The notes under the pieces: model-generated
The model's database searches: none
The model's input: the letters and a program-made list of their open reading frames with translations, nothing else
What the model was told of the DNA's origin: nothing
Made by a program: the position numbers and the translations under genes
Assembly: GCA_017429505.1 (NCBI GenBank)
Contig: JAFROW010000013.1
Location: 140,370-204,369 of the forward strand
From: Clostridia bacterium
GTDB taxonomy: Bacteria; Bacillota; Clostridia; TANB77; CAG-508
Length of the DNA: 64,000 bases
Direction: 5' to 3'
Shown: piece after piece, positions 1 through 64,000 of the stretch
Layout: every line of letters begins with the position of its first letter
Numbering within the stretch: the stretch's first letter is position 1

Positions 1-641
1 CGACCTTTGTTTATTTCGATAACTCTTTTTCTCATTTGATCTACTATGTCTTTTGCATGTGTTGCAACAACAACTGTTGTTCCTCTTAAATTTATGTCAT
101 TTAATAAATTCATTATATCCCATGCTGTATCTGGATCTAAGTTACCTGTAGGCTCATCTGCAATAAGCATTGAAGGATTATTTACTAGAGCTCTAGCTAG
201 TGCTACCCTTTGTTGTTCCCCTCCTGATAACTCATTTGGATACATTTTGGCTTTTCCACTAAGTCCTACTAAAGACAATACCATTGGAACTTGTCTTCTA
301 ATATGTCTTGGTGTTGCTCTTACTATATACATTGCATAAGCAACATTGTCATATACAGTCTTGTCTGGTAAAAGTCTAAAATCTTGGAACACAACTCCCA
401 TACTTCTTCTTAAATATGGTACTCTACTTTGTTTTAAAAATGTTGTATCTTTTCCATTTATAATAATGTTTCCTGATGTTGGCTCTTCTTCTTTTAAAAT
501 TAGTTTAATAAGTGTAGATTTTCCACTACCAGATGCTCCAACTAAAAAGCAAAATTCTCCTTTGTCTATCACAAAATTAGCATTCTTAACTGCCTCTACT
601 CCTGTATCATATTTTTTTTGTACATTTCTAAATTCTATCAT
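1..641 (-). CDS. ftsE: FtsE, cell-division ABC ATPase (3' end cut by window)
   Basis: This reads from ATG at 641 as an ABC ATPase and runs off the left edge after 213 codons, so only the last few residues of a family of about 228 residues are missing. Walker A (GASGSGKST), the signature LSGGEQQR and Walker B with D-loop (ADEPTGNLDP) are all present, and the sequence pattern (starting MIEFRNVQKKY, with the DFRLLPDKTVYDN stretch) is typical of FtsE rather than of other importers. FtsE works with the membrane protein FtsX at the cytoplasmic membrane to control peptidoglycan hydrolases during division or elongation; ftsX would be expected just beyond coordinate 1. A GAAAGGAT ribosome site precedes the ATG. 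Confidence 0.93.
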   Translation of the reverse strand, partial: MIEFRNVQKKYDTGVEAVKNANFVIDKGEFCFLVGASGSGKSTLIKLILKEEEPTSGNIIINGKDTTFLKQSRVPYLRRSMGVVFQDFRLLPDKTVYDNVAYAMYIVRATPRHIRRQVPMVLSLVGLSGKAKMYPNELSGGEQQRVALARALVNNPSMLIADEPTGNLDPDTAWDIMNLLNDINLRGTTVVVATHAKDIVDQMRKRVIEINKG

Positions 642-783
642 CTTTAAGTTTTATCCTTTCACTTGAAAATACTAGTATCACTAATAAAGTTGCATAACAT
701 CTGTTTTACAAATCAATTCGCAACTTTTTACAATTATATCATACCAATAATCAACATTTTTTTCAATACTTTTCGCAAAAAAT

Positions 784-1695
784 TTACAAAAATTTTGCAA
801 TTATAGCCTCTGAATCAATTCCAAAATGTTTTAAAAGTTCCTCTGCCTTTCCAGATTTACCAAACTTATCCTTTATACCCATTCTTTCTAATCTTGCTGG
901 ATGTTTTTCTGTTAGAACTTCAGAGATGCTAGATCCCATTCCTCCTAAGATACTATGGTCTTCAATTGAAATAAGTCTCTTTGTTTCTTTGGCACATTTT
1001 AAAATCATCTCTTCATCTAAAGGTTTAATCGTGTGAACATCTACAACTCTAACATCTATGCCTTTTTCCTTTAAAACTTTTTGTGCTTTTAAAGCTTCTG
1101 AAACAACAACTCCTGTAGCAAAGATTGTGGCATCTTTACCTTCTCCTATTTGAACCATTTTTCCTATTTCAAATTTTTGATTTTCGTCATATATATCAGG
1201 AGTTGCAAGTCTACAAAGTCTCACATAGCATGGTCCTTGTATTTTTGAAATTTCTTTAATTATCCATTTTGTTTGAACATCATCAGATGGGCAAAAAACT
1301 TTCATATTTGGCAAAACTCTCATCAAACTTAAATCTTCTAACATTTGATGTGTTGCACCATCTTCACCAACTGTAACTCCTGCGTGTGTTGCACAAATTT
1401 TTACATTTAAATTTGGATAACAAACACTGCTTCTAATTTGGTCATAAGTTCTTCCTGCTGCAAATACAGCAAAAGTACTCGCATAAGGAATTTTTCCACA
1501 TAGCGACATACCTGCAGCTGTTCCTATCATATCTGCTTCTGCAATTCCAATGTCAAAAAATCTTTGCGGAAACTCTTTTGCAAACTCAATTGTTTTTGTT
1601 GCATTTGCTAAATCTGCATCCAAAACAACTATCTTTTCATTTTCTTTTCCAAGCTCAACTAGAGCTTCTCCATAACTTTGTCTTGTAGCTTTCAT
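784..1695 (-). CDS. Transketolase, C-terminal subunit
   Basis: This 303-residue protein is the pyrimidine-binding plus C-terminal domain half of a split transketolase. The segment DIGIAEADMIGTAAGM carries the glutamate that normally activates thiamine diphosphate, and GGMGSSISEVL lies in the C-terminal domain. Split transketolases work as a heterodimer with an N-terminal, diphosphate-binding subunit in the non-oxidative pentose phosphate pathway. That partner gene normally lies immediately upstream, but here the upstream neighbour is a DUF5662 gene, so the partner must be elsewhere. AAAGG precedes the ATG by about 9 bases. 1-deoxyxylulose-5-phosphate synthase is excluded by the length and by the lack of its N-terminal domain. 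Confidence 0.9.
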   Translation of the reverse strand: MKATRQSYGEALVELGKENEKIVVLDADLANATKTIEFAKEFPQRFFDIGIAEADMIGTAAGMSLCGKIPYASTFAVFAAGRTYDQIRSSVCYPNLNVKICATHAGVTVGEDGATHQMLEDLSLMRVLPNMKVFCPSDDVQTKWIIKEISKIQGPCYVRLCRLATPDIYDENQKFEIGKMVQIGEGKDATIFATGVVVSEALKAQKVLKEKGIDVRVVDVHTIKPLDEEMILKCAKETKRLISIEDHSILGGMGSSISEVLTEKHPARLERMGIKDKFGKSGKAEELLKHFGIDSEAIIAKFL

Positions 1696-1782
1696 AAAAA
1701 ATCAACCTTTCTTTTTTATAAAATTAATTTTTTTACAAATCCCCATAAATTACATATCACAATTCTACTTGTGTCATATAAA

Positions 1783-2379
1783 TTATTTATTTACAATTTC
1801 CCATAGGCCTTTTTGCGCTTTATAAATATATTTTGTTTTATCATCTATACAATGTTTTTTATATAAATGTTTCATATTCTTTTTATTTATTGTTTTTTCT
1901 ATTCCATTTTCTTTAACTTGAAAATAAACTTCTGTTAAAAAATTATCTATTTTGGGATTTATAAGCACTATTTCTCTTTGCTTCATATAGTAGTTATATT
2001 GTAAATCTTGAGTCCAATTTTTTCCATTATATACAATCCCTGCAGATAAATCGTCACACACTTTTTCAACTGCATATTTGTATGGTATTACAGGAACAAT
2101 TGGATCAACATCATAATCTACCCAGTATTCTGGATGATGCTTATTTTTTCCTTTATGATGTAGCCATGCCTCTGAATAGCCTTTATCTTTTTTTGCTTCA
2201 GTTATTGGACTATTTACCCCTACATAATATTTTACTCCTTCCCAAAATTCGGTAGGTGAAAATTTTGATAAATCATGTACAAATCCTCTCCATGGTATCC
2301 CTGCTTTGCATGCTAATTTAAATACTATCCATCTATGTTTTACTATTGTTTTTGTATGTCCTATTATGTTTTTTATCAT
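1783..2379 (-). CDS. DUF5662 family protein
   Basis: A 198-residue soluble protein that I match to DUF5662 from its conserved N-terminal pattern: KHRWIVFKLACKAGIPWRG, then HDLSKFSPTEFWEG, and further on AWLHHKGKNKHHPEYW. The repeated His/Asp motifs (HDLSKFS, HHKGKNKHH) look like a metal-binding HD-like arrangement, but no reaction is known to me for the family. It is common in gut Firmicutes and their phages. It sits alone between the transketolase half and the small-RNA locus at 2.5 kb and is read away from that locus. The start follows an AAAGGAAAG ribosome site. Confidence 0.75.
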   Translation of the reverse strand: MIKNIIGHTKTIVKHRWIVFKLACKAGIPWRGFVHDLSKFSPTEFWEGVKYYVGVNSPITEAKKDKGYSEAWLHHKGKNKHHPEYWVDYDVDPIVPVIPYKYAVEKVCDDLSAGIVYNGKNWTQDLQYNYYMKQREIVLINPKIDNFLTEVYFQVKENGIEKTINKKNMKHLYKKHCIDDKTKYIYKAQKGLWEIVNK

Positions 2380-2479
2380 TTTTATTACCCACTTTCCTTT
2401 ATATATTTAAACATATTTTCTTTAAGATTGCAACACTTTTATTGCTTTAAAAATTTAACTTTTTATTTTTTTGATTTCT

Positions 2480-2523
2480 CCGACAAATTTCGACAGACTT
2501 TGCAAAAATATTGTGATATAATG
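2480..2523 (+). promoter_or_regulatory. Promoter with two tandem Spo0A-like boxes (locus 1)
   Basis: TATAAT lies at 2518-2523. Upstream are TCCGACA (2480-2486) and TTCGACA (2490-2496), two copies of the reverse complement of the 0A-box consensus (TGTCGAA) offset by 10 bp. The second box ends 21 bp before the -10. The same geometry recurs at 63563-63606. Spo0A-activated sigma-A promoters such as spoIIG also have over-long spacers with boxes at -35. Control by Spo0A is inference. Confidence 0.5.
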
Positions 2524-2529
2524 TCATAG

Positions 2530-2624
2530 TCTTTTCTCTTAAAAGGTAGAGAGGAAATGATGAATGTAAGAAATTACATAGTCAAAAAAATTAAAAAAGT
2601 AGGGGAAGCAGCCCCTACTTTTTT
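2530..2624 (+). ncRNA. Small RNA or remnant of a type I toxin mRNA (locus 1)
   Basis: A short transcript is predicted from the promoter at 2518-2523 to the hairpin at 2593-2624. It has a ribosome site (AGAGAGG) and an ATGATG start at 2558, but the frame leads through the terminator, so no convincing protein is encoded. The whole locus aligns with the one at 63.57-63.91 kb, which keeps about 100 bp more between the start and the terminator. Locus 1 is best read as a version that has lost the toxin body while keeping both promoters. The alternative is a plain regulatory RNA. Confidence 0.45.
2593..2624. terminator. Bidirectional terminator of locus 1
   Basis: GTAGGGG / CCCCTAC stem with a six-base loop, flanked by six A on one side and six T on the other, so it can stop transcription from both directions. 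Confidence 0.85.
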
Positions 2625-2661
2625 AATTCATTTTTCATGACGAATGCTGACGTGTTGTATA
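2593..2661 (-). ncRNA. Predicted antisense RNA of locus 1
   Basis: On the minus strand a TATACA -10 (2661-2656) lies in a block (GTTTAAATTATACAA) shared exactly with locus 2. A transcript starting near 2650 would end at the shared terminator (2593-2624). It would thus overlap the 3' end of the plus-strand RNA. Its 5' region (2637-2646) can also pair with the start-codon region at 2558-2567, 9 of 10 bases plus one G-U. This is inference from two paralogous loci. Confidence 0.4.
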
Positions 2662-2741
2662 ATTTAAACTCACTTGTCTAAACTATATATTTAGTATATC
2701 AAATTTTCTTTTGTGTAGTCAATACATTTTGGAAAAATTTT

Positions 2742-3749
2742 CTATTTTTTATATGCATTATTTACAACCTTTTCATATGGTGCATATTTATCAAGCTCAC
2801 CTGCGTCATGTATTACATCTTGTAAAAGTTTAAAATCGGCTTCTTCCATATATGGAGTTTCTTTCCAAGCATTTATTTTTCTGTAACTTTCAATTGCACT
2901 TTCTAAGACTTTCACGTCTGAATCAGGGAAAAATCCTTTTATTAGTTCTGCAATTTCTTTAGATGAATGTGATTTTACATATTGTTCACCTTTATAAATT
3001 GCATTTGTAAATTTTTGAATCACATCGGAATTTTTTTCTATATAGCTCTTTTTCGCAAAATATGCTGTATATGGCACTTTTCCAAGTTCTTTTCCAATAG
3101 ATGTAACCATATAGCCTTTTCCTGAACTTATAATCTGCGAAGTTGTAGGTTCAAATAAAGTTACGAAATCTGCTTTACCTGTAGAAAATGCACTTGCCAT
3201 TAAATCAAAATCTATGCTGTCATCTAATATTAAGTCTTTTGATGGATTAATGCCATTTTTCTTTAATACATACAATAAAGACATATATGGCATTCCGCCT
3301 TTTCTACCTGGTATAATAGTTTTGCCTTTTAAATCTGTCCATTTAAAAATATCTATTTTTTTGCTACTTACCAAAAAAGATCCATCTGTTTGAGTTACTT
3401 GTGCAAAAACTTGTGCATAATCTTCTTTTCCTTCATTATACACATATACACATGTCTCAGGTCCTGCAAACCCAATATCTATTTGATTTGAAAGTACTCC
3501 TGTCATTACGTTATCTGAACCTTGCCCTGTTGTTAAATTTATTTTTAAACCTTCTTCTTCAAAATACCCACTTACAATTGCTACATATTGTGGTGCATAA
3601 AAAACTGACCTTGTAACTTCACTTACAGATATTTCTTTTAAATTTATAGCTTCCTCTTTCGTATTATTTTGGCTGTGTATAAAAATAACAGCTAAAATCA
3701 AAATTATCATTATTGTCATTGATATAATAAAAACTTTTTTTATGTCCAT
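2742..3749 (-). CDS. ABC importer substrate-binding protein, NitT/TauT (NMT1) type
   Basis: The 335-residue protein starts with a membrane segment (residues about 8-25), followed by the pattern seen in the SsuA/ThiY/NMT1 family: YAPQYVAIVSGYFEEEGLKI and then GSDNVMTGVLSNQIDIGFAG. No lipobox cysteine is seen, so it is probably held by the uncleaved N-terminal helix or released by signal peptidase I. The family binds nitrate, sulfonates, taurine, pyrimidine precursors of thiamine and similar small molecules; the substrate cannot be read here and no TPP riboswitch is visible. It is the last gene of an ATPase-permease-binding protein operon. The ATPase of that operon is split by the element at 4.7-15.5 kb. 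Confidence 0.88.
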   Translation of the reverse strand: MDIKKVFIISMTIMIILILAVIFIHSQNNTKEEAINLKEISVSEVTRSVFYAPQYVAIVSGYFEEEGLKINLTTGQGSDNVMTGVLSNQIDIGFAGPETCVYVYNEGKEDYAQVFAQVTQTDGSFLVSSKKIDIFKWTDLKGKTIIPGRKGGMPYMSLLYVLKKNGINPSKDLILDDSIDFDLMASAFSTGKADFVTLFEPTTSQIISSGKGYMVTSIGKELGKVPYTAYFAKKSYIEKNSDVIQKFTNAIYKGEQYVKSHSSKEIAELIKGFFPDSDVKVLESAIESYRKINAWKETPYMEEADFKLLQDVIHDAGELDKYAPYEKVVNNAYKK

Positions 3750-3786
3750 AAATAAATCCTTTCGTCATTATTATTTATTATTGTTT

Positions 3787-4575
3787 TTAAGCTTTTGTTT
3801 TTAAAATAATTTTTTCTAATATAGTAACAGCGCCATACATTAAACCTGCAAAAATTCCTAAAATAATAATGCTACTCATTACTAAATCTAATTTAAACAC
3901 TTGGCCACCATAAGTAATTAAATATCCAAGTCCTGCTTTTGATATTAAAAATTCACCAGAAATTACTCCAACTAAAGAAAGTCCAATATTTATCTTTAAA
4001 GAATTTATAAATGTTGATATATTTGCTGGAATAACAATTTTTGTTAAAATTTGAAATCTACTTGCACCAAATGTTCTTGCCATTTTTATTAGATCTTTGT
4101 CTGTATTTAAAAATCCATTTAATATATCTAAAATTGTTACTATTAAAGAAATTGCAATTGCCATTACTATTATTGCTTTTGTTCCTGCTCCTACCCATAT
4201 TATTATAATTGGACCTAAAGCAACTTTAGGCAAGCTATTTAATACTACTAAATATGGTTCAAAAACTTTAGATAAAAATTCTGACCACCATAAAATTATT
4301 GCAATTACAACTCCTAGTATAATTCCAATTATAAAACCTAATATTGTTTCATATACTGTTACTTTTATATGCATTAATAAATTATTAGATGAAAAATTGG
4401 CAAAAGTGTTAATTATCCTGCTTGGACTACTTGTTATAAAGCTATCTATTATTCCTTTATTTGCTAATAATTCCCATAAGCCTAAAAAAACAGCTAGTAT
4501 TAGAATTTGACTTCCTAAAACTAATATTTTATTAAATTTTTGTTTTCGTAAGTATTTCTTTCGTTCCTCACTCAT
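3787..4575 (-). CDS. ABC importer permease, SsuC/TauC type
   Basis: This 262-residue membrane protein has about six hydrophobic helices. The cytoplasmic coupling region includes MARTFGASRFQILTKIVIPA, the EAA-type loop that contacts the ATPase. It pairs with the downstream binding protein in a NitT/TauT-type importer. Its ATG (4573-4575) lies inside the last codons of the ATPase gene, a translational coupling that shows the ATPase fragment at 4568-4744 is the genuine upstream gene of the operon. Because the ATPase gene is interrupted, the permease now probably depends on transcription out of the element. Confidence 0.9.
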   Translation of the reverse strand: MSEERKKYLRKQKFNKILVLGSQILILAVFLGLWELLANKGIIDSFITSSPSRIINTFANFSSNNLLMHIKVTVYETILGFIIGIILGVVIAIILWWSEFLSKVFEPYLVVLNSLPKVALGPIIIIWVGAGTKAIIVMAIAISLIVTILDILNGFLNTDKDLIKMARTFGASRFQILTKIVIPANISTFINSLKINIGLSLVGVISGEFLISKAGLGYLITYGGQVFKLDLVMSSIIILGIFAGLMYGAVTILEKIILKTKA

Positions 4576-4744
4576 CTACTCCCAACTCCTTCCAAAGCAT
4601 ATTAAAAAAATTGCTAAAAATTGGAGTTTCTCGACAATTCAAAGGAGTTCTATTCTCTATTTCAAATTTTATATCATGTATTGCTTTTACTGTTCCTGGT
4701 CTTTTTGTTAAAACCACTACTCTATCTCCCATACTTATTGCTTC
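4568..4744 (-). pseudogene. 3' part of the importer ATPase gene, cut off by the element
   Basis: Reading minus from the GA core at 4743-4744 gives EAISMGDRVVVLTKRPG and continues to a TGA at 4568. This is the segment that normally follows the switch histidine of a NitT/TauT-type ABC ATPase. Its 5' part lies 10.8 kb away at 15531-16136 and ends at THDIT. Joining the two at the shared GA gives THDITEAISMGD in one frame, so the gene is intact once the element is removed. The end overlaps the permease start (ATGAGTGA). I call it an interrupted gene rather than a decayed one. Confidence 0.92.
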
Positions 4745-4765
4745 TAGTTGAGGTCAAAGTAGACC
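4723..4765. other. Left attachment junction of the serine-recombinase element
   Basis: The core GA (minus strand) is at 4743-4744. To its right lies a 21-bp element arm (4745-4765) ending in AAAGTAGACC. To its left is host ATPase sequence. The arm matches the arm at 15523-15543 in inverted orientation: TAGT, GA at positions 6-7 and AAAGTAGAC are shared. The TGA stop of the recombinase lies inside this arm. Confidence 0.85.
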
Positions 4766-6295
4766 ATTTAATTTTTTAAAATTAAAGACAATATCTATCT
4801 GTTTGTCTTGATGGATTTCTATTCGATTGATAATTATTTTCATAATTTCTGGAGTAGGCTTTTCTAACTTTAGAAATTCCTTTACTACTTTTTTTATATT
4901 TTGTATATCATCTGTTTTATTTTTTTCTTTTAAATTTTTTAAATTAAAGTATTTTTTCTCTTTTTGTGTTAATTCATTCTTCATTTTGCCAAATACTCTA
5001 TTATACATTTCTTCGCTTACTTTTCCATTAAGTTTATCAATATACATTTTATCAATATTATCATTTATTGTCCTTATCTCTGATTCTAATTTTGTTAGCA
5101 ATTTTGAATAATCATATTTTGTCATTCCATTTTGAACATTTAATTCAATTTTGTTGCTATCTATTTTTTGAAACAATTCTCGTATATATTCTAATACTTG
5201 CCTTTCAAGTGCATTGTAACTAAATCCATGTGAAGTGCAAAGTCCTATTTTTGAGTTTCTGCGATAATTATTACATACCATAAAATATTGGCCTTGCTTT
5301 TTACATTTAACTCCTATTTTATGTTTGCACTCATAGCACACTAGCAATCCATCTAATAAAAAATGATGTTTCTTTTCATTCCTTAAATATTTTTGAGTAA
5401 TAACCATATTTTGAATAGAATCAAAGGTATCTTTATCAACTATTGGTTCGTGAGTATTTTCTACAATAATCCATTTTTCTTTTGGATTAGGTTTTAACTT
5501 TCTGTTTTTATAACTTATTCTATTCCTTTTATTCTGTATTGTTGTACCAATATAAACTTTATTTTTAAGAATTTGTTTTACAGTTTTATTTTCCCAAAAA
5601 GTTGGCTTATTATATCTAATTTTACTTGCTGTTGGGATATTATTATCTATAAGCCACTTTTTTATTTCTCCTATGCTTTCTCCAGCATAAGCCTTAGAAA
5701 AAATAGCTTTTATAATTTCTACTTCTTCTTCACAAATAACCAAATGATTTTTGTCATTTGGATCTTTCATATAACCTAGAGCAGTTTTCCCTCCAACCCA
5801 CTTTCCTTGTTTTTGCATTGTGTTCATTGCTGTTTTTATCTTTTTTGATAAATCCTTAGAATACATATCATTTAATATTGATTTAAAAGGTGCTATATCA
5901 TTGTTTCCATTATTTACAGCAAAAGTATCTATTCCATCTGTTACAGCAACATATCTAACATTATGTTCAGGGAACCATTTCTCTATATATTCTCCTGTTT
6001 CTATGTAATCACGACCCAAACGAGATAGGTCTTTTGTTATAACCATATTTACTTTACCAAGTTCAATGTCTTTTATCATCCTAATAAAATCTGGTCTATT
6101 AAAATTCGTTCCTGTATAACCTGGATCAATATAAATATCTATTAATTCATATTTCCATCCTAATTTTTGTATATATTCGGTTAATAAATGTCTTTGATTT
6201 ACAATACTTTCGCTTTCATCAAATCCTTTGTCAGCGTCTTCTCTTGATAATCTAATGTATATTGCAACTTTGTAATAATTTCTTTCTTCAAGCAT
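4754..6295 (-). CDS. Large serine recombinase (integrase of the element)
   Basis: About 513 residues from the ATG at 6295, chosen because it follows GAAAGGAGGATTA; an upstream in-frame ATG lacks such a site. The N-terminal resolvase domain has the catalytic serine in YIRLSRED and the SRLGRDY arginine motif. The recombinase domain and a zinc ribbon (CYECKHKIGVKC, then a later CNNY and C) follow, then a coiled-coil region near residues 390-470. This is the phiC31/TnpX/TndX class, which integrates and excises DNA between attP and attB by a double-strand exchange at a 2-bp core. It is the terminal gene of the element, and its stop codon is embedded in the attachment arm. A directionality factor may be one of the small genes upstream. 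Confidence 0.95.
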   Translation of the reverse strand: MLEERNYYKVAIYIRLSREDADKGFDESESIVNQRHLLTEYIQKLGWKYELIDIYIDPGYTGTNFNRPDFIRMIKDIELGKVNMVITKDLSRLGRDYIETGEYIEKWFPEHNVRYVAVTDGIDTFAVNNGNNDIAPFKSILNDMYSKDLSKKIKTAMNTMQKQGKWVGGKTALGYMKDPNDKNHLVICEEEVEIIKAIFSKAYAGESIGEIKKWLIDNNIPTASKIRYNKPTFWENKTVKQILKNKVYIGTTIQNKRNRISYKNRKLKPNPKEKWIIVENTHEPIVDKDTFDSIQNMVITQKYLRNEKKHHFLLDGLLVCYECKHKIGVKCKKQGQYFMVCNNYRRNSKIGLCTSHGFSYNALERQVLEYIRELFQKIDSNKIELNVQNGMTKYDYSKLLTKLESEIRTINDNIDKMYIDKLNGKVSEEMYNRVFGKMKNELTQKEKKYFNLKNLKEKNKTDDIQNIKKVVKEFLKLEKPTPEIMKIIINRIEIHQDKQIDIVFNFKKLNGLL

Positions 6296-6342
6296 TAATC
6301 CTCCTTTCAGCCTAAAGAAAAATTGAAATTTATCTCTTAACA

Positions 6343-6483
6343 TTATATATCACATTTTTCTACAATGTAATGTTCAAGAAATATTTTTTTTGTTAATGTA
6401 TTTGTTAATATTTCTGATATTAAATTTTCTAATTCTTTTCCTTTCTCATCAAAATACACATTAATTTTAAATTCACATGTCAT
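6343..6483 (-). CDS. Small acidic protein upstream of the recombinase
   Basis: A 46-residue ORF with a good ribosome site (AAGGAG, 8 bases before ATG 6481-6483) that begins MTCEFKINVYFDEKGKELEN. It is followed 47 bp later by the recombinase gene. I do not recognise a named family; small proteins of this kind are often found next to large serine recombinases in clostridial elements and could be an excision factor or regulator. That role is a guess from position only. Confidence 0.55.
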   Translation of the reverse strand: MTCEFKINVYFDEKGKELENLISEILTNTLTKKIFLEHYIVEKCDI

Positions 6484-6600
6484 ATTATTTTTCTCCTTGC
6501 TTTATAAATTTTTATTCAATTTATATGTAGTAAAAAGCCTATATATACCTTTTCTTAGCATACAAATTGGTTGATTAAAGCAATAAAGAGAATTTGAAAA

Positions 6601-6640
6601 AGCAAGCATTTATTTTTCAATAAATTACTTGCTTTTAGTT
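6601..6640 (-). terminator. Terminator after the HTH gene
   Basis: AGCAAG...CTTGCT hairpin with an AT-rich upper stem, followed on the minus strand by five T. It resembles the 28-bp palindromes at 40.7, 49.27 and 49.87 kb. Confidence 0.7.
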
Positions 6641-6669
6641 AATTTTTTAGAACAGTATTCTAGGTACGA

Positions 6670-6982
6670 CTATACTAAATATCTTTTTGACATTTCAATT
6701 GCATGTTGCCATTGTAAATATCTTAAGTGTTTTAGTTCATAGTCTTCTCCACCTTTCAAAACCTGTGCTTTTAATTTTCGCTTTGTCTTTTTTCTTTCAA
6801 GATAATTTTTATACTTTATCTTGCTTCTTTTTCGTTTTTCCTTTTTCCTTTTCATAATTAGGATATCTTTTTAAAACTTTAGTTACATATGCAGGACTTA
6901 TTCCTAATTCTTTTGCTATACAAACACAATTAAACCCTTTTATAAAATACAATTCACAAATTTTCTCTTTCTTGCTGTAAAT
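6670..6982 (-). pseudogene. HTH regulator split by a +1 frameshift in an A-rich tract
   Basis: Two overlapping frames together form one protein. The first (6982-6809, probably an ATT start after AAAGGAGG) gives 57 residues with a sigma-region-4-like helix-turn-helix: CIAKELGISPAYVTKVLKRY. The second (6855-6670) continues with a very basic stretch and ends HAIEMSKRYLV. The family I recall has both parts on one chain. The frames overlap over an A-rich tract at 6809-6855, so a 1-nt insertion, a sequencing error or a real programmed shift are all possible. A role as the element's own regulator is plausible. Confidence 0.5.
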
Positions 6983-6985
6983 TTT

Positions 6986-7261
6986 GATTACCTCCTTTCA
7001 GTTGAATTTGAAGGGAACTTTTATAAGGTTTTATAATCAAAATTTTCTTTGTTTTGAAAATTTGAATTTTTGTATACACTATTTTATTTACTTATAGAAT
7101 TCTTTAAGTACTAATAAGTCGACATCTTTACTATACTATATATTTTTATAAAATTCAATATGTACAAGAAAAAAATATTTTTCTTTGATATTTCAATGAA
7201 TTTTAGCAATTTTAGTGGAGCATATTACATAATATTGATGATTTTATATTGTAATTATCAT
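6986..7261. other. AT-rich gap without a recognisable gene
   Basis: Between the HTH gene and the GNAT terminator I see only AT-rich sequence, with no ORF with a ribosome site and no clear hairpin. It may hold the promoter of the HTH gene. Confidence 0.4.
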
Positions 7262-7292
7262 AAAAGCAGATAACACCAAATTTGTTATCTGC
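7262..7292 (-). terminator. Terminator of the cargo operon
   Basis: GCAGATAACA / TGTTATCTGC perfect 10-bp stem, 7-base loop, followed on the minus strand by TTTTAT. It lies just after the last cargo gene. Confidence 0.8.
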
Positions 7293-7298
7293 ATTACT

Positions 7299-7793
7299 TT
7301 ATATTATCTTTTCATATCCAATGAACTTTTTATCATTAATGCAATATTCTCCACTTTCCACCTTATCAAATCCTAATTTTTCATAAAGTCCTATTGCATA
7401 TATATTCTTTTCATAAACTGTTAGTCTAATAACTTTATAATTCTGTTTAATGATTTCTTTTTCTATGTATTTAATTGTCTCTTTTGCATATCCTTTACCT
7501 TGTTTTTCTGGAATTATTGCAAGTCTATTCAGAGAAATCCATTTTTCATTATATTTCCAATTTATTGACTTATAATCTGGATCATCATAATCGCTTAAAA
7601 CAAAGCTTCCTATTATTTCATCATTGTGCTCTATTACATACATTCTTTTATTCGAAATATCATATTCAAATTCACAAAATGGATAAATATCATTCCACAT
7701 ATTTATTTTCTTTTTATCCATATCTATAATTACTTTTTTGAATAATATATTTAATTCATCTAAATCGCTTTTCTTCGCTAACCTTATATTCAT
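7299..7793 (-). CDS. GNAT N-acetyltransferase
   Basis: A 164-residue acetyltransferase. The acetyl-CoA loop motif is clear: LNRLAIIPEKQGKGYAKETI (the Q/R-x-x-G-x-G/A pattern), followed by IRLTVYEKNIYAIGLYEKLG. The substrate is unknown. The ATG overlaps the last base of the upstream ATPase gene, so it is the final gene of the element's cargo operon and likely modifies the product, or protects the host from it. It is more similar in style to small-molecule acetyltransferases than to RimI. Confidence 0.85.
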   Translation of the reverse strand: MNIRLAKKSDLDELNILFKKVIIDMDKKKINMWNDIYPFCEFEYDISNKRMYVIEHNDEIIGSFVLSDYDDPDYKSINWKYNEKWISLNRLAIIPEKQGKGYAKETIKYIEKEIIKQNYKVIRLTVYEKNIYAIGLYEKLGFDKVESGEYCINDKKFIGYEKII

Positions 7794-8458
7794 TATTGCT
7801 CAACCTCGTTTACTTCATTTTGTCTTTTAAAAGATTTCTCTCTTTCTAATTCGTTTACTGCTGCTTCCTTTAATTTATTCATTTTTGTTTTAAATTCATC
7901 TTCAACTGAAATAATATGAAAATTAGGATGTTTACTCCAAACTTCCATGCTTTTTTTATTTTGTATTCTTGCTTGTTCAGAATTTGATAATCTGAATCTA
8001 TTAGTAGTATTATTATATAATTCAGCATCTCCTACTGCTGTACTTTCTAAATGAAAAATTGCATCATACCTTGCTAATATATCACTCTCTTTCAAATTAT
8101 GAGTTTCTAATATCTTTTGAAATTCATTCTCTAGCAAATACACCTTGCCATCTAAAAGTCCTCTATCTAAAAGCAAAATCATGAAATCTTTTTTATTTTT
8201 TGCCATTATCCTTTTATATAAATTTTCTTTAAACATTTGCATCTCAAAGATAACTTTTTGAAAATCAATTTGAGAAATCGTTCCCTCTGTATGTATGAAT
8301 CCATTTTGCCTTGTTTCTGTTGCAATTTCCGGAATAGTAATGACTTTATATTGTAACTCCTCTAGAAACTTTTTTAATTCTTCTATTCCCTCACTTTTTC
8401 CTGCACATGGACCTCCTGTTAAAACGAAACTTTTTATTTGATTTTTACTCATCTTCAT
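7793..8458 (-). CDS. P-loop ATPase/kinase, AAA_28 (Ttd14/NadR-like)
   Basis: I start it at ATG 8458, inside the end of the preceding gene and after GAAGAGAG; longer in-frame starts would overlap that gene more. Walker A is LTGGPCAGKS, right at the N-terminus, and LLLDRGLLDGK is the second acidic motif, both typical of the AAA_28 family. In animal Ttd14 this ATPase is fused to a CYTH domain. Here the CYTH domain is a separate gene four genes upstream in the same operon, which suggests the two act together on a nucleotide or polyphosphate. The exact substrate cannot be read. Confidence 0.72.
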   Translation of the reverse strand: MKMSKNQIKSFVLTGGPCAGKSEGIEELKKFLEELQYKVITIPEIATETRQNGFIHTEGTISQIDFQKVIFEMQMFKENLYKRIMAKNKKDFMILLLDRGLLDGKVYLLENEFQKILETHNLKESDILARYDAIFHLESTAVGDAELYNNTTNRFRLSNSEQARIQNKKSMEVWSKHPNFHIISVEDEFKTKMNKLKEAAVNELEREKSFKRQNEVNEVEQ

Positions 8459-9824
8459 TTTCCCACTCTCTTCTTTCAAATGCTTCAGGTAATAATTCGC
8501 TAATTGTACAGTATCTATCTTCTGCAACCATAACTTTAGTTTTTAAATTATTACTATTAATCATTCGAATTAACTCTCTACATTTTCCACATGGAGAATA
8601 TATATATCCTTTAACAGAATATGAAACAATTTTCTTTATTTCACTTTCTCCGTTCTTTAACATTTCTAATATTGCTGCCTGTTCCGCACAGTTTCCTAAT
8701 GCACATTTTGAATTAATATTAATACCTGTATAAATCTTTCCCTTACCACTCATTAAAGCACAAGATACATGTCCACAGTATGTATAATCACTTAAAATCC
8801 TTTTTTTTGCATACTTCTTTGCTTCATCTAATAATTTTTTAAACTCTTTATCCATATCTATTTCCTTTCTTGTAAATCTAGCATTTATTGGTATAGTAAT
8901 TAAATCATATATCAAAGCCAATCCCCAAACAAGATAGACAAATGGAAAAATAATCATGTATAAAAAAACCCATATCATATTCTTGATTTTTTTGTCTGCA
9001 AGAATATAGCAAATAAATAGAATTGATATTATTCCACATAATATATTAAATTCCAAAATTTTATATATTAGTATATATACAGGAAGCCATAAAAGATTAA
9101 ATGAAAACGCATGTAAAATTATATAAAATAATACCTTATTATTTCTATTATAAATTATCGTTTCAGCCAGTCCTTTTGCCCATCTTATTCTTTGCTTTAG
9201 TAGTTTAGTTATATTTCCTTTTGGTTTCTCATATCCTAACACATCTTTAACAAAATATATTGGTAATTTTTCTTTTCTTACAACTGTACCAATCATCAAA
9301 TCATCGTATACTGTATCTATATCAGGCAAGTTGTCTTTAAAATACTGTTTATTAATCATAAAAACCTGTCCTGGTAGGCTTATTCCTAATTTAGTATTCC
9401 ATAGTAGAGGTCTTATAAAATTATGCGAAAGATTTTTATCAATATTTATTAGTTTAGGAACAAATCCTTTAATTTTTTTTGCTTTTATTTTTCCCCATGC
9501 GATGCTATAATCTTTTTCAAAGCAATTTCTTATGAACTTTACTATATTTTCTCTATCCATTGTAATATCATTGTCAAAGCATAAAATATCATCAAACTTT
9601 GCTTCTTTTAGCAAAATTTTTATTCTTCTATATTTAGTCATTTGCGGGGTCACAATATTTTTATAAGATTTTTCTTTAATTTCATAATTGCTAAATATTA
9701 TTACTTCGCTTTTACTAAAATTGTCTTGTAAGAAATGTATAATATTATAAATTTCTTTATTGTCTTTCTCATTATTGCTTATAAATGTTGCAATAGTTAT
9801 ACCTTTCGTTATTATTACCTCCAT
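8445..9824 (-). CDS. GT2 membrane glycosyltransferase fused to a cytidine deaminase
   Basis: 459 residues. Residues 1-220 are a family-2 glycosyltransferase: FDND near 83, DDLM near 174 and QRIRW at 211-215 (the D,D,D,QxxRW set of processive or lipid-linked GT2 enzymes). Residues about 231-312 are three or four membrane helices. From residue 324 on there is a complete cytidine deaminase, with zinc ligands and catalytic Glu in NCAEQAA (378-384) and SPCGKCRE (410-417). An internal ATG at 8855 (M324) has its own AAAGGA site, so free deaminase may also be made. The annotated ATG overlaps the previous gene by 53 bp and the true start is uncertain. I know of no described fusion of this kind. Confidence 0.78.
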   Translation of the reverse strand: MEVIITKGITIATFISNNEKDNKEIYNIIHFLQDNFSKSEVIIFSNYEIKEKSYKNIVTPQMTKYRRIKILLKEAKFDDILCFDNDITMDRENIVKFIRNCFEKDYSIAWGKIKAKKIKGFVPKLINIDKNLSHNFIRPLLWNTKLGISLPGQVFMINKQYFKDNLPDIDTVYDDLMIGTVVRKEKLPIYFVKDVLGYEKPKGNITKLLKQRIRWAKGLAETIIYNRNNKVLFYIILHAFSFNLLWLPVYILIYKILEFNILCGIISILFICYILADKKIKNMIWVFLYMIIFPFVYLVWGLALIYDLITIPINARFTRKEIDMDKEFKKLLDEAKKYAKKRILSDYTYCGHVSCALMSGKGKIYTGININSKCALGNCAEQAAILEMLKNGESEIKKIVSYSVKGYIYSPCGKCRELIRMINSNNLKTKVMVAEDRYCTISELLPEAFERREWENEDE

Positions 9825-10365
9825 TCAATATTTCATTTTTTATCAGAATCTTTGCTAACTCAACTTGTGCTTCATCTTTGTCTATAATATGATCTCCATT
9901 TACAAAAATAATTTTCTTATTATTACAAATTGTATTATTTAATAATTCAATACCATGATACATTGGTATTTTCGTATCTTTTTGCGATAATACAAGTTCT
10001 AGATTTTCCACTTCTATTTTACAATCTTTTGGTGAAAAATCCCATTGATTATTTAAATCAAATCCTCTTTCTTCAGATAATATTCGCCTTGAAGAAAACG
10101 GATTTATAAGTGTAATTCTACTTGGTTTACTTTTCTTTATAAAATTTATACTATAATACAAAAGTGAAGCACCTAAACTAATCCCTATCCACCAGTCGGC
10201 ATCGTTATTAACAACTTGATTCCATTGGTTAGGTGAAAGTTCTCCAGTGTCATATTCTATATTGATATAATCAATTTCATATCCTTCTTTTTTTAGTACA
10301 TTTCTAAAACTTTCTAATATTTTTAAATCTTGACCGCGTCCGGCCCAATATAATATTTTTTTCAT
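9772..10365 (-). CDS. Alpha/beta-hydrolase-like protein
   Basis: 197 residues with a nucleophile-elbow pattern (GISLGAS, Ser63) and a late histidine (NGDHI, His159), the order expected for a small alpha/beta hydrolase; LINPF after the second strand also fits. The N-terminal RGQDLK is not a P-loop. Overall similarity to a named family is not obvious to me. Its ATG overlaps the stop of the radical SAM gene and its end overlaps the glycosyltransferase start, so it is translated as part of the cargo operon. It could be a thioesterase, esterase or acyl transfer enzyme. Confidence 0.6.
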   Translation of the reverse strand: MKKILYWAGRGQDLKILESFRNVLKKEGYEIDYINIEYDTGELSPNQWNQVVNNDADWWIGISLGASLLYYSINFIKKSKPSRITLINPFSSRRILSEERGFDLNNQWDFSPKDCKIEVENLELVLSQKDTKIPMYHGIELLNNTICNNKKIIFVNGDHIIDKDEAQVELAKILIKNEILNGGNNNERYNYCNIYKQ

Positions 10366-11537
10366 TATAGCAAGCCCTCATACATCTCATTTGCTAGACT
10401 ATTTCTTAAAACGCCTGCATCAAAAAATGGTTTATAGTCATATTTATGGTATAATTCTGCAGCATATTTATATAAATCAAGAATATATTTTTCATCTATT
10501 CTTCCTAATTTTTTTCCAATTACTGAACCGACTTCTGCGTGATATATATTTGCTCCTGGAACAATACCGTGTTCTGCCATAAACTTAAATCCTTCTTTCA
10601 TATCTTCTATTGGTACAATTCCTGCAACAAAATTGCTCCATACCTTTCCAGTTCCATATATATCTTTTAAATATAATAGAGATTCCACAACATAATCAAA
10701 TCCAACATATTTATCCTTTCCAGGACAAATTTTTTCAAAATTACTTTTTGGCCATACTTCAATATTAAAACTTGGATTTTCAACTCCGTTATCATATAAT
10801 TCTTGTAGTTTACTCATTGTCTTTGGAGGCATCATTGCAACATTTCCTTTAATTTTGCCATTCCACTTTAATTTATCCTTAACTGCTTTTATGATTTCCA
10901 TATGTTTATCAAATTCCTCGTCAGTATTTAAATGAGAACCTCCTGTTATTATTATATAATTATAATCATCATATTTTGTAGCAAGTTCGCATACCTCTGC
11001 CAATTCTTCCGGAGTCTTTACTATTTCAACAGGGTCATCTCTTCTTACTGCACTTTTTACTGAACAAAATTTACAAGGTAGTCCCACATCGTGAAATTCA
11101 CAACCTGAAAATATATTTATATTCATACAATTAAGTCCATATAACTGTGCTAACTTTTTAGTTGGAGTTCCTTTACTTGTTGTATAGTTCCAAAAGTTTG
11201 GTCTAGGTATAAAAGTAAACTCTGTCAAATACTGATTTTCATTTTTGATATATAGTTTGTCATTTTCTAAAGTAAGAGTCAATGGAGAATCTGGTCTAAT
11301 ATGTAATTTTGAAACAATACCTCCAGGTAATAAGATTTCAGATGGGGTTAATCTATTTTTATCAACATCCCAATTTCCATTATCATATGCATAATGTTCT
11401 TCTTTGAAAAAACTTTGGTATTTTTTAAAAATTTCCGGATTATCTTGAACACCATAAACTAACAATTTCAACTTGGCATTCGCACTGTTTTTTCTTTCAT
11501 CTTTTCTTTCGATAAATTGTTCCACTTTCTTATACAT
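10365..11537 (-). CDS. Radical SAM enzyme with atypical CX8CX2C cluster motif
   Basis: About 390 residues from the ATG at 11537, which follows GAAAGGAGAG; an ATG 18 bp upstream would include the ribosome site itself. The putative [4Fe-4S] motif is C-x8-C-x2-C (GCEFHDVGLPCKFCS, C146, C155, C158 from this start) instead of the usual C-x3-C-x2-C. The rest fits a radical SAM barrel: IIITGGSHL (the GGE-like motif), then FNIEVW and a conserved C-terminal half. A long N-terminal domain of about 130 residues precedes the cluster. It sits in the cargo operon between CYTH and the hydrolase gene and is the most likely source of the new chemistry. Confidence 0.8.
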   Translation of the reverse strand: MYKKVEQFIERKDERKNSANAKLKLLVYGVQDNPEIFKKYQSFFKEEHYAYDNGNWDVDKNRLTPSEILLPGGIVSKLHIRPDSPLTLTLENDKLYIKNENQYLTEFTFIPRPNFWNYTTSKGTPTKKLAQLYGLNCMNINIFSGCEFHDVGLPCKFCSVKSAVRRDDPVEIVKTPEELAEVCELATKYDDYNYIIITGGSHLNTDEEFDKHMEIIKAVKDKLKWNGKIKGNVAMMPPKTMSKLQELYDNGVENPSFNIEVWPKSNFEKICPGKDKYVGFDYVVESLLYLKDIYGTGKVWSNFVAGIVPIEDMKEGFKFMAEHGIVPGANIYHAEVGSVIGKKLGRIDEKYILDLYKYAAELYHKYDYKPFFDAGVLRNSLANEMYEGLL

Positions 11538-11559
11538 TAAAAACTCTCCTTTCATTCAA

Positions 11560-12057
11560 TTACAAATTAGGGTCATATTCACTAGTGTATTTTTCAACTT
11601 TTGATAACAATGTATTATCAAATCTCTTATCAAAGCATAAATCTTTTCCTAACCATTCAGGTTTATCAAAATTTTCTGCCACTTCAAGATTTGGAAATTC
11701 TACTTCTGCAAATACCAACCCTTCTAAATTTCCATGAAATACGTCTAATTCAACTGTTAATCCATCATTAATCGGAATCTTATATCTATCCTTTTTTATT
11801 AAATAATTTTCAATTTTATTTAATAAAATGTTGTAATTTTCTTCTGTTAATGGCATCGTATATTCGATATTTTGTATAGCAACTTTTTCTTCTAATCCTT
11901 TTTGTTTCCATTTGTAATTTAAAGTGTATTCATCATTTGATTTTCTTATTCTTACAGTTGGCTTAATACACAAGTATCCTTGCTCTATTTCCTCCTTTTC
12001 GTATTTTTCTAAATTCTCTGGCATTTTAACCACAGCAAATTTTCTTTCGATTTCCAT
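11560..12057 (-). CDS. CYTH-domain protein (triphosphate tunnel fold)
   Basis: About 165 residues starting at MEIERKF, the ExExK signature of the CYTH superfamily; the ATG at 12057 follows AAGGAGG, so the longer frame to 12108 is not used. Basic and acidic residues alternate on strands (VRIRKSNDEYTLNYKWK), as expected for a triphosphate tunnel. The family includes adenylate cyclase class IV, thiamine triphosphatase and polyphosphatases. It lies 60 bp after the thymidylate-kinase-like gene and 22 bp before the radical SAM gene. Link to the Ttd14-like ATPase in the same operon is noted in the findings. Confidence 0.85.
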   Translation of the reverse strand: MEIERKFAVVKMPENLEKYEKEEIEQGYLCIKPTVRIRKSNDEYTLNYKWKQKGLEEKVAIQNIEYTMPLTEENYNILLNKIENYLIKKDRYKIPINDGLTVELDVFHGNLEGLVFAEVEFPNLEVAENFDKPEWLGKDLCFDKRFDNTLLSKVEKYTSEYDPNL

Positions 12058-12116
12058 AATCGAAACCTCCTTATTAAAAAATTTTATAATAATATAAATT
12101 ATTACCAATATAAGTT

Positions 12117-12704
12117 TTATCTTTCTTCATCGTGTTCTTCTTTTTTATTTATTTTCAAGTATTTACAAACTTCCTCAAAAACTTCATTTTCATCTTTTTC
12201 AGATGTGTCAATATTAATCCATTTTATATCAGTTCTATCTTGCATTTTATTTAAAAACCATTTATACCTATCATTTCTTCCTTTAGTTACATCATCAAAT
12301 CCTTCTGCTTTTCTTTTTTCTATTCTATCAACTCTCTTTTCAAAATCACAAGATAAACAAATGATTCCATCCGGCTTATAAAATTTCGAACAAAATTCAT
12401 CTTGAATTCTACAAACATCTTCATAACTAAAGATTTTGTCAGCATATGCTGCTGCTAATGTGCTTATCCAATATCTTACTAATATTGCATCCTGTTTTGA
12501 ATCTTTTACCCTTTCACTACATATTCTACCATATTCTAAAAATTTTTTCACTCTTTTTTTTCCATCGTATTTTTTGGCTTCTTTGTTTAATTGTACTATA
12601 TCTTCTTCATTAGTTACTATTCTAAATCCAAAATTCTTTTGTAGTTTTATTGCTAATGTATCCTTGCCTGTACCATTGTCGCCCTCAATAGCAAAAAAAC
12701 TCAT
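12117..12704 (-). CDS. Thymidylate-kinase-like nucleotide kinase
   Basis: 195 residues starting with a Walker A loop, IEGDNGTGKDTLA, which fits the thymidylate kinase family (usually EGxxGxGKST/S). The LID-like region has basic residues (EKRVDRIEKRKAEG). It is shorter and more divergent than the housekeeping Tmk, so a salvage or specialised nucleotide kinase is more likely than the essential enzyme. It is the first gene of the cargo operon after the terminator at 12.74 kb. The phosphate acceptor cannot be told from sequence alone. Confidence 0.75.
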   Translation of the reverse strand: MSFFAIEGDNGTGKDTLAIKLQKNFGFRIVTNEEDIVQLNKEAKKYDGKKRVKKFLEYGRICSERVKDSKQDAILVRYWISTLAAAYADKIFSYEDVCRIQDEFCSKFYKPDGIICLSCDFEKRVDRIEKRKAEGFDDVTKGRNDRYKWFLNKMQDRTDIKWINIDTSEKDENEVFEEVCKYLKINKKEEHDEER

Positions 12705-12737
12705 TTTTTCAAATCCTTTCTAAATTTTTAAAATAAG

Positions 12738-12772
12738 CAAAAAGAGATTGTATTCTAACAATCTCTTTCATG
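12738..12772 (-). terminator. Terminator between the GreA-like gene and the cargo operon
   Basis: AAAGAGATTGT / ACAATCTCTTT hairpin with an 8-base loop, between the GreA-like gene and the kinase gene. On the minus strand the stem is followed by a T-rich stretch with a G. It would make the cargo operon partly independent or attenuated. Confidence 0.7.
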
Positions 12773-12810
12773 CTAAAATCATCACCACCCTAATTTTAAA
12801 GGTAGTTTTC

Positions 12811-13287
12811 TTAATTTTCAATTTTAGAAATTAAAATTTTTACCTTGTTTCCATTTGGTAAAACACATCTTACTTCATCGCCAACTTTTTTCATAAATAT
12901 TGCTTTTCCTATTGGAGAATTAAGTGTTATTTGGCTCAATTCAAGTTTTGGGTCTTTAGGTAATGCAACCAATTCTCCTTGTACTATGTCCACATCTTCA
13001 TTTCCATAATCAACTTTTAAGGTTACATGATTACCCACTTTAACACTATTACTATCGTTGTCTTTTTCTTCAACTATTGTCGCAGTTTCAATTTCATGTT
13101 TTAAATCTCTAATTTGTTTTAATATTCCTCTTTCTTGAATTTCTGCTTGTTCAAATCCGAAATTGTCATGAAATGTGTTTCCAGCCGATTGACTTAATCT
13201 CTTTTCTTTGTAGATTTCCTTTAGCCTATCATTAAGTCTTTCGATTTCCATCCGTTTTTCCTCTAATGCTTTTTCTGTTAACAACAT
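12811..13287 (-). CDS. GreA/GreB-family transcription factor-like protein
   Basis: 158 residues from the ATG at 13287 (AAAGGA nine bases upstream). An N-terminal coiled coil (residues 5-75) and a C-terminal FKBP-like domain (ISLNSPIGKA-type motif, here LNSPIGKAIFMKK) match the Gre fold. The tip, which in GreA carries GDLSEN, reads FHDNFGFE and keeps only some acidic residues, so transcript cleavage activity is uncertain. It may instead regulate RNA polymerase as Rnk or similar paralogues do. It is transcribed divergently from the gene at 13.5 kb. Confidence 0.75.
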   Translation of the reverse strand: MLLTEKALEEKRMEIERLNDRLKEIYKEKRLSQSAGNTFHDNFGFEQAEIQERGILKQIRDLKHEIETATIVEEKDNDSNSVKVGNHVTLKVDYGNEDVDIVQGELVALPKDPKLELSQITLNSPIGKAIFMKKVGDEVRCVLPNGNKVKILISKIEN

Positions 13288-13344
13288 AAAAATTATTCCT
13301 TTCATGAAATATTAAGATCAGATTGTTAGTTACTTATGCGTTTT

Positions 13345-13373
13345 ATGTTAACATATTTTTGACTGTTTGTCAA
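13345..13373 (-). promoter_or_regulatory. Promoter of the GreA-like gene
   Basis: Minus strand TTGACA (13373-13368), 17-bp spacer, TAACAT (13350-13345). A second TTGACA lies 23 bp upstream. Confidence 0.7.
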
Positions 13374-13480
13374 CGTTTTTTGTTATTTTTTGTCAACTTT
13401 TCTAAAAAAATGGGCTCTTTTGTGTGAAAGAATTTCAAACGAGTTTTATAATTTCATTTTAAAAAATGCAGATATGTTCC

Positions 13481-13509
13481 TTGATTTTATTTCTATTTTA
13501 TGATAATAT
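13481..13509 (+). promoter_or_regulatory. Promoter of the 13.5-kb plus-strand gene
   Basis: TTGATT (13481-13486), 17-bp spacer, TAATAT (13504-13509), 29 bp before the start codon. Confidence 0.7.
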
Positions 13510-13538
13510 TATGTAAAACATTTTAGGAGGTGCTTTGT

Positions 13539-14036
13539 ATGATTAATGTGTATAATTGGTCATATCAAGTTGACAAATCTCTTGTACGGATTGAATTTCA
13601 TGATAAGATGAAATTAAAACTTCAGTCCGCCATCAAGAAATATAACGGTCAAGATATGCCAATAAAAACAGAACAAAATGAATTTATAGTTAAGTTTAAA
13701 AACTCCAAAGTAGCAAATGATTTTATTGATTACATTCTGCAAGAATATCCAAATTCATTTACTTTAAGCAATGATTGGGACATTGCAAAATATGCTGAAA
13801 ATATATTGTCTTTAACGGCTATAAGAGAATATTCTGATTCGACTTCTGCTCTCGAAAAAATAATACATTCTCTATTTTCAGATTGCAAGATTATATCAAG
13901 TTTAACAAAATATGATATTTCCAATGTTCAAATCAGTGCTGAATCTTCGCTCTGTTATTTTTCTTTTATAATAGAATTCAAAACAAGCGAAGATGCTCAA
14001 ATATTTCTTGATGAATTTCTCAACTTTAAAGCATAG
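13539..14036 (+). CDS. Unknown soluble protein of the element
   Basis: 165 residues from ATG 13539, preceded by TTTTAGGAGG; a GTG nine bases earlier lies within the ribosome site and is not the start. The protein begins MINVYNWSYQVDKSLVRIEF and is mixed charged, without membrane segments or motifs I recognise. It appears to have two similar halves, each with a strand-helix pattern ending in an aspartate-phenylalanine region (NDFIDYILQEY and AQIFLDEFLNF), so an internal duplication is possible. It is the only plus-strand gene of the element, read divergently from the GreA-like gene. Confidence 0.7.
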   Translation: MINVYNWSYQVDKSLVRIEFHDKMKLKLQSAIKKYNGQDMPIKTEQNEFIVKFKNSKVANDFIDYILQEYPNSFTLSNDWDIAKYAENILSLTAIREYSDSTSALEKIIHSLFSDCKIISSLTKYDISNVQISAESSLCYFSFIIEFKTSEDAQIFLDEFLNFKA

Positions 14037-14054
14037 TATTATTCTAATTAGGAT

Positions 14055-14095
14055 AATACAAAGTCACTATTACTTAAGCAGTATAGTGACTTTTT
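14055..14095 (+). terminator. Terminator of the 13.5-kb gene
   Basis: AAAGTCACTATA-type stem (AAAGTCACTA / TAGTGACTTTT) with a long loop, followed by T7. Confidence 0.8.
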
Positions 14096-14162
14096 TATTT
14101 TAAAAAAAATACACACGAGTTTATAATTATTATGTTTATTTTTAAATAATGATTACAATTTA

Positions 14163-14199
14163 AAAAAGTCTATTCCTCCAAAATAGAATAATAGACTTT
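14163..14199 (-). terminator. Terminator of the Replic_Relax-like gene
   Basis: AAAGTCTATT / AATAGACTTTA stem. On the minus strand it is followed by a T-rich run. Confidence 0.7.
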
Positions 14200-14264
14200 A
14201 AATTAAGTTACTTTATTTGATGGATATGTTTTATTAAAGTTATCATCAAAAAAACTTTATCAAA

Positions 14265-15212
14265 TTATAATTTTTTTACTTTACATATGCCATCATTATC
14301 ATATTTATAGATATGCATTGTTTTTTCAATATAATTGTTTAAATCTATGGTCACATAATCTGCTGTAGGAAGTTCTTTTCGTATCAGCTCCTCAATTTTT
14401 TTAGTACAAACAATAGTGGCATTTCTATAATTATTTACATTTAAAAAATGCCAATTTCTCATTATCTTTTCAGTATCAACAAAGAAAAACAAAGAGATAA
14501 ACTTATCTTTATAATCCGTATAATCACAAAAATTATATCCAGATAAATATACTTTGTCATCATAAAAGTCATGTATGAAATTCTCCCATCTAATATTGTG
14601 AAGATATTTTAATTTTTCTCTGTTTTCGACAGTATCTTCAATAATTAATATTTCATTTTTCCCAAATGCGAATTCCATTAAGTTAATCCTTTTTATATCG
14701 TCTACTAGAACAATAAAATTATTATAAAATTGTTCTTTTTGTATATCCCAAATAACTGATTCTACATATTTTTGGTCATGTTCTTTTGTAATTTGATAAG
14801 TTAAATAATCGAATCCATTTATATCTAAGATTCCAACAAACCTTCTTCCAGTTGTTGTAAACACTTCTTTATTTTTCATAGCAAATGATGGTGTAAACTT
14901 TACTGTTTTACTATTATTATAATATGCTCCTATATTTGCAATCCTTATTAATCTCTCTTTATATTTTTTATTTAAATTTCTTTTATTATATTCACAAGAA
15001 AAAAATTGAGTATATCTTATACCCATACCTCCTAGCACTAGATTCCATTTTACCCTTTTTAATATTTCTTTATCTACTAAATTTTTAACCCTTTTCTTAT
15101 AATACTTTGTTGATTTAAAAAAGTACTTTACATCATTTATATTTATGTACTGATACTTAGCAATAAATTTTATTAAGCATATTTCCTCATCATTATCCAA
15201 AAAATATCTCAT
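14265..15212 (-). CDS. Replication-relaxation (Replic_Relax)-like wHTH protein
   Basis: 315 residues. The N-terminus looks like a winged helix (CLIKFIAKYQYININDVKYF...), followed by a compact alpha/beta region. The overall layout resembles the Replic_Relax family of plasmid and integrative-element proteins (wHTH plus a nuclease-like domain), but I cannot point to catalytic residues, so this is a tentative match. It follows a GAGAGGAGG site. Its upstream region carries two strong hairpins (15.24-15.30 kb), one of them a terminator directly before the ribosome site. Confidence 0.45.
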   Translation of the reverse strand: MRYFLDNDEEICLIKFIAKYQYININDVKYFFKSTKYYKKRVKNLVDKEILKRVKWNLVLGGMGIRYTQFFSCEYNKRNLNKKYKERLIRIANIGAYYNNSKTVKFTPSFAMKNKEVFTTTGRRFVGILDINGFDYLTYQITKEHDQKYVESVIWDIQKEQFYNNFIVLVDDIKRINLMEFAFGKNEILIIEDTVENREKLKYLHNIRWENFIHDFYDDKVYLSGYNFCDYTDYKDKFISLFFFVDTEKIMRNWHFLNVNNYRNATIVCTKKIEELIRKELPTADYVTIDLNNYIEKTMHIYKYDNDGICKVKKL

Positions 15213-15235
15213 ATAATCATCCTCCTCTCACAAAA

Positions 15236-15303
15236 AAATGGAACAACAACTTTGTCCCATTTTTTGGTAGGAATTCCCTATCTTCGATAGGTACTCCCTA
15301 CCT
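15236..15303 (-). promoter_or_regulatory. Leader hairpins before the Replic_Relax-like gene
   Basis: Minus strand order: a GGTAGGG ... CCTACC stem containing CCTATCGAAGATAGG, then AAAAAATGGGACAA ... CCATTTTTT, an intrinsic-terminator shape, then GAGAGGAGG and the ATG 12 nt further. A terminator so close to the ribosome site suggests attenuation; the upstream hairpin could act as anti-structure. Confidence 0.5.
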
Positions 15304-15522
15304 CCACTAGCTTATTAGATTTTTTTACCTTTAAAAGTATTAAATTATCAAGATTTTTTAATTTCTAAAACCTAGCAAATTAACCTTATTTATATCTTTC
15401 ATTTTGCTCCATTTTTTAATCCTGCTATTTTACCATAATTTAGCATTTTTTTATAAAAATAATTACTAATTTTTTATAAATTTCAATTTTTTTCTATAGG
15501 CTCTATCTAATATTTTTTTAGT

Positions 15523-15566
15523 AGTCTACTTTAGAATCTACTATCTGTAATATCATGTGTTACCAT
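15523..15566. other. Right attachment junction of the element
   Basis: The GA core (minus strand) is at 15544-15545. The element arm 15523-15543 mirrors the arm at 4745-4765 with the shared block AAAGTAGAC. Host ATPase sequence (ACACATGATATTACA, minus) lies at 15546 onwards. Confidence 0.85.
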
Positions 15567-16136
15567 TAAAGTTGTAATTTTTTCTTTTTTTAGTATATTG
15601 TAAATGTCCTCTGTAACTTTAATTCTTGTTTGATAATCTAATGCTGAAAAAGCCTCATCTAAAAGTAAAATTTTCGGTTTTACACTTAAAGTCCTTATAA
15701 GTGCTGCTCTTTGCCTCATTCCTCCTGAAAGTTGATTTGGAAATTTGTCTTTAAAATCGAACAATCCATATTTTTTTAAAAGATTTTCTGCATACTGGGT
15801 GTTTTTCTTATTCTTTATTCCTTTTATTTCTAATCCTAATAAAACATTACTATATATTGTTCTCCATTCTAAAAGACAATCTTTTTGTAACATATATCCT
15901 ATTTTTGATGAAACTCCATTTACTTCTTCGTTTTCAACTATAATCTTCCCTTCTGTTTTGTCTTCAAGTCCTGAAATTATTGATAGTAATGTTGATTTTC
16001 CACACCCACTTGGCCCAATTATGCTTACAAATTCACCTTTTTTTATTTTTAAATTAATATCTTTTAATGCTAAGGTTTCTCCATTTTTCTGCTGATATTT
16101 TTTACTTACATTTTGTATATCTAATATATCTTCCAT
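15531..16136 (-). pseudogene. 5' part of the importer ATPase gene, interrupted by the element
   Basis: About 201 residues of a NitT/TauT-type ABC ATPase. Walker A is GPSGCGKST, the signature LSGGMRQR, Walker B LLLDEAFSALD, and the chain ends at the switch histidine MVTHDIT, after which the element provides three or four foreign codons and a TAA (15531-15533). The remaining 58 codons lie at 4568-4744. I start at ATG 16136 (MEDILDIQNVSKKY); an in-frame ATG at 16157 is also possible. As it stands the product lacks its C-terminal part and is probably inactive. Confidence 0.92.
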
Positions 16137-16157
16137 AATTACTATCAGTCCTTTCAT

Positions 16158-16299
16158 AGACTAACTTAGCCTTAGTATATATTATGTAAAACATATTAAA
16201 GTTGTGCCAAAAAATAGACTATTTAAGAATTATTTATAACAATTTATGTTTTCTATTATTTCGCACTTATTTGATACAGAGAGAATCATAAAAACACAT
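16158..16299. other. Upstream region of the importer operon
   Basis: No gene. The minus strand has AT-rich promoter-like stretches (TTTTACA ... TAATAT) but no riboswitch that I recognise, so the importer substrate cannot be inferred from here. Confidence 0.35.
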
Positions 16300-16304
16300 A
16301 ATAT

Positions 16305-16345
16305 AAAAAGATTAGAAAATCTTCCACTCGATAATCTAATCTTTT
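16305..16345 (-). terminator. Terminator of the transglutaminase-LRR gene
   Basis: AAAAAGATTAGA / TAATCTAATCTTTT hairpin immediately after the stop of the 16356-19049 gene. Confidence 0.8.
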
Positions 16346-16355
16346 AATTTGTTAA

Positions 16356-19049
16356 TTATTTAGTCTTAACGTTCAAAATTTTACTCCATCCAGAGTAATA
16401 TTTCTTTCCGTTTACAGTTTTATATGTTCTAATTCTAACATAATATTTCTTTTTAGCTTTTAATTTTTTAACTGTAATTGATGTTGTTTTGTTTTTCTTT
16501 ATCTTTATAGTCTTATTTCCGCTCTTGAAGTTTTTATTTGTTGAATATTGAACTTGATATCCTGTTGTTTCATTTTTTTGTTTATTCCATTTAGTCTTAA
16601 TTTGTTTTTTTCTTGCTGTTAATTTTTTTAATGATGTTCCTTTTGGATTTATTTTAAATGTTTTTGTAACTGTTCCTGTATAATTTCCTTTTCCAGTAAT
16701 TATAACTGTTGCAGTTCCTACATTTTTATTGTTTTTATATGATATAGAATAATCTATTTCATTTCTTAATATTTTATTTTCAAATACTACAACTATTAAT
16801 TGTGTTTGTTTCTTGCCATTATATTTCTTGTTTTTTATTCCAGTCAAATTACATTTCGTAATAGACTGTATTTTTATATTTTCTAATGTCTTAGAGTTCA
16901 AATTATTTTTATTAACATTTTGATTATTATTTTGATTATTATTATTTTGATTTTGTTCATCTACACTATTATTCTTTTTTGTTATTTCAAAAGTTGTGCT
17001 TGCAATTCCTTCTTTGTAATTATTTGTTTCTTTTGAAATTGCTTTAACGACATATTTTCCAGTACTAATTGGAGCGTTTTTTGAATAATAGCTATCATCT
17101 TGATTTTCATTTTTGTAATAATATGTTATATCCCCATTTGATTTATTTAATATAATTGTAGGCTTAGGTGTGTTACCCTCTGTTACATTTGAGCATCTTA
17201 TCTGTAATTCATTTTCTGCTTTCTTTATTGCAAAAGTTTTAGTTATTTCTCCATTATAATTTCCTATTCCAGTAACTATTACCGTTGCATTTCCTGCATT
17301 AATATTATTTTCAATTTTGCATATATAGTCTTTTCCTTCTGTCAAAGGAGAAATTCCATCAGTAACTGTAACTTTCGGATTTTTTTCTAGTCCATCATAT
17401 ATATATTCTTCTTGGTCTAAAAGCACCATAGATTCTATTATACCATTATTGTAGAAGTAATCTAAATTAATCTCAACAAACTTTATATTTCTTTGTGTTG
17501 CATATTCTTCAGCACTACTTCCTTTTTTCCCATATATAATAACATCTTTTCTTGTCGTATTTTTATCAATTTCTGTAACTGAGTCAGGTATTATCATTTC
17601 GAACTTATTTGATAAATGGTGAAATGACATTACTTCAAGCTTTACAGTAGAGCCATTTTCTATTTTACAAAAATTCAAAGGACATCCTTCAAATGCTTCA
17701 GAGTCTATTGTTTTTACATTTTTAGGTATTGTAATGGATTTAATAGAACCATTGTAAAAAGCTTTTGATTCAATTGTTTCAACATTTTCACCTAGTATTA
17801 CAGTATCTATGTTTTGACAATATGAAAATGCATTTGATTTTATTGTTTTTACATTCTCATCTAATTTTAATACTTTCTTATCAGAATATTTGCACATAAT
17901 AACTTCAGTTTTGTCTTTATTGTATATTACTCCATCTTTATATGAAAAATATGGATTTTCGTCATCAAAAACAATTTCTCTAAGTCCTGTACATTGATCA
18001 AAAGCTAATGGTGTTAAATCTTTTACACTTTTAGGGATGTTAATAGTTCTTAAGTCTTTGCAATTTGCAAATGCACTATCCTCTATTGTCTCAATCGAAT
18101 CTGGCAATGTAACAGATTCCAATTTTGACTTTTGATTAAAAGCTGCATAGTAGTTAAATGATTTTTTAAAAATAATTTTAACTTCTTCTCCATTGTAGTA
18201 TTTAGGAACCACTACATTGCTTTCAAATCCATCATATCTACAAAGTGCATATTTATCTGTATCGTAAACTTTATATATTTGAACTCCATCAGGTATATAT
18301 GTTATAAAATAATGTCTAGGAGCTTTTTCCTCTAAGCCATCTTCTACTATATACACTTTTCCATCAAGGAGTGCAGTTACATTTCTGTGCCCAGATCCTG
18401 CCCCCGGATCATCAGCTGCATATCTAACATAAGATTTTATTCCTATTTTATCGCACATATGTACTATACAATTAGAACTAGCTAAACAATCACCTGCCCC
18501 TCTTATAATCATCGAACGAAACGATGGATTTGTGCTATAATCGAAACTTGCAACAAATTTACAGATTTCTTCCATTTTTTCATATTCCGTCATAGAATCA
18601 GTTATATTATTTTTGATATAATCATCCATTACTTTATCTGTGTATATGTCCTGATATTCTATAAGATGTACAGTTACTTCATACTCTTCGTTATTTAACT
18701 TAACTTTAATTTTAAAATCTCCATTATAATATGTCCCGTATTTATCTTTTATAGCAGTAATTAATCCTTTATCATCAACTTTTAATGCTAAACTAGCATA
18801 TGAGCCTGTTGCATAATCATTTATGGGTGTACACTTTGGATTTTTAATTTCTCCATCAAACTTCAATTGAAACGAAGTAGGATAATCGCTTGGCATCTCA
18901 AGGTTGAATTCACTCATTGTATCAGCACATGTATATATAGTAACATCAGTTGAATTTATAACAGTTGCTTTGCTTTTTATTGATAATAAAGCTAAAAAAA
19001 ATATAACTAAACTAAAAATCAACAAAGTTTTTTTACTTTTTTTACTCAT
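16356..19049 (-). CDS. Secreted transglutaminase-like / BspA-LRR / Ig-like / Fn3 surface protein
   Basis: 897 residues. An N-terminal helix (8-27) is a signal or anchor. Residues about 150-240 form a transglutaminase-like domain with a Cys-His-Asp set: GDCLASSNC (Cys188), GSGHRN (His221), IVEDG (Asp237). Residues about 290-520 are BspA-type leucine-rich repeats. Two MBG/Ig-like repeats follow (GKDYICKIENNINAGNATV; a similar one near 770), separated by an Asn-rich linker, and the C-terminus is an Fn3 domain ending KYYVRIRTYKTVNGKKYY. No sortase LPxTG signal is present. A cell-surface adhesin or protein-crosslinking enzyme is likely. It is the last of three adjacent related genes. Confidence 0.85.
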   Translation of the reverse strand: MSKKSKKTLLIFSLVIFFLALLSIKSKATVINSTDVTIYTCADTMSEFNLEMPSDYPTSFQLKFDGEIKNPKCTPINDYATGSYASLALKVDDKGLITAIKDKYGTYYNGDFKIKVKLNNEEYEVTVHLIEYQDIYTDKVMDDYIKNNITDSMTEYEKMEEICKFVASFDYSTNPSFRSMIIRGAGDCLASSNCIVHMCDKIGIKSYVRYAADDPGAGSGHRNVTALLDGKVYIVEDGLEEKAPRHYFITYIPDGVQIYKVYDTDKYALCRYDGFESNVVVPKYYNGEEVKIIFKKSFNYYAAFNQKSKLESVTLPDSIETIEDSAFANCKDLRTINIPKSVKDLTPLAFDQCTGLREIVFDDENPYFSYKDGVIYNKDKTEVIMCKYSDKKVLKLDENVKTIKSNAFSYCQNIDTVILGENVETIESKAFYNGSIKSITIPKNVKTIDSEAFEGCPLNFCKIENGSTVKLEVMSFHHLSNKFEMIIPDSVTEIDKNTTRKDVIIYGKKGSSAEEYATQRNIKFVEINLDYFYNNGIIESMVLLDQEEYIYDGLEKNPKVTVTDGISPLTEGKDYICKIENNINAGNATVIVTGIGNYNGEITKTFAIKKAENELQIRCSNVTEGNTPKPTIILNKSNGDITYYYKNENQDDSYYSKNAPISTGKYVVKAISKETNNYKEGIASTTFEITKKNNSVDEQNQNNNNQNNNQNVNKNNLNSKTLENIKIQSITKCNLTGIKNKKYNGKKQTQLIVVVFENKILRNEIDYSISYKNNKNVGTATVIITGKGNYTGTVTKTFKINPKGTSLKKLTARKKQIKTKWNKQKNETTGYQVQYSTNKNFKSGNKTIKIKKNKTTSITVKKLKAKKKYYVRIRTYKTVNGKKYYSGWSKILNVKTK

Positions 19050-19146
19050 TTTCTTTCCCCTTTCTTGAAATATTTTATCACAAAAAGTAAAAATTTACAA
19101 TAACTTGGTTGCAAAAAGCATTTATTACCTTGATTCGTCAATATAA

Positions 19147-19185
19147 AAAGCTTATTTCTCTTAATTTGAGAAATAAGCTTTTTTA
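19147..19185 (-). terminator. Terminator of the LRR-Fn3 gene
   Basis: AAAAAGCTTATTTCTC / GAGAAATAAGCTTTTTT hairpin: 16-bp stem with a short loop and T run. Confidence 0.9.
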
Positions 19186-19189
19186 TGAA

Positions 19190-20899
19190 CTATTTCTTTG
19201 TAGTAACATTTTTCACTTTACTCCAACTGCTATATACTTTCTTACCACTTATTGTTCTAAATGTTCTAATTCTAACATAATATTTCTTCTTAGATTTTAG
19301 TTTTTTAACTGTTTTTGATAATTTTGTAGTCTTTGTACTCTTGTTTCCCTTTTTAAATTTTTTATTTGTTGAATATTGTATTTGATATCCAGTTGCTCCT
19401 GATACCTTTTTATATTTTACAGTGACTTTTTTCTTTCCCGATGTTAATTTTGAAATTGATGGTGTTTTAGTTTTTGTTGTTAATTTTGCAACATTTGAAT
19501 AATCTCCATAATACTTATTTCCGCTTTCTGTTATATATGCTCTTACTTTAAATTTATATGTTGTTGCAACTTTTAATCCCTTTACTTTGTATGATGTATC
19601 TTTTAAAGTTTTTACCTTAATATATTTCTTTTTTGATGTATCATATTTGTATAGTTCATATCCTGTTACATCTGAAATCTTATTCCATTTTATAGTAATT
19701 GATTTTTTATCTTGTTTTTTGTTTGTTACACCTGTTATTTTTGCTGGTTTAATAATTACATATTTAACATTATATTTTTTTGCATTTTCAAGTGCTTTTG
19801 AATTATTATTGCAATATACTATTGTTGTATTTGATGTATCAAATAATTCGCCATCTATTGTTGTTACATTTTTTAGTATATATAATTTTGTTAAACTCTT
19901 GCATCCAGCAAATGCATATCTTCCAAGTTTTGTAACACTATTAGGAATATTTATTGTTGTTAATTTTTCACAATCAGAAAATGCTCCTTCTTCTATTGAT
20001 TTTATTGTATTAGGTAATTGAACTATTTTCAAACCATCACAATACGCAAATGTAAAATCTTCCAGTGTTGTAACTCCATTTGGTATATTTATTTCAGTTA
20101 GTCCACGACAAGATGTAAAAGCTGCATTTCCTATTTTCTTTAAATTTTTAGGTAATTCTAATTTTGTTAAATTTTTGCAATATGCAAAAGACCAATATCC
20201 TATACTTGTTACAGAATCCGGTATATTTATTTTCATCAATTCACCGCATCCACAAAATGCATCATAACCAATTTCTGTAACCGAATTAGGTAAAACTATT
20301 TCTTTTATTTTCCCACATGCATTAAATGCTCCATTTCCTATTTTAGTTATATTTGATGGTATATTAACTTTTTCCAAATTATAGCATTCATAGAATAAAG
20401 AATCAGATATATTTGTTAAATTATTTGGTAATATTATTTCTTTTAAATTCTCACACCTACTAAAAGCTACTTCACCAATGCTTTTTACCTTACTTGGTAT
20501 TTTTATACCTGTTAATGATTTACAACCATAAAATGCAATCTTTCCTATTTCTGTCAAACTTTGTGGCAATACTACACTTTCTATTTTGTCTAAATTCTCA
20601 AAACTATAGTCTCCAATTCTTGTAATTCCTTCTTCAACTACAACTTTTTTTATTTCAGATGCATATTTTTTAAAAATTGAACCTGATCCTTCTTTTCCTT
20701 TTTCAGCTAGCATTTCTGGCATTTTTCCATTTCCAGAAATAGTTAGTGTATCTCCTTCAAGCTTTGCTGTTATTTTCTCATTACCATTTGAATAGATTTC
20801 TCCGAAGTTGTAATCTGCAAACACTTTGCTATTACTTATTATAATAACACTAAAAAATACTGTTAAAATTATCAAAATTTTATTTATATATTTTTTCAT
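19190..20899 (-). CDS. Secreted BspA-LRR protein with two Fn3 domains
   Basis: 569 residues: signal peptide (residues 1-28, VFA-like cleavage), about eleven BspA/LRR_5 repeats (each with a consensus such as SVTEIGYDAFCGC) to residue 360, then two fibronectin-III-like domains (about 385-470 and 475-569). The last Fn3 repeat is nearly the same as in the neighbouring 897-residue gene and in the broken gene at the right edge. Surface-exposed adhesins of this type are common in gut bacteria. The next gene lies 26 bp upstream, so the two are co-transcribed. Confidence 0.88.
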   Translation of the reverse strand: MKKYINKILIILTVFFSVIIISNSKVFADYNFGEIYSNGNEKITAKLEGDTLTISGNGKMPEMLAEKGKEGSGSIFKKYASEIKKVVVEEGITRIGDYSFENLDKIESVVLPQSLTEIGKIAFYGCKSLTGIKIPSKVKSIGEVAFSRCENLKEIILPNNLTNISDSLFYECYNLEKVNIPSNITKIGNGAFNACGKIKEIVLPNSVTEIGYDAFCGCGELMKINIPDSVTSIGYWSFAYCKNLTKLELPKNLKKIGNAAFTSCRGLTEINIPNGVTTLEDFTFAYCDGLKIVQLPNTIKSIEEGAFSDCEKLTTINIPNSVTKLGRYAFAGCKSLTKLYILKNVTTIDGELFDTSNTTIVYCNNNSKALENAKKYNVKYVIIKPAKITGVTNKKQDKKSITIKWNKISDVTGYELYKYDTSKKKYIKVKTLKDTSYKVKGLKVATTYKFKVRAYITESGNKYYGDYSNVAKLTTKTKTPSISKLTSGKKKVTVKYKKVSGATGYQIQYSTNKKFKKGNKSTKTTKLSKTVKKLKSKKKYYVRIRTFRTISGKKVYSSWSKVKNVTTKK

Positions 20900-20925
20900 T
20901 TACGCTCTCCTTTTTATTTAAAAAC

Positions 20926-21837
20926 TTATTTTACATATTTATCTACATTTTTACCATTTAATTTATGTCCGCCTTTAATTTGAAGAGAGGTAAAATTATA
21001 TTTTGAATATTTTTTTAAAGTACTATTATATTTCTTCTGACTTACTTTTTTACCATTTATTTGATAGAAAGTATCATCACTCATTGCACCTGCATTATTT
21101 TGGAATTCATCTAATTCTTTAAATTTAACACTAGATACTTTGAAATATTTATTATATTCATATCCCATATGTAATGAACCAATTCCTGCAACTCCGCTAT
21201 TTAAATCAATATATGGTCCACCATGAAAATAATGCATTGGTCCCTCAGTTGATGAAGTTGCAACTACTTTACCATTCTTATATCCTACTAAAAACATCTG
21301 AACACTATAGTTTTCTTCTGATACCGCTTCTATAGCTACTAATTCTTTATTCTTCAATTTACCAAAATATAGTGTTTGTCCTCCTATAATTTTCGTTCCA
21401 AAAACTGATTGTTTCATTTTTATATTATTTTTCACCCATTTTTTATCTTTAAGTGCATTTCTAATTTTTTTCAATACTTGTTTTTGACTTAAAACTTTTA
21501 TTTTTGCATAAGAACTCTTTTTACTTTTTGAATCTTTTCCAATGGCTACAACTTTGTAAAAATATGTTTTTCCTCTTGATAAATCTTTATTTATAAAAGA
21601 TGTTGTTTTTGATATCCCTACTTTTTTATATTTTCCTTTTGCGCTTGTTGCTCTATAGATTTTATATTTCTTTGCTTCTTCTACCTTTGACCACTTAACT
21701 TTTACATTTGATGTTCCTGAAATAGAAGCCTTTACATTTTGTGGTGCATTTATTTTTGTTGAACTTGCTTTTACTATTGTTGTACTTAATAGTACAAACA
21801 TAACCATTGTTATAAAACCATAAAATATTTTTTTCAT
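20926..21837 (-). CDS. Secreted Fn3 protein with unknown C-terminal domain
   Basis: 303 residues. A signal peptide (1-24) is followed by one Fn3 domain (about 32-115, KTYFYKVVAIGKDSKSKKSS). The C-terminal 185 residues contain YFHGGPYIDLNSGVAGIGS and have no family I recognise. It precedes the LRR-Fn3 gene by 26 bp on the same strand and is probably its operon partner. Its start is supported by the short spacer and a GAAGGAA-type site. Confidence 0.8.
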   Translation of the reverse strand: MKKIFYGFITMVMFVLLSTTIVKASSTKINAPQNVKASISGTSNVKVKWSKVEEAKKYKIYRATSAKGKYKKVGISKTTSFINKDLSRGKTYFYKVVAIGKDSKSKKSSYAKIKVLSQKQVLKKIRNALKDKKWVKNNIKMKQSVFGTKIIGGQTLYFGKLKNKELVAIEAVSEENYSVQMFLVGYKNGKVVATSSTEGPMHYFHGGPYIDLNSGVAGIGSLHMGYEYNKYFKVSSVKFKELDEFQNNAGAMSDDTFYQINGKKVSQKKYNSTLKKYSKYNFTSLQIKGGHKLNGKNVDKYVK

Positions 21838-21935
21838 TTCTACATTCCTTCTTTCTTTTTTTATTATTTATTATATATCACAAAACAAAATTTTTTTCAA
21901 TATACATAAAACTTTTTTATGAATAATATTCTCAA

Positions 21936-21967
21936 AAACTCTGTAAAAATCACTATTTACAGAGTTT
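21936..21967 (-). terminator. Terminator of spoIIP
   Basis: AAACTCTGTAAA / TTTACAGAGTTT: 12-bp stem and T run, overlapping the stop codon. Confidence 0.85.
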
Positions 21968-23204
21968 ATATTTCATCAATAATTTTTGCTAAATATTTCA
22001 TACTTTTTAAGCATTGCTCCAATTTATTTCCAGTAGACCCTACTTCTACAATGCATGCTGCTTTGCTTAAATGTTGATTATATCTGGAGTTTCTAAGGAT
22101 TATTGGTTTAAATAGTCCTGGATATTCTTTATTTGCTTTTTCTTGAAGTTTTATAGCAAATTGCAAATTCGACTTCCAATTCGGATGTTTCAGATTTCCT
22201 CCATCTGTTCCTATTACAAACATTATCTGAGCACATTCATCATCTCCTATTTTTACTGTTGGAGCATACCCACTATAACTGCCAATTGCATCTCTATGTA
22301 AATCAATTATTATATCTGCTTTAGTATTTTTTAAAATATTTGAAACAGAGGCTAATGACCTTGAATATGAACCATTATATGAAGGATAATCGTGATATGT
22401 TTTATTATGAATCACATTAAAATTATACTTTTTTAAATATTTTGTGAGTTCATCTCCTACTCTTGCAACTGAATATTTCAAATCAGTTGTTCTAAAATTT
22501 CCAGTTGGTGTATATGTATATTTTTTGCTTGAAGTATAGCTTTCACATGTGTGTGTATGGAAAATAATAATATTTGATTTATCTATTTTTAGTTTTTCAG
22601 GATTTAAGTCTTCATCAGATAAATCATAACTTGTTTCATTTTTAATTTTAACACCTTTATATTTTTTTGTATATGCATCTGCTATAGGATTTTTAGTTAT
22701 TACTTCCGTTTTTAGATTTTCTTTTGCAAGTTCTACTTCTAATCCTTCTTCATTCTCTGTTTCATTGTCTGTTTCTTCTTCAGTTTTATTATCATTTTTG
22801 TTTTCTCTCTTTTTTTCGTCTGCTTCTTTTTCTAATTTTTGCTCGTTATCTGTGCTTTGTCCCACTTCTTTACTTGCTTGAATGTTTTCTACAACTTTCT
22901 CTTTTGCATTTACTACTCCCAATTCTAATCCAATTATTGCATTCAATAGTTTGTTTTCTTTATTTTCACTATTGTCTATTTCTTCCATTTCTTTTGTTTC
23001 ATTTTTTATTTTTGGTAATTCAGTGTTTACAGCTTGTTTTACATACTCACCTAAATTTAAAGATATTTTTTGCACTATGTTTATTTTTTCAATATTCTTT
23101 TTATTAAAGCTTTTTTTACATAAAAATATTATAATTAAAATGCCTATGCCTAAAAAAATAAATCTTATTAAATCTTTCAATCTAATTACAGCAACATTGA
23201 ACAT
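21966..23204 (-). CDS. spoIIP: Stage II sporulation protein P (SpoIIP)
   Basis: About 412 residues from the ATG at 23204, chosen because it follows CAAGGAGAAGAAAT; the frame is open further upstream but without a site. A membrane helix (about 12-30) is followed by a long acidic Glu/Lys/Asn linker and then the SpoIIP amidase-endopeptidase domain: FHTHTCESY, DLHRDAIG and VEVGSTGN carry the expected His and Glu zinc ligands. SpoIIP acts with SpoIID and SpoIIM in the engulfment machine of sporulating Firmicutes. With xerD and spoIIM upstream, this is a small developmental cluster. Confidence 0.9.
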   Translation of the reverse strand: MFNVAVIRLKDLIRFIFLGIGILIIIFLCKKSFNKKNIEKINIVQKISLNLGEYVKQAVNTELPKIKNETKEMEEIDNSENKENKLLNAIIGLELGVVNAKEKVVENIQASKEVGQSTDNEQKLEKEADEKKRENKNDNKTEEETDNETENEEGLEVELAKENLKTEVITKNPIADAYTKKYKGVKIKNETSYDLSDEDLNPEKLKIDKSNIIIFHTHTCESYTSSKKYTYTPTGNFRTTDLKYSVARVGDELTKYLKKYNFNVIHNKTYHDYPSYNGSYSRSLASVSNILKNTKADIIIDLHRDAIGSYSGYAPTVKIGDDECAQIMFVIGTDGGNLKHPNWKSNLQFAIKLQEKANKEYPGLFKPIILRNSRYNQHLSKAACIVEVGSTGNKLEQCLKSMKYLAKIIDEI

Positions 23205-23306
23205 ATTTCTTCTCCTTGTCCTATATATATATTCAAAAATTGCAATAATATACCAAAGTGCCTGTAAAGCTTTTGCTATATATGAAAAACATTTTTTCCT
23301 ATATAA

Positions 23307-23353
23307 CAAAAAAAAGACGACTAAATAGCATTTCTGCCATTTTTCCGTCTCAT
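23307..23353 (-). terminator. Weak hairpin after xerD
   Basis: GAGACGG ... CGTCT, followed on the minus strand by T8. The stem is only five or six base pairs, so the call is tentative. Confidence 0.45.
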
Positions 23354-23372
23354 TTAACACCACCCTTTTGCA

Positions 23373-24257
23373 TTATGCACGTGGATGTGCTTTTTTATAA
23401 ATATTATTTAATCCATCATTTTGAAATTGCATATATACTTGAGTTGAAGAAATATCTGAATGTCCAAGCATAGTTTGTATAGCTTTAAGTTCTGCACCAT
23501 TTTGTAATAAATGCGTTGCAAATGAATGTCTTAAAGTATGTGGAGTAATGTCCTTATCTATATGAGCTTGTTCTTGGTAATATTTTATTATTTTCCAAAA
23601 ACCTTGTCTTGTAAGCCTTTTTCCATTCATATTAACAAATAAAGCTTTTTCTTTGTCTGATTTAACCATTATGTCACGTGCTTTATTTATATATTCTTTT
23701 ATAGCTGCAAGAGCCATTTTTCCTAATGGAATATCTCTGACCTTTTTGCCCGTTTTGCATTCTACATATTCTTTTTCTAAATTAACATCTTCTACATTTA
23801 GAGATATTATTTCTGTAACTCTCATTCCTGTAGCATACGCAAATTCTAGCATTGCTTTATCTCTAATACCTTTCAAGTCCTCATCTGTTGGTTGTTCTAA
23901 TAATAACTCAACCTCTTTTGTTGTTAATATACATGGTGCTTTTTTCTCTATTTTTGGAGATTGAATATTTTCTGTTGGATCTTTAGATATTTTTTTATTC
24001 TTTACCTCATATTGATAGAATGAACGTATAGAAGCTATCATTCTCGATATTGTTGATGGCTTTTTATTTTGTTCTTCCAATAAATACTTTACATAAACTT
24101 TTATATCATCTTCAGTAATTTTGTTATACTTTAAATCATTTGTTAATAAATAATTCTTATATTGTTCTAAGTCTCTTTTATATGATTGTAAAGTGTTATT
24201 TGATACTTTTTTATCATTTTCTAAAAATTTTAAAAATTGTTTTAATTGTTTTTCCAT
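23373..24257 (-). CDS. xerD: Site-specific tyrosine recombinase XerD
   Basis: 294 residues, the usual length of XerC/XerD. The catalytic set is complete: YATGMRVTEI (Arg), HTLRHSFATHLL (His, Arg), LGHSDISSTQVYMQF (His, Tyr). With XerC-like partners it resolves chromosome dimers at dif during division. The spacing to spoIIM (83 bp) and to spoIIP (about 170 bp) suggests co-transcription. An xerD next to spoIIM and pfk-like genes is known in clostridia. Confidence 0.93.
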   Translation of the reverse strand: MEKQLKQFLKFLENDKKVSNNTLQSYKRDLEQYKNYLLTNDLKYNKITEDDIKVYVKYLLEEQNKKPSTISRMIASIRSFYQYEVKNKKISKDPTENIQSPKIEKKAPCILTTKEVELLLEQPTDEDLKGIRDKAMLEFAYATGMRVTEIISLNVEDVNLEKEYVECKTGKKVRDIPLGKMALAAIKEYINKARDIMVKSDKEKALFVNMNGKRLTRQGFWKIIKYYQEQAHIDKDITPHTLRHSFATHLLQNGAELKAIQTMLGHSDISSTQVYMQFQNDGLNNIYKKAHPRA

Positions 24258-24339
24258 TGCTTACCCCTCATTCATTTACATAAACTACATATGTTATATC
24301 AAACAATTAAAAAAATGTAAATAGTTTTTTCAAAAAAAA

Positions 24340-24969
24340 TTAAAAATATTTTATAAATTTTTTTAATATACTTATAGATATAACATTTTCAATAATTGCC
24401 GATAATACTAATAGTATCATCATTAATCCAAAAATTATGGTGTGTCTTATTATTTCAATTTTTATGTTTTCTTTTCTTTTATCTTTTATTATAGATTTAT
24501 AAAGTTTTATGCTACTAACACCAATGCTCAAAATCGCTGGGATGTAGATAATATTATGTAACACTATTGATATTAAACAAAATAAACTGCCTTTTAATGG
24601 CCCTAAAGTTACAGAAATTGACGAAATAGTAAAGCCTAAAATTGTTCCTCTTAGTAGAATAATAATTAATACTATTGGCATTCCAATTACTGTTGTCCCT
24701 GCAAGCCATAAAACAATTGCAAATATCAGATTTTTTCGTATAGATTCAATTATAAGTGCAGTTTTATTTATATTTTCTAATTCTTTATATTTAGTTATAA
24801 ATTCACTAATAAATGATGTTATCTCCGCCGTTTGTTGATATTTGATGTTATTTATTATCATTACTCCTACAAATATTCCAATTATAAACAATAAACTTAC
24901 AAGTACATATTCTTTATAATTATTTTTTATATAGCTTTTAAAAGCATTTTTAAAATTTGAATATCTCAT
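24340..24969 (-). CDS. spoIIM: Stage II sporulation protein M (SpoIIM)
   Basis: 209 residues with five membrane helices. The central part, GTTVIGMPIVLIIILLRG then SSISVTLGPLKG, matches the SpoIIM family. SpoIIM anchors the SpoIID-SpoIIP peptidoglycan-degrading complex in the septal membrane during engulfment. It lies immediately upstream of xerD and spoIIP on the same strand. Confidence 0.88.
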   Translation of the reverse strand: MRYSNFKNAFKSYIKNNYKEYVLVSLLFIIGIFVGVMIINNIKYQQTAEITSFISEFITKYKELENINKTALIIESIRKNLIFAIVLWLAGTTVIGMPIVLIIILLRGTILGFTISSISVTLGPLKGSLFCLISIVLHNIIYIPAILSIGVSSIKLYKSIIKDKRKENIKIEIIRHTIIFGLMMILLVLSAIIENVISISILKKFIKYF

Positions 24970-25083
24970 TATGCAATTGAACTCCTTTTAATAATACTAC
25001 TCGTACAATTTATAAAGTACAAGTATCTTCTAAATTCCTATTACATAATTTGTATTCATTTAAATTAACTAATATGTCTAATT

Positions 25084-25725
25084 TTATTCAGCTGCTTCTG
25101 CATAGTCTTCAGGTATTTCAAACTGATTGTTATCAACTTTATAAACTAGATTAGTTTTTATTAATTCCTCTTGATTTTCATCTTCACTATTTATAATATT
25201 TTTTATATAACAAATATTGTTTTCTTTAAAATAAAATCTTGTTTTTGCAGTTGAACTTTCATTTACATTTGCATAAATTATAAAATCCATGTTTTCATTG
25301 TTAAATTCTTCGTAATAATATGTTGTCCCAAAAATCTCTTCTTTGCCTGATATATAGTCATCTTTCACAATATTTTTTAAACTACTTATTATTATGTCAG
25401 AATCAACTTTTTCCTCTCCAAAGTCATAATATTCTTTATCATTGTGCATAATGTAATATGATTCATTTTCTAAAACTAAAGTTGTAGTATGTTCTTCATT
25501 AGAATACATATCTATGCTTACATCTTTTCCTCTTTGTGCCATCGATACTTTATAATTTATATCTGATGTATTTTCTTCCATTGAAAAAGTAAAATTTTGG
25601 CTATTCTGTATTTTATTATACATATTTTTCACTCTGTCTTTTTGATCACCTTTTAAAATAAATACTACTGCTATAATTAGAAGCAACACTATTAAACTTA
25701 CTACTATTATTGTTTTTTTGGACAT
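25084..25725 (-). CDS. Membrane-anchored extracytoplasmic protein, unknown
   Basis: 213 residues from ATG 25725, preceded by CTTGGAGGTAATT. One N-terminal membrane helix (about 5-24) is followed by an acidic, strand-rich domain that reads like an outer-surface beta protein (for example DVSIDMYSNEEHTTTLVLE). I recognise no family. Because spoIIM lies 115 bp downstream on the same strand, the two may be co-transcribed, and a role in sporulation or envelope stress is possible but unproven. Confidence 0.65.
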   Translation of the reverse strand: MSKKTIIVVSLIVLLLIIAVVFILKGDQKDRVKNMYNKIQNSQNFTFSMEENTSDINYKVSMAQRGKDVSIDMYSNEEHTTTLVLENESYYIMHNDKEYYDFGEEKVDSDIIISSLKNIVKDDYISGKEEIFGTTYYYEEFNNENMDFIIYANVNESSTAKTRFYFKENNICYIKNIINSEDENQEELIKTNLVYKVDNNQFEIPEDYAEAAE

Positions 25726-25796
25726 AATTACCTCCAAGAGATTTTTTATGATTTATATTGATTTCTTTTTAATATGTGCTAAATTGCTTTTTTTGT

Positions 25797-26942
25797 CTAA
25801 TCGCCTAAACATATTCCTATATCTCTTGCTGTTTTTATTAAATCATCATCCATTTTTATTGTTCTCATATTGCTTTCTTCTGTTCCACCTTCAACTGCGC
25901 CAATTTCTTTGTTGTTCCCAACAACTTCTTCTAGTGGTATAGAATTTAATTTGCCATCTTTAAGTACTGTTAATACATTGAATTTGCCCTCTAATGCTAG
26001 TTCCATTGCTTTTGCACCATATTTGGTACACAAAACTCTATCTGTAGCTGTTGGCGTTCCACCCCTTTGCATATATCCTAAAGTTGTATTTCTAGCTGTC
26101 ATACCTGTTATTTCTTCTAAAGCTTTTGCAACACTCTCTCCTGCTCCACCTAATTGAACATTTATTACTCCTGCTCCGCCTTCTCTTTTATCTTTTATAC
26201 AAAACGAACCACCCTTTGGATATGCACCTTCAGATACAACTATTACGCTAAAATTTTTTCCCCTTTTCTTTCTGTCATTTATTGTTTCTACAACTTTATC
26301 TAAATCATAAGGGATTTCTGGTAACAAGGCAACATCTGCTCCACCTGCTATTGCAGATTCAAGGGCTATCCATCCTGCATATCTTCCCATTACTTCTAAT
26401 GTCATTATTCTATTGTGTGTCTCAGCTGTTGTGTGCAATCTATCTAATGCATCTGTAGCAACAGATACAGCAGTATTGAATCCAAATGTAACATCAGTGC
26501 AAGCTACATCATTATCTATTGTTTTTGGCACCCCAATTACTTTTATGCCTTTTAAAGATAAATCTCTTGCTGCTTTTTGTGTACTATCTCCTCCTAGCAT
26601 AAATAAACAATCTATTCCATCATCTTTCAAGTTTTGTACACATACATCTGATAAATCTTTATATTCTACTGTTCCATCTTCATTTACAACTTTATAATTA
26701 AATACATTTGTATTTAATGAAGATTTTATAATTGCTCCTCCTTTTTGTATAATCCCTGAAGCAACTGGATTTCCCTCTAACAACATATAATTGTTTTCTA
26801 CTAATCCTTTAAATCCTTCTATAAATCCATAACTTTCTACACCATGCACTCTTGCAGTTTTTATAATCGCTCTAATTACTGCATTTAAACCTGGCGCATC
26901 TCCTCCATTTATTAGTATTCCTATTCTTTTTAACTCTGACAT
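25797..26942 (-). CDS. pfkA: 6-phosphofructokinase
   Basis: 381 residues, GGDAPGLNAVIRA at the N-terminus and the family signature MGRYAGWIALESAIAGGADVA in the middle. The phosphoryl-donor motifs are unusual. The usual GGDGS is GGDST, and PKTIDND replaces PGTIDND. Lys at this position is found in pyrophosphate-dependent and group III enzymes, while Ser instead of Gly or Asp at the adjacent site is uncommon, so donor (ATP or PPi) cannot be assigned. The length of 381 is longer than E. coli PfkA (320) and fits group III. It catalyses fructose-6-phosphate phosphorylation in glycolysis. Confidence 0.9.
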   Translation of the reverse strand: MSELKRIGILINGGDAPGLNAVIRAIIKTARVHGVESYGFIEGFKGLVENNYMLLEGNPVASGIIQKGGAIIKSSLNTNVFNYKVVNEDGTVEYKDLSDVCVQNLKDDGIDCLFMLGGDSTQKAARDLSLKGIKVIGVPKTIDNDVACTDVTFGFNTAVSVATDALDRLHTTAETHNRIMTLEVMGRYAGWIALESAIAGGADVALLPEIPYDLDKVVETINDRKKRGKNFSVIVVSEGAYPKGGSFCIKDKREGGAGVINVQLGGAGESVAKALEEITGMTARNTTLGYMQRGGTPTATDRVLCTKYGAKAMELALEGKFNVLTVLKDGKLNSIPLEEVVGNNKEIGAVEGGTEESNMRTIKMDDDLIKTARDIGICLGD

Positions 26943-27128
26943 ATTTCTCTTCCTTTCGACAAATTGAGGCTTTTTTGCATTTTTTATTATTTGTTTTCGC
27001 CTCTTTTTTTCTTATTATACCATTAAATTTTTATTTTACAAGTAAAATTTTTAAAATTTAGTAATAAATATGTCTTTTAATTTTTGAAGGTATAATAAAA
27101 GTAAAAAGTTAGCAATTTTTAATATAAA

Positions 27129-27163
27129 AATGACACGCAATAAATTTACGTGTCATTTTTCAT
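27129..27163 (-). terminator. Terminator after the prepilin-like gene
   Basis: AAAAATGACACG / CGTGTCATTTTT stem with AATAAATTTA loop. Confidence 0.85.
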
Positions 27164-28590
27164 ATTTTTAAATTAACATTTTCTAAGTATTCTTTTTCAT
27201 ATTTCTTTCCTGTTATATATTCATTTTCATCATTTTTTTACCAATTGATGATATGTGGTTTATTACTATCTGTACCTGCGTCAGCACTAATAGTTAAAGT
27301 AATATCAGAATCAATAGTAACCATAGGACGAATGCTAAAATTAGCACCATCTGCATAGTTGTCAGATCGAAACATATATGCACCTCCTATATTTGATTTA
27401 GCAGAACGTAATCCAAAACACGAACAATATGAACATTCTACAAAGCGAGAAGCTACCCAATAAGGGGAAGAACTTCTTTTTAGTATCGTATTTGCCTCTC
27501 CATAATTTATTTCATTTAGTTTTATATAATAAACAGTTTGAGTAGATGTTAAGCCTGTATTTAAGTTGTGTTTGTATGCTGCATTTCCTATAGTTAAATC
27601 TAACTTATTTTTTTCTGTAGCTTTTATTCCATCGATTTTAACATTTACGCTTTCTATACCAGATCCAATTTCTTTTGCATAAATATTAGGATAATAATTA
27701 TCAGAATAAGTTGTATTCCATTTTTCATAATTAGTTTGACCATATTGCGGATTACTAGTTGAAGTTTTATTGTATTCATCTCTTTCTATTTTTCCGTTTT
27801 CTGTCAAATTTTCTTCAAAATCTTCTAAACTTATACTTCTTGCTTCTATTGAATGTGTGATATTACTATATAAGCTTTTACAAATATCGTGCATAATATA
27901 TACTCCATTATTATATCCTGTTGCTCCACTAAAATTGATTGTTTGACTTGTTGGCTCTGCTATTAAATCTATACTTCCATCTTCGTTTATATCAAGTACT
28001 TTCCAATTCAAAGATTCTTGATTAATATCTAGTGAGTTATTTGTACTTCCTGTATAAGCCTCTCCTAATTTATCTTTTGAGTATGGAGCTTGGACTGTCG
28101 GTGTATAATTAACATAATCTCCAATTTTTATGTTAGTTCTATCAGCAATTATAATTTTTCTTACATTTCCTCCATCATCTATTTTAAAGGAATCCACTCC
28201 TAATTCTACTTTTAATGGCAAATAATCTCCTGTTACTATTGCACCTATCTTTCCTAAATCTGTTTTTAATGTTGGTACATCTATTTTTCCATCTGTACCG
28301 ATGCTTCCCATTACCTCTATTTGTATCTGTTCTTCTTTGCTTTTTTCTTCTGTTTGTGTTTTAGCTTCTGTTGCTTTCTGTAGTATAGAGTTATCTCCAG
28401 ATAGCATTGAAATAGATATTCCAGCTAAAATTAAAAGCACAATTATGTTTAGTATGTTATCGATGGTTAGGCTGTAGAAAATTAGACTGGCACAGATTAT
28501 TAGACCAGCCTGACCATCTATAACATTCATCGTAGTAAATTGCGGAAACTTATTAAAACTTGCTATGGAGTTTCTATAATTTTCTCTCAC
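27160..28590 (-). pseudogene. Prepilin-like surface gene, 3' part (split and with a premature stop)
   Basis: An open frame of 450 codons (28590-27238). From residue 50 on it reads IVLLILAGISISMLSG then GDNSILQKATEAKTQ, the second half of the hydrophobic segment of the prepilin leader family common in gut clostridia. The missing start (KGITLIALVITI) lies 2.4 kb away at 30831-30896. The first 49 codons are derived from inserted DNA. At the 3' end a TAA (27238-27240) is followed by 25 further codons in the same frame to a TGA at 27160, so the stop looks like a nonsense mutation. The large C-terminal domain (GDYVNYTP ... FSIRPMVTI) is extracellular; a lectin- or FGE-like fold is a guess. Confidence 0.7.
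28454..28526. repeat. Long hairpin inside the insertion
   Basis: ATGTTATCGATGGTTAGG pairs with the sequence ending CCTGACCATCTATAACAT: 21-bp stem with two mismatches or wobbles and a 31-base loop. It sits exactly at the junction with the prepilin fragment and may be an insertion-sequence end, a MITE or an expression barrier. Confidence 0.6.
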
Positions 28591-28720
28591 TCGAATTTCA
28601 CCTCTTTCTTAAACTTTTTAGGCAAAAATTATTGCACTTTTGTCTTTTTCATTGTAAAATGAACATAGGAGCCCCCTCCCCAATTAAGAGGCACTTGCAA
28701 AAGTATTTAATTGCGGAGCT

Positions 28721-29836
28721 TTAGGATGTGTTTGGAATTAACATATGACCTTTTTTACAGTGCGGACATAAGTTAAAATCCTTTCCTAGAGTTTGCTTTA
28801 GTAATTCTAAAGCAGGGAGCTTTTTCTTTATATATATTTTTGTTCTTGTTAGTATCTTACATTTTAATAGTTTTTTCTTTTTATTTCTGTTTCCTAATAT
28901 TCCATAATATCGTATTTTCATAAAATGGGGTGGAAGTATATGTAACAAAAATCTTCTTATGAATTCTTCTATTGTTACAGTCATTTCTTTCATTATATTG
29001 TTATTTTTGTAATCTCTCCATTTGAATGTTACAGTTTCATCTGTTACATCAAGTATTCTTTCATTTGATATTGCCACTCTATGTGTGTATCTTCCTAAAT
29101 ATTGAATTACACAATTTGCATTATTAAATGGTTCTTTACAGTAAACAATCCAATCTTTATTGTATAACTCTTGAATTAAACTATTGTAACTTGCTGGATT
29201 CTCTAAATATTTATTTTTCCCATAAAAATCTAATTTTTCTTGTTTTAGATAATACAAGAATTTTCCTCTAAATACTTTTGACATTACTTTCACAGGTATG
29301 AAAAAGTCTTCATCTTTTTCTACCCATTTGTTAAGTTCTGTTATTCCACCTCCTGTTGTTACAATATGCACATGCGGATGATACATCATATTTTGTCCCC
29401 AGGTATATAATATACTGAAAAATCCTAATTCTCCTCCTAAATATTTTTTATCCTCTGCAAGTTCTTGCAATGTTTCTGCTGATGCTTTAAAAAGTATCTT
29501 ATATATCTTACTTTGATTTTGTATTGTTAATAGATTTAATTCATCTGGTATTGTAAATACTACATGATAATATTTTATATTTAATACTTCTTCTTTTCTT
29601 GCTTCTATCCATTGTAATTTCTTTCCTACTTGACAATTTGGACAATGTCTATTTCTACATGAGTTATATGCTATTTCTTCATATCCACATTCATCACATA
29701 CATATTTATGTGCTCCTATAGCTCCTGTTTTACATTCAGCTATTGCTGTTATTGCTTTTTTCTTATATCCTATAACTTTATTCTTTTTCATATATGGCTT
29801 CCAACCTTTATTTAATATTTCCTGAATTTTCTCCAT
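28721..29836 (-). CDS. IS91-family Y2 transposase
   Basis: 371 residues. The N-terminus has a zinc-binding cluster (CDECGYEE, CRNRHCPNCQ) typical of the IS801/IS91 family, and the Y2 rolling-circle domain follows: HPHVHIVTTGG contains the HUH motif, and the downstream QYLGRYTHRVAIS contains the conserved tyrosine region. It would cut and rejoin single strands during rolling-circle transposition. It overlaps the tyrosine recombinase gene by 29 bp and follows AAGGAGAAGAAA. All catalytic motifs appear present, so the enzyme may be active. Confidence 0.9.
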   Translation of the reverse strand: MEKIQEILNKGWKPYMKKNKVIGYKKKAITAIAECKTGAIGAHKYVCDECGYEEIAYNSCRNRHCPNCQVGKKLQWIEARKEEVLNIKYYHVVFTIPDELNLLTIQNQSKIYKILFKASAETLQELAEDKKYLGGELGFFSILYTWGQNMMYHPHVHIVTTGGGITELNKWVEKDEDFFIPVKVMSKVFRGKFLYYLKQEKLDFYGKNKYLENPASYNSLIQELYNKDWIVYCKEPFNNANCVIQYLGRYTHRVAISNERILDVTDETVTFKWRDYKNNNIMKEMTVTIEEFIRRFLLHILPPHFMKIRYYGILGNRNKKKKLLKCKILTRTKIYIKKKLPALELLKQTLGKDFNLCPHCKKGHMLIPNTS

Positions 29837-30698
29837 TTTCTTCTCCTTCCATTAATACATCTAGTGGACTTTTTACTTTCACATCCTTATTTGCAATATG
29901 AACATATACCATCGTAGATCTAATATTGCTATGACCTAATAGCTCCTTCACTTCAAGTATATCAGCTCCATTTTCTATTAGATTTGTTGCAAAATTGTGT
30001 CTCAATCCATGTACTCGATATTCTTCGCTTATTCCTGCTTTTCTTCTATATTCTCTAAAGTGTGTTCTTATTACATATACATTTATTGGCTTATTTGTCG
30101 CATCAAAAAACATTGCATCACTATCTATTCCTTTTGGTCGATATTTTGTCCAATACTCCCTTAGCATCTCCAAACTTTTTTCTGGTAACACTGTATATCT
30201 TTCTTTATTTCCTTTTCCTTCTCTTACAAATATTCTCATATTTTTACTGTCTATGTCTTGCACCTGTAGTTTTTCGATTTCTCCTATTCTTAATCCCGAT
30301 CCATATATTAGCATAAATATTGTTTTAAATTTAAAATCATCAACTGCATTAAAAAAAGTGCTTAACTCTTCTTTTGTTAGCACTTTATACATTTTCTTTT
30401 TCTTTTTTCTCATTGGTAATTGCCTTTTATTTAAAACCTTATCTAATGTTACTTCATATACAAATCTAATTACAGAATTGTAATAATTTATGCTACTATC
30501 TTCTAATTTTCTTTTATCTTTCAGATGTTCTAGCAAGAAAGTTCTTAATTCGTCTACTGTTACTTCTTCTAAGTTTTTTTCTCCGAAATATTTTATTAAA
30601 TCTTTGGTTTTTCCTAAATATGAATCATATGTGTAATGTGAAAAGTTTCTTAACTCCATATCTTTTTTCATCTTTTGTATTAATTCTTGATTGTTCAT
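29808..30698 (-). CDS. Tyrosine recombinase of the IS91-type element
   Basis: About 296 residues from ATG 30698 (after AAGGAGG). An N-terminal SAM-like domain is followed by the catalytic domain with GSGLRIGEI (Arg), HGLRHNFATNL (His-x-x-Arg) and LGHSNIRSTMVYVHI (His, Tyr). It is more similar to phage integrase-type than to XerC/D. Such a gene commonly accompanies Y2 transposases in IS91-related elements and may help resolve or capture replication intermediates. Confidence 0.9.
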   Translation of the reverse strand: MNNQELIQKMKKDMELRNFSHYTYDSYLGKTKDLIKYFGEKNLEEVTVDELRTFLLEHLKDKRKLEDSSINYYNSVIRFVYEVTLDKVLNKRQLPMRKKKKKMYKVLTKEELSTFFNAVDDFKFKTIFMLIYGSGLRIGEIEKLQVQDIDSKNMRIFVREGKGNKERYTVLPEKSLEMLREYWTKYRPKGIDSDAMFFDATNKPINVYVIRTHFREYRRKAGISEEYRVHGLRHNFATNLIENGADILEVKELLGHSNIRSTMVYVHIANKDVKVKSPLDVLMEGEENGENSGNIK

Positions 30699-30764
30699 CA
30701 AAAAAACCTCCTTTACAATGTCTTTGTAACTTTAAGTTACATAATGCATTATATCAGAGATTTT

Positions 30765-30896
30765 CTATATATTCAATATTAATTCTTTCTTCAACATTCG
30801 TTCCATTGCGAGGTACGAGCAATTTAGTGCTATTGTAATAACTAACGCGATTAAAGTAATACCTTTATTCTCAAATTTTTTCTTTAAATTTAACAC
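30765..30896 (-). pseudogene. Prepilin leader fragment A (5' half of the split gene)
   Basis: GTG (30896) after AAGGAGG starts MLNLKKKFENKGITLIALVI, a class III prepilin-like leader (basic, then G-I-T-L-I-A). After codon 22 the frame enters inserted DNA and stops at 30765. The continuation of the hydrophobic helix is at 28443. It is preceded by a repeated promoter block (30.95-31.07 kb) shared with the fragment at 34.1 kb. Confidence 0.75.
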
Positions 30897-31067
30897 TTGT
30901 ATATTCCTCCTTCTTTGTATTAACAGATATTTACTTAATGATTATCTCCTAATATTTTATCAATAAAATATTTTTTGTCAATTAGTAAATAGCCCGTGTA
31001 TATATATATATACAGTCGCAAGGAATGAACATTTATTACATTTTCATTAAATATTTATTACATTTTT
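30857..31067 (-). repeat. Prepilin leader/promoter repeat, copy A
   Basis: About 210 bp, over 85 percent identical by eye to 34074-34276. It spans the leader codons, the ribosome site, a promoter (TTGACA 30981-30976, 16-bp spacer, TAAAAT 30959-30954) and an upstream palindrome TGTATATATATATATACA flanked by GCGAC and CGGGC. Confidence 0.8.
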
Positions 31068-31122
31068 ATTACAAATAAAATATATTCTCCAATTCATGTC
31101 AAAATTCTAGTAAAAATCCTAT

Positions 31123-31151
31123 TTGCAAAATCCATCAAATTATGTTACAAT
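31123..31151 (+). promoter_or_regulatory. Promoter of the DUF1836 gene
   Basis: TTGCAA (31123-31128), 17-bp spacer, TACAAT (31146-31151). Confidence 0.7.
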
Positions 31152-31237
31152 ATGTTTCAAATCTTTGGAATTATCAATTTTTTTTCGAGGATAACTTAAA
31201 ACAAATAAAAATTACAATTAATATGGAGTGAAGAAAA

Positions 31238-31753
31238 ATGTTTAAAAAAGAAGATATAGAAAATTTCCATATGCCAAGATGGGAAGAATTGCCAGAAATA
31301 GATTTATATTTAGATCAAGTTGTTTCTTTTATAGATAAATACTTGTTATATTATTTAGATGATGAATCATCAAAAAAAGATGAAAAAAAAGAACAAAATG
31401 TACTTACAAAAACGATGATTAATAATTATGTAAAGCAAAAAATTATAGAAGCACCTGTTAAGAAAAAATATAATAGAAATAATATGGCTTATCTTTTTGT
31501 GATTTGTATTTTAAAACAATGTTATAGTATAAATGATATTGGAAATCTTATAAAGTTTACTTTGGAAACTACACCTTTAGAATTAGCTTATAATAGGTTC
31601 TGCGATGTGCTTGAAAGTGCAATAAAATGTACTTTCTTGGATAAAAAATTTATCTATGAAAAATCTGCTACTGATAATGGTTATGTGCTTTTAAATGTAG
31701 TTCAGACTATTGCTAGTAAAATGTATGTGGAAAAGGTTTATTTAGAAAAATAG
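31238..31753 (+). CDS. DUF1836 family protein (MerR-like N-terminus)
   Basis: 171 residues. The N-terminus FHMPRWEELPEIDLYLDQV and the later LTKTMINNYVKQKII match DUF1836, a Firmicute family with a MerR-like helix-turn-helix, thought to be transcription regulators. The rest is helical. It is read towards the DUF6429-AlbA gene pair but has its own promoter and terminator (31747-31782). A GGAGTG site precedes the ATG. Confidence 0.8.
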   Translation: MFKKEDIENFHMPRWEELPEIDLYLDQVVSFIDKYLLYYLDDESSKKDEKKEQNVLTKTMINNYVKQKIIEAPVKKKYNRNNMAYLFVICILKQCYSINDIGNLIKFTLETTPLELAYNRFCDVLESAIKCTFLDKKFIYEKSATDNGYVLLNVVQTIASKMYVEKVYLEK

Positions 31754-31782
31754 CAGGAATTATTAGTAATTCCTGCTATTTT
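31747..31782. terminator. Terminator of the DUF1836 gene
   Basis: AAAATAGCAGGAATTA / TAATTCCTGCTATTTT perfect stem, bidirectional. Confidence 0.9.
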
Positions 31783-31841
31783 ATTATTAAATCTAATGTT
31801 ATTTTTTAAAATTAGACAACAGCGGTTGCCCAATTTAATTA

Positions 31842-32081
31842 TTACTCTATATTATATTTTTTCATCAATTCTTTTGCCTTATTTACACCTGTTTCAGTTA
31901 TATAAGTAGATTTTGCTTTATGTGTACTTCCACCTATTAAATTTTCCTCTTCCAAAGAATTTAAAATATCAAAATCATAACCTTTCCAAGCTCTCATACA
32001 GTCATCTCCAAATATGTCTTTTTCTTTCCAAGATGTTAAATACAACAATAGCAAAGTTAATTCTTTTATCTTTTCTTCCAT
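31842..32081 (-). CDS. DUF6429 family protein
   Basis: 79 residues: MEEKIKELTLLLLYLTSWKE followed by RAWKGYDFDILNSLEEENLI, which I match to DUF6429. The C-terminal half reads like a winged helix (STYITETGVNKAKELMKKY). Its ATG overlaps the stop of the AlbA/Schlafen gene, so the two are translationally coupled and may form a regulator pair. Confidence 0.7.
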   Translation of the reverse strand: MEEKIKELTLLLLYLTSWKEKDIFGDDCMRAWKGYDFDILNSLEEENLIGGSTHKAKSTYITETGVNKAKELMKKYNIE

Positions 32082-33571
32082 TATTTGCCACTTCCTTTAT
32101 TATTTTTTATAATCCATTCTCCTTTTCTTGTAGTTCCTTTTCTCTCAATTATTTTCATATCTTTTAATTGTTTCATATTTTTCTTTATAGTATTTGATTT
32201 TAATTCAAGTATATTTGCTATTTCATCAATTTTTATTGTGCTGTTTTGCAATAATATAGATATGATTTTTTGTTGTGTTTCCGATAAATCTATTGGTGGA
32301 TTTATTGGTTGACTTATTGGTGGATTAATTAGTGGATTTTTTGATTTTGTAATTAAGATTAATGTTGTTCTGTTTGGATTAAAAGACTCCTTTATTTCTG
32401 GTAATACCCAGCCTTTTTCTTTCCAGACATTGTTAATCATAGGCAATCCAGAACCTGCTCTTTCTCCATATCCTAAATGCGAAAACATTTTATGCAATAT
32501 TGGATTTCTTGGATCACTTTGTCCACCTTTTAAAGCATCTTCTATTGGTATTCTCATATTTCCTGGATTTGCAAATTTAAAATAATTTTCTCTTTTTTCA
32601 ACAACAATACTTCCACTTTCATCGTATTGGGTATGGATTAAGCAATTTGAAAGTGCTTCACGAATACAGGCGTGAACTGGTGTATCATCTATTCTCATTA
32701 AATCTTTGTCTAATGCAAAAGGAACTTCAATATCTGCTGTTAATCTATTTACAATTTTCTCAAAGAAATCCCATAAATTCCCTGTCCATCCATCATCCCA
32801 AGATGTAATTCTATTCGCCCATCTTTCCATATTACTATCATCTTTAACTTCTCTATAATCTAAAAAGTAATTTGGAAAGATTTCTACTATATCTTTTTCT
32901 TGTCCAAACATCAATAATCCTGCTATTGTTAATTTCTTTGTTTTTCTATCTATTGCATTTAACATATACAAAAATTCTTCATCATCAAGTTTATTCCATT
33001 CGTGCGCTTCTCCTTTGTGTATTCTAAATCTAATTCTATAATCTTTTAAAGATTCTTTATTTATACTATTAATATCATATTCTTCTAATATAATTCTATC
33101 TTTTGCTTTCTCATTTGCTTCACTTATCATTGCTTTTACTTCATATTCTGCGCATTTAAAATCACCTTCGTGAAATCTTTTATATGTTCCTATTATTGGA
33201 TTATTATTAATGTACACTGGTTTGTTTTTTCTATTTGCTCTTGGAACTTTTATTACAATTACTTGTTTTCCTTCTATATCAACAATTTTTACATCTTCAT
33301 CATCTAAAACATTTACACTTATTTTTTCTCTATTATTTATAGTATTCCAAAAATCTTTTAAAATATGATTTGTATTTTCAATACCTTCTACTGTGCAAAC
33401 GTCATTTTCTCTGTTTTCTTTTATTCCTAAAACAATTATTCCACCTTTTGAATTGCAAAAAGCTGAATAAGTTTCCCATATAGATTTTGGTATTTTATTT
33501 TTTGATTCTTTAAATTCTATCTCTTTATTTTCTCCAATTGATAACATTTCTATAATTGAATTTTTATCCAT
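32081..33571 (-). CDS. AlbA_2/Schlafen-type ATP-binding regulator with C-terminal HTH
   Basis: 496 residues. The N-terminal AlbA_2 domain is clear: KEIEFKESKNKIP and GGIIVLGIKEN. The central region has the RecG-like, HATPase_c_4 pattern (REALSNCLIHTQYDESGSIV; FANPGNM; GYGERAGSGLPMI). The C-terminal 80 residues, after a PINPPIS-type proline linker, form an HTH (KIDEIANILELKSNTIKKNM). Such proteins are putative transcriptional regulators or defence-associated NTPases. Two strong palindromes lie just upstream and may be its operators. Confidence 0.85.
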   Translation of the reverse strand: MDKNSIIEMLSIGENKEIEFKESKNKIPKSIWETYSAFCNSKGGIIVLGIKENRENDVCTVEGIENTNHILKDFWNTINNREKISVNVLDDEDVKIVDIEGKQVIVIKVPRANRKNKPVYINNNPIIGTYKRFHEGDFKCAEYEVKAMISEANEKAKDRIILEEYDINSINKESLKDYRIRFRIHKGEAHEWNKLDDEEFLYMLNAIDRKTKKLTIAGLLMFGQEKDIVEIFPNYFLDYREVKDDSNMERWANRITSWDDGWTGNLWDFFEKIVNRLTADIEVPFALDKDLMRIDDTPVHACIREALSNCLIHTQYDESGSIVVEKRENYFKFANPGNMRIPIEDALKGGQSDPRNPILHKMFSHLGYGERAGSGLPMINNVWKEKGWVLPEIKESFNPNRTTLILITKSKNPLINPPISQPINPPIDLSETQQKIISILLQNSTIKIDEIANILELKSNTIKKNMKQLKDMKIIERKGTTRKGEWIIKNNKGSGK

Positions 33572-33594
33572 ATTCTAATCTCCTTTCAAATTTC

Positions 33595-33608
33595 GCAGAC
33601 GCGTCTGC
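33595..33608. promoter_or_regulatory. Perfect palindrome upstream of the AlbA-type gene
   Basis: GCAGACGCGTCTGC, perfect 14-bp palindrome, 24 bp before the start codon. Part of the same theme (GACGCxTCTG) as the next palindrome. Likely operator. Confidence 0.5.
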
Positions 33609-33689
33609 AAAATTTAGTTTGTTTTTCCATATTATACCATCATTTTTTATATTTTTCATTAGTTTTTCAAAAAAAGATAAAATTTTTTT

Positions 33690-33717
33690 AAATTGGTCAG
33701 AAGCGTCTGACCAATTT
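33690..33717. promoter_or_regulatory. Second palindrome upstream of the AlbA-type gene
   Basis: AAATTGGTCAGA / TCTGACCAATTT with a 4-base loop (AGCG). It could be an operator. On the minus strand it is followed by A/T-rich sequence, so it could also act as a terminator for transcripts coming from the right. Confidence 0.55.
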
Positions 33718-33725
33718 CTATTCTA

Positions 33726-33990
33726 CCAGAACAAAAGGAGCGTGATTAATTAATTTTAACTTTTAAAATACTTACACGCTCCGTCTTTGTTCACGTGCGA
33801 AATTTTCTTTAGAAAATTTCTGTACATAGCTTTTATTGTATAGGAAAAACGATTTTTCCTATACAATAAAAAAATAGAATTATTATCTTTTTCAATAACA
33901 ATTCTATTATTACGTAAGTAAAAAGGTTAAGCTTCTTTGATTCGTGCGGTTGCAAAGCAACCTGCACATAACGAAGCTTTCCTTATAAGT
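33726..33990. repeat. Cluster of five hairpins with a 47-bp REP-like unit
   Basis: Hairpins in order: GGAGCGTG/CACGCTCC (33738-33782), GAAATTTTC/GAAAATTTC (33798-33822), ATTGTATAGGAAAAA/TTTTTCCTATACAAT (33838-33870), AATAGAATT/AATTCTATT (33876-33912), AAGCTTC...GAAGCTT enclosing GGTTGC/GCAACC (33929-33977). The block 33923-33969 is repeated inverted at 38047-38093. No gene is seen here. Confidence 0.8.
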
Positions 33991-34055
33991 TTATATAAAT
34001 CACAGGCGAACCCACTAGATTACTATACTTTTTATTCTTGTCGTAAAATACTCTA

Positions 34056-34115
34056 TTTACAATTATTGTTACTATTAATACCTTTATTCTCAAATTTTTT
34101 CTTTGAATTTAACAT
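34056..34115 (-). pseudogene. Prepilin leader fragment B
   Basis: ATG (34115) starts MLNSKKKFENKGI and then leaves the consensus, stopping after 19 codons (34056). Its upstream 160 bp match copy A. Compared with a normal leader, the ITLIALVITI codons are deleted, leaving AATAGTAACAATTGTA. A relict of a second member of the prepilin family. Confidence 0.65.
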
Positions 34116-34276
34116 TTGTATATTACTCCTTCTTTGTATTAACAGATATATACTTAGTGATTATCTCCTAATATTTTATCAATAAAATATTTTTTGTCAA
34201 TTAGTAATTAGCCCGTGTATATATACAGTCGCAAAGAATTCAAACATTTATTACATTTTTATTAAATATTTATGAC
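34074..34276 (-). repeat. Prepilin leader/promoter repeat, copy B
   Basis: Matches copy A (30857-31067) in the same orientation, with a shorter TGTATATATACA palindrome. The right end meets the pnp stop codon region; the two were probably joined by deletion. Confidence 0.8.
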
Positions 34277-36495
34277 ATGTTATTTACTCCATCAACACTT
34301 TCAACTACTTCAGTCTTATTTGCTTCATCAGCATTTTCAGCAACCTCTATTTTCTCTACGCCTTCCTCATTCTCAGTATTTTCTTCTACATCTGCCTTGT
34401 TTAACTTTTTCATAGTTAAATTTATTCTACCTTGTGGGTCTATTGAAGTAACTTTAACTGTAACTTTTTGTCCAATTTTTAAATAATCTTCTACTCTTCT
34501 AATGTGTTCATCAGAAATTTGAGAAATATGAACTAGTCCTTCTTTTCCATTTCCTAAATCTACAAATGCTCCAAATGAAGTTGTTCTAATTACTGCACCA
34601 TAGTAGATTCCTCCCACTTCGATTTCTCTTACTATGTCTTCTATCATATATAGAGCATCATAAGCTTTTTCACTGTTTTCACCATAAATGAATACTTGTC
34701 CATCTTCTTCAATGTCAATTTTAACTCCTGTTTCTTCAATAATTTTGTTAATTACTTTTCCACCTGTTCCAATTACATCTTTTATTTTGTCTACTTTAAT
34801 TTTTGTAGTTATAATCTTTGGAGCATATTCTGAAAGCTCTGCTCTTGGCTCAGAAATTACAGGTGCCATAATATCATTTAAGATATACATACGAGCATTT
34901 TTTGTTCTTTCAAATGCTTCTTCTATAATTTTGTAAGATAGGCCATCAACTTTTATGTCTACTTGAATAGCTGTGATTCCTTTTTCTGTTCCTCCAACTT
35001 TAAAGTCCATATCTCCGAAAAAATCTTCTATTCCTTGAATGTCTGTCATCATTACATAGTCATTTTCATCTTCAGGGTTTGTAATTAATCCTGTAGAAAT
35101 TCCTGCAACAGGTCTTTTAATTGGAACTCCTGCATCCATTAAAGCTAAAGTACTTGCACATATACTTCCTTGTGATGTAGAACCATTTGAAGATAGAATC
35201 TCTGATACAACTCTTATTGCATAAGGGAATTCTTCTTTTGATGGAAGTACTGGAACTAAAGCTTTTTCTGCTAATGCTCCATGTCCTATCTCTCTTCTTC
35301 CAGGTCCACGAGAAGTTCTTGCTTCTCCTACAGAATATCCTGGGAAGTTGTATTGATGCATATATCTTTTAGATTCTTCTGTATCTATTCCATCTAATGC
35401 TTGTTCTTCACTAACCATTCCAAGTGTTGCAATTGACATTACTTGTGTTAATCCTCTTGTAAACATTGCGCTTCCATGTACTCTAGGTAAAAGGCCTACT
35501 TCACATGATAGAGGTCTTATTTGGTCTAAGTTTCTTCCATCAACACGTTTGTGTTCATAGAAAATCATATCTCTTACAACTTTTTTCTCTAATTTATATA
35601 ATGCTTCTCCAATTGCAGTTTTATCTTCCTCTGCCTTTTCAACGCCAAATTTTTCTGCATATTCTGCATTTATTTTTTCTGTTAAAACTGAAATGTTGTT
35701 ATCTCTAATAGTCTTGTCCTTTTCTGTAACAGCTGTTTTCATTTCATCTTTATAATTTTCTGATAGATATTCATATATTTCTTCATTAACAGCAAATGAT
35801 TTGTATTCAAATTTTGGTTTTCCAATTTCTTCTTTCATTTTTGAAATAAATTCACAAATCTTTTTAATTTCTACATGTCCTGCTTTTATTGCATCTAACA
35901 TAGTTTCATTTGATACTTCGTTTGCTCCTGCTTCTATCATAGCAATTTTATCTGCTGTTCCTGCAACTGTTAAGTTTAAGTCACTTACCTTTCTTTGTTC
36001 TTCTGTTGGATTTATAACTATTTCACCATCAACTAATCCTACATTTACTGCTGCTGTAGGTCCTCCAAATGGTATATCTGAAATTGAAAGTGCTGCAGAA
36101 GCACCAATCATTGCAGCAACTTCTGGTGAATTGTCTTGATCTACACTAAGTACTGTAGCTACAACTACTACATCATTTCTAAAATCTTTTGGGAATAAAG
36201 GTCTTAACGGTCTGTCTATTGCTCTTGATGTTAATATTGCCTTATCTGATGGTTTTCCCTCTCTTTTTGTATAAGAACCTGGTATTTTTCCTACTGAATA
36301 TAGTTTTTCTTCATAATCTACTGATAGTGGAAAGAAATCTATTCCATCCTTTGGTTCTTTTGATGCTGTAACATTTACCATCACACATGTGTCTCCATAT
36401 CTAACTAATACGTTTCCGTTGGCAAGCCCTGCCATTTTTCCTGTTTCTATTGCAAGTTTTCTTCCTGCTAATTCTGTTTCATAAACTTTAAACAT
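34270..36495 (-). CDS. pnp: Polyribonucleotide nucleotidyltransferase (PNPase)
   Basis: 741 residues, full length. Two RNase PH domains (KPSDKAILTSRAIDRPLRPL at the first; SRGPGRREIGHGALAEKAL in the second), a KH domain (DVIGTGGKVINKIIEETG) and an S1 domain (GGIYYGAVIRTTSFGAFVDL) are in the usual order. It ends with an acidic Glu/Asn tail of about 30 residues. PNPase degrades and tails mRNA with phosphate. It follows rpsO after 490 bp containing a long hairpin, a classical rpsO-pnp arrangement. The start follows AGGAGG-type sequence. Confidence 0.96.
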   Translation of the reverse strand: MFKVYETELAGRKLAIETGKMAGLANGNVLVRYGDTCVMVNVTASKEPKDGIDFFPLSVDYEEKLYSVGKIPGSYTKREGKPSDKAILTSRAIDRPLRPLFPKDFRNDVVVVATVLSVDQDNSPEVAAMIGASAALSISDIPFGGPTAAVNVGLVDGEIVINPTEEQRKVSDLNLTVAGTADKIAMIEAGANEVSNETMLDAIKAGHVEIKKICEFISKMKEEIGKPKFEYKSFAVNEEIYEYLSENYKDEMKTAVTEKDKTIRDNNISVLTEKINAEYAEKFGVEKAEEDKTAIGEALYKLEKKVVRDMIFYEHKRVDGRNLDQIRPLSCEVGLLPRVHGSAMFTRGLTQVMSIATLGMVSEEQALDGIDTEESKRYMHQYNFPGYSVGEARTSRGPGRREIGHGALAEKALVPVLPSKEEFPYAIRVVSEILSSNGSTSQGSICASTLALMDAGVPIKRPVAGISTGLITNPEDENDYVMMTDIQGIEDFFGDMDFKVGGTEKGITAIQVDIKVDGLSYKIIEEAFERTKNARMYILNDIMAPVISEPRAELSEYAPKIITTKIKVDKIKDVIGTGGKVINKIIEETGVKIDIEEDGQVFIYGENSEKAYDALYMIEDIVREIEVGGIYYGAVIRTTSFGAFVDLGNGKEGLVHISQISDEHIRRVEDYLKIGQKVTVKVTSIDPQGRINLTMKKLNKADVEENTENEEGVEKIEVAENADEANKTEVVESVDGVNNMS

Positions 36496-36876
36496 TTTTT
36501 AAACTTCCTCCTTCTTGAATTTACAAAAGTTTTGTATTTTAATACAATAATTTTCTATAAATCACAAACACCTAATTTTTCGAAAAGTTTTGCACAGCAA
36601 TACTTGCTTTTAATAAATTCTTCATACATTTTCATAAATTTATTTTAGAAATGTAACCTCTATAATATACTAATGAAGGTTTATATTATAAATTAAATTG
36701 TTTTTTGATTTAAAGTGTTTAATTTCAATACTTTGGTAAAATTTATACACAAAGATTTTTATAAAATAAAAATTAATACATTATACAAGCTACTTATCTA
36801 ATAATAAACTTATGATTTAAAAATAAAAATAAAAATTGATTAACTAAAATAATTTGGTTATACTCTGTTGATTAAG
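36496..36876. other. Gap between the rpsO-pnp hairpin and pnp
   Basis: AT-rich sequence without an ORF. It would be the 5' leader of pnp after processing at the hairpin. Confidence 0.4.
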
Positions 36877-36980
36877 AATTGGTATTTTGACTAGGCAAAA
36901 GTTATTCGAAAGGCAAAGTAGCCATATGTGGCATATGTGACTGCGTTTCAAATAACTTTTAACAAAGTCAAAATTCAATT
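36877..36980 (-). other. Long imperfect hairpin in the rpsO-pnp intergenic region
   Basis: About 104 nt fold back: AATT...TTTTGACT pairs with AGTCAAAAT...AATT, AAAAGTTATTTGAAA with TTTCGAATAACTTTT, and the tip is CATATGCCACATATG. It is too long for a normal terminator and lacks a T run. In E. coli a stem-loop at this same place is cut by RNase III and controls pnp, so a similar processing site is plausible; a MITE-like palindrome is the alternative. Confidence 0.55.
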
Positions 36981-36991
36981 ATTTTTTAACT

Positions 36992-37258
36992 CTATTTTCT
37001 TAATCCTAAATTAGCAACTATTTCTCTATATCTGTTAATATCTTTTTTAGCTAAATAGTTCAATAGATTTCTTCTTTTACCAACCATTTTTAAAAGTCCT
37101 CTTCTAGAATGATTGTCTTTTTTGTGAACTTTTAAGTGTTCTGTTAATTCATTGATTCTTTCTGTTAAGATAGCGATTTGAACTTCTGGTGACCCAGTAT
37201 CTTTTTCGTCTCTCTTATATTTATCAATGATTTGGCTTTTTAGTTCTTTTGAAATCAT
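36992..37258 (-). CDS. rpsO: Ribosomal protein S15
   Basis: 88 residues, standard length. [17 protein letters not shown] and the [19 protein letters not shown] motif are diagnostic. S15 binds the central domain of 16S rRNA. The start follows AGGAGGTGTAAAC. A consensus promoter lies 95 bp upstream, and the leader contains a GCTTAAA/TTTAAGC hairpin that may mimic rRNA and serve in S15 autoregulation. Confidence 0.97.
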
Positions 37259-37261
37259 GTT

Positions 37262-37330
37262 TACACCTCCTATTTCTTTTAATCCTAGAACTGAGCTTAA
37301 ATTTGGTGTTGAAGTTTAAGCCAAGTTAAA
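37262..37330 (-). promoter_or_regulatory. rpsO leader, possible S15 autoregulatory structure
   Basis: Minus strand GGCTTAAA ... TTTAAGCT stem with 11-nt loop (CTTCAACACCA), between the promoter and the ribosome site. S15 feedback on its own mRNA is known in several bacteria with different structures; here it is inferred only from position. Confidence 0.35.
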
Positions 37331-37352
37331 GGAAATTATTAACACTTCAATT

Positions 37353-37381
37353 ATTATACTACATAATTTTTGAAAAATCAA
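37353..37381 (-). promoter_or_regulatory. Promoter of rpsO
   Basis: TTGATT (37381-37376), 17-bp spacer, TATAAT (37358-37353), minus strand. Confidence 0.85.
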
Positions 37382-37400
37382 GAGTTTTAAAAATTATTGT

Positions 37401-37757
37401 CTATTTTGCAATTGCTAATTTAATATTTTCAATATCTTTTTCATTAGAAATAATTCTTTGCTTTAATTCTACATATCTATCATAAGAAATATGTGATAAT
37501 TCCTTTATAGCATCCACAACTTCATTGCGAATTAAGTTATTTTGTTCATCCATTTTGTTTATCATTTCATTTCTTAAATCTTTTAATTCTTCTTTTGTTG
37601 CAAATCTCTTCAAATCTTCTTTTGTTGCAAATCTCTTTAAGTCTTCTTTTGTTGCCATGTTTTTCATTTCATTTCTCATTTCATTAACAGTTATTTGAAG
37701 GTTATTAACACTTTTAACTACCGAAACTAAGATTTCATCTCTTTCCTGATTTGTCAT
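37401..37757 (-). CDS. Small coiled-coil protein with tandem heptads
   Basis: 118 residues, almost wholly helical, with the repeated element KEDLKRFAT twice and a third variant, a pattern seen in phage-related coiled-coil proteins. No known function. The gene follows its own AGGAAGAG site and is followed by a region without terminator before rpsO's promoter. The near-identical repeats suggest recombinational expansion by 24 bp units. Confidence 0.65.
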   Translation of the reverse strand: MTNQERDEILVSVVKSVNNLQITVNEMRNEMKNMATKEDLKRFATKEDLKRFATKEELKDLRNEMINKMDEQNNLIRNEVVDAIKELSHISYDRYVELKQRIISNEKDIENIKLAIAK

Positions 37758-38033
37758 ACTCTTCCTCCTTTCTATAAATTTTTCTTTAATTATATATTTT
37801 TTATTATATTCTACCTCCTATACTACAACAAATCTATTATTATTGCAATAGCTTTTTTCTAATTAAAAGTTAGTTATTTATATAAAAAACTATTATTTTT
37901 AAAGATTTGCACTTTTTTTCTTTGAATTTTACAAGATTCAATTAATTTGAAATAATATTTTAAAATAAAAACAATTTGTGTCTTAATAAAAAAGTTTAAC
38001 TTCAAAAATCTGTTTAAAATAACAATAAGAAAA
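37758..38033. other. AT-rich gap without a gene
   Basis: AT-rich sequence with no ORF and no clear hairpin; probably holds the promoter of the coiled-coil gene. Confidence 0.35.
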
Positions 38034-38195
38034 GTGACTTCGTCACATGTGCAGGTTGCTTTGCAACCGCACGAATCAAAGAAACTTAACCTTGTTGCTC
38101 CGGAAAAATCTTACGATTTTTCCTATGCAATAAAAAACTATTGCTTTTATATATTATCACAAAATATAATTTTTAGCAATAGTTTTTTAAAAAAT
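38034..38195. repeat. Hairpin cluster with the inverted copy of the 47-bp REP-like unit
   Basis: GTGACTTCGTCAC, then the unit 38047-38093 (GCAGGTTGC/GCAACCGC core), then GGAAAAATC/GATTTTTCC, then ACTATTGC...GCAATAGT followed by T6 on the plus strand (bidirectional). The order is the reverse of the one at 33.84-33.97 kb. The last hairpin probably terminates the AAA gene at 38206. Confidence 0.75.
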
Positions 38196-38205
38196 TTCCA
38201 TTTTT

Positions 38206-39927
38206 TTACATTTTTATTAAATTATCAGTTGAAATGTCTTCTTCTTTTATAGTCTTCAAAATCTTCTTTTGCTTCTTACCTGCTGTATTTGAAGCATGTT
38301 TTACAATTGATTTTTCATAAACATTTCTAACAAATCTTGCATTTCCAAAATTCTTTGTGTCTTTGTATTCTGTAATTATGCTTTTTACTTTATTTTGAGC
38401 CTCCTCAGTTACTTCAAACCCTGCTTTATTCATCATTTGCATAAATATTTGTAATAACTCGTCTTCTGTGTAATCTTCAAATTCCACTGTATATCCAATT
38501 CTTGAAACAATTCCAGAGTTCATATCCAAGAAGTCTTGCATCTCTTTTGTGTATCCTGCAAATATTACAACTAACTCATCTCTGTAGTTTTCCATAGCTT
38601 GAATTAATGTTGCAATTGCCTCTTCATTGTATGAACTGCCTTGCCCTTTACTGCTTGCTAAAGAATAAGCTTCATCTATAAATAAAACTCCACCTAAAGC
38701 TTTTTGAATAACTGACATAGTCTTAGGAGCTGTTTGTCCAACATATTCTGCTACTAAATCTTTTGAAGAAACTTCTATTAGCTTGTTTTGTTTTATATAT
38801 TTTAAATTGTATAAAATCTCCGCAACTATTCTTGCTACTGTTGTCTTTCCTGTTCCCGGATTGCCCAAAAATACCATGTGAAGGTTAATATTTTTTAGTT
38901 TCAAATCATCTCCTGCCTTGCTTTTAAGTTCTACAAGGCTTACCAATTCATTAAGCATTTTTTTAACTTTTTCTAATCCTACCAAACTATTTAATTCTTC
39001 AAAAATCTCATCCATTGTTTTATCTTTTTCATATTCAGGAACTTCTTTATTAAACAATATCTTTTCTGCTAATCCATCTCTATATTTTGTGAAACTTAAA
39101 TCTGTTTCTGGATATGTCTTTGAAATATAGTCTAATAGCTTTATTTTAAATTCATCTGTAGCTTCTATTGAATTTCCCAATTTTTCTAAAATTTCGTTAT
39201 ATACATCTTGAACATCAGGATTTATTTCAATTATTGTAAAATCAGCAAATTCATTTTTTAGTTCATCAGACATTAAAAATATATTTTCTAATGCCTCTTT
39301 GTTTTCTGCTACAAAAACTGTTAAATACTGCTTTTCTTTATCTACAATATTTTGATTTATTTTATATATTATTTTTTCTTTTTCGTTTTGCTCTTTTGTA
39401 TTAAAAGCATTTGGATTTTCAAATGCAATTATATTGTTGTCTGAACTATAAATTTCATCAATATTTTTAGCACTTTCTATATCAAAAAATGATGTAAGCC
39501 CGATATCTCCTTGTGGAAGATAATTAAAGAAATTTATACTATCATTTAAAATGTGCAAAATTTCCTGTTCTGTTTCTTTACTCTTAGCAAAAATGCACAT
39601 ATTAAAAGATATAAAGTTTTTTTCAATTGCTTCATTGTGTTTTCTTATGTATTCTATTATTTTTTTCATAGTTTCTTTAGATTTTTCATCTATATATAGC
39701 TTTTCTATTTTTTCAAAACTTTTCTTTAAAAATTCGTCTTTACTATCTGTGATTGATTTTTCTTGTTCATGAGTGTTTATTGTTTCTTTTTCTTCAGGCA
39801 TTGTTATCTCAATAGTGTCAGCTTCAAGGCTTTCCTTTATTTGCATATTTAACTCCTCTTCTTCTTTTTTCTTGCTAATTCCAAAAAAATCATCATACAC
39901 ATTTTTTAAAATATCTTTTTTATCCAT
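38206..39927 (-). CDS. CbxX/CfqX-type AAA ATPase (SpoVK-like)
   Basis: 573 residues. The N-terminal 280 residues are a divergent, acidic domain with a second, degenerate ATPase-like section. The C-terminal AAA module has Walker A FLGNPGTGKTTVARIV, Walker B GGVLFIDEAYSLA and the sensor region RNVYEK. It is the CbxX/CfqX family, to which sporulation protein SpoVK and Rubisco activase belong. A remodelling ATPase is likely; target unknown. It begins with AGGATG-type sequence upstream. Confidence 0.85.
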   Translation of the reverse strand: MDKKDILKNVYDDFFGISKKKEEEELNMQIKESLEADTIEITMPEEKETINTHEQEKSITDSKDEFLKKSFEKIEKLYIDEKSKETMKKIIEYIRKHNEAIEKNFISFNMCIFAKSKETEQEILHILNDSINFFNYLPQGDIGLTSFFDIESAKNIDEIYSSDNNIIAFENPNAFNTKEQNEKEKIIYKINQNIVDKEKQYLTVFVAENKEALENIFLMSDELKNEFADFTIIEINPDVQDVYNEILEKLGNSIEATDEFKIKLLDYISKTYPETDLSFTKYRDGLAEKILFNKEVPEYEKDKTMDEIFEELNSLVGLEKVKKMLNELVSLVELKSKAGDDLKLKNINLHMVFLGNPGTGKTTVARIVAEILYNLKYIKQNKLIEVSSKDLVAEYVGQTAPKTMSVIQKALGGVLFIDEAYSLASSKGQGSSYNEEAIATLIQAMENYRDELVVIFAGYTKEMQDFLDMNSGIVSRIGYTVEFEDYTEDELLQIFMQMMNKAGFEVTEEAQNKVKSIITEYKDTKNFGNARFVRNVYEKSIVKHASNTAGKKQKKILKTIKEEDISTDNLIKM

Positions 39928-40202
39928 TTTAAATTCATCCTTTCTTTAAAAGTACCTATTTTATAGTATACTTTGTTTTTCTATTATTTGATAAAAAATA
40001 TAATTTTCATTCATTTATAATTTTTATTGTTTGGTTACTATTATATTATTTTTTAAAATTCACGATAGAGGGCAAAAAATAGGCATAAAATTTAAGATAG
40101 CATGTTTTTTCATGCACATATATCTCTTTATTTTCCTATATTTTCCTATTTTAAAACAGTTTAATTATTTAAAAATTTAGCTCCTCTATTTTATTAATGT
40201 TA

Positions 40203-40610
40203 CTATAAAAAATTATTTATCGCCAACTCTATAATCTCTTTAACTCTCTCTTCTTTTTTGCATAAATACAAATAACCAATAAGTGCCTCAAATGCAGTAG
40301 AATACATATATTCTTGCACATTTGCATTTTTAGGAAGATGGTGATTTTCTGCATTTCTCCCTCTTCTTACTATGTCTTGTTCCTCAGATGTTAATCTATC
40401 ATGTATTTTATGTAACATTTCTGCTTGTGCCTTTGCTTTTACATAATTTATAGCTTTTATATGTAATTCATGTGGCTTTAGTTTTGTTTCATTTACTAGT
40501 TTTGTTCTAACATATAGTTCAAATACACAATCTCCCACATAAGCCCATGTAAGTGGAGATAATTGATTTATCTCCCCTTCGTCTTTTAATATTTTTATTA
40601 GTTTTTCCAA
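40203..40610 (-). CDS. mrnC: Mini-ribonuclease 3 (MrnC)
   Basis: About 135 residues from a TTG at 40610, chosen because GGAGG lies eight bases before it; the upstream ATG (40631) would include this site in the protein. The RNase III fold without dsRNA-binding domain is visible: LAWAYVGDCVFELYVR-like LTWAYVGDCVFELYVRTKLV and the later EYMYSTAFEALIGYLY with the acidic metal ligands. It matures 23S rRNA. Confidence 0.9.
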   Translation of the reverse strand: MEKLIKILKDEGEINQLSPLTWAYVGDCVFELYVRTKLVNETKLKPHELHIKAINYVKAKAQAEMLHKIHDRLTSEEQDIVRRGRNAENHHLPKNANVQEYMYSTAFEALIGYLYLCKKEERVKEIIELAINNFL

Positions 40611-40700
40611 ATTATTTCCTCCATTTGTCATTCATTTTTCTATCTTATTTTCATATAATTATTAGTAACTAATCACTAACTATACCTATATTATCATAAA

Positions 40701-40728
40701 AGCAAGTAATTATCAATAATTACTTGCT
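40701..40728. repeat. 28-bp palindromic repeat, copy 1
   Basis: AGCAAGTAATTAT / CAAT / AATTACTTGCT hairpin, the same unit as at 49273 and 49870; position fits a terminator of the sortase-like gene. Confidence 0.85.
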
Positions 40729-40795
40729 CAAAATTATATTTTTTTATAATAACTAAAATAAATCCAAATAAAAGTTCATTCTACTTAGCTTTGCC

Positions 40796-41377
40796 TTATT
40801 TTTCCTTTGCCAATATTATTAACCTTATCTCTGGACTTTTATCACTAATAGTTGTTAGTGTAATTTCTTTTTTTCCATTAGTTTCTCTTGCATAGAAACT
40901 TGTGTCGATATCTGTTGTCTCAAATGTTTTATAAATTTCATACACTACCTTATTTTTGTTAATATCAGTTATATGAATTTCGTCTCCTTTTTCTAACAGT
41001 TTATTATCCGAGAAAAATGTACCATCTTTATAATTGTTTCCAGCAATTACTACATTTCCAACTTCATTCAATTTAGGATTGCTTGGATATAATGCAAAAA
41101 CTCCAGTTTCTAGTGTTTTTGTAGTCAACTTACTTAAAATAGGCTGTATAACATTAGTTTTTGGAATCTCTATTGTACCTATTACATCAAATCCTTTATA
41201 ATATTGTTCGGTTTCCTCGTTCATGTTTTCATCTTCCACTAAGTTCAAAGAAATATTTTCTTTGTCATGACTTACAATTTCTTCATCTTTTTTATCATAT
41301 AACTGTATTGCCATCACCATCATTGCAATAATTGCAATTGCAACAATCCCTCCTATTAAAAAAATTCTTTTATTCAT
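40796..41377 (-). CDS. Sortase-fold protein without catalytic residues (pseudo-sortase)
   Basis: 193 residues: N-terminal membrane helix (5-24), linker, then a sortase beta barrel (FDVIGTIEIPKTNVIQPI; VGNVVIAG; FFSDNKLLEKGDEIHITD). The catalytic His of GHNY is Asn (AGNNYKDG, Asn114) and the catalytic Cys of TLTTC is Ile (TLTTISDK, Ile177); only the Arg remains (Arg185). It cannot act as a transpeptidase. It lies about 100 bp after a two-component system on the same strand. The rest of the fold is well kept, so selection for a non-enzymatic role is likely. Confidence 0.82.
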   Translation of the reverse strand: MNKRIFLIGGIVAIAIIAMMVMAIQLYDKKDEEIVSHDKENISLNLVEDENMNEETEQYYKGFDVIGTIEIPKTNVIQPILSKLTTKTLETGVFALYPSNPKLNEVGNVVIAGNNYKDGTFFSDNKLLEKGDEIHITDINKNKVVYEIYKTFETTDIDTSFYARETNGKKEITLTTISDKSPEIRLIILAKEK

Positions 41378-41479
41378 ACTCTATTCCTCCTTCTTTTTTA
41401 TTTAGGTACCTATTAATTATATAATATCTCTGTTTTCTTTCAGAATTATATAAAACTTGTTTCAAACTTGTAAATAATT

Positions 41480-42850
41480 CTATTTTTTTGGGAATTCAAG
41501 TATAAATGTACTTCCTTCATCAATTTTTGATTTTATAATTAACTGTCCATCATGTAATTCCATAATACTTTTGCATATTGATAACCCAAGCCCAGCACCT
41601 CCATTTTGTCTAGAACGTGCTTTATCCACTCTATAAAAAGGCTCAATTATCTTGTTTATATGCTCTTTTGGTATTCCTTTTCCTTCATCAATCACATGTA
41701 TATATTGCTTTAATCCTTCTTCATATGATTTAATCCATATTGTTTTTTCTGGCTGAGATGCATTTATGGCATTATTTATTAAATTTGTCACACACATAAT
41801 TATTAGCGTTTCATCTCCATAAATATTCACTATAGAATTTTCAATTATTAAATTTAATCTTTTTTCCTGTATTTTTGTACATATATTGTTTTCTATTTTA
41901 TCAAACATTTTTCTAGCGTCAAAATTTCTTTTTTCTAAATCAGCATTTCTTTTATATGATAAAAGTAAAAGTTTTTTGTGCATATCATTTATTTTTTTAG
42001 TTTCATCTTGAATACTTGCTAAAAAATTCATTTTTTGTTCTTCTGTGCAATTGGCTTTTTCCAGTAATTCGGCATATCCTTGAATCAATGTTAATGGCGT
42101 GTTTATTTCATGTGACATATTATCTATAAAAATCTGTTTACTATTAATCATTTCAATTAATTCGCTATTTCTTGTTTCAATCTCTTTAGACATTTTATTA
42201 AAATTCTTTGCAAGTTCTCCAAATTCGTCCTTTGTTTCTTTTAAATTAATATTAAAATCTCCATTTTGGAGCTTTATCATCTCTTTTTGTATTTTGTCCA
42301 AAGGCTTTGTTAAGGTTTTCGCTATTAAATATGCAATCCCTGCAATAATAAATAGCATCACTCCCATAAGAATTACAGAAAATTTTATCAAATCTTTTCT
42401 TATTTCATAAATTGAATTAATATTTCTGATATATACTAATACTCCATCATTGTCTAACTTTGTGCTTAATAATAAGTATTTTTTTCCATCTATTTCTTGT
42501 GTTGTTGATAAAACCTCATCACTATTTACGTCCAATAATTCTGTATTCTTAATTGTAATAGAATCATTACTTTTACATATTTCTTTCTTTCCTTCAAAAT
42601 ATGCTAAATATGTGTTTTTATCTTGATAATATTCCACATAAGAATTTAAAATAGTTTTATCTTCAGCTGTTGATTTATCTAGTGAATCTTCAATATAGCT
42701 TTCCATTAGTCCTATTTCTTTTACACATCTATTAATTTCATTATCAATATTTATTCTAAAGCTTCTAGTGACAAATATAGAAGCGACCATAACTATTGCT
42801 AAAATAGAAGATATACAAATTCCTAAGAAAATTTTAAATGATAATTTCAT
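41480..42850 (-). CDS. Membrane sensor histidine kinase
   Basis: 456 residues: two membrane helices (about 8-28 and 157-178) flanking a 130-residue sensor domain, a HAMP domain, a dimerization domain with MSHEINTPLTLIQGYAELL (phospho-His) and an ATPase domain (N box, GKGIPKEHI G1, GGAGLGLSI G2). It partners the OmpR-type regulator 19 bp upstream. The sensor domain is unrecognised; the pseudo-sortase downstream may be part of the signal. Confidence 0.93.
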   Translation of the reverse strand: MKLSFKIFLGICISSILAIVMVASIFVTRSFRINIDNEINRCVKEIGLMESYIEDSLDKSTAEDKTILNSYVEYYQDKNTYLAYFEGKKEICKSNDSITIKNTELLDVNSDEVLSTTQEIDGKKYLLLSTKLDNDGVLVYIRNINSIYEIRKDLIKFSVILMGVMLFIIAGIAYLIAKTLTKPLDKIQKEMIKLQNGDFNINLKETKDEFGELAKNFNKMSKEIETRNSELIEMINSKQIFIDNMSHEINTPLTLIQGYAELLEKANCTEEQKMNFLASIQDETKKINDMHKKLLLLSYKRNADLEKRNFDARKMFDKIENNICTKIQEKRLNLIIENSIVNIYGDETLIIMCVTNLINNAINASQPEKTIWIKSYEEGLKQYIHVIDEGKGIPKEHINKIIEPFYRVDKARSRQNGGAGLGLSICKSIMELHDGQLIIKSKIDEGSTFILEFPKK

Positions 42851-42869
42851 TTAAATCACAATCCCTTCC

Positions 42870-43538
42870 TTAATCATTATTCTTTTGTACTTGCAATCTA
42901 TATCCATATTTATACACAGTTATAATAGTATCTTCCCAATCTAGTTTCTTTCTTAGTCTTTGAATATGTATATCAACAGTTCTAGTGTCCCCCATATAAT
43001 CATATCCCCATGCTCTTTCTAGCAGGCACTCTCTTGATAATGCCAAATTTTTATTCTTGATAAGAGTTTCTAACAGGCTATATTCTTGTGATGTTAATTC
43101 TATTGTTTGACCTCTTTTTTTTACAACTCTTGCGTTTAAATCTACTTCCACATCTAAATATTTAAAAATATTATCTTCATTTCCTTTTCTTCTTAATACT
43201 GCCTCAATTCTAGCTAGTAATTCTATTGCTTCAAATGGCTTTACTATATAGTCGTCAGCCCCTAATTTTAGTCCTTTAACTTTGTCTGTTATTGTTTCTT
43301 TAGCAGATAAAAATATTATTGGAATATTTCTTTTTACAAACTCCTCTGCTATTTTATATCCATCTTTTTTTGGTAATATTATATCTAAAAGTACTAAATC
43401 TATAGCTTGTTTTCCTATTATCTCTATTGCTTCTTCTCCATCTCCTGCTTCAATACACTCATAACCTGCAAGTTCCAAATTCATTCTAACTATTTCCCTT
43501 ATTTTGTATTCATCATCTACAATTAGTATTTTTTTCAT
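42870..43538 (-). CDS. OmpR-family response regulator
   Basis: 222 residues. The receiver has the phospho-acceptor in DLVLLDIILPKKDG and the signal residues FLSAKE and KPFE; the C-terminal winged helix includes LTSQEYSLLETL and DTRTVDIHIQRLRKKL. First gene of the RR-HK-pseudo-sortase group. AGGAG lies before the ATG. Confidence 0.95.
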   Translation of the reverse strand: MKKILIVDDEYKIREIVRMNLELAGYECIEAGDGEEAIEIIGKQAIDLVLLDIILPKKDGYKIAEEFVKRNIPIIFLSAKETITDKVKGLKLGADDYIVKPFEAIELLARIEAVLRRKGNEDNIFKYLDVEVDLNARVVKKRGQTIELTSQEYSLLETLIKNKNLALSRECLLERAWGYDYMGDTRTVDIHIQRLRKKLDWEDTIITVYKYGYRLQVQKNND

Positions 43539-43614
43539 TTTTTGGTATATCCTCCTTTTGTCAGTACATATATTATCATAATTAGATATTATTTTTTCTA
43601 TAATATTAATACTA

Positions 43615-43776
43615 TTAACCTATAACTATTTTACAAATTAATTTATACTTTTCTTCAAAGTCTTTTTTAGTCTTATCGCTTAAATCATTATAATCTTTTT
43701 CAAAATACTCTTTCATCCTTTTTCTAGCATCATCTAAACTAATATTTTTTTCATTAAACACTAAACTAAATAACAT
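43615..43776 (-). CDS. Possible small ORF or gene remnant
   Basis: An ATG at 43776 opens 53 codons rich in Lys/Asp (DDARKRMKEYFEKDYNDLSD). There is no ribosome site, and the frame is open for only eight codons upstream, so it may be the tail of a deleted gene. Family unknown. Confidence 0.3.
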   Translation of the reverse strand: MLFSLVFNEKNISLDDARKRMKEYFEKDYNDLSDKTKKDFEEKYKLICKIVIG

Positions 43777-43843
43777 TGGAATATTATCAAAATTTGATTA
43801 ACTATTTCCATAACAACTCCTAATTCAATGGACAAAGAGATGG

Positions 43844-44764
43844 TTATTTTGTCCAAGCTTCAATTGTAATTCTTCCAAGTCTTCCGCTTCTAAAATCATC
43901 CAAAATAATTTTTGCAGTTTTTTCGTCATCCACATCTCCACCTGAAATAATGGCTCCACGTTTTTTTCCAATTTCTTGCATAATTTCATATATATTGAAA
44001 TTCTCAGGTTGATCTTGCTCTAAAACTTTTTCTATATATTCTAATGATATTTTATATCTTTCTGCAACATTTTGTCTATAATTCTCTAAAAGAAATTTTA
44101 AAAGCTGATATGCAATTTCTGTTTGTTCTAATACATCATCTTTTATCGTTCCTGTAAAAGCTAGATTTAGCGCTGTCTTCTCATCTTCAAATTTTGGCCA
44201 TAATACTCCTGGTGTGTCTAAAAGATTTATTTTTTCATTTATACTTATCCATTGTTTTTTCTTGGTAACTCCTGGCCTATTTCCTACTTCTAATCTATTT
44301 GTTTTTACAATTCTGTTTATAAATGAAGACTTTCCAACATTCGGAATACCTAAAATCATTGCTTTTATTTTTCTTCCTGTTCTTCCTTTTTCTACAAATT
44401 TAGCTAAATCATCTTTCATAATGTCTTCAATAGCTTTTGTTACATCATTTATTCCTTTACCAAGATTACTATCTGTTAAAATACATACTTGTCCATTTTG
44501 GTTAAAATGATTCTTCCAAGCTTTGTTTTGTGCCTCATCTGCCAAGTCTGTTTTATTAAGAACTATTATTTTCTTTTTCCCTTTTGTAAGCTCTACTATA
44601 TCAGGATTTTGACTTGATAGAGGTATTCTACTATCAAGTAGTTCTACTACTATATCTATTAATTTTAAATCCTCTGTTATTTCTCTTTTGGTTTTGGCCA
44701 TATGGCCTGGATACCAGGAAAACCTTGCTGGTCGAAAGTTTTTTTCTTCTTTATTTTCTGCCAT
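43844..44764 (-). CDS. rbgA: Ribosome biogenesis GTPase YlqF/RbgA
   Basis: 306 residues from ATG 44764 (AAGGAAG eight bases upstream). The circularly permuted GTPase order is visible: NKTD (G4) before GIPNVGKSS (G1) and DTPG (G3); the N-terminus SWYPGHMAKTKRE is diagnostic for YlqF. It matures the 50S subunit. Independent gene; a terminator is not obvious. Confidence 0.96.
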   Translation of the reverse strand: MAENKEEKNFRPARFSWYPGHMAKTKREITEDLKLIDIVVELLDSRIPLSSQNPDIVELTKGKKKIIVLNKTDLADEAQNKAWKNHFNQNGQVCILTDSNLGKGINDVTKAIEDIMKDDLAKFVEKGRTGRKIKAMILGIPNVGKSSFINRIVKTNRLEVGNRPGVTKKKQWISINEKINLLDTPGVLWPKFEDEKTALNLAFTGTIKDDVLEQTEIAYQLLKFLLENYRQNVAERYKISLEYIEKVLEQDQPENFNIYEIMQEIGKKRGAIISGGDVDDEKTAKIILDDFRSGRLGRITIEAWTK

Positions 44765-44798
44765 TTTTATCACTTCCTTACTTGCTAATCATAATTAC

Positions 44799-45242
44799 TT
44801 ATTTTTTAAAATGATTATTCATTAATTTTTTTATTAATTCTTTTTTTAACTGATCATCTTCGGTATTTTCCACTAATTTAATTATTTTTTCTTCATTTTC
44901 ATGGTAAGATAAATCACTAAAATAATTCTGCTTATTTTCATTTGATTTGTTAAATATGTATAAAATTGTAGCAGATAATAAGTCTATAAAGCACCCACAA
45001 ATTGTTCCTGCAACCAATGTCTCTGTAAATTTCAATGTATAAACAATAAAACTTGCTATAATTAATAATATTCCAACCCATATCATACAAATAGCATTTT
45101 TTACTATCATTTTATTTTGTTGTATTTCCTCTTTATGATACTCTTCTGAACTTAATTTAGGAGGCTTTTGGAGTTTTACCTTATTATTTTCTTTTCCTAA
45201 TTTATTATCATCTGATATTTCAAAGTTATTTTTCTTCTCCAT
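44799..45242 (-). CDS. Small membrane protein, unknown
   Basis: 147 residues: charged N-terminus, two membrane helices (about 48-70 and 77-97), acidic C-terminal helix. No recognised family. Its start overlaps the zinc-ribbon gene by 17 bp, so the two are coupled. Confidence 0.65.
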   Translation of the reverse strand: MEKKNNFEISDDNKLGKENNKVKLQKPPKLSSEEYHKEEIQQNKMIVKNAICMIWVGILLIIASFIVYTLKFTETLVAGTICGCFIDLLSATILYIFNKSNENKQNYFSDLSYHENEEKIIKLVENTEDDQLKKELIKKLMNNHFKK

Positions 45243-45513
45243 TTTCTCCCTCGCTTTTTATTTCATTTTCAATATCATCTAAGCATCCTAATATAAGTCC
45301 ATTTATAAAAACTGTATTTCCACAATTTCTACATGATACTGGTATTAATGGTTGAAATCTTCCTCCTAATTTCATTTCTTTTTTTTCTCCAATTTCTATA
45401 GGTGTAACAATGGAAGTATCAACAGTCCATTCAGAAGATTGGCAGTATGGACAATTAACACCTTTCCATTTTTCATTTAATTTTTTAATTAAATTTTCAC
45501 TATTAATTTTCAT
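45226..45513 (-). CDS. Zinc-ribbon protein, unknown
   Basis: 95 residues with two CxxC pairs (NCPYCQSS, SCRNCGNT) forming a zinc ribbon between residues 20 and 65; the C-terminus is acidic. Related small proteins in Firmicutes are annotated only as zinc ribbons. Coupled to the membrane protein downstream; a membrane-tethered complex is a possibility. Start follows AGGGAGG. Confidence 0.7.
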   Translation of the reverse strand: MKINSENLIKKLNEKWKGVNCPYCQSSEWTVDTSIVTPIEIGEKKEMKLGGRFQPLIPVSCRNCGNTVFINGLILGCLDDIENEIKSEGENGEEK

Positions 45514-45591
45514 ATATCCTCCCTAAATCTTTACTTTTATTAATTTGTATATACCTCAAAATTAAGTTTTACTACTTATATTGTATTCACA

Positions 45592-46335
45592 TTATCTATT
45601 TAATATAGAATAACCTCCATCCGGTGTAATTATAGAACCTGTAAATATTTTAGATGTTGCTAACATTAAATATACTTCTGCAATTTCATTTGGCATTATA
45701 AACTTTTTAATTGGTATATTCTTTAGCCAGTTTTCCTTCATTTCATCTGTAACAGAGTCCATATATCTTGTATGTACAAATCCTGGAGCTATTGCATTTA
45801 CATATATCTTAGGTGCTAACTGCATTGCTAAATTCTTTGTAAAACTATTTAATGCAGCTTTACCTGCACAGTATCCCATTAGTCCTGGTCTTCCAGAATA
45901 ATCTGTTCCTCTTATTGATGATGTATTAATTATCCATCCTTCATTTTTCATTAATTCTACAGCATATTTTGAACATAGTACTGCTGAAATGAAATTAGTT
46001 TCTATATCGGCTTGTATATTTTCTTGATTAATATCTTCAAATTTTGTATTGGTCGATTTACCAGCATTATTAACTAAAATATCAAGTTTTCCATATTCTT
46101 CTTTTATTTTCTCAAATAAATTTTTAACCTCATTTTCTTTAGTTAAATCTGCTTGTATATACATTGAATTTGTTCCCATGTCTCTTAAACTTTTAGCTAC
46201 TTCTTCTCCTTCTGTTACAGTAGTACTTGAACAAATTATAACATTTGCTCCTTCTTTTGCATAAAGTTCTGCTACAGCTTTTCCTATCCCTGTAGATCCA
46301 CCTGTTACTAATGCAACTTTACCTTCTAATTTCAT
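45592..46335 (-). CDS. Short-chain dehydrogenase/reductase (FabG-like)
   Basis: 247 residues from ATG 46335, preceded by AAGGAGG; the frame is open further but that part overlaps the upstream gene. TGGSTGIG is the NAD(P) loop, NNAGKST follows, and the active-site YxxxK is in GYCAGKAAL. The C-terminus GGYSILNR closes a typical classical SDR. The serine is in INTSSI. Substrate unknown; next to a SnoaL-like gene it may act in a small redox or isomerase pathway. Confidence 0.9.
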   Translation of the reverse strand: MKLEGKVALVTGGSTGIGKAVAELYAKEGANVIICSSTTVTEGEEVAKSLRDMGTNSMYIQADLTKENEVKNLFEKIKEEYGKLDILVNNAGKSTNTKFEDINQENIQADIETNFISAVLCSKYAVELMKNEGWIINTSSIRGTDYSGRPGLMGYCAGKAALNSFTKNLAMQLAPKIYVNAIAPGFVHTRYMDSVTDEMKENWLKNIPIKKFIMPNEIAEVYLMLATSKIFTGSIITPDGGYSILNR

Positions 46336-46345
46336 ATTTTCCTCC

Positions 46346-46708
46346 TTATCTTGTAAATCTCCATTGTTTAAAATAATTACATTTTCCTTCTTCATTTAGA
46401 GATACTTGAAAAATGCCATCTATTTCTTGTTTTGTATTTGTTTTAGTCATAGTTCTTGTCATTTGCCAATTTATAATGCAAGTATCTTCATTATAAGCAA
46501 TTATATCATAATTATAATCTATATCTTTTTGATTATCCATAACAACATTCCATAAATTTGTTACTTCCTCAAAATTGGAACATGGTTTATCGATTGGATT
46601 CTCGTAATATTCTACATCATTGCTTAGAGTTTTTAATGTTCTTTTCCAATCTAATTCTTTCCATGAATCCATAAATTCTTTAACCCATTTATCATATTTT
46701 TCTTTCAT
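46346..46708 (-). CDS. SnoaL/NTF2-like protein
   Basis: 120 residues with the short NTF2-like cone pattern: MDSWKELDWKRTLKTLSNDV at the start and CIINWQMTRTMTKTNTKQ later. Such proteins are isomerases, hydrolases or ligand binders. The SDR gene starts 11 bp after its stop, so they are one operon. Confidence 0.75.
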   Translation of the reverse strand: MKEKYDKWVKEFMDSWKELDWKRTLKTLSNDVEYYENPIDKPCSNFEEVTNLWNVVMDNQKDIDYNYDIIAYNEDTCIINWQMTRTMTKTNTKQEIDGIFQVSLNEEGKCNYFKQWRFTR

Positions 46709-46787
46709 AATCTAATCACTCCAATTCTAAATTATTTATATTTTTTATTATAGTTTAAGCTATGTAATTACAAATACGAAAAAATCT

Positions 46788-46874
46788 CTAATCAAAAAAG
46801 TGAGTATTTTCAATGCTTATATGGAACTTTCTATAAATTGTTTTATCGCAGTTGATACTTGTTTTTTCGCTCAA
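46788..46874 (-). pseudogene. Truncated paralogue of the small ORF at 48.8 kb
   Basis: A TTG (46874) after AAAGGAGGAGAAGAGA opens 28 codons: EKTSINCDKTIYRKFHISIE. This aligns with KTNINWDSGAYRKLSVTVDI of the 47-residue ORF at 48833-48976. It stops early at TAG (46788), so it is a relict or a very short peptide. Confidence 0.4.
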
Positions 46875-46950
46875 TCTCTTCTCCTCCTTTACTTTCACTT
46901 GCCGTGTGGCTTATATGCTATATATCTTTTTTGGCTAAATTCGTTATTTT

Positions 46951-47226
46951 TTATTCATATAAACTTTTAATAACTTTAGTAATACAATCTTCCGCACTTT
47001 TTTCATTATCACTAAATTCAATTTTTACTAATCTTCCATTAATTTTAAATATATAAGGATTTTTTGCATTTGATATAAATTCTAAAACCCTTTCATTTGG
47101 CTTTTTCCTTCTATCTATTTTTATATCTTCTAAATTATCTACATCATTTGGATTAACTTCTTTAATAGATATATCTTTGCATCTTTTTAATTTTTCTTCT
47201 AATTCAGTTATATTATATTTTTTCAT
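46951..47226 (-). CDS. DUF6870 family protein
   Basis: About 91 residues starting MKKYNITELEEKLKRCKD, then RRKKPNERVLEFISNAKNPY and FKINGRLVKIEF; I match this to DUF6870, a family common on clostridial mobile elements. Function unknown. The start is weakly defined (ATG 47226 or TTG 47235). Confidence 0.7.
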   Translation of the reverse strand: MKKYNITELEEKLKRCKDISIKEVNPNDVDNLEDIKIDRRKKPNERVLEFISNAKNPYIFKINGRLVKIEFSDNEKSAEDCITKVIKSLYE

Positions 47227-47267
47227 ATTTATCAAGCTTATCTTTTTTTCTTAATTCAATAATTTCT

Positions 47268-47723
47268 TCATTTTTTACAATCAATATAATATAGTTTTTC
47301 TCCATTATTTAGTTCACACAAATATTTAGCTCCAAATTTTTCATAATAATTTTCTAAATCTGTTTTCAAGTATAATCTATCATATCCTAATTCTTTAGCT
47401 TCTTTTAGAATTGCATTATTTAACATCTTAGAATATCCATTACCCCTATATTCTTTTTTTACATACATAGATGCATACCATGGAGTTAGTTTTCTATCTT
47501 GTTCATCTTCATATTTGAACAATGCGATAAAACCCAATAAATGGTTTTTTTCAACTAATCCTAAAATGCTTATAAATTTATCTCCATTTAATACTTTTTC
47601 TTCTTTCATAGCAAGATATCGTTCCATCTCATCATCATTAATATGCTCTCCCCATTCTAAATTGCATAGAGTAAAGTATTCCTTCAAATATTCTGTTTTA
47701 TTCTTTATATTTATTATTTGCAT
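47268..47723 (-). CDS. GNAT acetyltransferase
   Basis: 151 residues; the acetyl-CoA motif is MYVKKEYRGNGYSKMLNN, followed by GYDRLYLKTDLENYYEKFG. The substrate is unknown. It stands between DUF6870 and the DUF1016 gene, in an accessory gene patch; a terminator is not visible. Confidence 0.82.
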   Translation of the reverse strand: MQIINIKNKTEYLKEYFTLCNLEWGEHINDDEMERYLAMKEEKVLNGDKFISILGLVEKNHLLGFIALFKYEDEQDRKLTPWYASMYVKKEYRGNGYSKMLNNAILKEAKELGYDRLYLKTDLENYYEKFGAKYLCELNNGEKLYYIDCKK

Positions 47724-47781
47724 TTTATTAATTTCTCCTTTTATTTAATTCTCAATCATATCCATCATTTTCATGTGATAA

Positions 47782-48840
47782 TCATTCTTTTTCATTTTCT
47801 TGAGCTAATTCATAAAGTTCTTTTTCATCTTTTATTATCTTTATTAATTCTTCTTTTGATGGCATATATGTTAAATATTTAGATGCATATACATTTTTAA
47901 CACTATCACCTAATGTCATCTCAACTACTGCATCATCTTTATCCGCACATAATAATATTCCTATTGGTTCATTCTCTCCTTCTATCATTTGCGTCTTTTT
48001 ATAGTAATTTACATACATTTGCATTTGTCCAATGTCTTGATGTGTTAGTTTTCCTATTTTTAAATCTATTATTACAAAGCATTTAGCCAGTCTGTTATAA
48101 AATACCAAGTCAGGATAATAGTATTCAGAGCCTATTTTTATTCTTTGTTGATTTGCAACAAACGAAAAACCTCTTCCAAGTTCAAGTAAAAACTCAGTTA
48201 AGTGTGAAAGCAATGCTTTTTCTAAATCAGTTTCTAAATAATTTTTATTTTCTTTTAATCCTGCAAACTCAAATATATATGGATTTTTTAATAACTCTTC
48301 TGGTTGTTTCTCTATTAATCCTTTTTTGGATTCTTCAATTATTTTATCTTTATCAGGAGATATCAAGAATCTATCATACAATTTAGTATTTATTTGTCTG
48401 CCTAGTTCTCTATATCCCCAATTAGATTTAATCGCTTCTTGTTCATAGAACTCTCTTTCTTCTTTTCTATTTACTCTAATTAGTTCTTGAAAATGAGACC
48501 AACTCAATTCGGTCGGCACTGCCGACCATATTGGATATAATTCAAAAAATTTACGCATTCTTCTTATACTAACTGGCGAAAATCCACTTCCAAATTCATT
48601 TGTTAATTTTGCAGATAAAGCGTCTATTATCTTTTTTCCATAGCTTGCTTTTGTACTATTTTCAGATAATTCATATGTTATTTTACCAACATACCAATAT
48701 ACTTCTGTCATGGTAGTATCTATGTGCTTTAACATTTTAGAACGTGCTGTTAATATTTTTTCTTTTATATCCTTATATATGATTTCAATATCTACTGTTT
48801 TGTTATTGTCATTATTAATGATTAAATCTTTATCATCCAT
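47782..48840 (-). CDS. DUF1016 (YhcG-type) PDDEXK nuclease-domain protein
   Basis: 352 residues. The N-terminal DUF1016 part has YWYVGKITYEL and the LSWSHFQELIRV signature; the C-terminal nuclease-like domain has YYPDLVFYN and FVIIDLKIGKL, giving the D...(D/E)xK pattern. The family is often linked to defence islands and to restriction systems. The start overlaps a 47-residue ORF by 8 bp (see below). GG(T/C)CGGCACTGCCGACC within the gene is a local inverted repeat. Confidence 0.88.
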   Translation of the reverse strand: MDDKDLIINNDNNKTVDIEIIYKDIKEKILTARSKMLKHIDTTMTEVYWYVGKITYELSENSTKASYGKKIIDALSAKLTNEFGSGFSPVSIRRMRKFFELYPIWSAVPTELSWSHFQELIRVNRKEEREFYEQEAIKSNWGYRELGRQINTKLYDRFLISPDKDKIIEESKKGLIEKQPEELLKNPYIFEFAGLKENKNYLETDLEKALLSHLTEFLLELGRGFSFVANQQRIKIGSEYYYPDLVFYNRLAKCFVIIDLKIGKLTHQDIGQMQMYVNYYKKTQMIEGENEPIGILLCADKDDAVVEMTLGDSVKNVYASKYLTYMPSKEELIKIIKDEKELYELAQENEKE

Positions 48841-48976
48841 CTATAATGTATTCTCCTTTCCATTTTTTATTAAATATGCAAGATGTATTTTTTTGAAAGT
48901 CACTTATATCAACAGTTACAGAAAGTTTTCTATATGCCCCACTATCCCAGTTTATATTAGTTTTATTTTCATTCAT
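48833..48976 (-). CDS. 47-residue ORF coupled to the DUF1016 gene
   Basis: ATG 48976 after TAGGAGG; protein begins MNENKTNINWDSGAYRKLSV and ends KWKGEYIIDG. The stop overlaps the DUF1016 start (ATGGATGA), a translational coupling. A related but truncated copy lies at 46.8 kb. No family recognised. A small partner, inhibitor or target-specific adapter of the nuclease is possible. Confidence 0.6.
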   Translation of the reverse strand: MNENKTNINWDSGAYRKLSVTVDISDFQKNTSCIFNKKWKGEYIIDG

Positions 48977-48988
48977 GAATATTACCTC

Positions 48989-49250
48989 CTATATTTCTTC
49001 AAGCATTGTATGATCGTTAAATGCATAATGCTTATTGCATAATCTTTTAATGCTATCTCTATGAGTAACTATTATATAAGTTTTATCTTTTAAATACTTA
49101 TCAATCATGTTTACTATTCTTCCTTCTGATTCCTTATCTAAATTAGATGTCGGTTCATCAAAGAAGTAAACATCTTTATTTATTAAAATTACTCTTATAA
49201 TGTTTAACCTTTTTCTTTAACCAGCAGATAATTTAACTCCTTTTATATTT
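48989..49250 (-). pseudogene. Remnant of an ABC transporter ATPase
   Basis: The minus frame ending at 48989 reads VYFFDEPTSNLDKESEG and YIIVTHRDSIKRL, Walker B, D-loop and H-loop of an exporter-type ABC ATPase, but the signature LSGGQ is broken (LSAG followed by a stop). Only the last 85 codons or so remain, without start or Walker A. Confidence 0.75.
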
Positions 49251-49272
49251 TTTCTTATATATATACCACAAA

Positions 49273-49300
49273 AGCAAGTAATTATCAATAAGTACTTGCC
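49273..49300. repeat. 28-bp palindromic repeat, copy 2
   Basis: AGCAAGTAATTATCAATAA with GTACTTGC. Same unit as at 40701 and 49870, with one change in the arm. Terminator position for the gene at 49340. Confidence 0.85.
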
Positions 49301-49339
49301 ATTTTATTTAGCTTTCTCTATAACTAATATTATATATTT

Positions 49340-49750
49340 TTAAAGTCCTATTATCTCCTTCAAATTATCCGTAATCTCTCTAATATCTTTATAAGGAATT
49401 AATTTAATTCTTTTATTTCCTCTTATCATTGTAGAGACTTTTTCAATATAATTACAATCATATATTGCTATTATCTTTTTGCCTATTTTATCTGCAAATC
49501 CTAATTCGTAACCTACTCCTAATGATGGAATTGAAACTTCTGCAAAAATTAGGTCTGCATCATATAGTTTTTTTTCTAAATCACAAAATATATCATCATC
49601 TTTTTGATATGCTTCATTTGCTATTGTATTTTCATCTGCAACTTGTTTGTTCATTACTTGTCCATATTTTTCTAATTCTTTAATTAATATTTTGTAAGTT
49701 TCTATTTTTTGTGTTCCTCCATATATTGAACCTGATATATATATTTTCAT
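49340..49750 (-). CDS. Nucleoside 2-deoxyribosyltransferase-like protein
   Basis: 136 residues; MKIYISGSIYGG at the start and ADLIFAEVSIPSLGVGYELGFA in the middle match the small nucleoside deoxyribosyltransferase/DUF4406 group (the Glu of GYELG is the usual nucleophile). They exchange or cleave bases of nucleosides; the 122-residue gene at 60.4 kb has the same fold. Substrate unknown. Confidence 0.75.
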   Translation of the reverse strand: MKIYISGSIYGGTQKIETYKILIKELEKYGQVMNKQVADENTIANEAYQKDDDIFCDLEKKLYDADLIFAEVSIPSLGVGYELGFADKIGKKIIAIYDCNYIEKVSTMIRGNKRIKLIPYKDIREITDNLKEIIGL

Positions 49751-49869
49751 AATTCCAAAAAATTCCTTTCCAAGGTCATAAAACTAATTAAAATAATACT
49801 TTTATAAACTTGCCTTTCATAAATATAATTTTTAATTTTTTCATACTATATTTTTTATAATATCACAAA

Positions 49870-49897
49870 AGCAAGTAATTATCAATAATTACTTGCT
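49870..49897. repeat. 28-bp palindromic repeat, copy 3
   Basis: Identical to copy 1 over all 28 bases, preceded by TATCACAAA as in copy 2. Confidence 0.85.
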
Positions 49898-49987
49898 TAA
49901 CTTGTGCATTCATCAATTATTGTATTTGTTTCAGGATTATTAGTATCAATAATTACGTTTATATTTTTGGCATAACTCTTGTATTAT

Positions 49988-50470
49988 TTACAATGTCCTA
50001 TATTGGTTTTTATCTGCTCTTTCATCCATTTTCCTATCATATTTTTCATTATTAAAATACCAATCTGTTTTATTATCTGAAAAATGTTTTGTGTTTATTC
50101 TTTGTACTGCAATGTCAATTACAATACATAATGCAAGTACAATTCCTAATGCTCCAACTACAGAATTCTGAAGTACCATCATGTCTATTCCACCTTCACT
50201 TCCTAAAGCTGGAAATAAATTTTGAACTATATATCCTCCAAAATATAAGCAATTAGCTACAAGATATAATACTGCACCCAAAATCACTCTTTTTACAATT
50301 AAAATAAAACATACCAAAGTAAAAAATAATAATGCTATTTCTAGAGTATTGTCAAATACTATAAAACCTCCAAAGTCTCCTCCAAATTGTGAAGAAAGTG
50401 TAACAGCAATCCTAAACATCCAAAACATTCCCATAAAAAACAATAATAACCAACTTGCTACATTTTTCAT
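49988..50470 (-). CDS. Four-helix membrane protein, unknown
   Basis: 160 residues, four predicted membrane helices (about 5-20, 38-60, 63-90, 105-125) and a charged C-terminus. No family recognised. It is followed by a short relict reading frame (about 49.90-49.98 kb) and the palindrome. Start after GGAGAGCTTGACAA. Confidence 0.65.
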   Translation of the reverse strand: MKNVASWLLLFFMGMFWMFRIAVTLSSQFGGDFGGFIVFDNTLEIALLFFTLVCFILIVKRVILGAVLYLVANCLYFGGYIVQNLFPALGSEGGIDMMVLQNSVVGALGIVLALCIVIDIAVQRINTKHFSDNKTDWYFNNEKYDRKMDERADKNQYRTL

Positions 50471-50584
50471 TTGTCAAGCTCTCCTCCATTTCATATTTAA
50501 CTTATACACATTTAATTGAATATATTAGTATTTTGAGAATAATCTTATTTAACTAAATAACTTAGAAATTATTGTTAATCAATA

Positions 50585-50893
50585 TTAGTCCTCATCAGCA
50601 AAATTAAAATCATCTTTAAATTTTTCTTTAAAAATATTAAATACTTTCATTAAAACTTCTTCATCATCAACACTAACATAAGATTCTTCGTCTGAATCTT
50701 CATCTGTATCTTCTAATTTTAAGATTACTACTTCACCCTCTTCTTCATCTTCATCTTCAACCATTGGAAGTAATACAACATATTGTTCATCATCTAGATC
50801 TACTAAATCTAAAAATTCAAATTTTACTTCTTCTCCATTTTCATTATTTAGTACAATTATGTTATCTAATTCCTCCATATTTTCTTCATCCAT
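50585..50893 (-). CDS. DUF1292 (YrzB-like) acidic protein
   Basis: 102 residues, strongly acidic. IIVLNNENGEEVKFEFLDLV and YVVLLPMVEDEDEEEGE match DUF1292, usually encoded after ireB-ruvX in Firmicutes, as here. Function unknown. Start after GAAAGGAG. Confidence 0.88.
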   Translation of the reverse strand: MDEENMEELDNIIVLNNENGEEVKFEFLDLVDLDDEQYVVLLPMVEDEDEEEGEVVILKLEDTDEDSDEESYVSVDDEEVLMKVFNIFKEKFKDDFNFADED

Positions 50894-51066
50894 TTTTTAT
50901 TTCTCCTTTCATTTTTTAGGTTATTCTTTATATAATTAAGTTTTAATTTTTGAATATATAAATTTTTAGTGTTAAATTTAAGTTATCTAAGATTATTCAA
51001 AAATACATATATATTCAATTAAACTTAATTTATAACCATATATTTTATATTTTTAAAATTTAATAA

Positions 51067-51484
51067 CTATTTATTTTTATTCACATAAGTTTCTAAAATA
51101 TACACCGCAGATATAGTATCTACTATATTTTTCTTTTTATGCTTATTTATATCTAAAAAATTCATTGTTTTATGTGCTGCAACAGTTGTAAGTCTTTCAT
51201 CTATCCAATCAATTTTTAGTTTATTGTATTTACATTTTAGTTTATGTATAAATTTTTCTGTTTTTTCGGCTCTTTGAGCTTTGTCACCATTAAGTAAAAA
51301 CGGCATTCCTACAACTATAGTATCTATTTCATATAACCCGTAAATATTCATCAATTTTTTTTAAAATAATTTTGTCATTTCCATTATAATGCAAAGTTTC
51401 AAGAGCCTGTGCAGTTATATTTAGTGAATCTGTTATAGCAAATCCACATCTACTATCTCCATAATCAATTCCTAAAATTCTCAT
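51067..51484 (-). pseudogene. ruvX: Holliday-junction resolvase-like RuvX/YqgF with a frameshift
   Basis: The N-terminal frame (ATG 51484) reads [19 protein letters not shown], a good RuvX start, and stops at about codon 45 after IDEYLRVI. The rest is in another frame: YEIDTIVVGMPFLLNGDKAQ through DERLTTVAA. Dropping one G of the CGGG at this point restores one protein. RuvX processes rRNA or junctions and is often essential, so a sequencing error or tolerated +1 slippage should be considered before real decay. It overlaps ireB by one base. Confidence 0.8.
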
Positions 51485-51744
51485 TACTCATCTATTCCTA
51501 TATATGATTTAACAAGTTTTTCTAATAATTCATCTCTTTCTATTGCTCTAATTTTATTTCTTGCATCATTATGGCTTGTAATATATGTAGGGTCTCCTGA
51601 TAAAATATATCCTACTAATTGATTTATTGGATTATATCCTTTTTGTAATAATGCCTCATATACTTCTTTTAATATTTTTTTGCTATCAACATCTTGCTCT
51701 CTTTCAAATTTAAAATTCATTGTTTTATCAAAATCCATCTTCAT
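51484..51744 (-). CDS. ireB: IreB family regulatory phosphoprotein
   Basis: 86 residues; [40 protein letters not shown] and [20 protein letters not shown] are near-diagnostic for IreB. In enterococci it is phosphorylated by the PASTA kinase IreK and restrains cephalosporin resistance. It lies between the GGDEF-like gene and ruvX; the conserved order ireB-ruvX-DUF1292 holds. Confidence 0.95.
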
Positions 51745-51764
51745 AATTCCTTTCTATATGTTTT

Positions 51765-52913
51765 TTATATACTATTTATTTCATTTATATTATGGCTTTC
51801 ATCATCTAAATATGTCTCTAAACTCTTTAAAACAGTTTCAATTCCTGTTCCTTTGTAATATGTCGATACAACAAAGCTTAGATTAGGAGAAACAGAGATA
51901 TTTTGTTTCTTTTTTTTCTTTCTATTACGTACAGGTGCTTCTAATTCTTGTACTGTAAAATTTTTTTCCTCTAACTTAATATCTAATCTTTCAACAGATT
52001 CTTTTAATTCATTTATAAAATTAGAAGCACTATTAGCATCTACCCCGCAAAATACTATAACAAACTTTGGTCCCATATATCTAACAAAAATATAGCTATC
52101 TGATATACTTCTTTTTATAAATTCACTTATCTTTGTTATTGTTTTATTGCCAAGTTCTCTTGATATATTATTAATTTCAACTATATTAGCAATTTTAAAC
52201 ATACAAATAGCAGATGATACATATTGGTCTATTATTTTTTTGCCATTTCCATATAAATATTCTGCAGAATTTAATCCTGAAAATAAATCTTTTCTTACTA
52301 AACTTTCTAATGTCTTTTGATAATTTACTGATTTCATAGCTGATATCATATTTTCTTTTGCAGTTTCAAATACTGTTATATCTATATTATCAAAATCATG
52401 TGGAGTTCCACTTTCAATTAACCAGTATCCTATATATATATTGTCTATATATAGAGGAAAAAACACAGCTGATTTAGCTCTTCCAAATTCAGATTTTTGA
52501 TATGGTAATCTTTCTCTCTCATTATTTACAGTTATATATTTTGGATTTGTTGTTTCTATACTATCTTTAAAAATATCAAGTTCATGCAAACTTGAAAGTG
52601 TATCCCAATGTTTTTGGTCTACATTAGTTGCTCTAATAACATAATTTGCTCCATCAAATAATACAATAGTTGAATACTTTACTTCATATTTATCAATTAT
52701 AACATTATTTATTTCTTTAATTTTGTTATTTACAGGAATATCACTTCCTGCAATATTTATAAAATCTTGTATAATGTTTAAATTTATAACTTTTTGATGA
52801 AGAGATTGAAAATCATGTATTTTTGTGTGTATTGACATATTATATATTGTTAATACTGCTATAATAAAAACTAAGATTATTATTATTGCTATTGTCAATT
52901 TTATTACCTCCAT
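51765..52913 (-). CDS. Membrane GAF-degenerate GGDEF protein
   Basis: 382 residues: a membrane helix (5-25), a GAF-like domain (about 45-190, with STIVLFDGANYVIRATN), and a degenerate GGDEF domain (195-330) in which the signature is RYMGPKFVI rather than RxGGDEFxxI. It cannot make c-di-GMP with this motif and more likely binds a nucleotide or protein. The start overlaps the TadZ-like gene by less than 2 bp. Second of the cluster. Confidence 0.75.
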   Translation of the reverse strand: MEVIKLTIAIIIILVFIIAVLTIYNMSIHTKIHDFQSLHQKVINLNIIQDFINIAGSDIPVNNKIKEINNVIIDKYEVKYSTIVLFDGANYVIRATNVDQKHWDTLSSLHELDIFKDSIETTNPKYITVNNERERLPYQKSEFGRAKSAVFFPLYIDNIYIGYWLIESGTPHDFDNIDITVFETAKENMISAMKSVNYQKTLESLVRKDLFSGLNSAEYLYGNGKKIIDQYVSSAICMFKIANIVEINNISRELGNKTITKISEFIKRSISDSYIFVRYMGPKFVIVFCGVDANSASNFINELKESVERLDIKLEEKNFTVQELEAPVRNRKKKKKQNISVSPNLSFVVSTYYKGTGIETVLKSLETYLDDESHNINEINSI

Positions 52914-52914
52914 T

Positions 52915-55296
52915 TTAATATTTTTTTCGCATATTATTTAATGTATTGTTAACACTATTTGAAAAACCGCTTGTATATCCGTTAGAATAATTATAACTGC
53001 TTGTAATTTTTTCCTTACCTCTTTTAGCTGGTAAAAGTGGATAAATTATATTTGAAAGTTTATTTAATAAATTTTGAAAGTCTTTTGGATATTTGTTAAC
53101 AGTGATATTACAATCTGCTAAACCTTCCAAATATCTTGCATAAACATCTGTATCAAAAGGTATTTCTATTGGTACAATAGCGTTTCTATCAAATAATTCT
53201 GTCATCATAGACATTTCAGGATTGTTATATCTAGACATTCCTCCAACTATCTGTTTAGCAGTTATACCTTTTAGTCTTAATGCTTTGTTCATTATTATCT
53301 TTATTTTATGTTGTTCTAAAACATCTCTATTTTTTAATTCTTTCAAAAATGCTGTAAGTGGTTGTATTGTAAGAACATCCATACTTTGTACTAAAAATAT
53401 TTCCTGTGCATTTGCGAAATAATCTATAGGAGTAGAAAAATCGCAATCAATTAATGTTGCAGAATAATTCTTTGCTAGATTTTCTAAAATAGGTCCCACA
53501 TCATTTATTTTTGTACTATCTTGACCTGGTATTTCTACATATACTGATAAATTTTTAGATACTTTCATTCCACCAGATACGCCTTGAACAAGATTTTCTA
53601 AACAATTTGCTGCTGCATTTCTTAAAGTGTCATCATTATTGTTGTAAATATAGTATGAATTCTTATTTTGAGTAGCATCTAAAATAGCTGTATTTATTCC
53701 GTTTTCTGATAATATTTTAGCAATATTATTTACTATAAAAGACGTTCCATTTTTGCTTGTTCCGACAAAAGCAATAACTTTTCTATCACTAGATAATAAA
53801 TTATTATAATTTGTGTAATCAAAATCATCATAACTTTGTTCATAACTTTGAATTTCCATTTTTTCAATATTATTATCTAATAAATTAAAAGTCTTATTTC
53901 TATCATTATCATAGTTATAATCAAATTCGTTTTCTTCGTCTACATATTCTTTTTGATTATTATTAAGTTTTTCATTATCAAATATTCCTTGTTCTAATTC
54001 ATCAAAATTGTCTCTATCTGATTCTTTTGTAAAATTGTTATCTAAATAATTTGATGAATAATTTTCTTCATCCTCATCTTCTTCGTCTTCTAGATCATTA
54101 AAATCTATTCCTGGTAAAACATCATCACTTATAGGTTCAGGTCTTAAAAGACTCTCATCTATAGGCTCATATTTATTTTCAAATTCTGGTGTTTCTGTTT
54201 CTTCGTCTATACCAGGTAATACATTTTCAAAATCATCTGTTTTTTCTATCTCTTCACTTTCTACAGCTTTAGGTGGTCTACCTCTCCTTTTTTTTGTTGA
54301 ATCTTCTTCAACGTCAGTTCTCTTTGATGGTCTTCCTCTCTTTTTAGAATTTTGAGTTAGTTCTTGAACATCTTCTTCATCATCGTCATCTTCTTCATCT
54401 ATGTCTGTATCTTCAAGTTTTATGTTTTTTAATGCCATTGGACTTTTTATTGTAATTTTTTTAATTAAGTTTTTATCTATAGCTGATGGAACTACAATTT
54501 GCTTTTGAGCATTTCTTTGTTTTGTATCTAATAGTACTTCACTTGTTGGTTCTTCTGTTATATTATTTCGAATTTTAGATGTTTTAGACCTTCCACCAGA
54601 TGCATTAGGTACATATTTTTGATATGTTGGTGAAACTTCTTGTAATATTTTCTTAACATTTTGTGGCAAAATTGCTATTATAATTTTCATTTGATTATCA
54701 TTATATTGAGATGCTATTTTATTGAAAGCTTCATCATATTTGTTTTCATTCTTTCCTAATTTTTTGAAATAACTCAATATGTGTTGCATTTCTTCTTCGC
54801 TAACATCATTTTCGTCTGCTGGATCATAATCTACAGCCTTAGAATCTATTTTGTAATAGGTTTTTGCTTCTTTTTTAGAACGTGGAGAATTAATTAGTCT
54901 GCATACTTCGTCTGTACTTCTATCTGTTCCAATTATTGCATTATAAATTCCAATTCCAAATAATTTAACTAAAGCATCTTCTCCTTTTGTTCTTCTTTCT
55001 GTACAAATTAAAATAATTGGAATTTCTTTTCCTTTTGAATTAGAAGCTTCGTCTGTTATATTGTCTAATTTATTAAATATAAATTTATCTTTTTCTTCAT
55101 AGCTTGTACTTGTAAATTCCTCTAATTCCTCGTCAATAATTATTCTATCGTAAGTTTTGTCTCTTTGTAATTCTTTTATAATTGCATTATAATAATACAC
55201 ATTTTTGTAAGAAATTATTTCTTTATATTCTCTTTGATATTTTTTTACTATAGATAAAGAAACCTTCTCATCATGTACTGCAAATAAAACTTTCAT
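52915..55296 (-). CDS. TadZ/CpaE-like P-loop protein with receiver-like domain and AT-hooks
   Basis: 793 residues. Residues 1-140 look like a pseudo-receiver domain (MKVLFAVHDEKVSLSIVKKY). A long acidic, low-complexity region follows (about 240-500), with two AT-hook motifs KKRGRPSK (318-325) and RRGRPPK (337-343). Residues 504-793 form a MinD/ParA-type ATPase related to TadZ/CpaE; the P-loop GTSKNGTSF (512-520) deviates from KGGxGKT. Such proteins position membrane machines. The AT-hooks suggest binding to AT-rich DNA. Encoded with a small membrane protein and a GGDEF-like protein. Confidence 0.7.
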   Translation of the reverse strand: MKVLFAVHDEKVSLSIVKKYQREYKEIISYKNVYYYNAIIKELQRDKTYDRIIIDEELEEFTSTSYEEKDKFIFNKLDNITDEASNSKGKEIPIILICTERRTKGEDALVKLFGIGIYNAIIGTDRSTDEVCRLINSPRSKKEAKTYYKIDSKAVDYDPADENDVSEEEMQHILSYFKKLGKNENKYDEAFNKIASQYNDNQMKIIIAILPQNVKKILQEVSPTYQKYVPNASGGRSKTSKIRNNITEEPTSEVLLDTKQRNAQKQIVVPSAIDKNLIKKITIKSPMALKNIKLEDTDIDEEDDDDEEDVQELTQNSKKRGRPSKRTDVEEDSTKKRRGRPPKAVESEEIEKTDDFENVLPGIDEETETPEFENKYEPIDESLLRPEPISDDVLPGIDFNDLEDEEDEDEENYSSNYLDNNFTKESDRDNFDELEQGIFDNEKLNNNQKEYVDEENEFDYNYDNDRNKTFNLLDNNIEKMEIQSYEQSYDDFDYTNYNNLLSSDRKVIAFVGTSKNGTSFIVNNIAKILSENGINTAILDATQNKNSYYIYNNNDDTLRNAAANCLENLVQGVSGGMKVSKNLSVYVEIPGQDSTKINDVGPILENLAKNYSATLIDCDFSTPIDYFANAQEIFLVQSMDVLTIQPLTAFLKELKNRDVLEQHKIKIIMNKALRLKGITAKQIVGGMSRYNNPEMSMMTELFDRNAIVPIEIPFDTDVYARYLEGLADCNITVNKYPKDFQNLLNKLSNIIYPLLPAKRGKEKITSSYNYSNGYTSGFSNSVNNTLNNMRKKY

Positions 55297-55302
55297 TTGT
55301 TA

Positions 55303-55728
55303 TTACTCCCTTCCTATTTTTACCACTAACGCAAATACTAATGGTAATACTTGGCATATTATAGTCAATGTTACAATTGCTACAATCATTCCTAAACCTT
55401 TTTCTGCATTTTCTAAATGTCTTGAACCAAGAACCACTTTATATATTACACTAATTATAATACCTAAAAAGCAAAATGGAATACTATAAACCTGAACAAC
55501 ATGCAAAATATACGCAGTTAGCCCATAACTATCTGATCCATATTTTTGTTTATAATCTTCTAATGATTTTGCTTGATCTGCTTTTAGTTTAAGTAAATTT
55601 CCATTAGCACTAGTTACCTCATCTATTATACCATTATCACTTTCAGCATATACATTTGTGGCAAATATATTAATTGCTAAATTTGCTAAAAATAAAACTA
55701 CAAAAAATATTGTTAATGCTTTTTTCAT
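55303..55728 (-). CDS. Small membrane protein, VirB2/TrbC-like
   Basis: 141 residues: cleavable signal (NVYA) then two membrane helices (about 70-95 and 110-135). The layout resembles VirB2/TrbC pilins or other small two-helix secretion proteins, but no motif settles it. It starts the three-gene cluster and follows a GGAGG site. Confidence 0.55.
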   Translation of the reverse strand: MKKALTIFFVVLFLANLAINIFATNVYAESDNGIIDEVTSANGNLLKLKADQAKSLEDYKQKYGSDSYGLTAYILHVVQVYSIPFCFLGIIISVIYKVVLGSRHLENAEKGLGMIVAIVTLTIICQVLPLVFALVVKIGRE

Positions 55729-55805
55729 TAAAAATTCCTCCTATTTTTATTTGTATTTTTGTTTCTACTTTTTCACACATATATCATACAATATAATTAA
55801 AAAAA

Positions 55806-55851
55806 TAGCAAGGATTATTTAAAAATTTTTTTATTTTTTTAATCCTTGCAT
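55806..55851 (-). terminator. Terminator of the glucosaminidase gene
   Basis: AGCAAGGATT / AATCCTTGC stem, long A/T loop, immediately after the gene's stop. Confidence 0.8.
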
Positions 55852-55868
55852 AATTATTAAAATATATA

Positions 55869-56954
55869 TTATTTTATTTTACTATATAAGTATTGCATGT
55901 GTGTATAAACTCCGTTAGCCCAATTTTTATCTGTAGCATATCTTTTGTTTACAGAAGACAATGTATTTCCACTATAATATTTACCATTTGCAGTTTGTCC
56001 ATCATAAATTATAGTTCCTTTAGGATTTAAATAAAATTTTACAAAAACTCTTGAAACTAAGTCTATTGCCTCTGCATAATCATCAAATGTATATGCTCCA
56101 TTGTATGGATTTGAATCATAAGCTCCATATCCAAATAAATTGTTTTTGTTTAAAGCAATTTTTGAAGTTCCCCATGCGCTTTCGTGAATTCCTACTGCTG
56201 CAACGAACATGCCATTTATGTTATATTGTTTTTCTATGTAATAAAAATATTTTGCATTTTTTTCAAATATTTTATTTTTGTCTTTTGTATCTGTAAGAGC
56301 TTTTGTAAATTGTTCCAATGTAAATCCGCTTGGTTTATTTAATGCCATATTAAAATCCAAAGATCCTGAAGTTATTCCTTCTTGTACTTTAGGTTTTGGT
56401 TTTGGCTTGACTTTTGTTCCAATATCTATAACCTTATTAATTGAAGATTTGACAACAACTGCTGAAACTTGTTCTTCTTTTATGAGTTTACCATTTCTAT
56501 CAAAAACTTTTTTTGTTGTAATTGCCTGCACTCCATTTCTTCCTTCTTGAGCAATTTCAGTTATACCTATGTATATGTTATCATTATTTCTGTATTTTGT
56601 TATATATTCAAGCTCTTCTTGGTGTACATAGATTTCTTCTCTATATCCACTACTTTGTGTGTTTTTTTCGATTATTTCATCAAGATTTATTTTTTCGGCA
56701 TTGCTTATTTTTAAGTTTTTATTAGTAATTTCGTCTGTTACTTCTGCTTGAGTAAATATTTGAATTGCTGTTTCATTTTGATTAATTGACTCTCTTGTTA
56801 GTTCGTTTTCTTGATTAATTGTTATGTTTTCAATATCTTCATATGCATAAGTTACTTTTTCTGCTTTTTGTATATAAATTAACATTACAATTATTGCAAT
56901 TAGTGACAAAATTACTAAAAAAATTTTTATTATATTCTTTTCTTTAGATTTCAT
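55869..56954 (-). CDS. G5-domain N-acetylglucosaminidase (LytG/Bax type)
   Basis: 361 residues: membrane helix (10-28), G5 domain (about 95-185), then a glucosaminidase domain: FVAAVGIHESAWGTSKIALN (catalytic Glu) and NNLFGYGAYD. Cleaves peptidoglycan sugar chains outside the membrane. G5 domains bind glycans and are typical of Firmicute cell-wall enzymes. It is separated from the TadZ-like cluster by its terminator. Confidence 0.88.
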   Translation of the reverse strand: MKSKEKNIIKIFLVILSLIAIIVMLIYIQKAEKVTYAYEDIENITINQENELTRESINQNETAIQIFTQAEVTDEITNKNLKISNAEKINLDEIIEKNTQSSGYREEIYVHQEELEYITKYRNNDNIYIGITEIAQEGRNGVQAITTKKVFDRNGKLIKEEQVSAVVVKSSINKVIDIGTKVKPKPKPKVQEGITSGSLDFNMALNKPSGFTLEQFTKALTDTKDKNKIFEKNAKYFYYIEKQYNINGMFVAAVGIHESAWGTSKIALNKNNLFGYGAYDSNPYNGAYTFDDYAEAIDLVSRVFVKFYLNPKGTIIYDGQTANGKYYSGNTLSSVNKRYATDKNWANGVYTHMQYLYSKIK

Positions 56955-57450
56955 TTCTTTCCTTTCCTTATATCGTTTTTTCTTTTTTATATGTTTATAT
57001 GTTCTATTTATATATTTAGTTTTAAATTCATCTTCTTTTTGTCTAAAACAATTCTAGTATTTTTGACGATTTTTGTCAAGGGATTTTTTTGGCAAATTAT
57101 AATTACTGTATGTTAACTTGGTATATATTATATTTTCTCAAAATTTGTAAAGCAATTTTAAGACTAAATCTGTTGTTTGATATAGACCTAAATTGTATTT
57201 ATATAACACTTGAAAATAAAAAATAAGCTATTTTATTTGTTATTCTCTTTTCTTTTGGCTAAAAATCCTGTGAAAATGTAATATAATAAATCCTCATATT
57301 ACTATCAAAAATAGGGGTGTATAGAAATTTTTTTAAAATAATATTATTAACCGAATTATTTTCATAATTTATAAAATTATTAAAAAACTAATTTTTTCAC
57401 TTCGAGTTGCATAACTACTTTAGAATTTTCATAGGGTTTCCTATTATAGT
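56955..57450. other. About 500-bp AT-rich gap
   Basis: No ORF, tRNA or hairpin other than the one at 57451. It must hold the promoter of the glucosaminidase gene. The cluster of A+T runs is not unusual here. Confidence 0.4.
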
Positions 57451-57490
57451 AAAATAACAGAAATCCTTTATTAGAATTCCTGCTATTTTT
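57451..57490. terminator. Terminator of the cyclophilin gene
   Basis: AAAATAaCAGaAAT / ATTcCTGcTATTTTT stem; minus-strand T run. Same family of stem as at 31747 and 63764. Confidence 0.7.
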
Positions 57491-57560
57491 CATTTATTCG
57501 TTTTAATTACTTTTTCTTAAAAATTAAACTTGTAATTTCACTTCATTTAACATAGCTTAA

Positions 57561-58358
57561 TTAATTAGACAATCCATATTGACTATATAACCAATTCATA
57601 TAATTAAATGGTGTCATAGTTTCTGGCATTCCATAATCTATTCCAAAAGTATCTACAGTAACTGATTTTATTTTTACATCTTTTGTTGGTACAGATTCTT
57701 CTGTGTTTCCTGTTTCTTCGCTATTATCTGCTTTTTTAACTTTTACTTCTGAAATTTTCTTTACTATATCCATTCCTTCAATTACTTTACCAAATCCTGC
57801 ATAATATCCACTTAAATTTGTATGTTTGTCAGATGTCATTATAAAAAATTGAGTTCCTGCAGAATTGTAAGATTCTTCAGCAAGTGTTGGAGAATATGCT
57901 GTATAATCTGCACGAGCCATTGCAACTGTTCCTTCTGTAAGGTTTAAATCATTTTTACCAAAATTATTTGCTTTCATTTCACCTTTTATCGAATACTCTG
58001 TTTCATCATCATTTTGATTTAAATCTTTTAATTTAGCACTTCCTGTTCCATCTCCATTAGAGTCTCCACCTTGAATCATAAAGTCTTTTACCACTCTATG
58101 AAACTTAAGTCCATTATAAAATCCATTATTTGCAAGTTTTACAAAGTTTGCTACAGTATTTGGAGCCTTGCTTGGATATAGTTCCATTTTTATTGTTCCA
58201 TAATCTTCTACTTCCATTGTAACTATTGGGTTTTGCACCTTAGTTGTAGCTTTTTTTACATATCCTGCACATAAAATAGCAAGTATTGCAATTAATGCAA
58301 TAATTACTATTATCATCATTATTTTCTTTAAAGTTTCGTTACTTTTTGTTTCTTCCAT
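57561..58358 (-). CDS. Membrane-anchored cyclophilin peptidyl-prolyl isomerase
   Basis: 265 residues: membrane helix (12-32), then a cyclophilin domain with FHRVVKDFMIQGGDSNGDGTG and the later AGTQFFIMTSD. The FxxxxFxxQ/FFI motifs of the active site are kept. It folds exported proteins. Its upstream region has a tandem 24-bp repeat. Confidence 0.93.
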   Translation of the reverse strand: MEETKSNETLKKIMMIIVIIALIAILAILCAGYVKKATTKVQNPIVTMEVEDYGTIKMELYPSKAPNTVANFVKLANNGFYNGLKFHRVVKDFMIQGGDSNGDGTGSAKLKDLNQNDDETEYSIKGEMKANNFGKNDLNLTEGTVAMARADYTAYSPTLAEESYNSAGTQFFIMTSDKHTNLSGYYAGFGKVIEGMDIVKKISEVKVKKADNSEETGNTEESVPTKDVKIKSVTVDTFGIDYGMPETMTPFNYMNWLYSQYGLSN

Positions 58359-58381
58359 TTTTAAATCAATCCTCTCTTAAG

Positions 58382-58478
58382 TTACTTTTTGGGACGGAGG
58401 GAAAAAACACTCTGCACTTTTAAAACCTTTTGTCCCTTTTTTGAACTCTCTTTTTGAGACGTAGGAAAAAAACACCTT
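58382..58478 (-). repeat. Tandem repeat upstream of the cyclophilin gene
   Basis: TTTTTGGGACGGAGGGAAAA followed by AACAC (58386-58410) and TTTTTGAGACGTAGGAAAA followed by AAACAC (58453-58477): 21 of 25 bases match. The reverse strand contains GTGTTTTTTCCCTCCGTCCC. The gap contains CTTTTGTCCC, which can pair with GGGACGGAGG, so this may be a leader structure. Confidence 0.55.
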
Positions 58479-58550
58479 CGTCAAACAATAATATCTTACA
58501 CTAATTTTGTTTTAGTGTCAAGAAAAATTTTTAAATTTTTCAAACATAAA

Positions 58551-58595
58551 GTTGCAATTTACTAATTTTTTTACTCAAATTGAGTAAATTGCAAC
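58551..58595 (-). terminator. Terminator of hydA
   Basis: GTTGCAATTTACT / AGTAAATTGCAAC: perfect 13-bp stem, 19-base loop, then A/T-rich sequence, 11 bp after the hydA stop. Confidence 0.85.
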
Positions 58596-58605
58596 ATTTA
58601 ATATA

Positions 58606-60351
58606 CTACAAATACTTCTCCCTTTTTGCATATTCTGTATGTAAGAGTTCATGTGCTTTATGACTATTTGGCTCTCCTAAAAAATCCTTATAAATCACTT
58701 GAAGTACAGGATTTTGATGTGATTTTCTTATTGTAGATTTTTCATCAATTGTGTATAATGCGTCTGCTCTAAGTTTTCTTACATCATATTTTCTTCTAGT
58801 TTTTGATGATTTAATTGGTTGACCTCCACCCATTATACATCCTCCTGGGCATGCCATAACTTCTATAAAATCTGCTTCTGCAGTTCCTGCTTTAACCATT
58901 TCCATAACTTTTCTTGCATTACCAAGTCCACTTGTTACTATAATTCTTATATCTTTTCCATTTACATTTACTATTGCTCTTTTTATTCCTTTTTCTCCAC
59001 GAACATCTTCAAATTTTATTTCCTCTAAATCTTTTCCTGTTAATAAATCTTGAGCAGTTCTCAAAGCTGCTTCCATAACTCCACCTGTTGTTCCAAATAT
59101 TGCTGCAGCTCCTGTTGCTTCTCCCATTGGATTATCAAACTCTGAATCTTTTAAGTCTTCAAAATCAATATTGGCTTGTCTTATCATTTTTGCAAGTTCA
59201 CGAGTTGTAATTACTGCGTCAACATTATATAAATCTTCATTTTTCATTTCAGGTCTTTGTCTTTCAAACTTTTTAGCGACACATGGCATTACAGATACAA
59301 CATAAATATTTTTAGGGTCTATATTATTTTTCTCTGCATAATATGTTTTTAAAATTGCTCCAAACATTTCATGTGGAGATTTACAACTTGATACATTTGC
59401 TAAATATTCTGGATATTCCATTTCTATAAATCTAATCCATGCAGGACAACAAGAAGTAAGCATAGGTAAAGGCTTTTTCTTGTTAGCTTTTACAACTCTA
59501 TTAATAAATTCTGAAGCTTCTTCCATTATTGTAAAATCTGCTCCTGTGTTTGTATCAAATACTTTATTAAATCCCAATCTTTTAAGTGCTGTAACCATTT
59601 TTCCTTGTATGTTTGTACCTATTGGCATTCCAAATTCTTCTCCTAATGCAACTCTTACTGCAGGAGCTGTTTGAACTAATACAACTGCATTTTTATCTTT
59701 TAATTTTTCCCACACTTCATCAATATTTTCTTTTTCATGTAAAGCTGCTGTTGGGCAATTTTGAATACATTGGCCACAAAATGTACAATTTACATTAGCT
59801 AAAGATTTATTTCCTACAGTAGAAATACTTGAGTCAAATCCTCTATTTACACATTCAATCGCACCTATCTCTTGCACTTTTTGACATGTACTTGTACATC
59901 TTCTACAAAGTACACATTTAGCAGTATTTCTTACAATTGAAGTAGATTTATCATCTACTTGTTTATTATTAATTGCTCCTTCGAATTCCACATCTGTTAT
60001 TCCAAATTTTTTAGCTAAATCTTGTAATTCGCAATTTTCATTTCTAATACAGCTCAAGCATTTTTTCTCATGTGCTGAAAGAATTAATTCTAGCACATTT
60101 CTTCTTGCTTCATTTACTTCATTTGTATTTGTTCTAATAACCATTCCATCTGTAACCTTTTGCATACATGAAGGCACAAACCCTCTTGCTCCTTCAACTT
60201 CTACAAGGCACATTCTACAATCTCCAACTTCGTTTATATCTTTTAAGAAACATAGTGTAGGAATATCTATTCCAACTGTTCTTGCAGCTTCAAGAACAGT
60301 CATATTTTCAGGCACTTGAGTTTCTATTCCATCTATTGTAATTTTAATCAT
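58606..60351 (-). CDS. hydA: [FeFe] hydrogenase catalytic subunit HydA
   Basis: 581 residues. An N-terminal [2Fe-2S] domain (CLVEVEGARGFVPSC), a His-Cys3 [4Fe-4S] region, a 2x[4Fe-4S] ferredoxin domain (CVLCRRC, CTFCGQCIQNCP), then the H-cluster domain with its three motifs: TSCCPAW, MPCVAKKFE, and MACPGGCIMGGGQP. It reversibly reduces protons to H2. With HydB and HydC it forms the NADH- and ferredoxin-dependent bifurcating hydrogenase common in clostridia. It is the last gene of the operon, separated from hydB by a small unrelated gene. Confidence 0.96.
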   Translation of the reverse strand: MIKITIDGIETQVPENMTVLEAARTVGIDIPTLCFLKDINEVGDCRMCLVEVEGARGFVPSCMQKVTDGMVIRTNTNEVNEARRNVLELILSAHEKKCLSCIRNENCELQDLAKKFGITDVEFEGAINNKQVDDKSTSIVRNTAKCVLCRRCTSTCQKVQEIGAIECVNRGFDSSISTVGNKSLANVNCTFCGQCIQNCPTAALHEKENIDEVWEKLKDKNAVVLVQTAPAVRVALGEEFGMPIGTNIQGKMVTALKRLGFNKVFDTNTGADFTIMEEASEFINRVVKANKKKPLPMLTSCCPAWIRFIEMEYPEYLANVSSCKSPHEMFGAILKTYYAEKNNIDPKNIYVVSVMPCVAKKFERQRPEMKNEDLYNVDAVITTRELAKMIRQANIDFEDLKDSEFDNPMGEATGAAAIFGTTGGVMEAALRTAQDLLTGKDLEEIKFEDVRGEKGIKRAIVNVNGKDIRIIVTSGLGNARKVMEMVKAGTAEADFIEVMACPGGCIMGGGQPIKSSKTRRKYDVRKLRADALYTIDEKSTIRKSHQNPVLQVIYKDFLGEPNSHKAHELLHTEYAKREKYL

Positions 60352-60412
60352 TATTTTTCCTCCATTATATATTTAGGTTTTTAAAGGGAAATTTACCTAT
60401 AACCCTTTTAAA

Positions 60413-60781
60413 TCATTTTTCTTTATTAATTATTAATTTAACTACATTCACCATCTCATCCAAATCATTATATTCATAAAAATTATTAGTGACTGACTTT
60501 AAAGATCCACTTACCTTTTTTCCTTTTTTATAAATACAATATATTTTTTTGTTATCATCAAAAGCCCACCCTAGCTCTATTCCTAATCCTGTGGCTGTAT
60601 CACTACATTCTGCTATAAATACATCTATTGTTTTGTAAAATTCTCGAGAATTAGAAGAAAACTCATCTTTTTCATGTGGCAATATTAGCTCATGGTTGTT
60701 AAAAAAGTTGTCTTTTCTAAGTGGTTCATATAGTTCATTTTTATAATCAATTTTCTTTGAGTGACCAATATAGATTCTCAT
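60413..60781 (-). CDS. Nucleoside 2-deoxyribosyltransferase-like gene within the hyd operon
   Basis: 122 residues; starts MRIYIGHSKKIDYKNELYEP, then FIAECSDTATGLGIELGWA, matching the small deoxyribosyltransferase-like fold (Glu of GIELG as possible nucleophile). The site is unusual because hydB and hydA are normally adjacent. It has its own good ribosome site (CGGAGGAAAT). Related to the gene at 49.3 kb. No known link to hydrogenase. Confidence 0.7.
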   Translation of the reverse strand: MRIYIGHSKKIDYKNELYEPLRKDNFFNNHELILPHEKDEFSSNSREFYKTIDVFIAECSDTATGLGIELGWAFDDNKKIYCIYKKGKKVSGSLKSVTNNFYEYNDLDEMVNVVKLIINKEK

Positions 60782-60854
60782 ATTTCCTCCGTTTTAATTG
60801 GGAATATTTCTTTTTATTGAGGTTCCTTTTTTCCTCCATCCCAAAAATGAACCT

Positions 60855-62714
60855 TTATTTTATAGCTTTAAATGGGCACTTAGCAATACATGTACCACAC
60901 TTAATGCATTTCTCTTGGTTTATCTTTCTTTTTGTTCCAGGTCCTTCTCCTTCTATTGCTCCAACAGGGCAACTCTTTTGGCATAATCCACAGCCTTTAC
61001 ATAGTTCTGGATTAATTTCAATTTTTGCTAGTTTCTTGCATTCATTAGTACTGCATTTTTTATCTACTGCATGCTCTTCATATTCATTTCTAAAATATTT
61101 TAGAGTGCTTATTACTGGGTTTGAAGCAGTTTGTCCTAGTCCACAAACACTTGCTTTTGAGATTGTTTTTGTAAGCTCTTCTAATTTCTTAATATCTTCT
61201 AATGTTCCCTCTCCATTTGTAAGTTTTTCTAAAATTTCATACATTCTTTTTGTTCCAATTCTACATGGATTACATTTTCCACAGCTTTCATCAACAGTAA
61301 ATCCTAAATAGAATTTTGCAAGATTTACCATACATTTTGAGTCATCCATAACAATAAGTCCACCTGATCCCATCATTGAACCAATCTCTTTTAAAGATTC
61401 ATAATCTATTGGTGTATCAAGATATTCTGCAGGTATACATCCTCCTGATGGTCCACCTGTTTGTGCAGCTTTAAATTCTCTTTTATTTGGAATTCCTCCA
61501 CCAATGTCAAAAACTATCTCCCTTAAAGTTGTTCCCATAGGAACTTCTACTAATCCTATGTTATTTACATTTCCACCAAGTGCAAATACTTTTGTTCCTT
61601 TTGAGCCTTCTGTTCCAATAGAAGCATACCAATCTGCTCCATTTAAGATTATTTGTGTAATATTTGCATAAGTTTCAACATTATTTATTAGTGTTGGAGA
61701 TTCCCATAATCCGCTATTTGCAGGAAATGGAGGTTTTAATCTTGGTTGGCCACGTCTTCCTTCAATTGACTCTAAAAGAGCTGTTTCTTCTCCACAAACA
61801 AAAGCTCCTGCTCCAAGTCTAATATGTAAATCAAAACTAAAATCTGTTCCAAATATATTTTTTCCTATTATTCCTTTTTCTTTTGCTTGGTCTATTGCAA
61901 TTTGAAATCTTTTTACTGCTATTGGATATTCTGCTCTAACATAAATATATCCCTCATTTGCACCTATTGCGTAACCTGCAATCATCATAGCTTCTATAAC
62001 GCTGTGTGGATCTCCTTCTAGCACACTTCTATCCATAAATGCTCCTGGGTCACCTTCATCTGCATTACATACAACATATTTCTGTTTTCCTTCTGCCTGT
62101 TTTGTAAAAGCCCATTTTTTACCTGTAGGGAATCCTGCTCCTCCACGTCCTCTAAGTCCTGATTTTGTTATTTCTTCTATAACTTCATCAGGTGTCATTT
62201 CTTTTAAAACTTTCTCTAAGGCCAAGTATCCATCAAAAGCAATATATTCATTAATGTCTTCAGGATTTATAACTCCACAATTTTTTAATACAATTCTTTT
62301 TTGTTTTTTATAAAATTCAAGTTCATCTAACTTTTCTACAAGTTTTCCATCGATATCTTTACACAAAAGTCTTTCTACTCTTTTGTTTTCAACAATATGT
62401 GTTTGAATTATTTCTTCGCAGTCTTCTGGTTTAACATGTGCATAAAATGTGTTTTCAGGTCTTATTATTACAACTGGTCCTTTTGCACAAAGTCCAAAAC
62501 ATCCTGTTTTTATAACTCTTACATTTTCTATATTTTTTTCTTCTAAAATCTTTCTAAAATTTTCTAAAATTTTTGGCGACTTTGAAGATGTACATCCTGT
62601 TCCATGACATACCAAAATATGTTTTTCTCTTGTATCACAATTTGTGTTTATTCTTAATTCTAATTCTTTTCTCTTTTCTTCTCTAATTTTATGAATTTCT
62701 TCAATTGTATTCAT
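60855..62714 (-). CDS. hydB: Bifurcating hydrogenase NuoF-like subunit HydB
   Basis: 619 residues: an N-terminal thioredoxin-like [2Fe-2S] domain (CHGTGCTSSKSPK; CFGLCAKGP), NuoF-type FMN/NADH domain (GRGGAGFPTGKKWA, then GAGAFVCGEETALL), the SLBB and [4Fe-4S] domain (SCGKCNPCRIGT), and a C-terminal 2x[4Fe-4S] ferredoxin (CKGCGLCQKSCP; CIKCGTCIAKCP). It oxidises NADH and passes electrons on. It is 123 bp after hydC and 73 bp before the small gene. Confidence 0.96.
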   Translation of the reverse strand: MNTIEEIHKIREEKRKELELRINTNCDTREKHILVCHGTGCTSSKSPKILENFRKILEEKNIENVRVIKTGCFGLCAKGPVVIIRPENTFYAHVKPEDCEEIIQTHIVENKRVERLLCKDIDGKLVEKLDELEFYKKQKRIVLKNCGVINPEDINEYIAFDGYLALEKVLKEMTPDEVIEEITKSGLRGRGGAGFPTGKKWAFTKQAEGKQKYVVCNADEGDPGAFMDRSVLEGDPHSVIEAMMIAGYAIGANEGYIYVRAEYPIAVKRFQIAIDQAKEKGIIGKNIFGTDFSFDLHIRLGAGAFVCGEETALLESIEGRRGQPRLKPPFPANSGLWESPTLINNVETYANITQIILNGADWYASIGTEGSKGTKVFALGGNVNNIGLVEVPMGTTLREIVFDIGGGIPNKREFKAAQTGGPSGGCIPAEYLDTPIDYESLKEIGSMMGSGGLIVMDDSKCMVNLAKFYLGFTVDESCGKCNPCRIGTKRMYEILEKLTNGEGTLEDIKKLEELTKTISKASVCGLGQTASNPVISTLKYFRNEYEEHAVDKKCSTNECKKLAKIEINPELCKGCGLCQKSCPVGAIEGEGPGTKRKINQEKCIKCGTCIAKCPFKAIK

Positions 62715-62837
62715 AACGTGCTCCTTTCAAAATTTAATTTGTATATGGGTCTTTTTCTCTAGTGTCTTTTTCTGCGAAAATCTTATAGAATTTCCTCTCT
62801 AATTATCTATAAATCTAATTTTTCCTGTTAATTTTAA

Positions 62838-63335
62838 TTAAGCATTTTCTTTCTTAATTCGATCTATAACTTGGTCTAATATTTGAACTGTTGCCATTCC
62901 ATAAACTTCTCCATTGACTGTAAATACAGGAGCTAACCCACATGCCCCAACACATCTTGTTTCTTCCAAAGAAAATAGTCCATCTTCTGTAGTTTGTCCT
63001 GGTTCAATTTTTAATCTTTCTTTTGCTCTATCTAATATTTTTTCTGAACCTTTTACAAAACATGCAGTTCCGAGGCATATTGCAATATTATATTTTCCCT
63101 TTGGTTCTAATGTGAATCTAGAATAAAATGTTATAACTCCAAAAATTTCTGCCATTGGCATATTTAAAAACTCTGAAATAGATTCTTGTGCATGTTTTGG
63201 AATATATCCGTAATGTTCTTGTACACTATTTAAAATTTGAATTAAATTGTCTTTTTCTGGTTTGAAATCTTTCAATAACTCTTCCATAAACTTGTCTTTG
63301 TTTGAATTTCCACATTTGCATTTGTTTTCTTCCAT
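62838..63335 (-). CDS. hydC: Bifurcating hydrogenase NuoE-like subunit HydC
   Basis: 165 residues from ATG 63335 (MEENKCKCGNSNKDKF), after GAAAGGA; a longer frame exists but lacks a site. The thioredoxin-like [2Fe-2S] domain has CLGTACFVKGS and TRCVGACGLAP, the four cysteine ligands. First gene of hydC-hydB-(x)-hydA. The extra N-terminal CKC is uncommon. Confidence 0.94.
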   Translation of the reverse strand: MEENKCKCGNSNKDKFMEELLKDFKPEKDNLIQILNSVQEHYGYIPKHAQESISEFLNMPMAEIFGVITFYSRFTLEPKGKYNIAICLGTACFVKGSEKILDRAKERLKIEPGQTTEDGLFSLEETRCVGACGLAPVFTVNGEVYGMATVQILDQVIDRIKKENA

Positions 63336-63461
63336 ATCTTTTACATTCCTTTCGTTTGAGGCACAGAATTTGAATAACAAATCGGTACACAGAAAATTTC
63401 TGCGCATTGGATTTTATAATTGTTTTTCAAACTTTGTCCTCTTTATATTTCTTACAATAAT

Positions 63462-63490
63462 ATATTAACATTTATTAATTTTTATTTCAA
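63462..63490 (-). promoter_or_regulatory. Promoter of hydCBA
   Basis: Minus strand TTGAAA (63490-63485), 17-bp spacer, TAATAT (63467-63462). Confidence 0.7.
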
Positions 63491-63562
63491 TAATTTTTTG
63501 TAAATTTTTGTCGTAAATTTTTGGAAAAATTAAAGACTAAATTTTTTGATTTTTTTACGTTC

Positions 63563-63606
63563 ATTGACAAATTTCGACTGACTTTGCAAAATAAAAGTAA
63601 TATAAT
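63563..63606 (+). promoter_or_regulatory. Promoter with two tandem Spo0A-like boxes (locus 2)
   Basis: TATAAT at 63601-63606; ATTGACA (63563-63569) and TTCGACT (63573-63579) are 10 bp apart, the second 21 bp before the -10, exactly as at locus 1. Confidence 0.5.
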
Positions 63607-63612
63607 GTCTTT

Positions 63613-63798
63613 TGCCCTCGAGGGAAAAAGGGGGTGATTGTATGTCTTCTGCAGATCTTATTTGAAATTTAATCATGATGCTACTTGACGAAAAAGAAAA
63701 TTCCAAAAATAATAAAAACACAAACGAAAAAGAAGACTAGTATAATAATATACATATAGTCAAAAAAAATAGCAGGGAATGAGAGTCCCTGCTATTTT
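63613..63798 (+). ncRNA. Type I toxin-like mRNA or small RNA (locus 2)
   Basis: After the promoter come a CCCTCGAGGG palindrome, AGGGGG and ATG at 63642. The frame reads MSSADLI, then a TGA, then NLIMMLLDEKENSKNNK to TAG at 63740. The pattern (short hydrophobic part, charged Lys/Asn-rich tail) resembles small holin-like type I toxins with part of the hydrophobic core missing and one stop. It ends at a hairpin (63764-63798). The locus aligns with 2.48-2.74 kb. Whether a toxin is still made is uncertain. Confidence 0.5.
63764..63798. terminator. Bidirectional terminator of locus 2
   Basis: AAAAAATAGCAGGG / CCCTGCTATTTTT stem, loop AATGAGAGT; T run on both strands. Confidence 0.9.
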
Positions 63799-63828
63799 TA
63801 AATTCTTTTTACTGCAGATCTTTGTATA
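63764..63828 (-). ncRNA. Predicted antisense RNA of locus 2
   Basis: Minus-strand TATACA (63828-63823) within the block GTTTAAATTATACAA shared with locus 1. The RNA would start near 63817 and run to the shared terminator. CTGCAGATCTT occurs both here (63812-63822) and across the toxin start codon (63649-63659), so the antisense 5' end can pair with the translation start as well as the 3' end. Confidence 0.45.
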
Positions 63829-63906
63829 ATTTAAACATCACGTCTAAACTATATTTTTAATATATCACATTTTTATAATTTAGTCAATAATAATTGGAAA
63901 TTTTTT

Positions 63907-64000
63907 CTATTTTTTTGTTTTTATATTCTTAACCTTGCTCCAACTAAAATATTTTTTTATTTACTGTTTTATATGTTCTAATTCTTACATAATAATAAAG
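63907..64000 (-). pseudogene. Tail of an Fn3 surface protein with a frameshift (runs off right edge)
   Basis: The minus strand reads YYVRIRTYKTVN in one frame, then KKYFSWSKVKNIKT in another, to a TAG at 63907. This is the end of the Fn3 domain seen at 16.4 kb and 19.2 kb. The shift lies in an A-run near 63951. Only the last 31 codons lie in the window. Confidence 0.65.

Follow-up and report, generated by a model that had tools for sequence, protein, structure and literature searches.

Conserved co-diverging genes for a kinase, a radical SAM enzyme, a hydrolase and a glycosyltransferase in a mobile-element operon of a Clostridia bacterium

The operon described here contains a conserved, co-diverging unit of four genes, encoding a thymidylate-kinase-like protein (K), a radical SAM enzyme (rSAM), a small alpha/beta-hydrolase (HYD) and a family 2 glycosyltransferase (GT2). 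It lies in a stretch of 64,000 nucleotides of a Clostridia bacterium contig (JAFROW010000013.1), hereafter the window. Since several other bacteria carry these four enzyme genes as a group in an unchanged order, a single molecule is probably made or modified by their products. The explanation we favour, at even chances, is that Clostridia carry a rare accessory operon for biosynthesis, which travels on unrelated mobile elements and ends in membrane glycosylation. The operon and its borders comprise the following features:

12811..13287, minus strand: GreA-like gene (Pfam and NCBIfam)
12740..12769 (read 12769-12740), minus strand: terminator-like hairpin separating the GreA-like gene from K (hairpin scan)
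12117..12704, minus strand: K, core gene 1, thymidylate-kinase-like P-loop kinase (Pfam, PADLOC, alignment)
11560..12057 (longest ORF to 12108), minus strand: CYTH / triphosphate-tunnel protein (structure profile, motif)
10365..11537 (longest ORF to 11555), minus strand: rSAM, core gene 2, variant, CX8CX2C, biotin-synthase-related (Pfam, NCBIfam)
9772..10365, minus strand: HYD, core gene 3, small alpha/beta-hydrolase (predicted fold, alignment)
8859..9824, minus strand: GT2, core gene 4, membrane glycosyltransferase (Pfam, motifs)
8445..8855, minus strand: cytidine deaminase (Pfam, ribosome site, comparison with locus L007)
7793..8458 (longest ORF to 8527), minus strand: AAA_28 (P-loop) protein, accessory (Pfam)
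7299..7793, minus strand: GNAT acetyltransferase, accessory (Pfam)
7266..7292, found on both strands: terminator-like palindrome at the operon end (hairpin scan)

A preliminary description had proposed seven minus-strand genes with four overlapping junctions between two terminators, and the ORF list and hairpin scan bear this out, with seven packed minus-strand ORFs and a terminator-like hairpin at each end. The overlaps are 1 nt (rSAM/hydrolase), 53 nt (hydrolase/GT2), 14 nt (deaminase/AAA_28, or 83 nt if counted from the TTG start of AAA_28) and 1 nt (AAA_28/GNAT). Terminator-like sites numbered 8 in positions 5000-15000, against 1.5 +/- 1.0 in shuffles. The assignment to established families also stands: Pfam supports the kinase, radical SAM, GT2, deaminase, AAA_28 and GNAT, and a structure-profile match supports the CYTH. 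No prior description of this gene set was found in the openly licensed literature searched, in agreement with the view that the combination is not a known one.

One scan of genome contigs with rSAM gave seven further loci, making eight with the window. K, rSAM, HYD and GT2 are complete and in one order in 7/8 loci (6/7 without the window); in the exception, L012, which shares a contig with L003, an in-frame deletion fuses rSAM to GT2 and HYD is lost. The intergenic gaps of the core are at most 75 nt or are overlaps, with HYD and GT2 overlapping by 35-71 nt in 7/7 loci; in L010 and L013 the core measures about 3.2 kb. In the named strain Ruminococcus flavefaciens FD-1, which carries one homologue, the run also includes a PP-loop ATPase, a PfkB-type kinase and another radical SAM gene. 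Across seven loci the protein distance matrices of the four core proteins correlate at 0.89-0.96, and the correlation against rSAM was equalled by 2 to 3 of 5040 label permutations, in a sample of only eight loci, several of them on short MAG contigs. Such co-divergence reflects joint descent, not interaction. Between the window and L007, dN/dS is 0.04-0.21 in the seven comparable genes, showing that these are under purifying selection; against L008 it is 0.02-0.24 in five genes (dS 1.2-3.4). The GreA-like gene lies immediately upstream of K in L007 too, where it is 75% identical to that of the window, and by our reading L007 carries a similar hairpin, with paired changes, at the position equivalent to 12740-12769. 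The core is rare: HYD was found in 1/321 sampled class genomes (E 1e-8) and K in 1/245 sampled genomes (E 1e-12), in both cases the genome of the window itself. Distant rSAM relatives are located among other genes. Across the loci, the genes conserved with the core include no exporter, regulator or resistance gene.

The copy in the window is carried by an element of about 10.8 kb (approximately 4744-15545) of the serine-recombinase type, which interrupts an ABC-ATPase gene:

15544..15546: right element edge, crossover within TCT of the plus strand (split-gene comparison)
15531..16157, minus strand: host ABC-ATPase, N-terminal part, split by the element (ORF list and split-gene comparison)
14265..15212, minus strand: element backbone gene, no family match
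4754..6343, minus strand: large serine recombinase, left end of the element (Pfam)
4743..4745: left element edge, crossover within TCT of the plus strand (split-gene comparison)
4568..4745, minus strand: same ABC-ATPase, C-terminal part (split-gene comparison)

The recombinase and the split host gene support the earlier suggestion that the operon is cargo of a mobile element. The backbone gene had zero matches in Pfam, NCBIfam, PADLOC and PHROGs. In L009 and L011, tyrosine recombinase genes lie a short way upstream of K, in L011 together with a relaxase, so that a recombinase gene is close by in at least three cases; none was recognised beside L007, L008, L013 or L003. That the carriers are unrelated to one another is part of the favoured explanation and shares its even chances.

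The most constrained core protein is rSAM, which diverges far more slowly (63-91% identity) than GT2, HYD and K (32-80%). Its better start is at 11537, and it matches Pfam Radical_SAM (PF04055) at 4e-9 (37.3 bits, cutoff 29.5) and the NCBIfam model NF045502 (variant_rSAM) with 257.8 bits, cutoff 125. Cys152-x8-Cys161-x2-Cys164 is invariant in 7/7 members, and CX8CX2C was present in 9/9 distant relatives examined. A predicted model of moderate confidence (pLDDT 67) matches radical SAM enzymes in general. The score against TIGR04043 (MSMEG_0568), which we take to be the family of the Nit1C radical SAM enzyme, was 86.5 bits, under the cutoff of 303.7. In the excerpted account of Nit1C, its radical SAM protein is most related to the biotin-synthase-related COG2516, and the cluster also contains a GNAT gene, with a glycosyltransferase inserted in two genera (PMC1199592). 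A GNAT and a glycosyltransferase thus lie near both enzymes, when compared by gene type within that excerpt; the window operon differs in having its GNAT outside the core and in lacking a nitrilase, with no nitrilase-type Pfam hit among its genes.

K matches Thymidylate_kin (1e-7) and dNK (4e-7) in Pfam and falls below the TIGR00041 (dTMP kinase) cutoff of 83.25 bits, with 33 bits for the window and 37.2 and 29.9 bits for the L010 and L011 kinases. An Asp-Arg motif is important in thymidylate kinases. The motif L[VIA]RYW of 8/8 kinases aligns to LDRF of a thymidylate kinase, with V, I or A in place of the Asp; as this acidic residue is missing from all eight, plain nucleotide kinase activity of K is uncertain.

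Searches of Pfam, NCBIfam, PADLOC and PHROGs gave nothing for the HYD ORF. The fold predicted for it (pLDDT 86) resembles serine esterases, the best Foldseek match being 5cml_B at E 2.1e-8, and a putative triad of Ser63 (in GISLGAS), Asp130 and His159 is invariant in 7/7 aligned sequences. No solved structure was matched at E 1 by the HYD or GT2 profiles.

GT2 and the deaminase form a single ORF (8445-9824, 459 aa) in which the GT2 frame continues into the deaminase, and which matches Glyco_trans_2_3 (1e-9, 38.7 bits vs 27) and dCMP_cyt_deam_1 (2e-8). They are most likely two separately translated genes, since they occupy separate frames in L007 and since, in the window, the deaminase has an ATG at 8855 behind its own Shine-Dalgarno sequence within the ORF; the fusion protein proposed earlier is therefore unlikely. 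The DND, DD and QRxRW motifs of GT2 are invariant in 7/7 members, and together with two to three C-terminal segments that are hydrophobic by hydropathy they uphold its assignment as a membrane glycosyltransferase. Leaving L008 aside, the deaminase is present in two loci (window and L007) and was not found in the other 5/8.

The CYTH gene, with a likely ATG start behind a Shine-Dalgarno sequence at 12057, was found in 5/8 loci and is missing from 3/8. Pfam gave nothing at E 0.1 or 10, in a search whose filters drop most weak matches. The best structure match for a profile of two members was 2fbl (NE1496, presumably NeuTTM) at 2e-16. ExExK is the signature of the CYTH family, and EIERK, Tyr28 and Lys49 are kept in 5/5 sequences aligned to 2fbl. 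For the Nitrosomonas europaea enzyme NeuTTM, the excerpted source suggests a Tyr-28/Lys-52 catalytic dyad (PMC3440374), which aligns with Tyr28/Lys49 of the window protein with a one-residue shift in numbering. The latter differs in being predicted from sequence, in sitting in an operon beside rSAM and in being absent from 3/8 loci.

AAA_28 (Pfam 9e-15, likely start 8458) and GNAT (Pfam 5e-16) adjoin the core in the window only. No relatives were found at E 1e-4 in the stretches of the other loci, some of which have short 3' sides: L007 has 259 nt left beyond its deaminase, with neither gene there, and L008 and L011 stop 149 and 687 nt past GT2, so this side is well tested by L003, L009, L010 and L013 only. 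AAA_28 matched 2/117 genus genomes at E 1e-25, the genome of the window and G578 (35% identity). Co-occurrence elsewhere therefore holds for the core four but was not seen for AAA_28 and GNAT in these stretches, which leaves both a single pathway of all seven genes and self-protection by GNAT without support. The P-loop of Ttd14 is presumably of the AAA_28 type. As far as the excerpted description goes, Ttd14 combines a P-loop domain (65-167) with a CYTH domain (279-437) (PMC4624897); both occur in the window operon as separate genes, there unfused and non-adjacent, and AAA_28 is no conserved neighbour of the core.

In the biosynthetic reading, K would phosphorylate a small precursor, probably of nucleotide or sugar type, and the main remodelling, which is the step under most constraint, would fall to the oxygen-sensitive rSAM. 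HYD would cut an ester or thioester. On the cytoplasmic side, the membrane GT2 would add a sugar, and the resulting glycosylated product would probably be linked to a lipid or to the cell surface. The CYTH protein may clear a tripolyphosphate or triphosphate by-product.

An unlikely alternative is that GT2 attaches an unusual sugar, produced by the kinase and rSAM, to a surface glycan or lipid, altering phage receptors or host interaction. The QxxRW motif and hydrophobic C-terminus of GT2 would fit, as would the faster divergence of GT2, HYD and K, which is expected if the acceptor differs by host. Three GT2 homologues match CelA or PgaC in NCBIfam, but only at E 6.5e-4 to 2.4e-3, and the GT2 of the window matches neither; moreover, a flippase, ligase, sugar-nucleotide enzyme and transporter are all absent from the unit.

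Rather less probable is an anti-phage nucleotide chemistry resembling that of viperin, in which rSAM would convert a nucleotide supplied by the kinase into an antimetabolite and the pool would be adjusted by CYTH or the deaminase; this is a weaker but live rival to the biosynthetic operon. The resemblance to prokaryotic viperin (SAND) lies in a radical SAM gene beside a thymidylate-kinase-like gene: 8/8 kinases match the PADLOC models PDC-M51B (best 4.5e-19) and VakA (best 4.9e-13), the latter presumably a viperin-associated kinase, to judge from the wording of a neighbouring model, 'Viperins associated with kinases'. However, a thymidylate kinase PHROG scores K equally high (50.8 bits vs 49.3 and 43.5). 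The viperin cluster motif is CxxxCxxC in the excerpted source (PMC9642334). An identity of rSAM with viperin was rejected, as it has CX8CX2C instead and 0/7 members match any PADLOC model, including pVip, at E 0.1. Patchy, mobile distribution of the core would suit defence, as would the surroundings of L013, where five genes on the same strand end 111 nt before the core and one of them matches MkoA at 1.7e-101, but the MkoB match there is weak (8e-4). A second radical SAM gene in L010 matches pVip at 3e-12 but scores much better against a peptide maturase model (1.4e-39, still below its cutoff). The viperin scheme also has no role for the additional esterase and membrane GT2; CYTH is missing from 3/8 loci, and the deaminase was not found in 5/8.

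A fortuitous assembly of unconnected cargo genes, which AAA_28 and GNAT, seen beside the core only in the window, would fit, is very improbable and is refuted for the core by the shared order, congruent divergence and purifying selection.

The core, in the biosynthetic reading we favour, is a small, testable four-gene unit around a biotin-synthase-related radical SAM enzyme, kept together in several Clostridia-type genomes. More speculatively, and quite improbably, it may be a self-contained mobile system that uses a non-viperin radical SAM enzyme and a partner like the viperin kinase to build a radical-edited, nucleotide- or sugar-derived compound. Glycosylated at the membrane, this compound would represent a new chemical class of anti-phage or interbacterial agents. 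Identifying the product would give an orphan radical SAM family a chemistry and show what benefit these elements bring to their hosts.

The seven minus-strand ORFs of the operon, their four overlapping junctions and two terminator-like hairpins are all present in the sequence, as the preliminary description had them. Family searches confirmed the TMK/dNK-like kinase (K), the radical SAM enzyme (rSAM), GT2 plus cytidine deaminase, AAA_28 and GNAT. The CYTH protein gave no match in a Pfam search, and its assignment was borne out by a two-member profile that matches structure 2fbl (2e-16). Family searches were also without match for the fourth ORF (HYD), whose AlphaFold model (pLDDT 86) resembles small serine esterases in structure comparison. 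HYD and GT2 overlap by 53 nt in the window (9772-9824) and by 35-71 nt across seven complete loci. The window GT2 may start further upstream, because alignment column 12 is Thr where the L007 and L008 loci code Met.

One profile scan of genome contigs with a two-member rSAM profile uncovered seven comparison loci, L012 lying on the same contig as L003. K, rSAM, HYD and GT2 are found in identical order in six of these seven, or 7/8 counting the window. The proposal that seven genes travel as a set thus stands for this core of four; it fails for AAA_28 and GNAT, which had no match at E 1e-4 in any other locus, though three of those contigs stop soon on the 3' side: 149 nt (L008) and 687 nt (L011) after GT2, and 259 nt after the deaminase (L007). 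Until they turn up elsewhere, the window's AAA_28 and GNAT genes are best regarded as cargo of their own. CYTH is present in five of the eight loci (window, L007, L008, L009 and L003) and was not found in L010, L011 or L013; the deaminase occurs in the window and L007, where we read a terminator-like stretch 3' of it. The eighth locus (L012/L003) keeps K and CYTH, with HYD lost and rSAM fused to GT2 by an in-frame deletion; the operon here is a decaying copy. A single 431-aa frame there (L003 8080-9375) comprises the first part of rSAM and most of GT2. A HAD-type phosphatase gene lies immediately upstream of K in L003, and a downstream gene resembles asparagine synthase by eye.

The glycosyltransferase and the deaminase had been joined in the preliminary description as a "GT2-deaminase." Both domains are there, but the single fused protein gives way, in our reading, to two translated products: L007 encodes them in separate frames with a 28-nt overlap, and in the window, where the frames are continuous, an internal ATG at 8855 is preceded by AAGAAAGGAAATAGAT. 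A fused form might be made additionally.

Pairwise identities of the core four correlate at 0.89-0.96 over seven loci, which shows joint descent rather than interaction since shared host ancestry is not taken into account. Among 5040 permutations including the observed order, the observed fit to rSAM was matched by 2 for HYD, 3 for GT2 and 2 for K. Identity across loci is 63-91% for rSAM and 32-80% for the other core proteins. Between the window and L007, dN/dS was 0.21 for GreA, 0.11 for K, 0.04 for CYTH, 0.05 for rSAM, 0.18 for HYD, 0.17 for GT2 and 0.05 for the deaminase (AAA_28 and GNAT, having no partner sequence, were left out). Against L008 the values are rough, as dS is 1.2-3.4: K 0.10, CYTH 0.02, rSAM 0.05, HYD 0.24 and GT2 0.13. 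In both the window (12740-12811) and L007 (2273-2379), a GreA-like gene lies upstream and a hairpin separates it from K; the two hairpins are alike, and the base changes between them are paired. The structure may act as a terminator, or else as an attenuator tied to the GreA paralogue.

The claim that the operon sits on a mobile element was upheld by a serine recombinase at the left end and a split ABC-ATPase gene. The ATPase gene at 15531-16157 follows its family as far as ...VTHDIT and then departs from it; the remainder picks up at 4745. The edges, which make the element ~10.8 kb, are:

4743-4745, TCT, left edge of the element
15544-15546, TCT, right edge of the element

The N-terminal part of the ATPase was matched in 20/36 genomes. 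The insertion point is intact (VTHDISEAISM) in eight of nine relatives' loci examined, the ninth (L042) having no frame that passed the filter; two further matches outside those nine have stops inside the match. The broken gene thus belongs to an ABC transporter locus (2742-4745 and 15531-16157), whose apparent permease and substrate-binding protein genes, by eye, still adjoin the left edge. Beside the element, 16356-20899 encodes two long proteins that look BspA-like by eye and carry leucine-rich and fibronectin-like repeats.

The rSAM is rare, matching in 2/94 relatives at E 1e-20, 3/210 genomes of the genus at 1e-60, 1/391 sampled class genomes at 1e-40 (its own) and 1/120 of the genus of R. 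flavefaciens FD-1 (locus L010) at 1e-60 (FD-1 itself). In the phylum search 7/299 passed 1e-30, one being its own genome and six distant rSAMs with no core partner within the retrieved surrounding stretches. HYD and K matched only their own genome (1/321 and 1/245). At L035 5879-8325, a distant CX8CX2C rSAM gene has PylC-like and MttB-like genes nearby by eye. Tyrosine recombinases lie 171 nt (L009) and 327 nt (L011, which also has a relaxase) upstream of K, and in L010 a relative of the serine recombinase is found ~5.8 kb beyond the 3' end of GT2; no recombinase was recognised by inspection near L007, L008, L013 or L003. The patchy distribution and the recombinases suggest that the operon was transferred between hosts. 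In L010 (8240-9427 and 12673-14815), the core is extended into one tight run by a PP-loop ATPase ahead of K and by a PfkB-type kinase and second rSAM after GT2; this second rSAM is nearest PapB-type peptide maturases, below cutoff (136 vs 340 bits).

The CX8CX2C motif is found in the window rSAM and 9/9 distant relatives examined (five read within a longer pattern match), and is invariant across 7 family members. Structural neighbours are lipoyl synthase, NifB, HydG, MqnE, ThiH, BioB and HydE; by sequence, the sole solved enzymes of its class found were biotin synthases (E 1e-3 to 5e-3). Most enzymes of this kind work on a small molecule or a bound acyl chain, and this points towards a small substrate. 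The TMK Asp-Arg motif is V/I/A-Arg in 8/8 K proteins; from general enzymology, loss of the carboxylate makes K more likely a phosphate-acceptor than a nucleoside-hydroxyl kinase. CYTH keeps the Tyr/Lys pair suggested for NeuTTM (PMC3440374), making tripolyphosphatase a first guess for its activity. HYD and GT2 retain their catalytic signatures.

A defence role is possible, given that K matches PADLOC defence models, one locus (L013) has an MkoA-like neighbour and the context is mobile. In L013 (2-9326), five same-strand genes precede the core, K beginning 111 nt after the last; they include a helicase matching MkoA (1.7e-101), an AAA protein matching PDC-M37B (5.5e-33) and a match to MkoB at 8e-4, too weak to establish a whole Mokosh system. 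However, the core rSAM is not viperin, and HYD and GT2 better suit a biosynthetic or envelope role. The simplest reading is that the four core enzymes would serve one pathway as a unit, its kinase, radical, hydrolase and membrane glycosyltransfer steps coming in an order that we infer.
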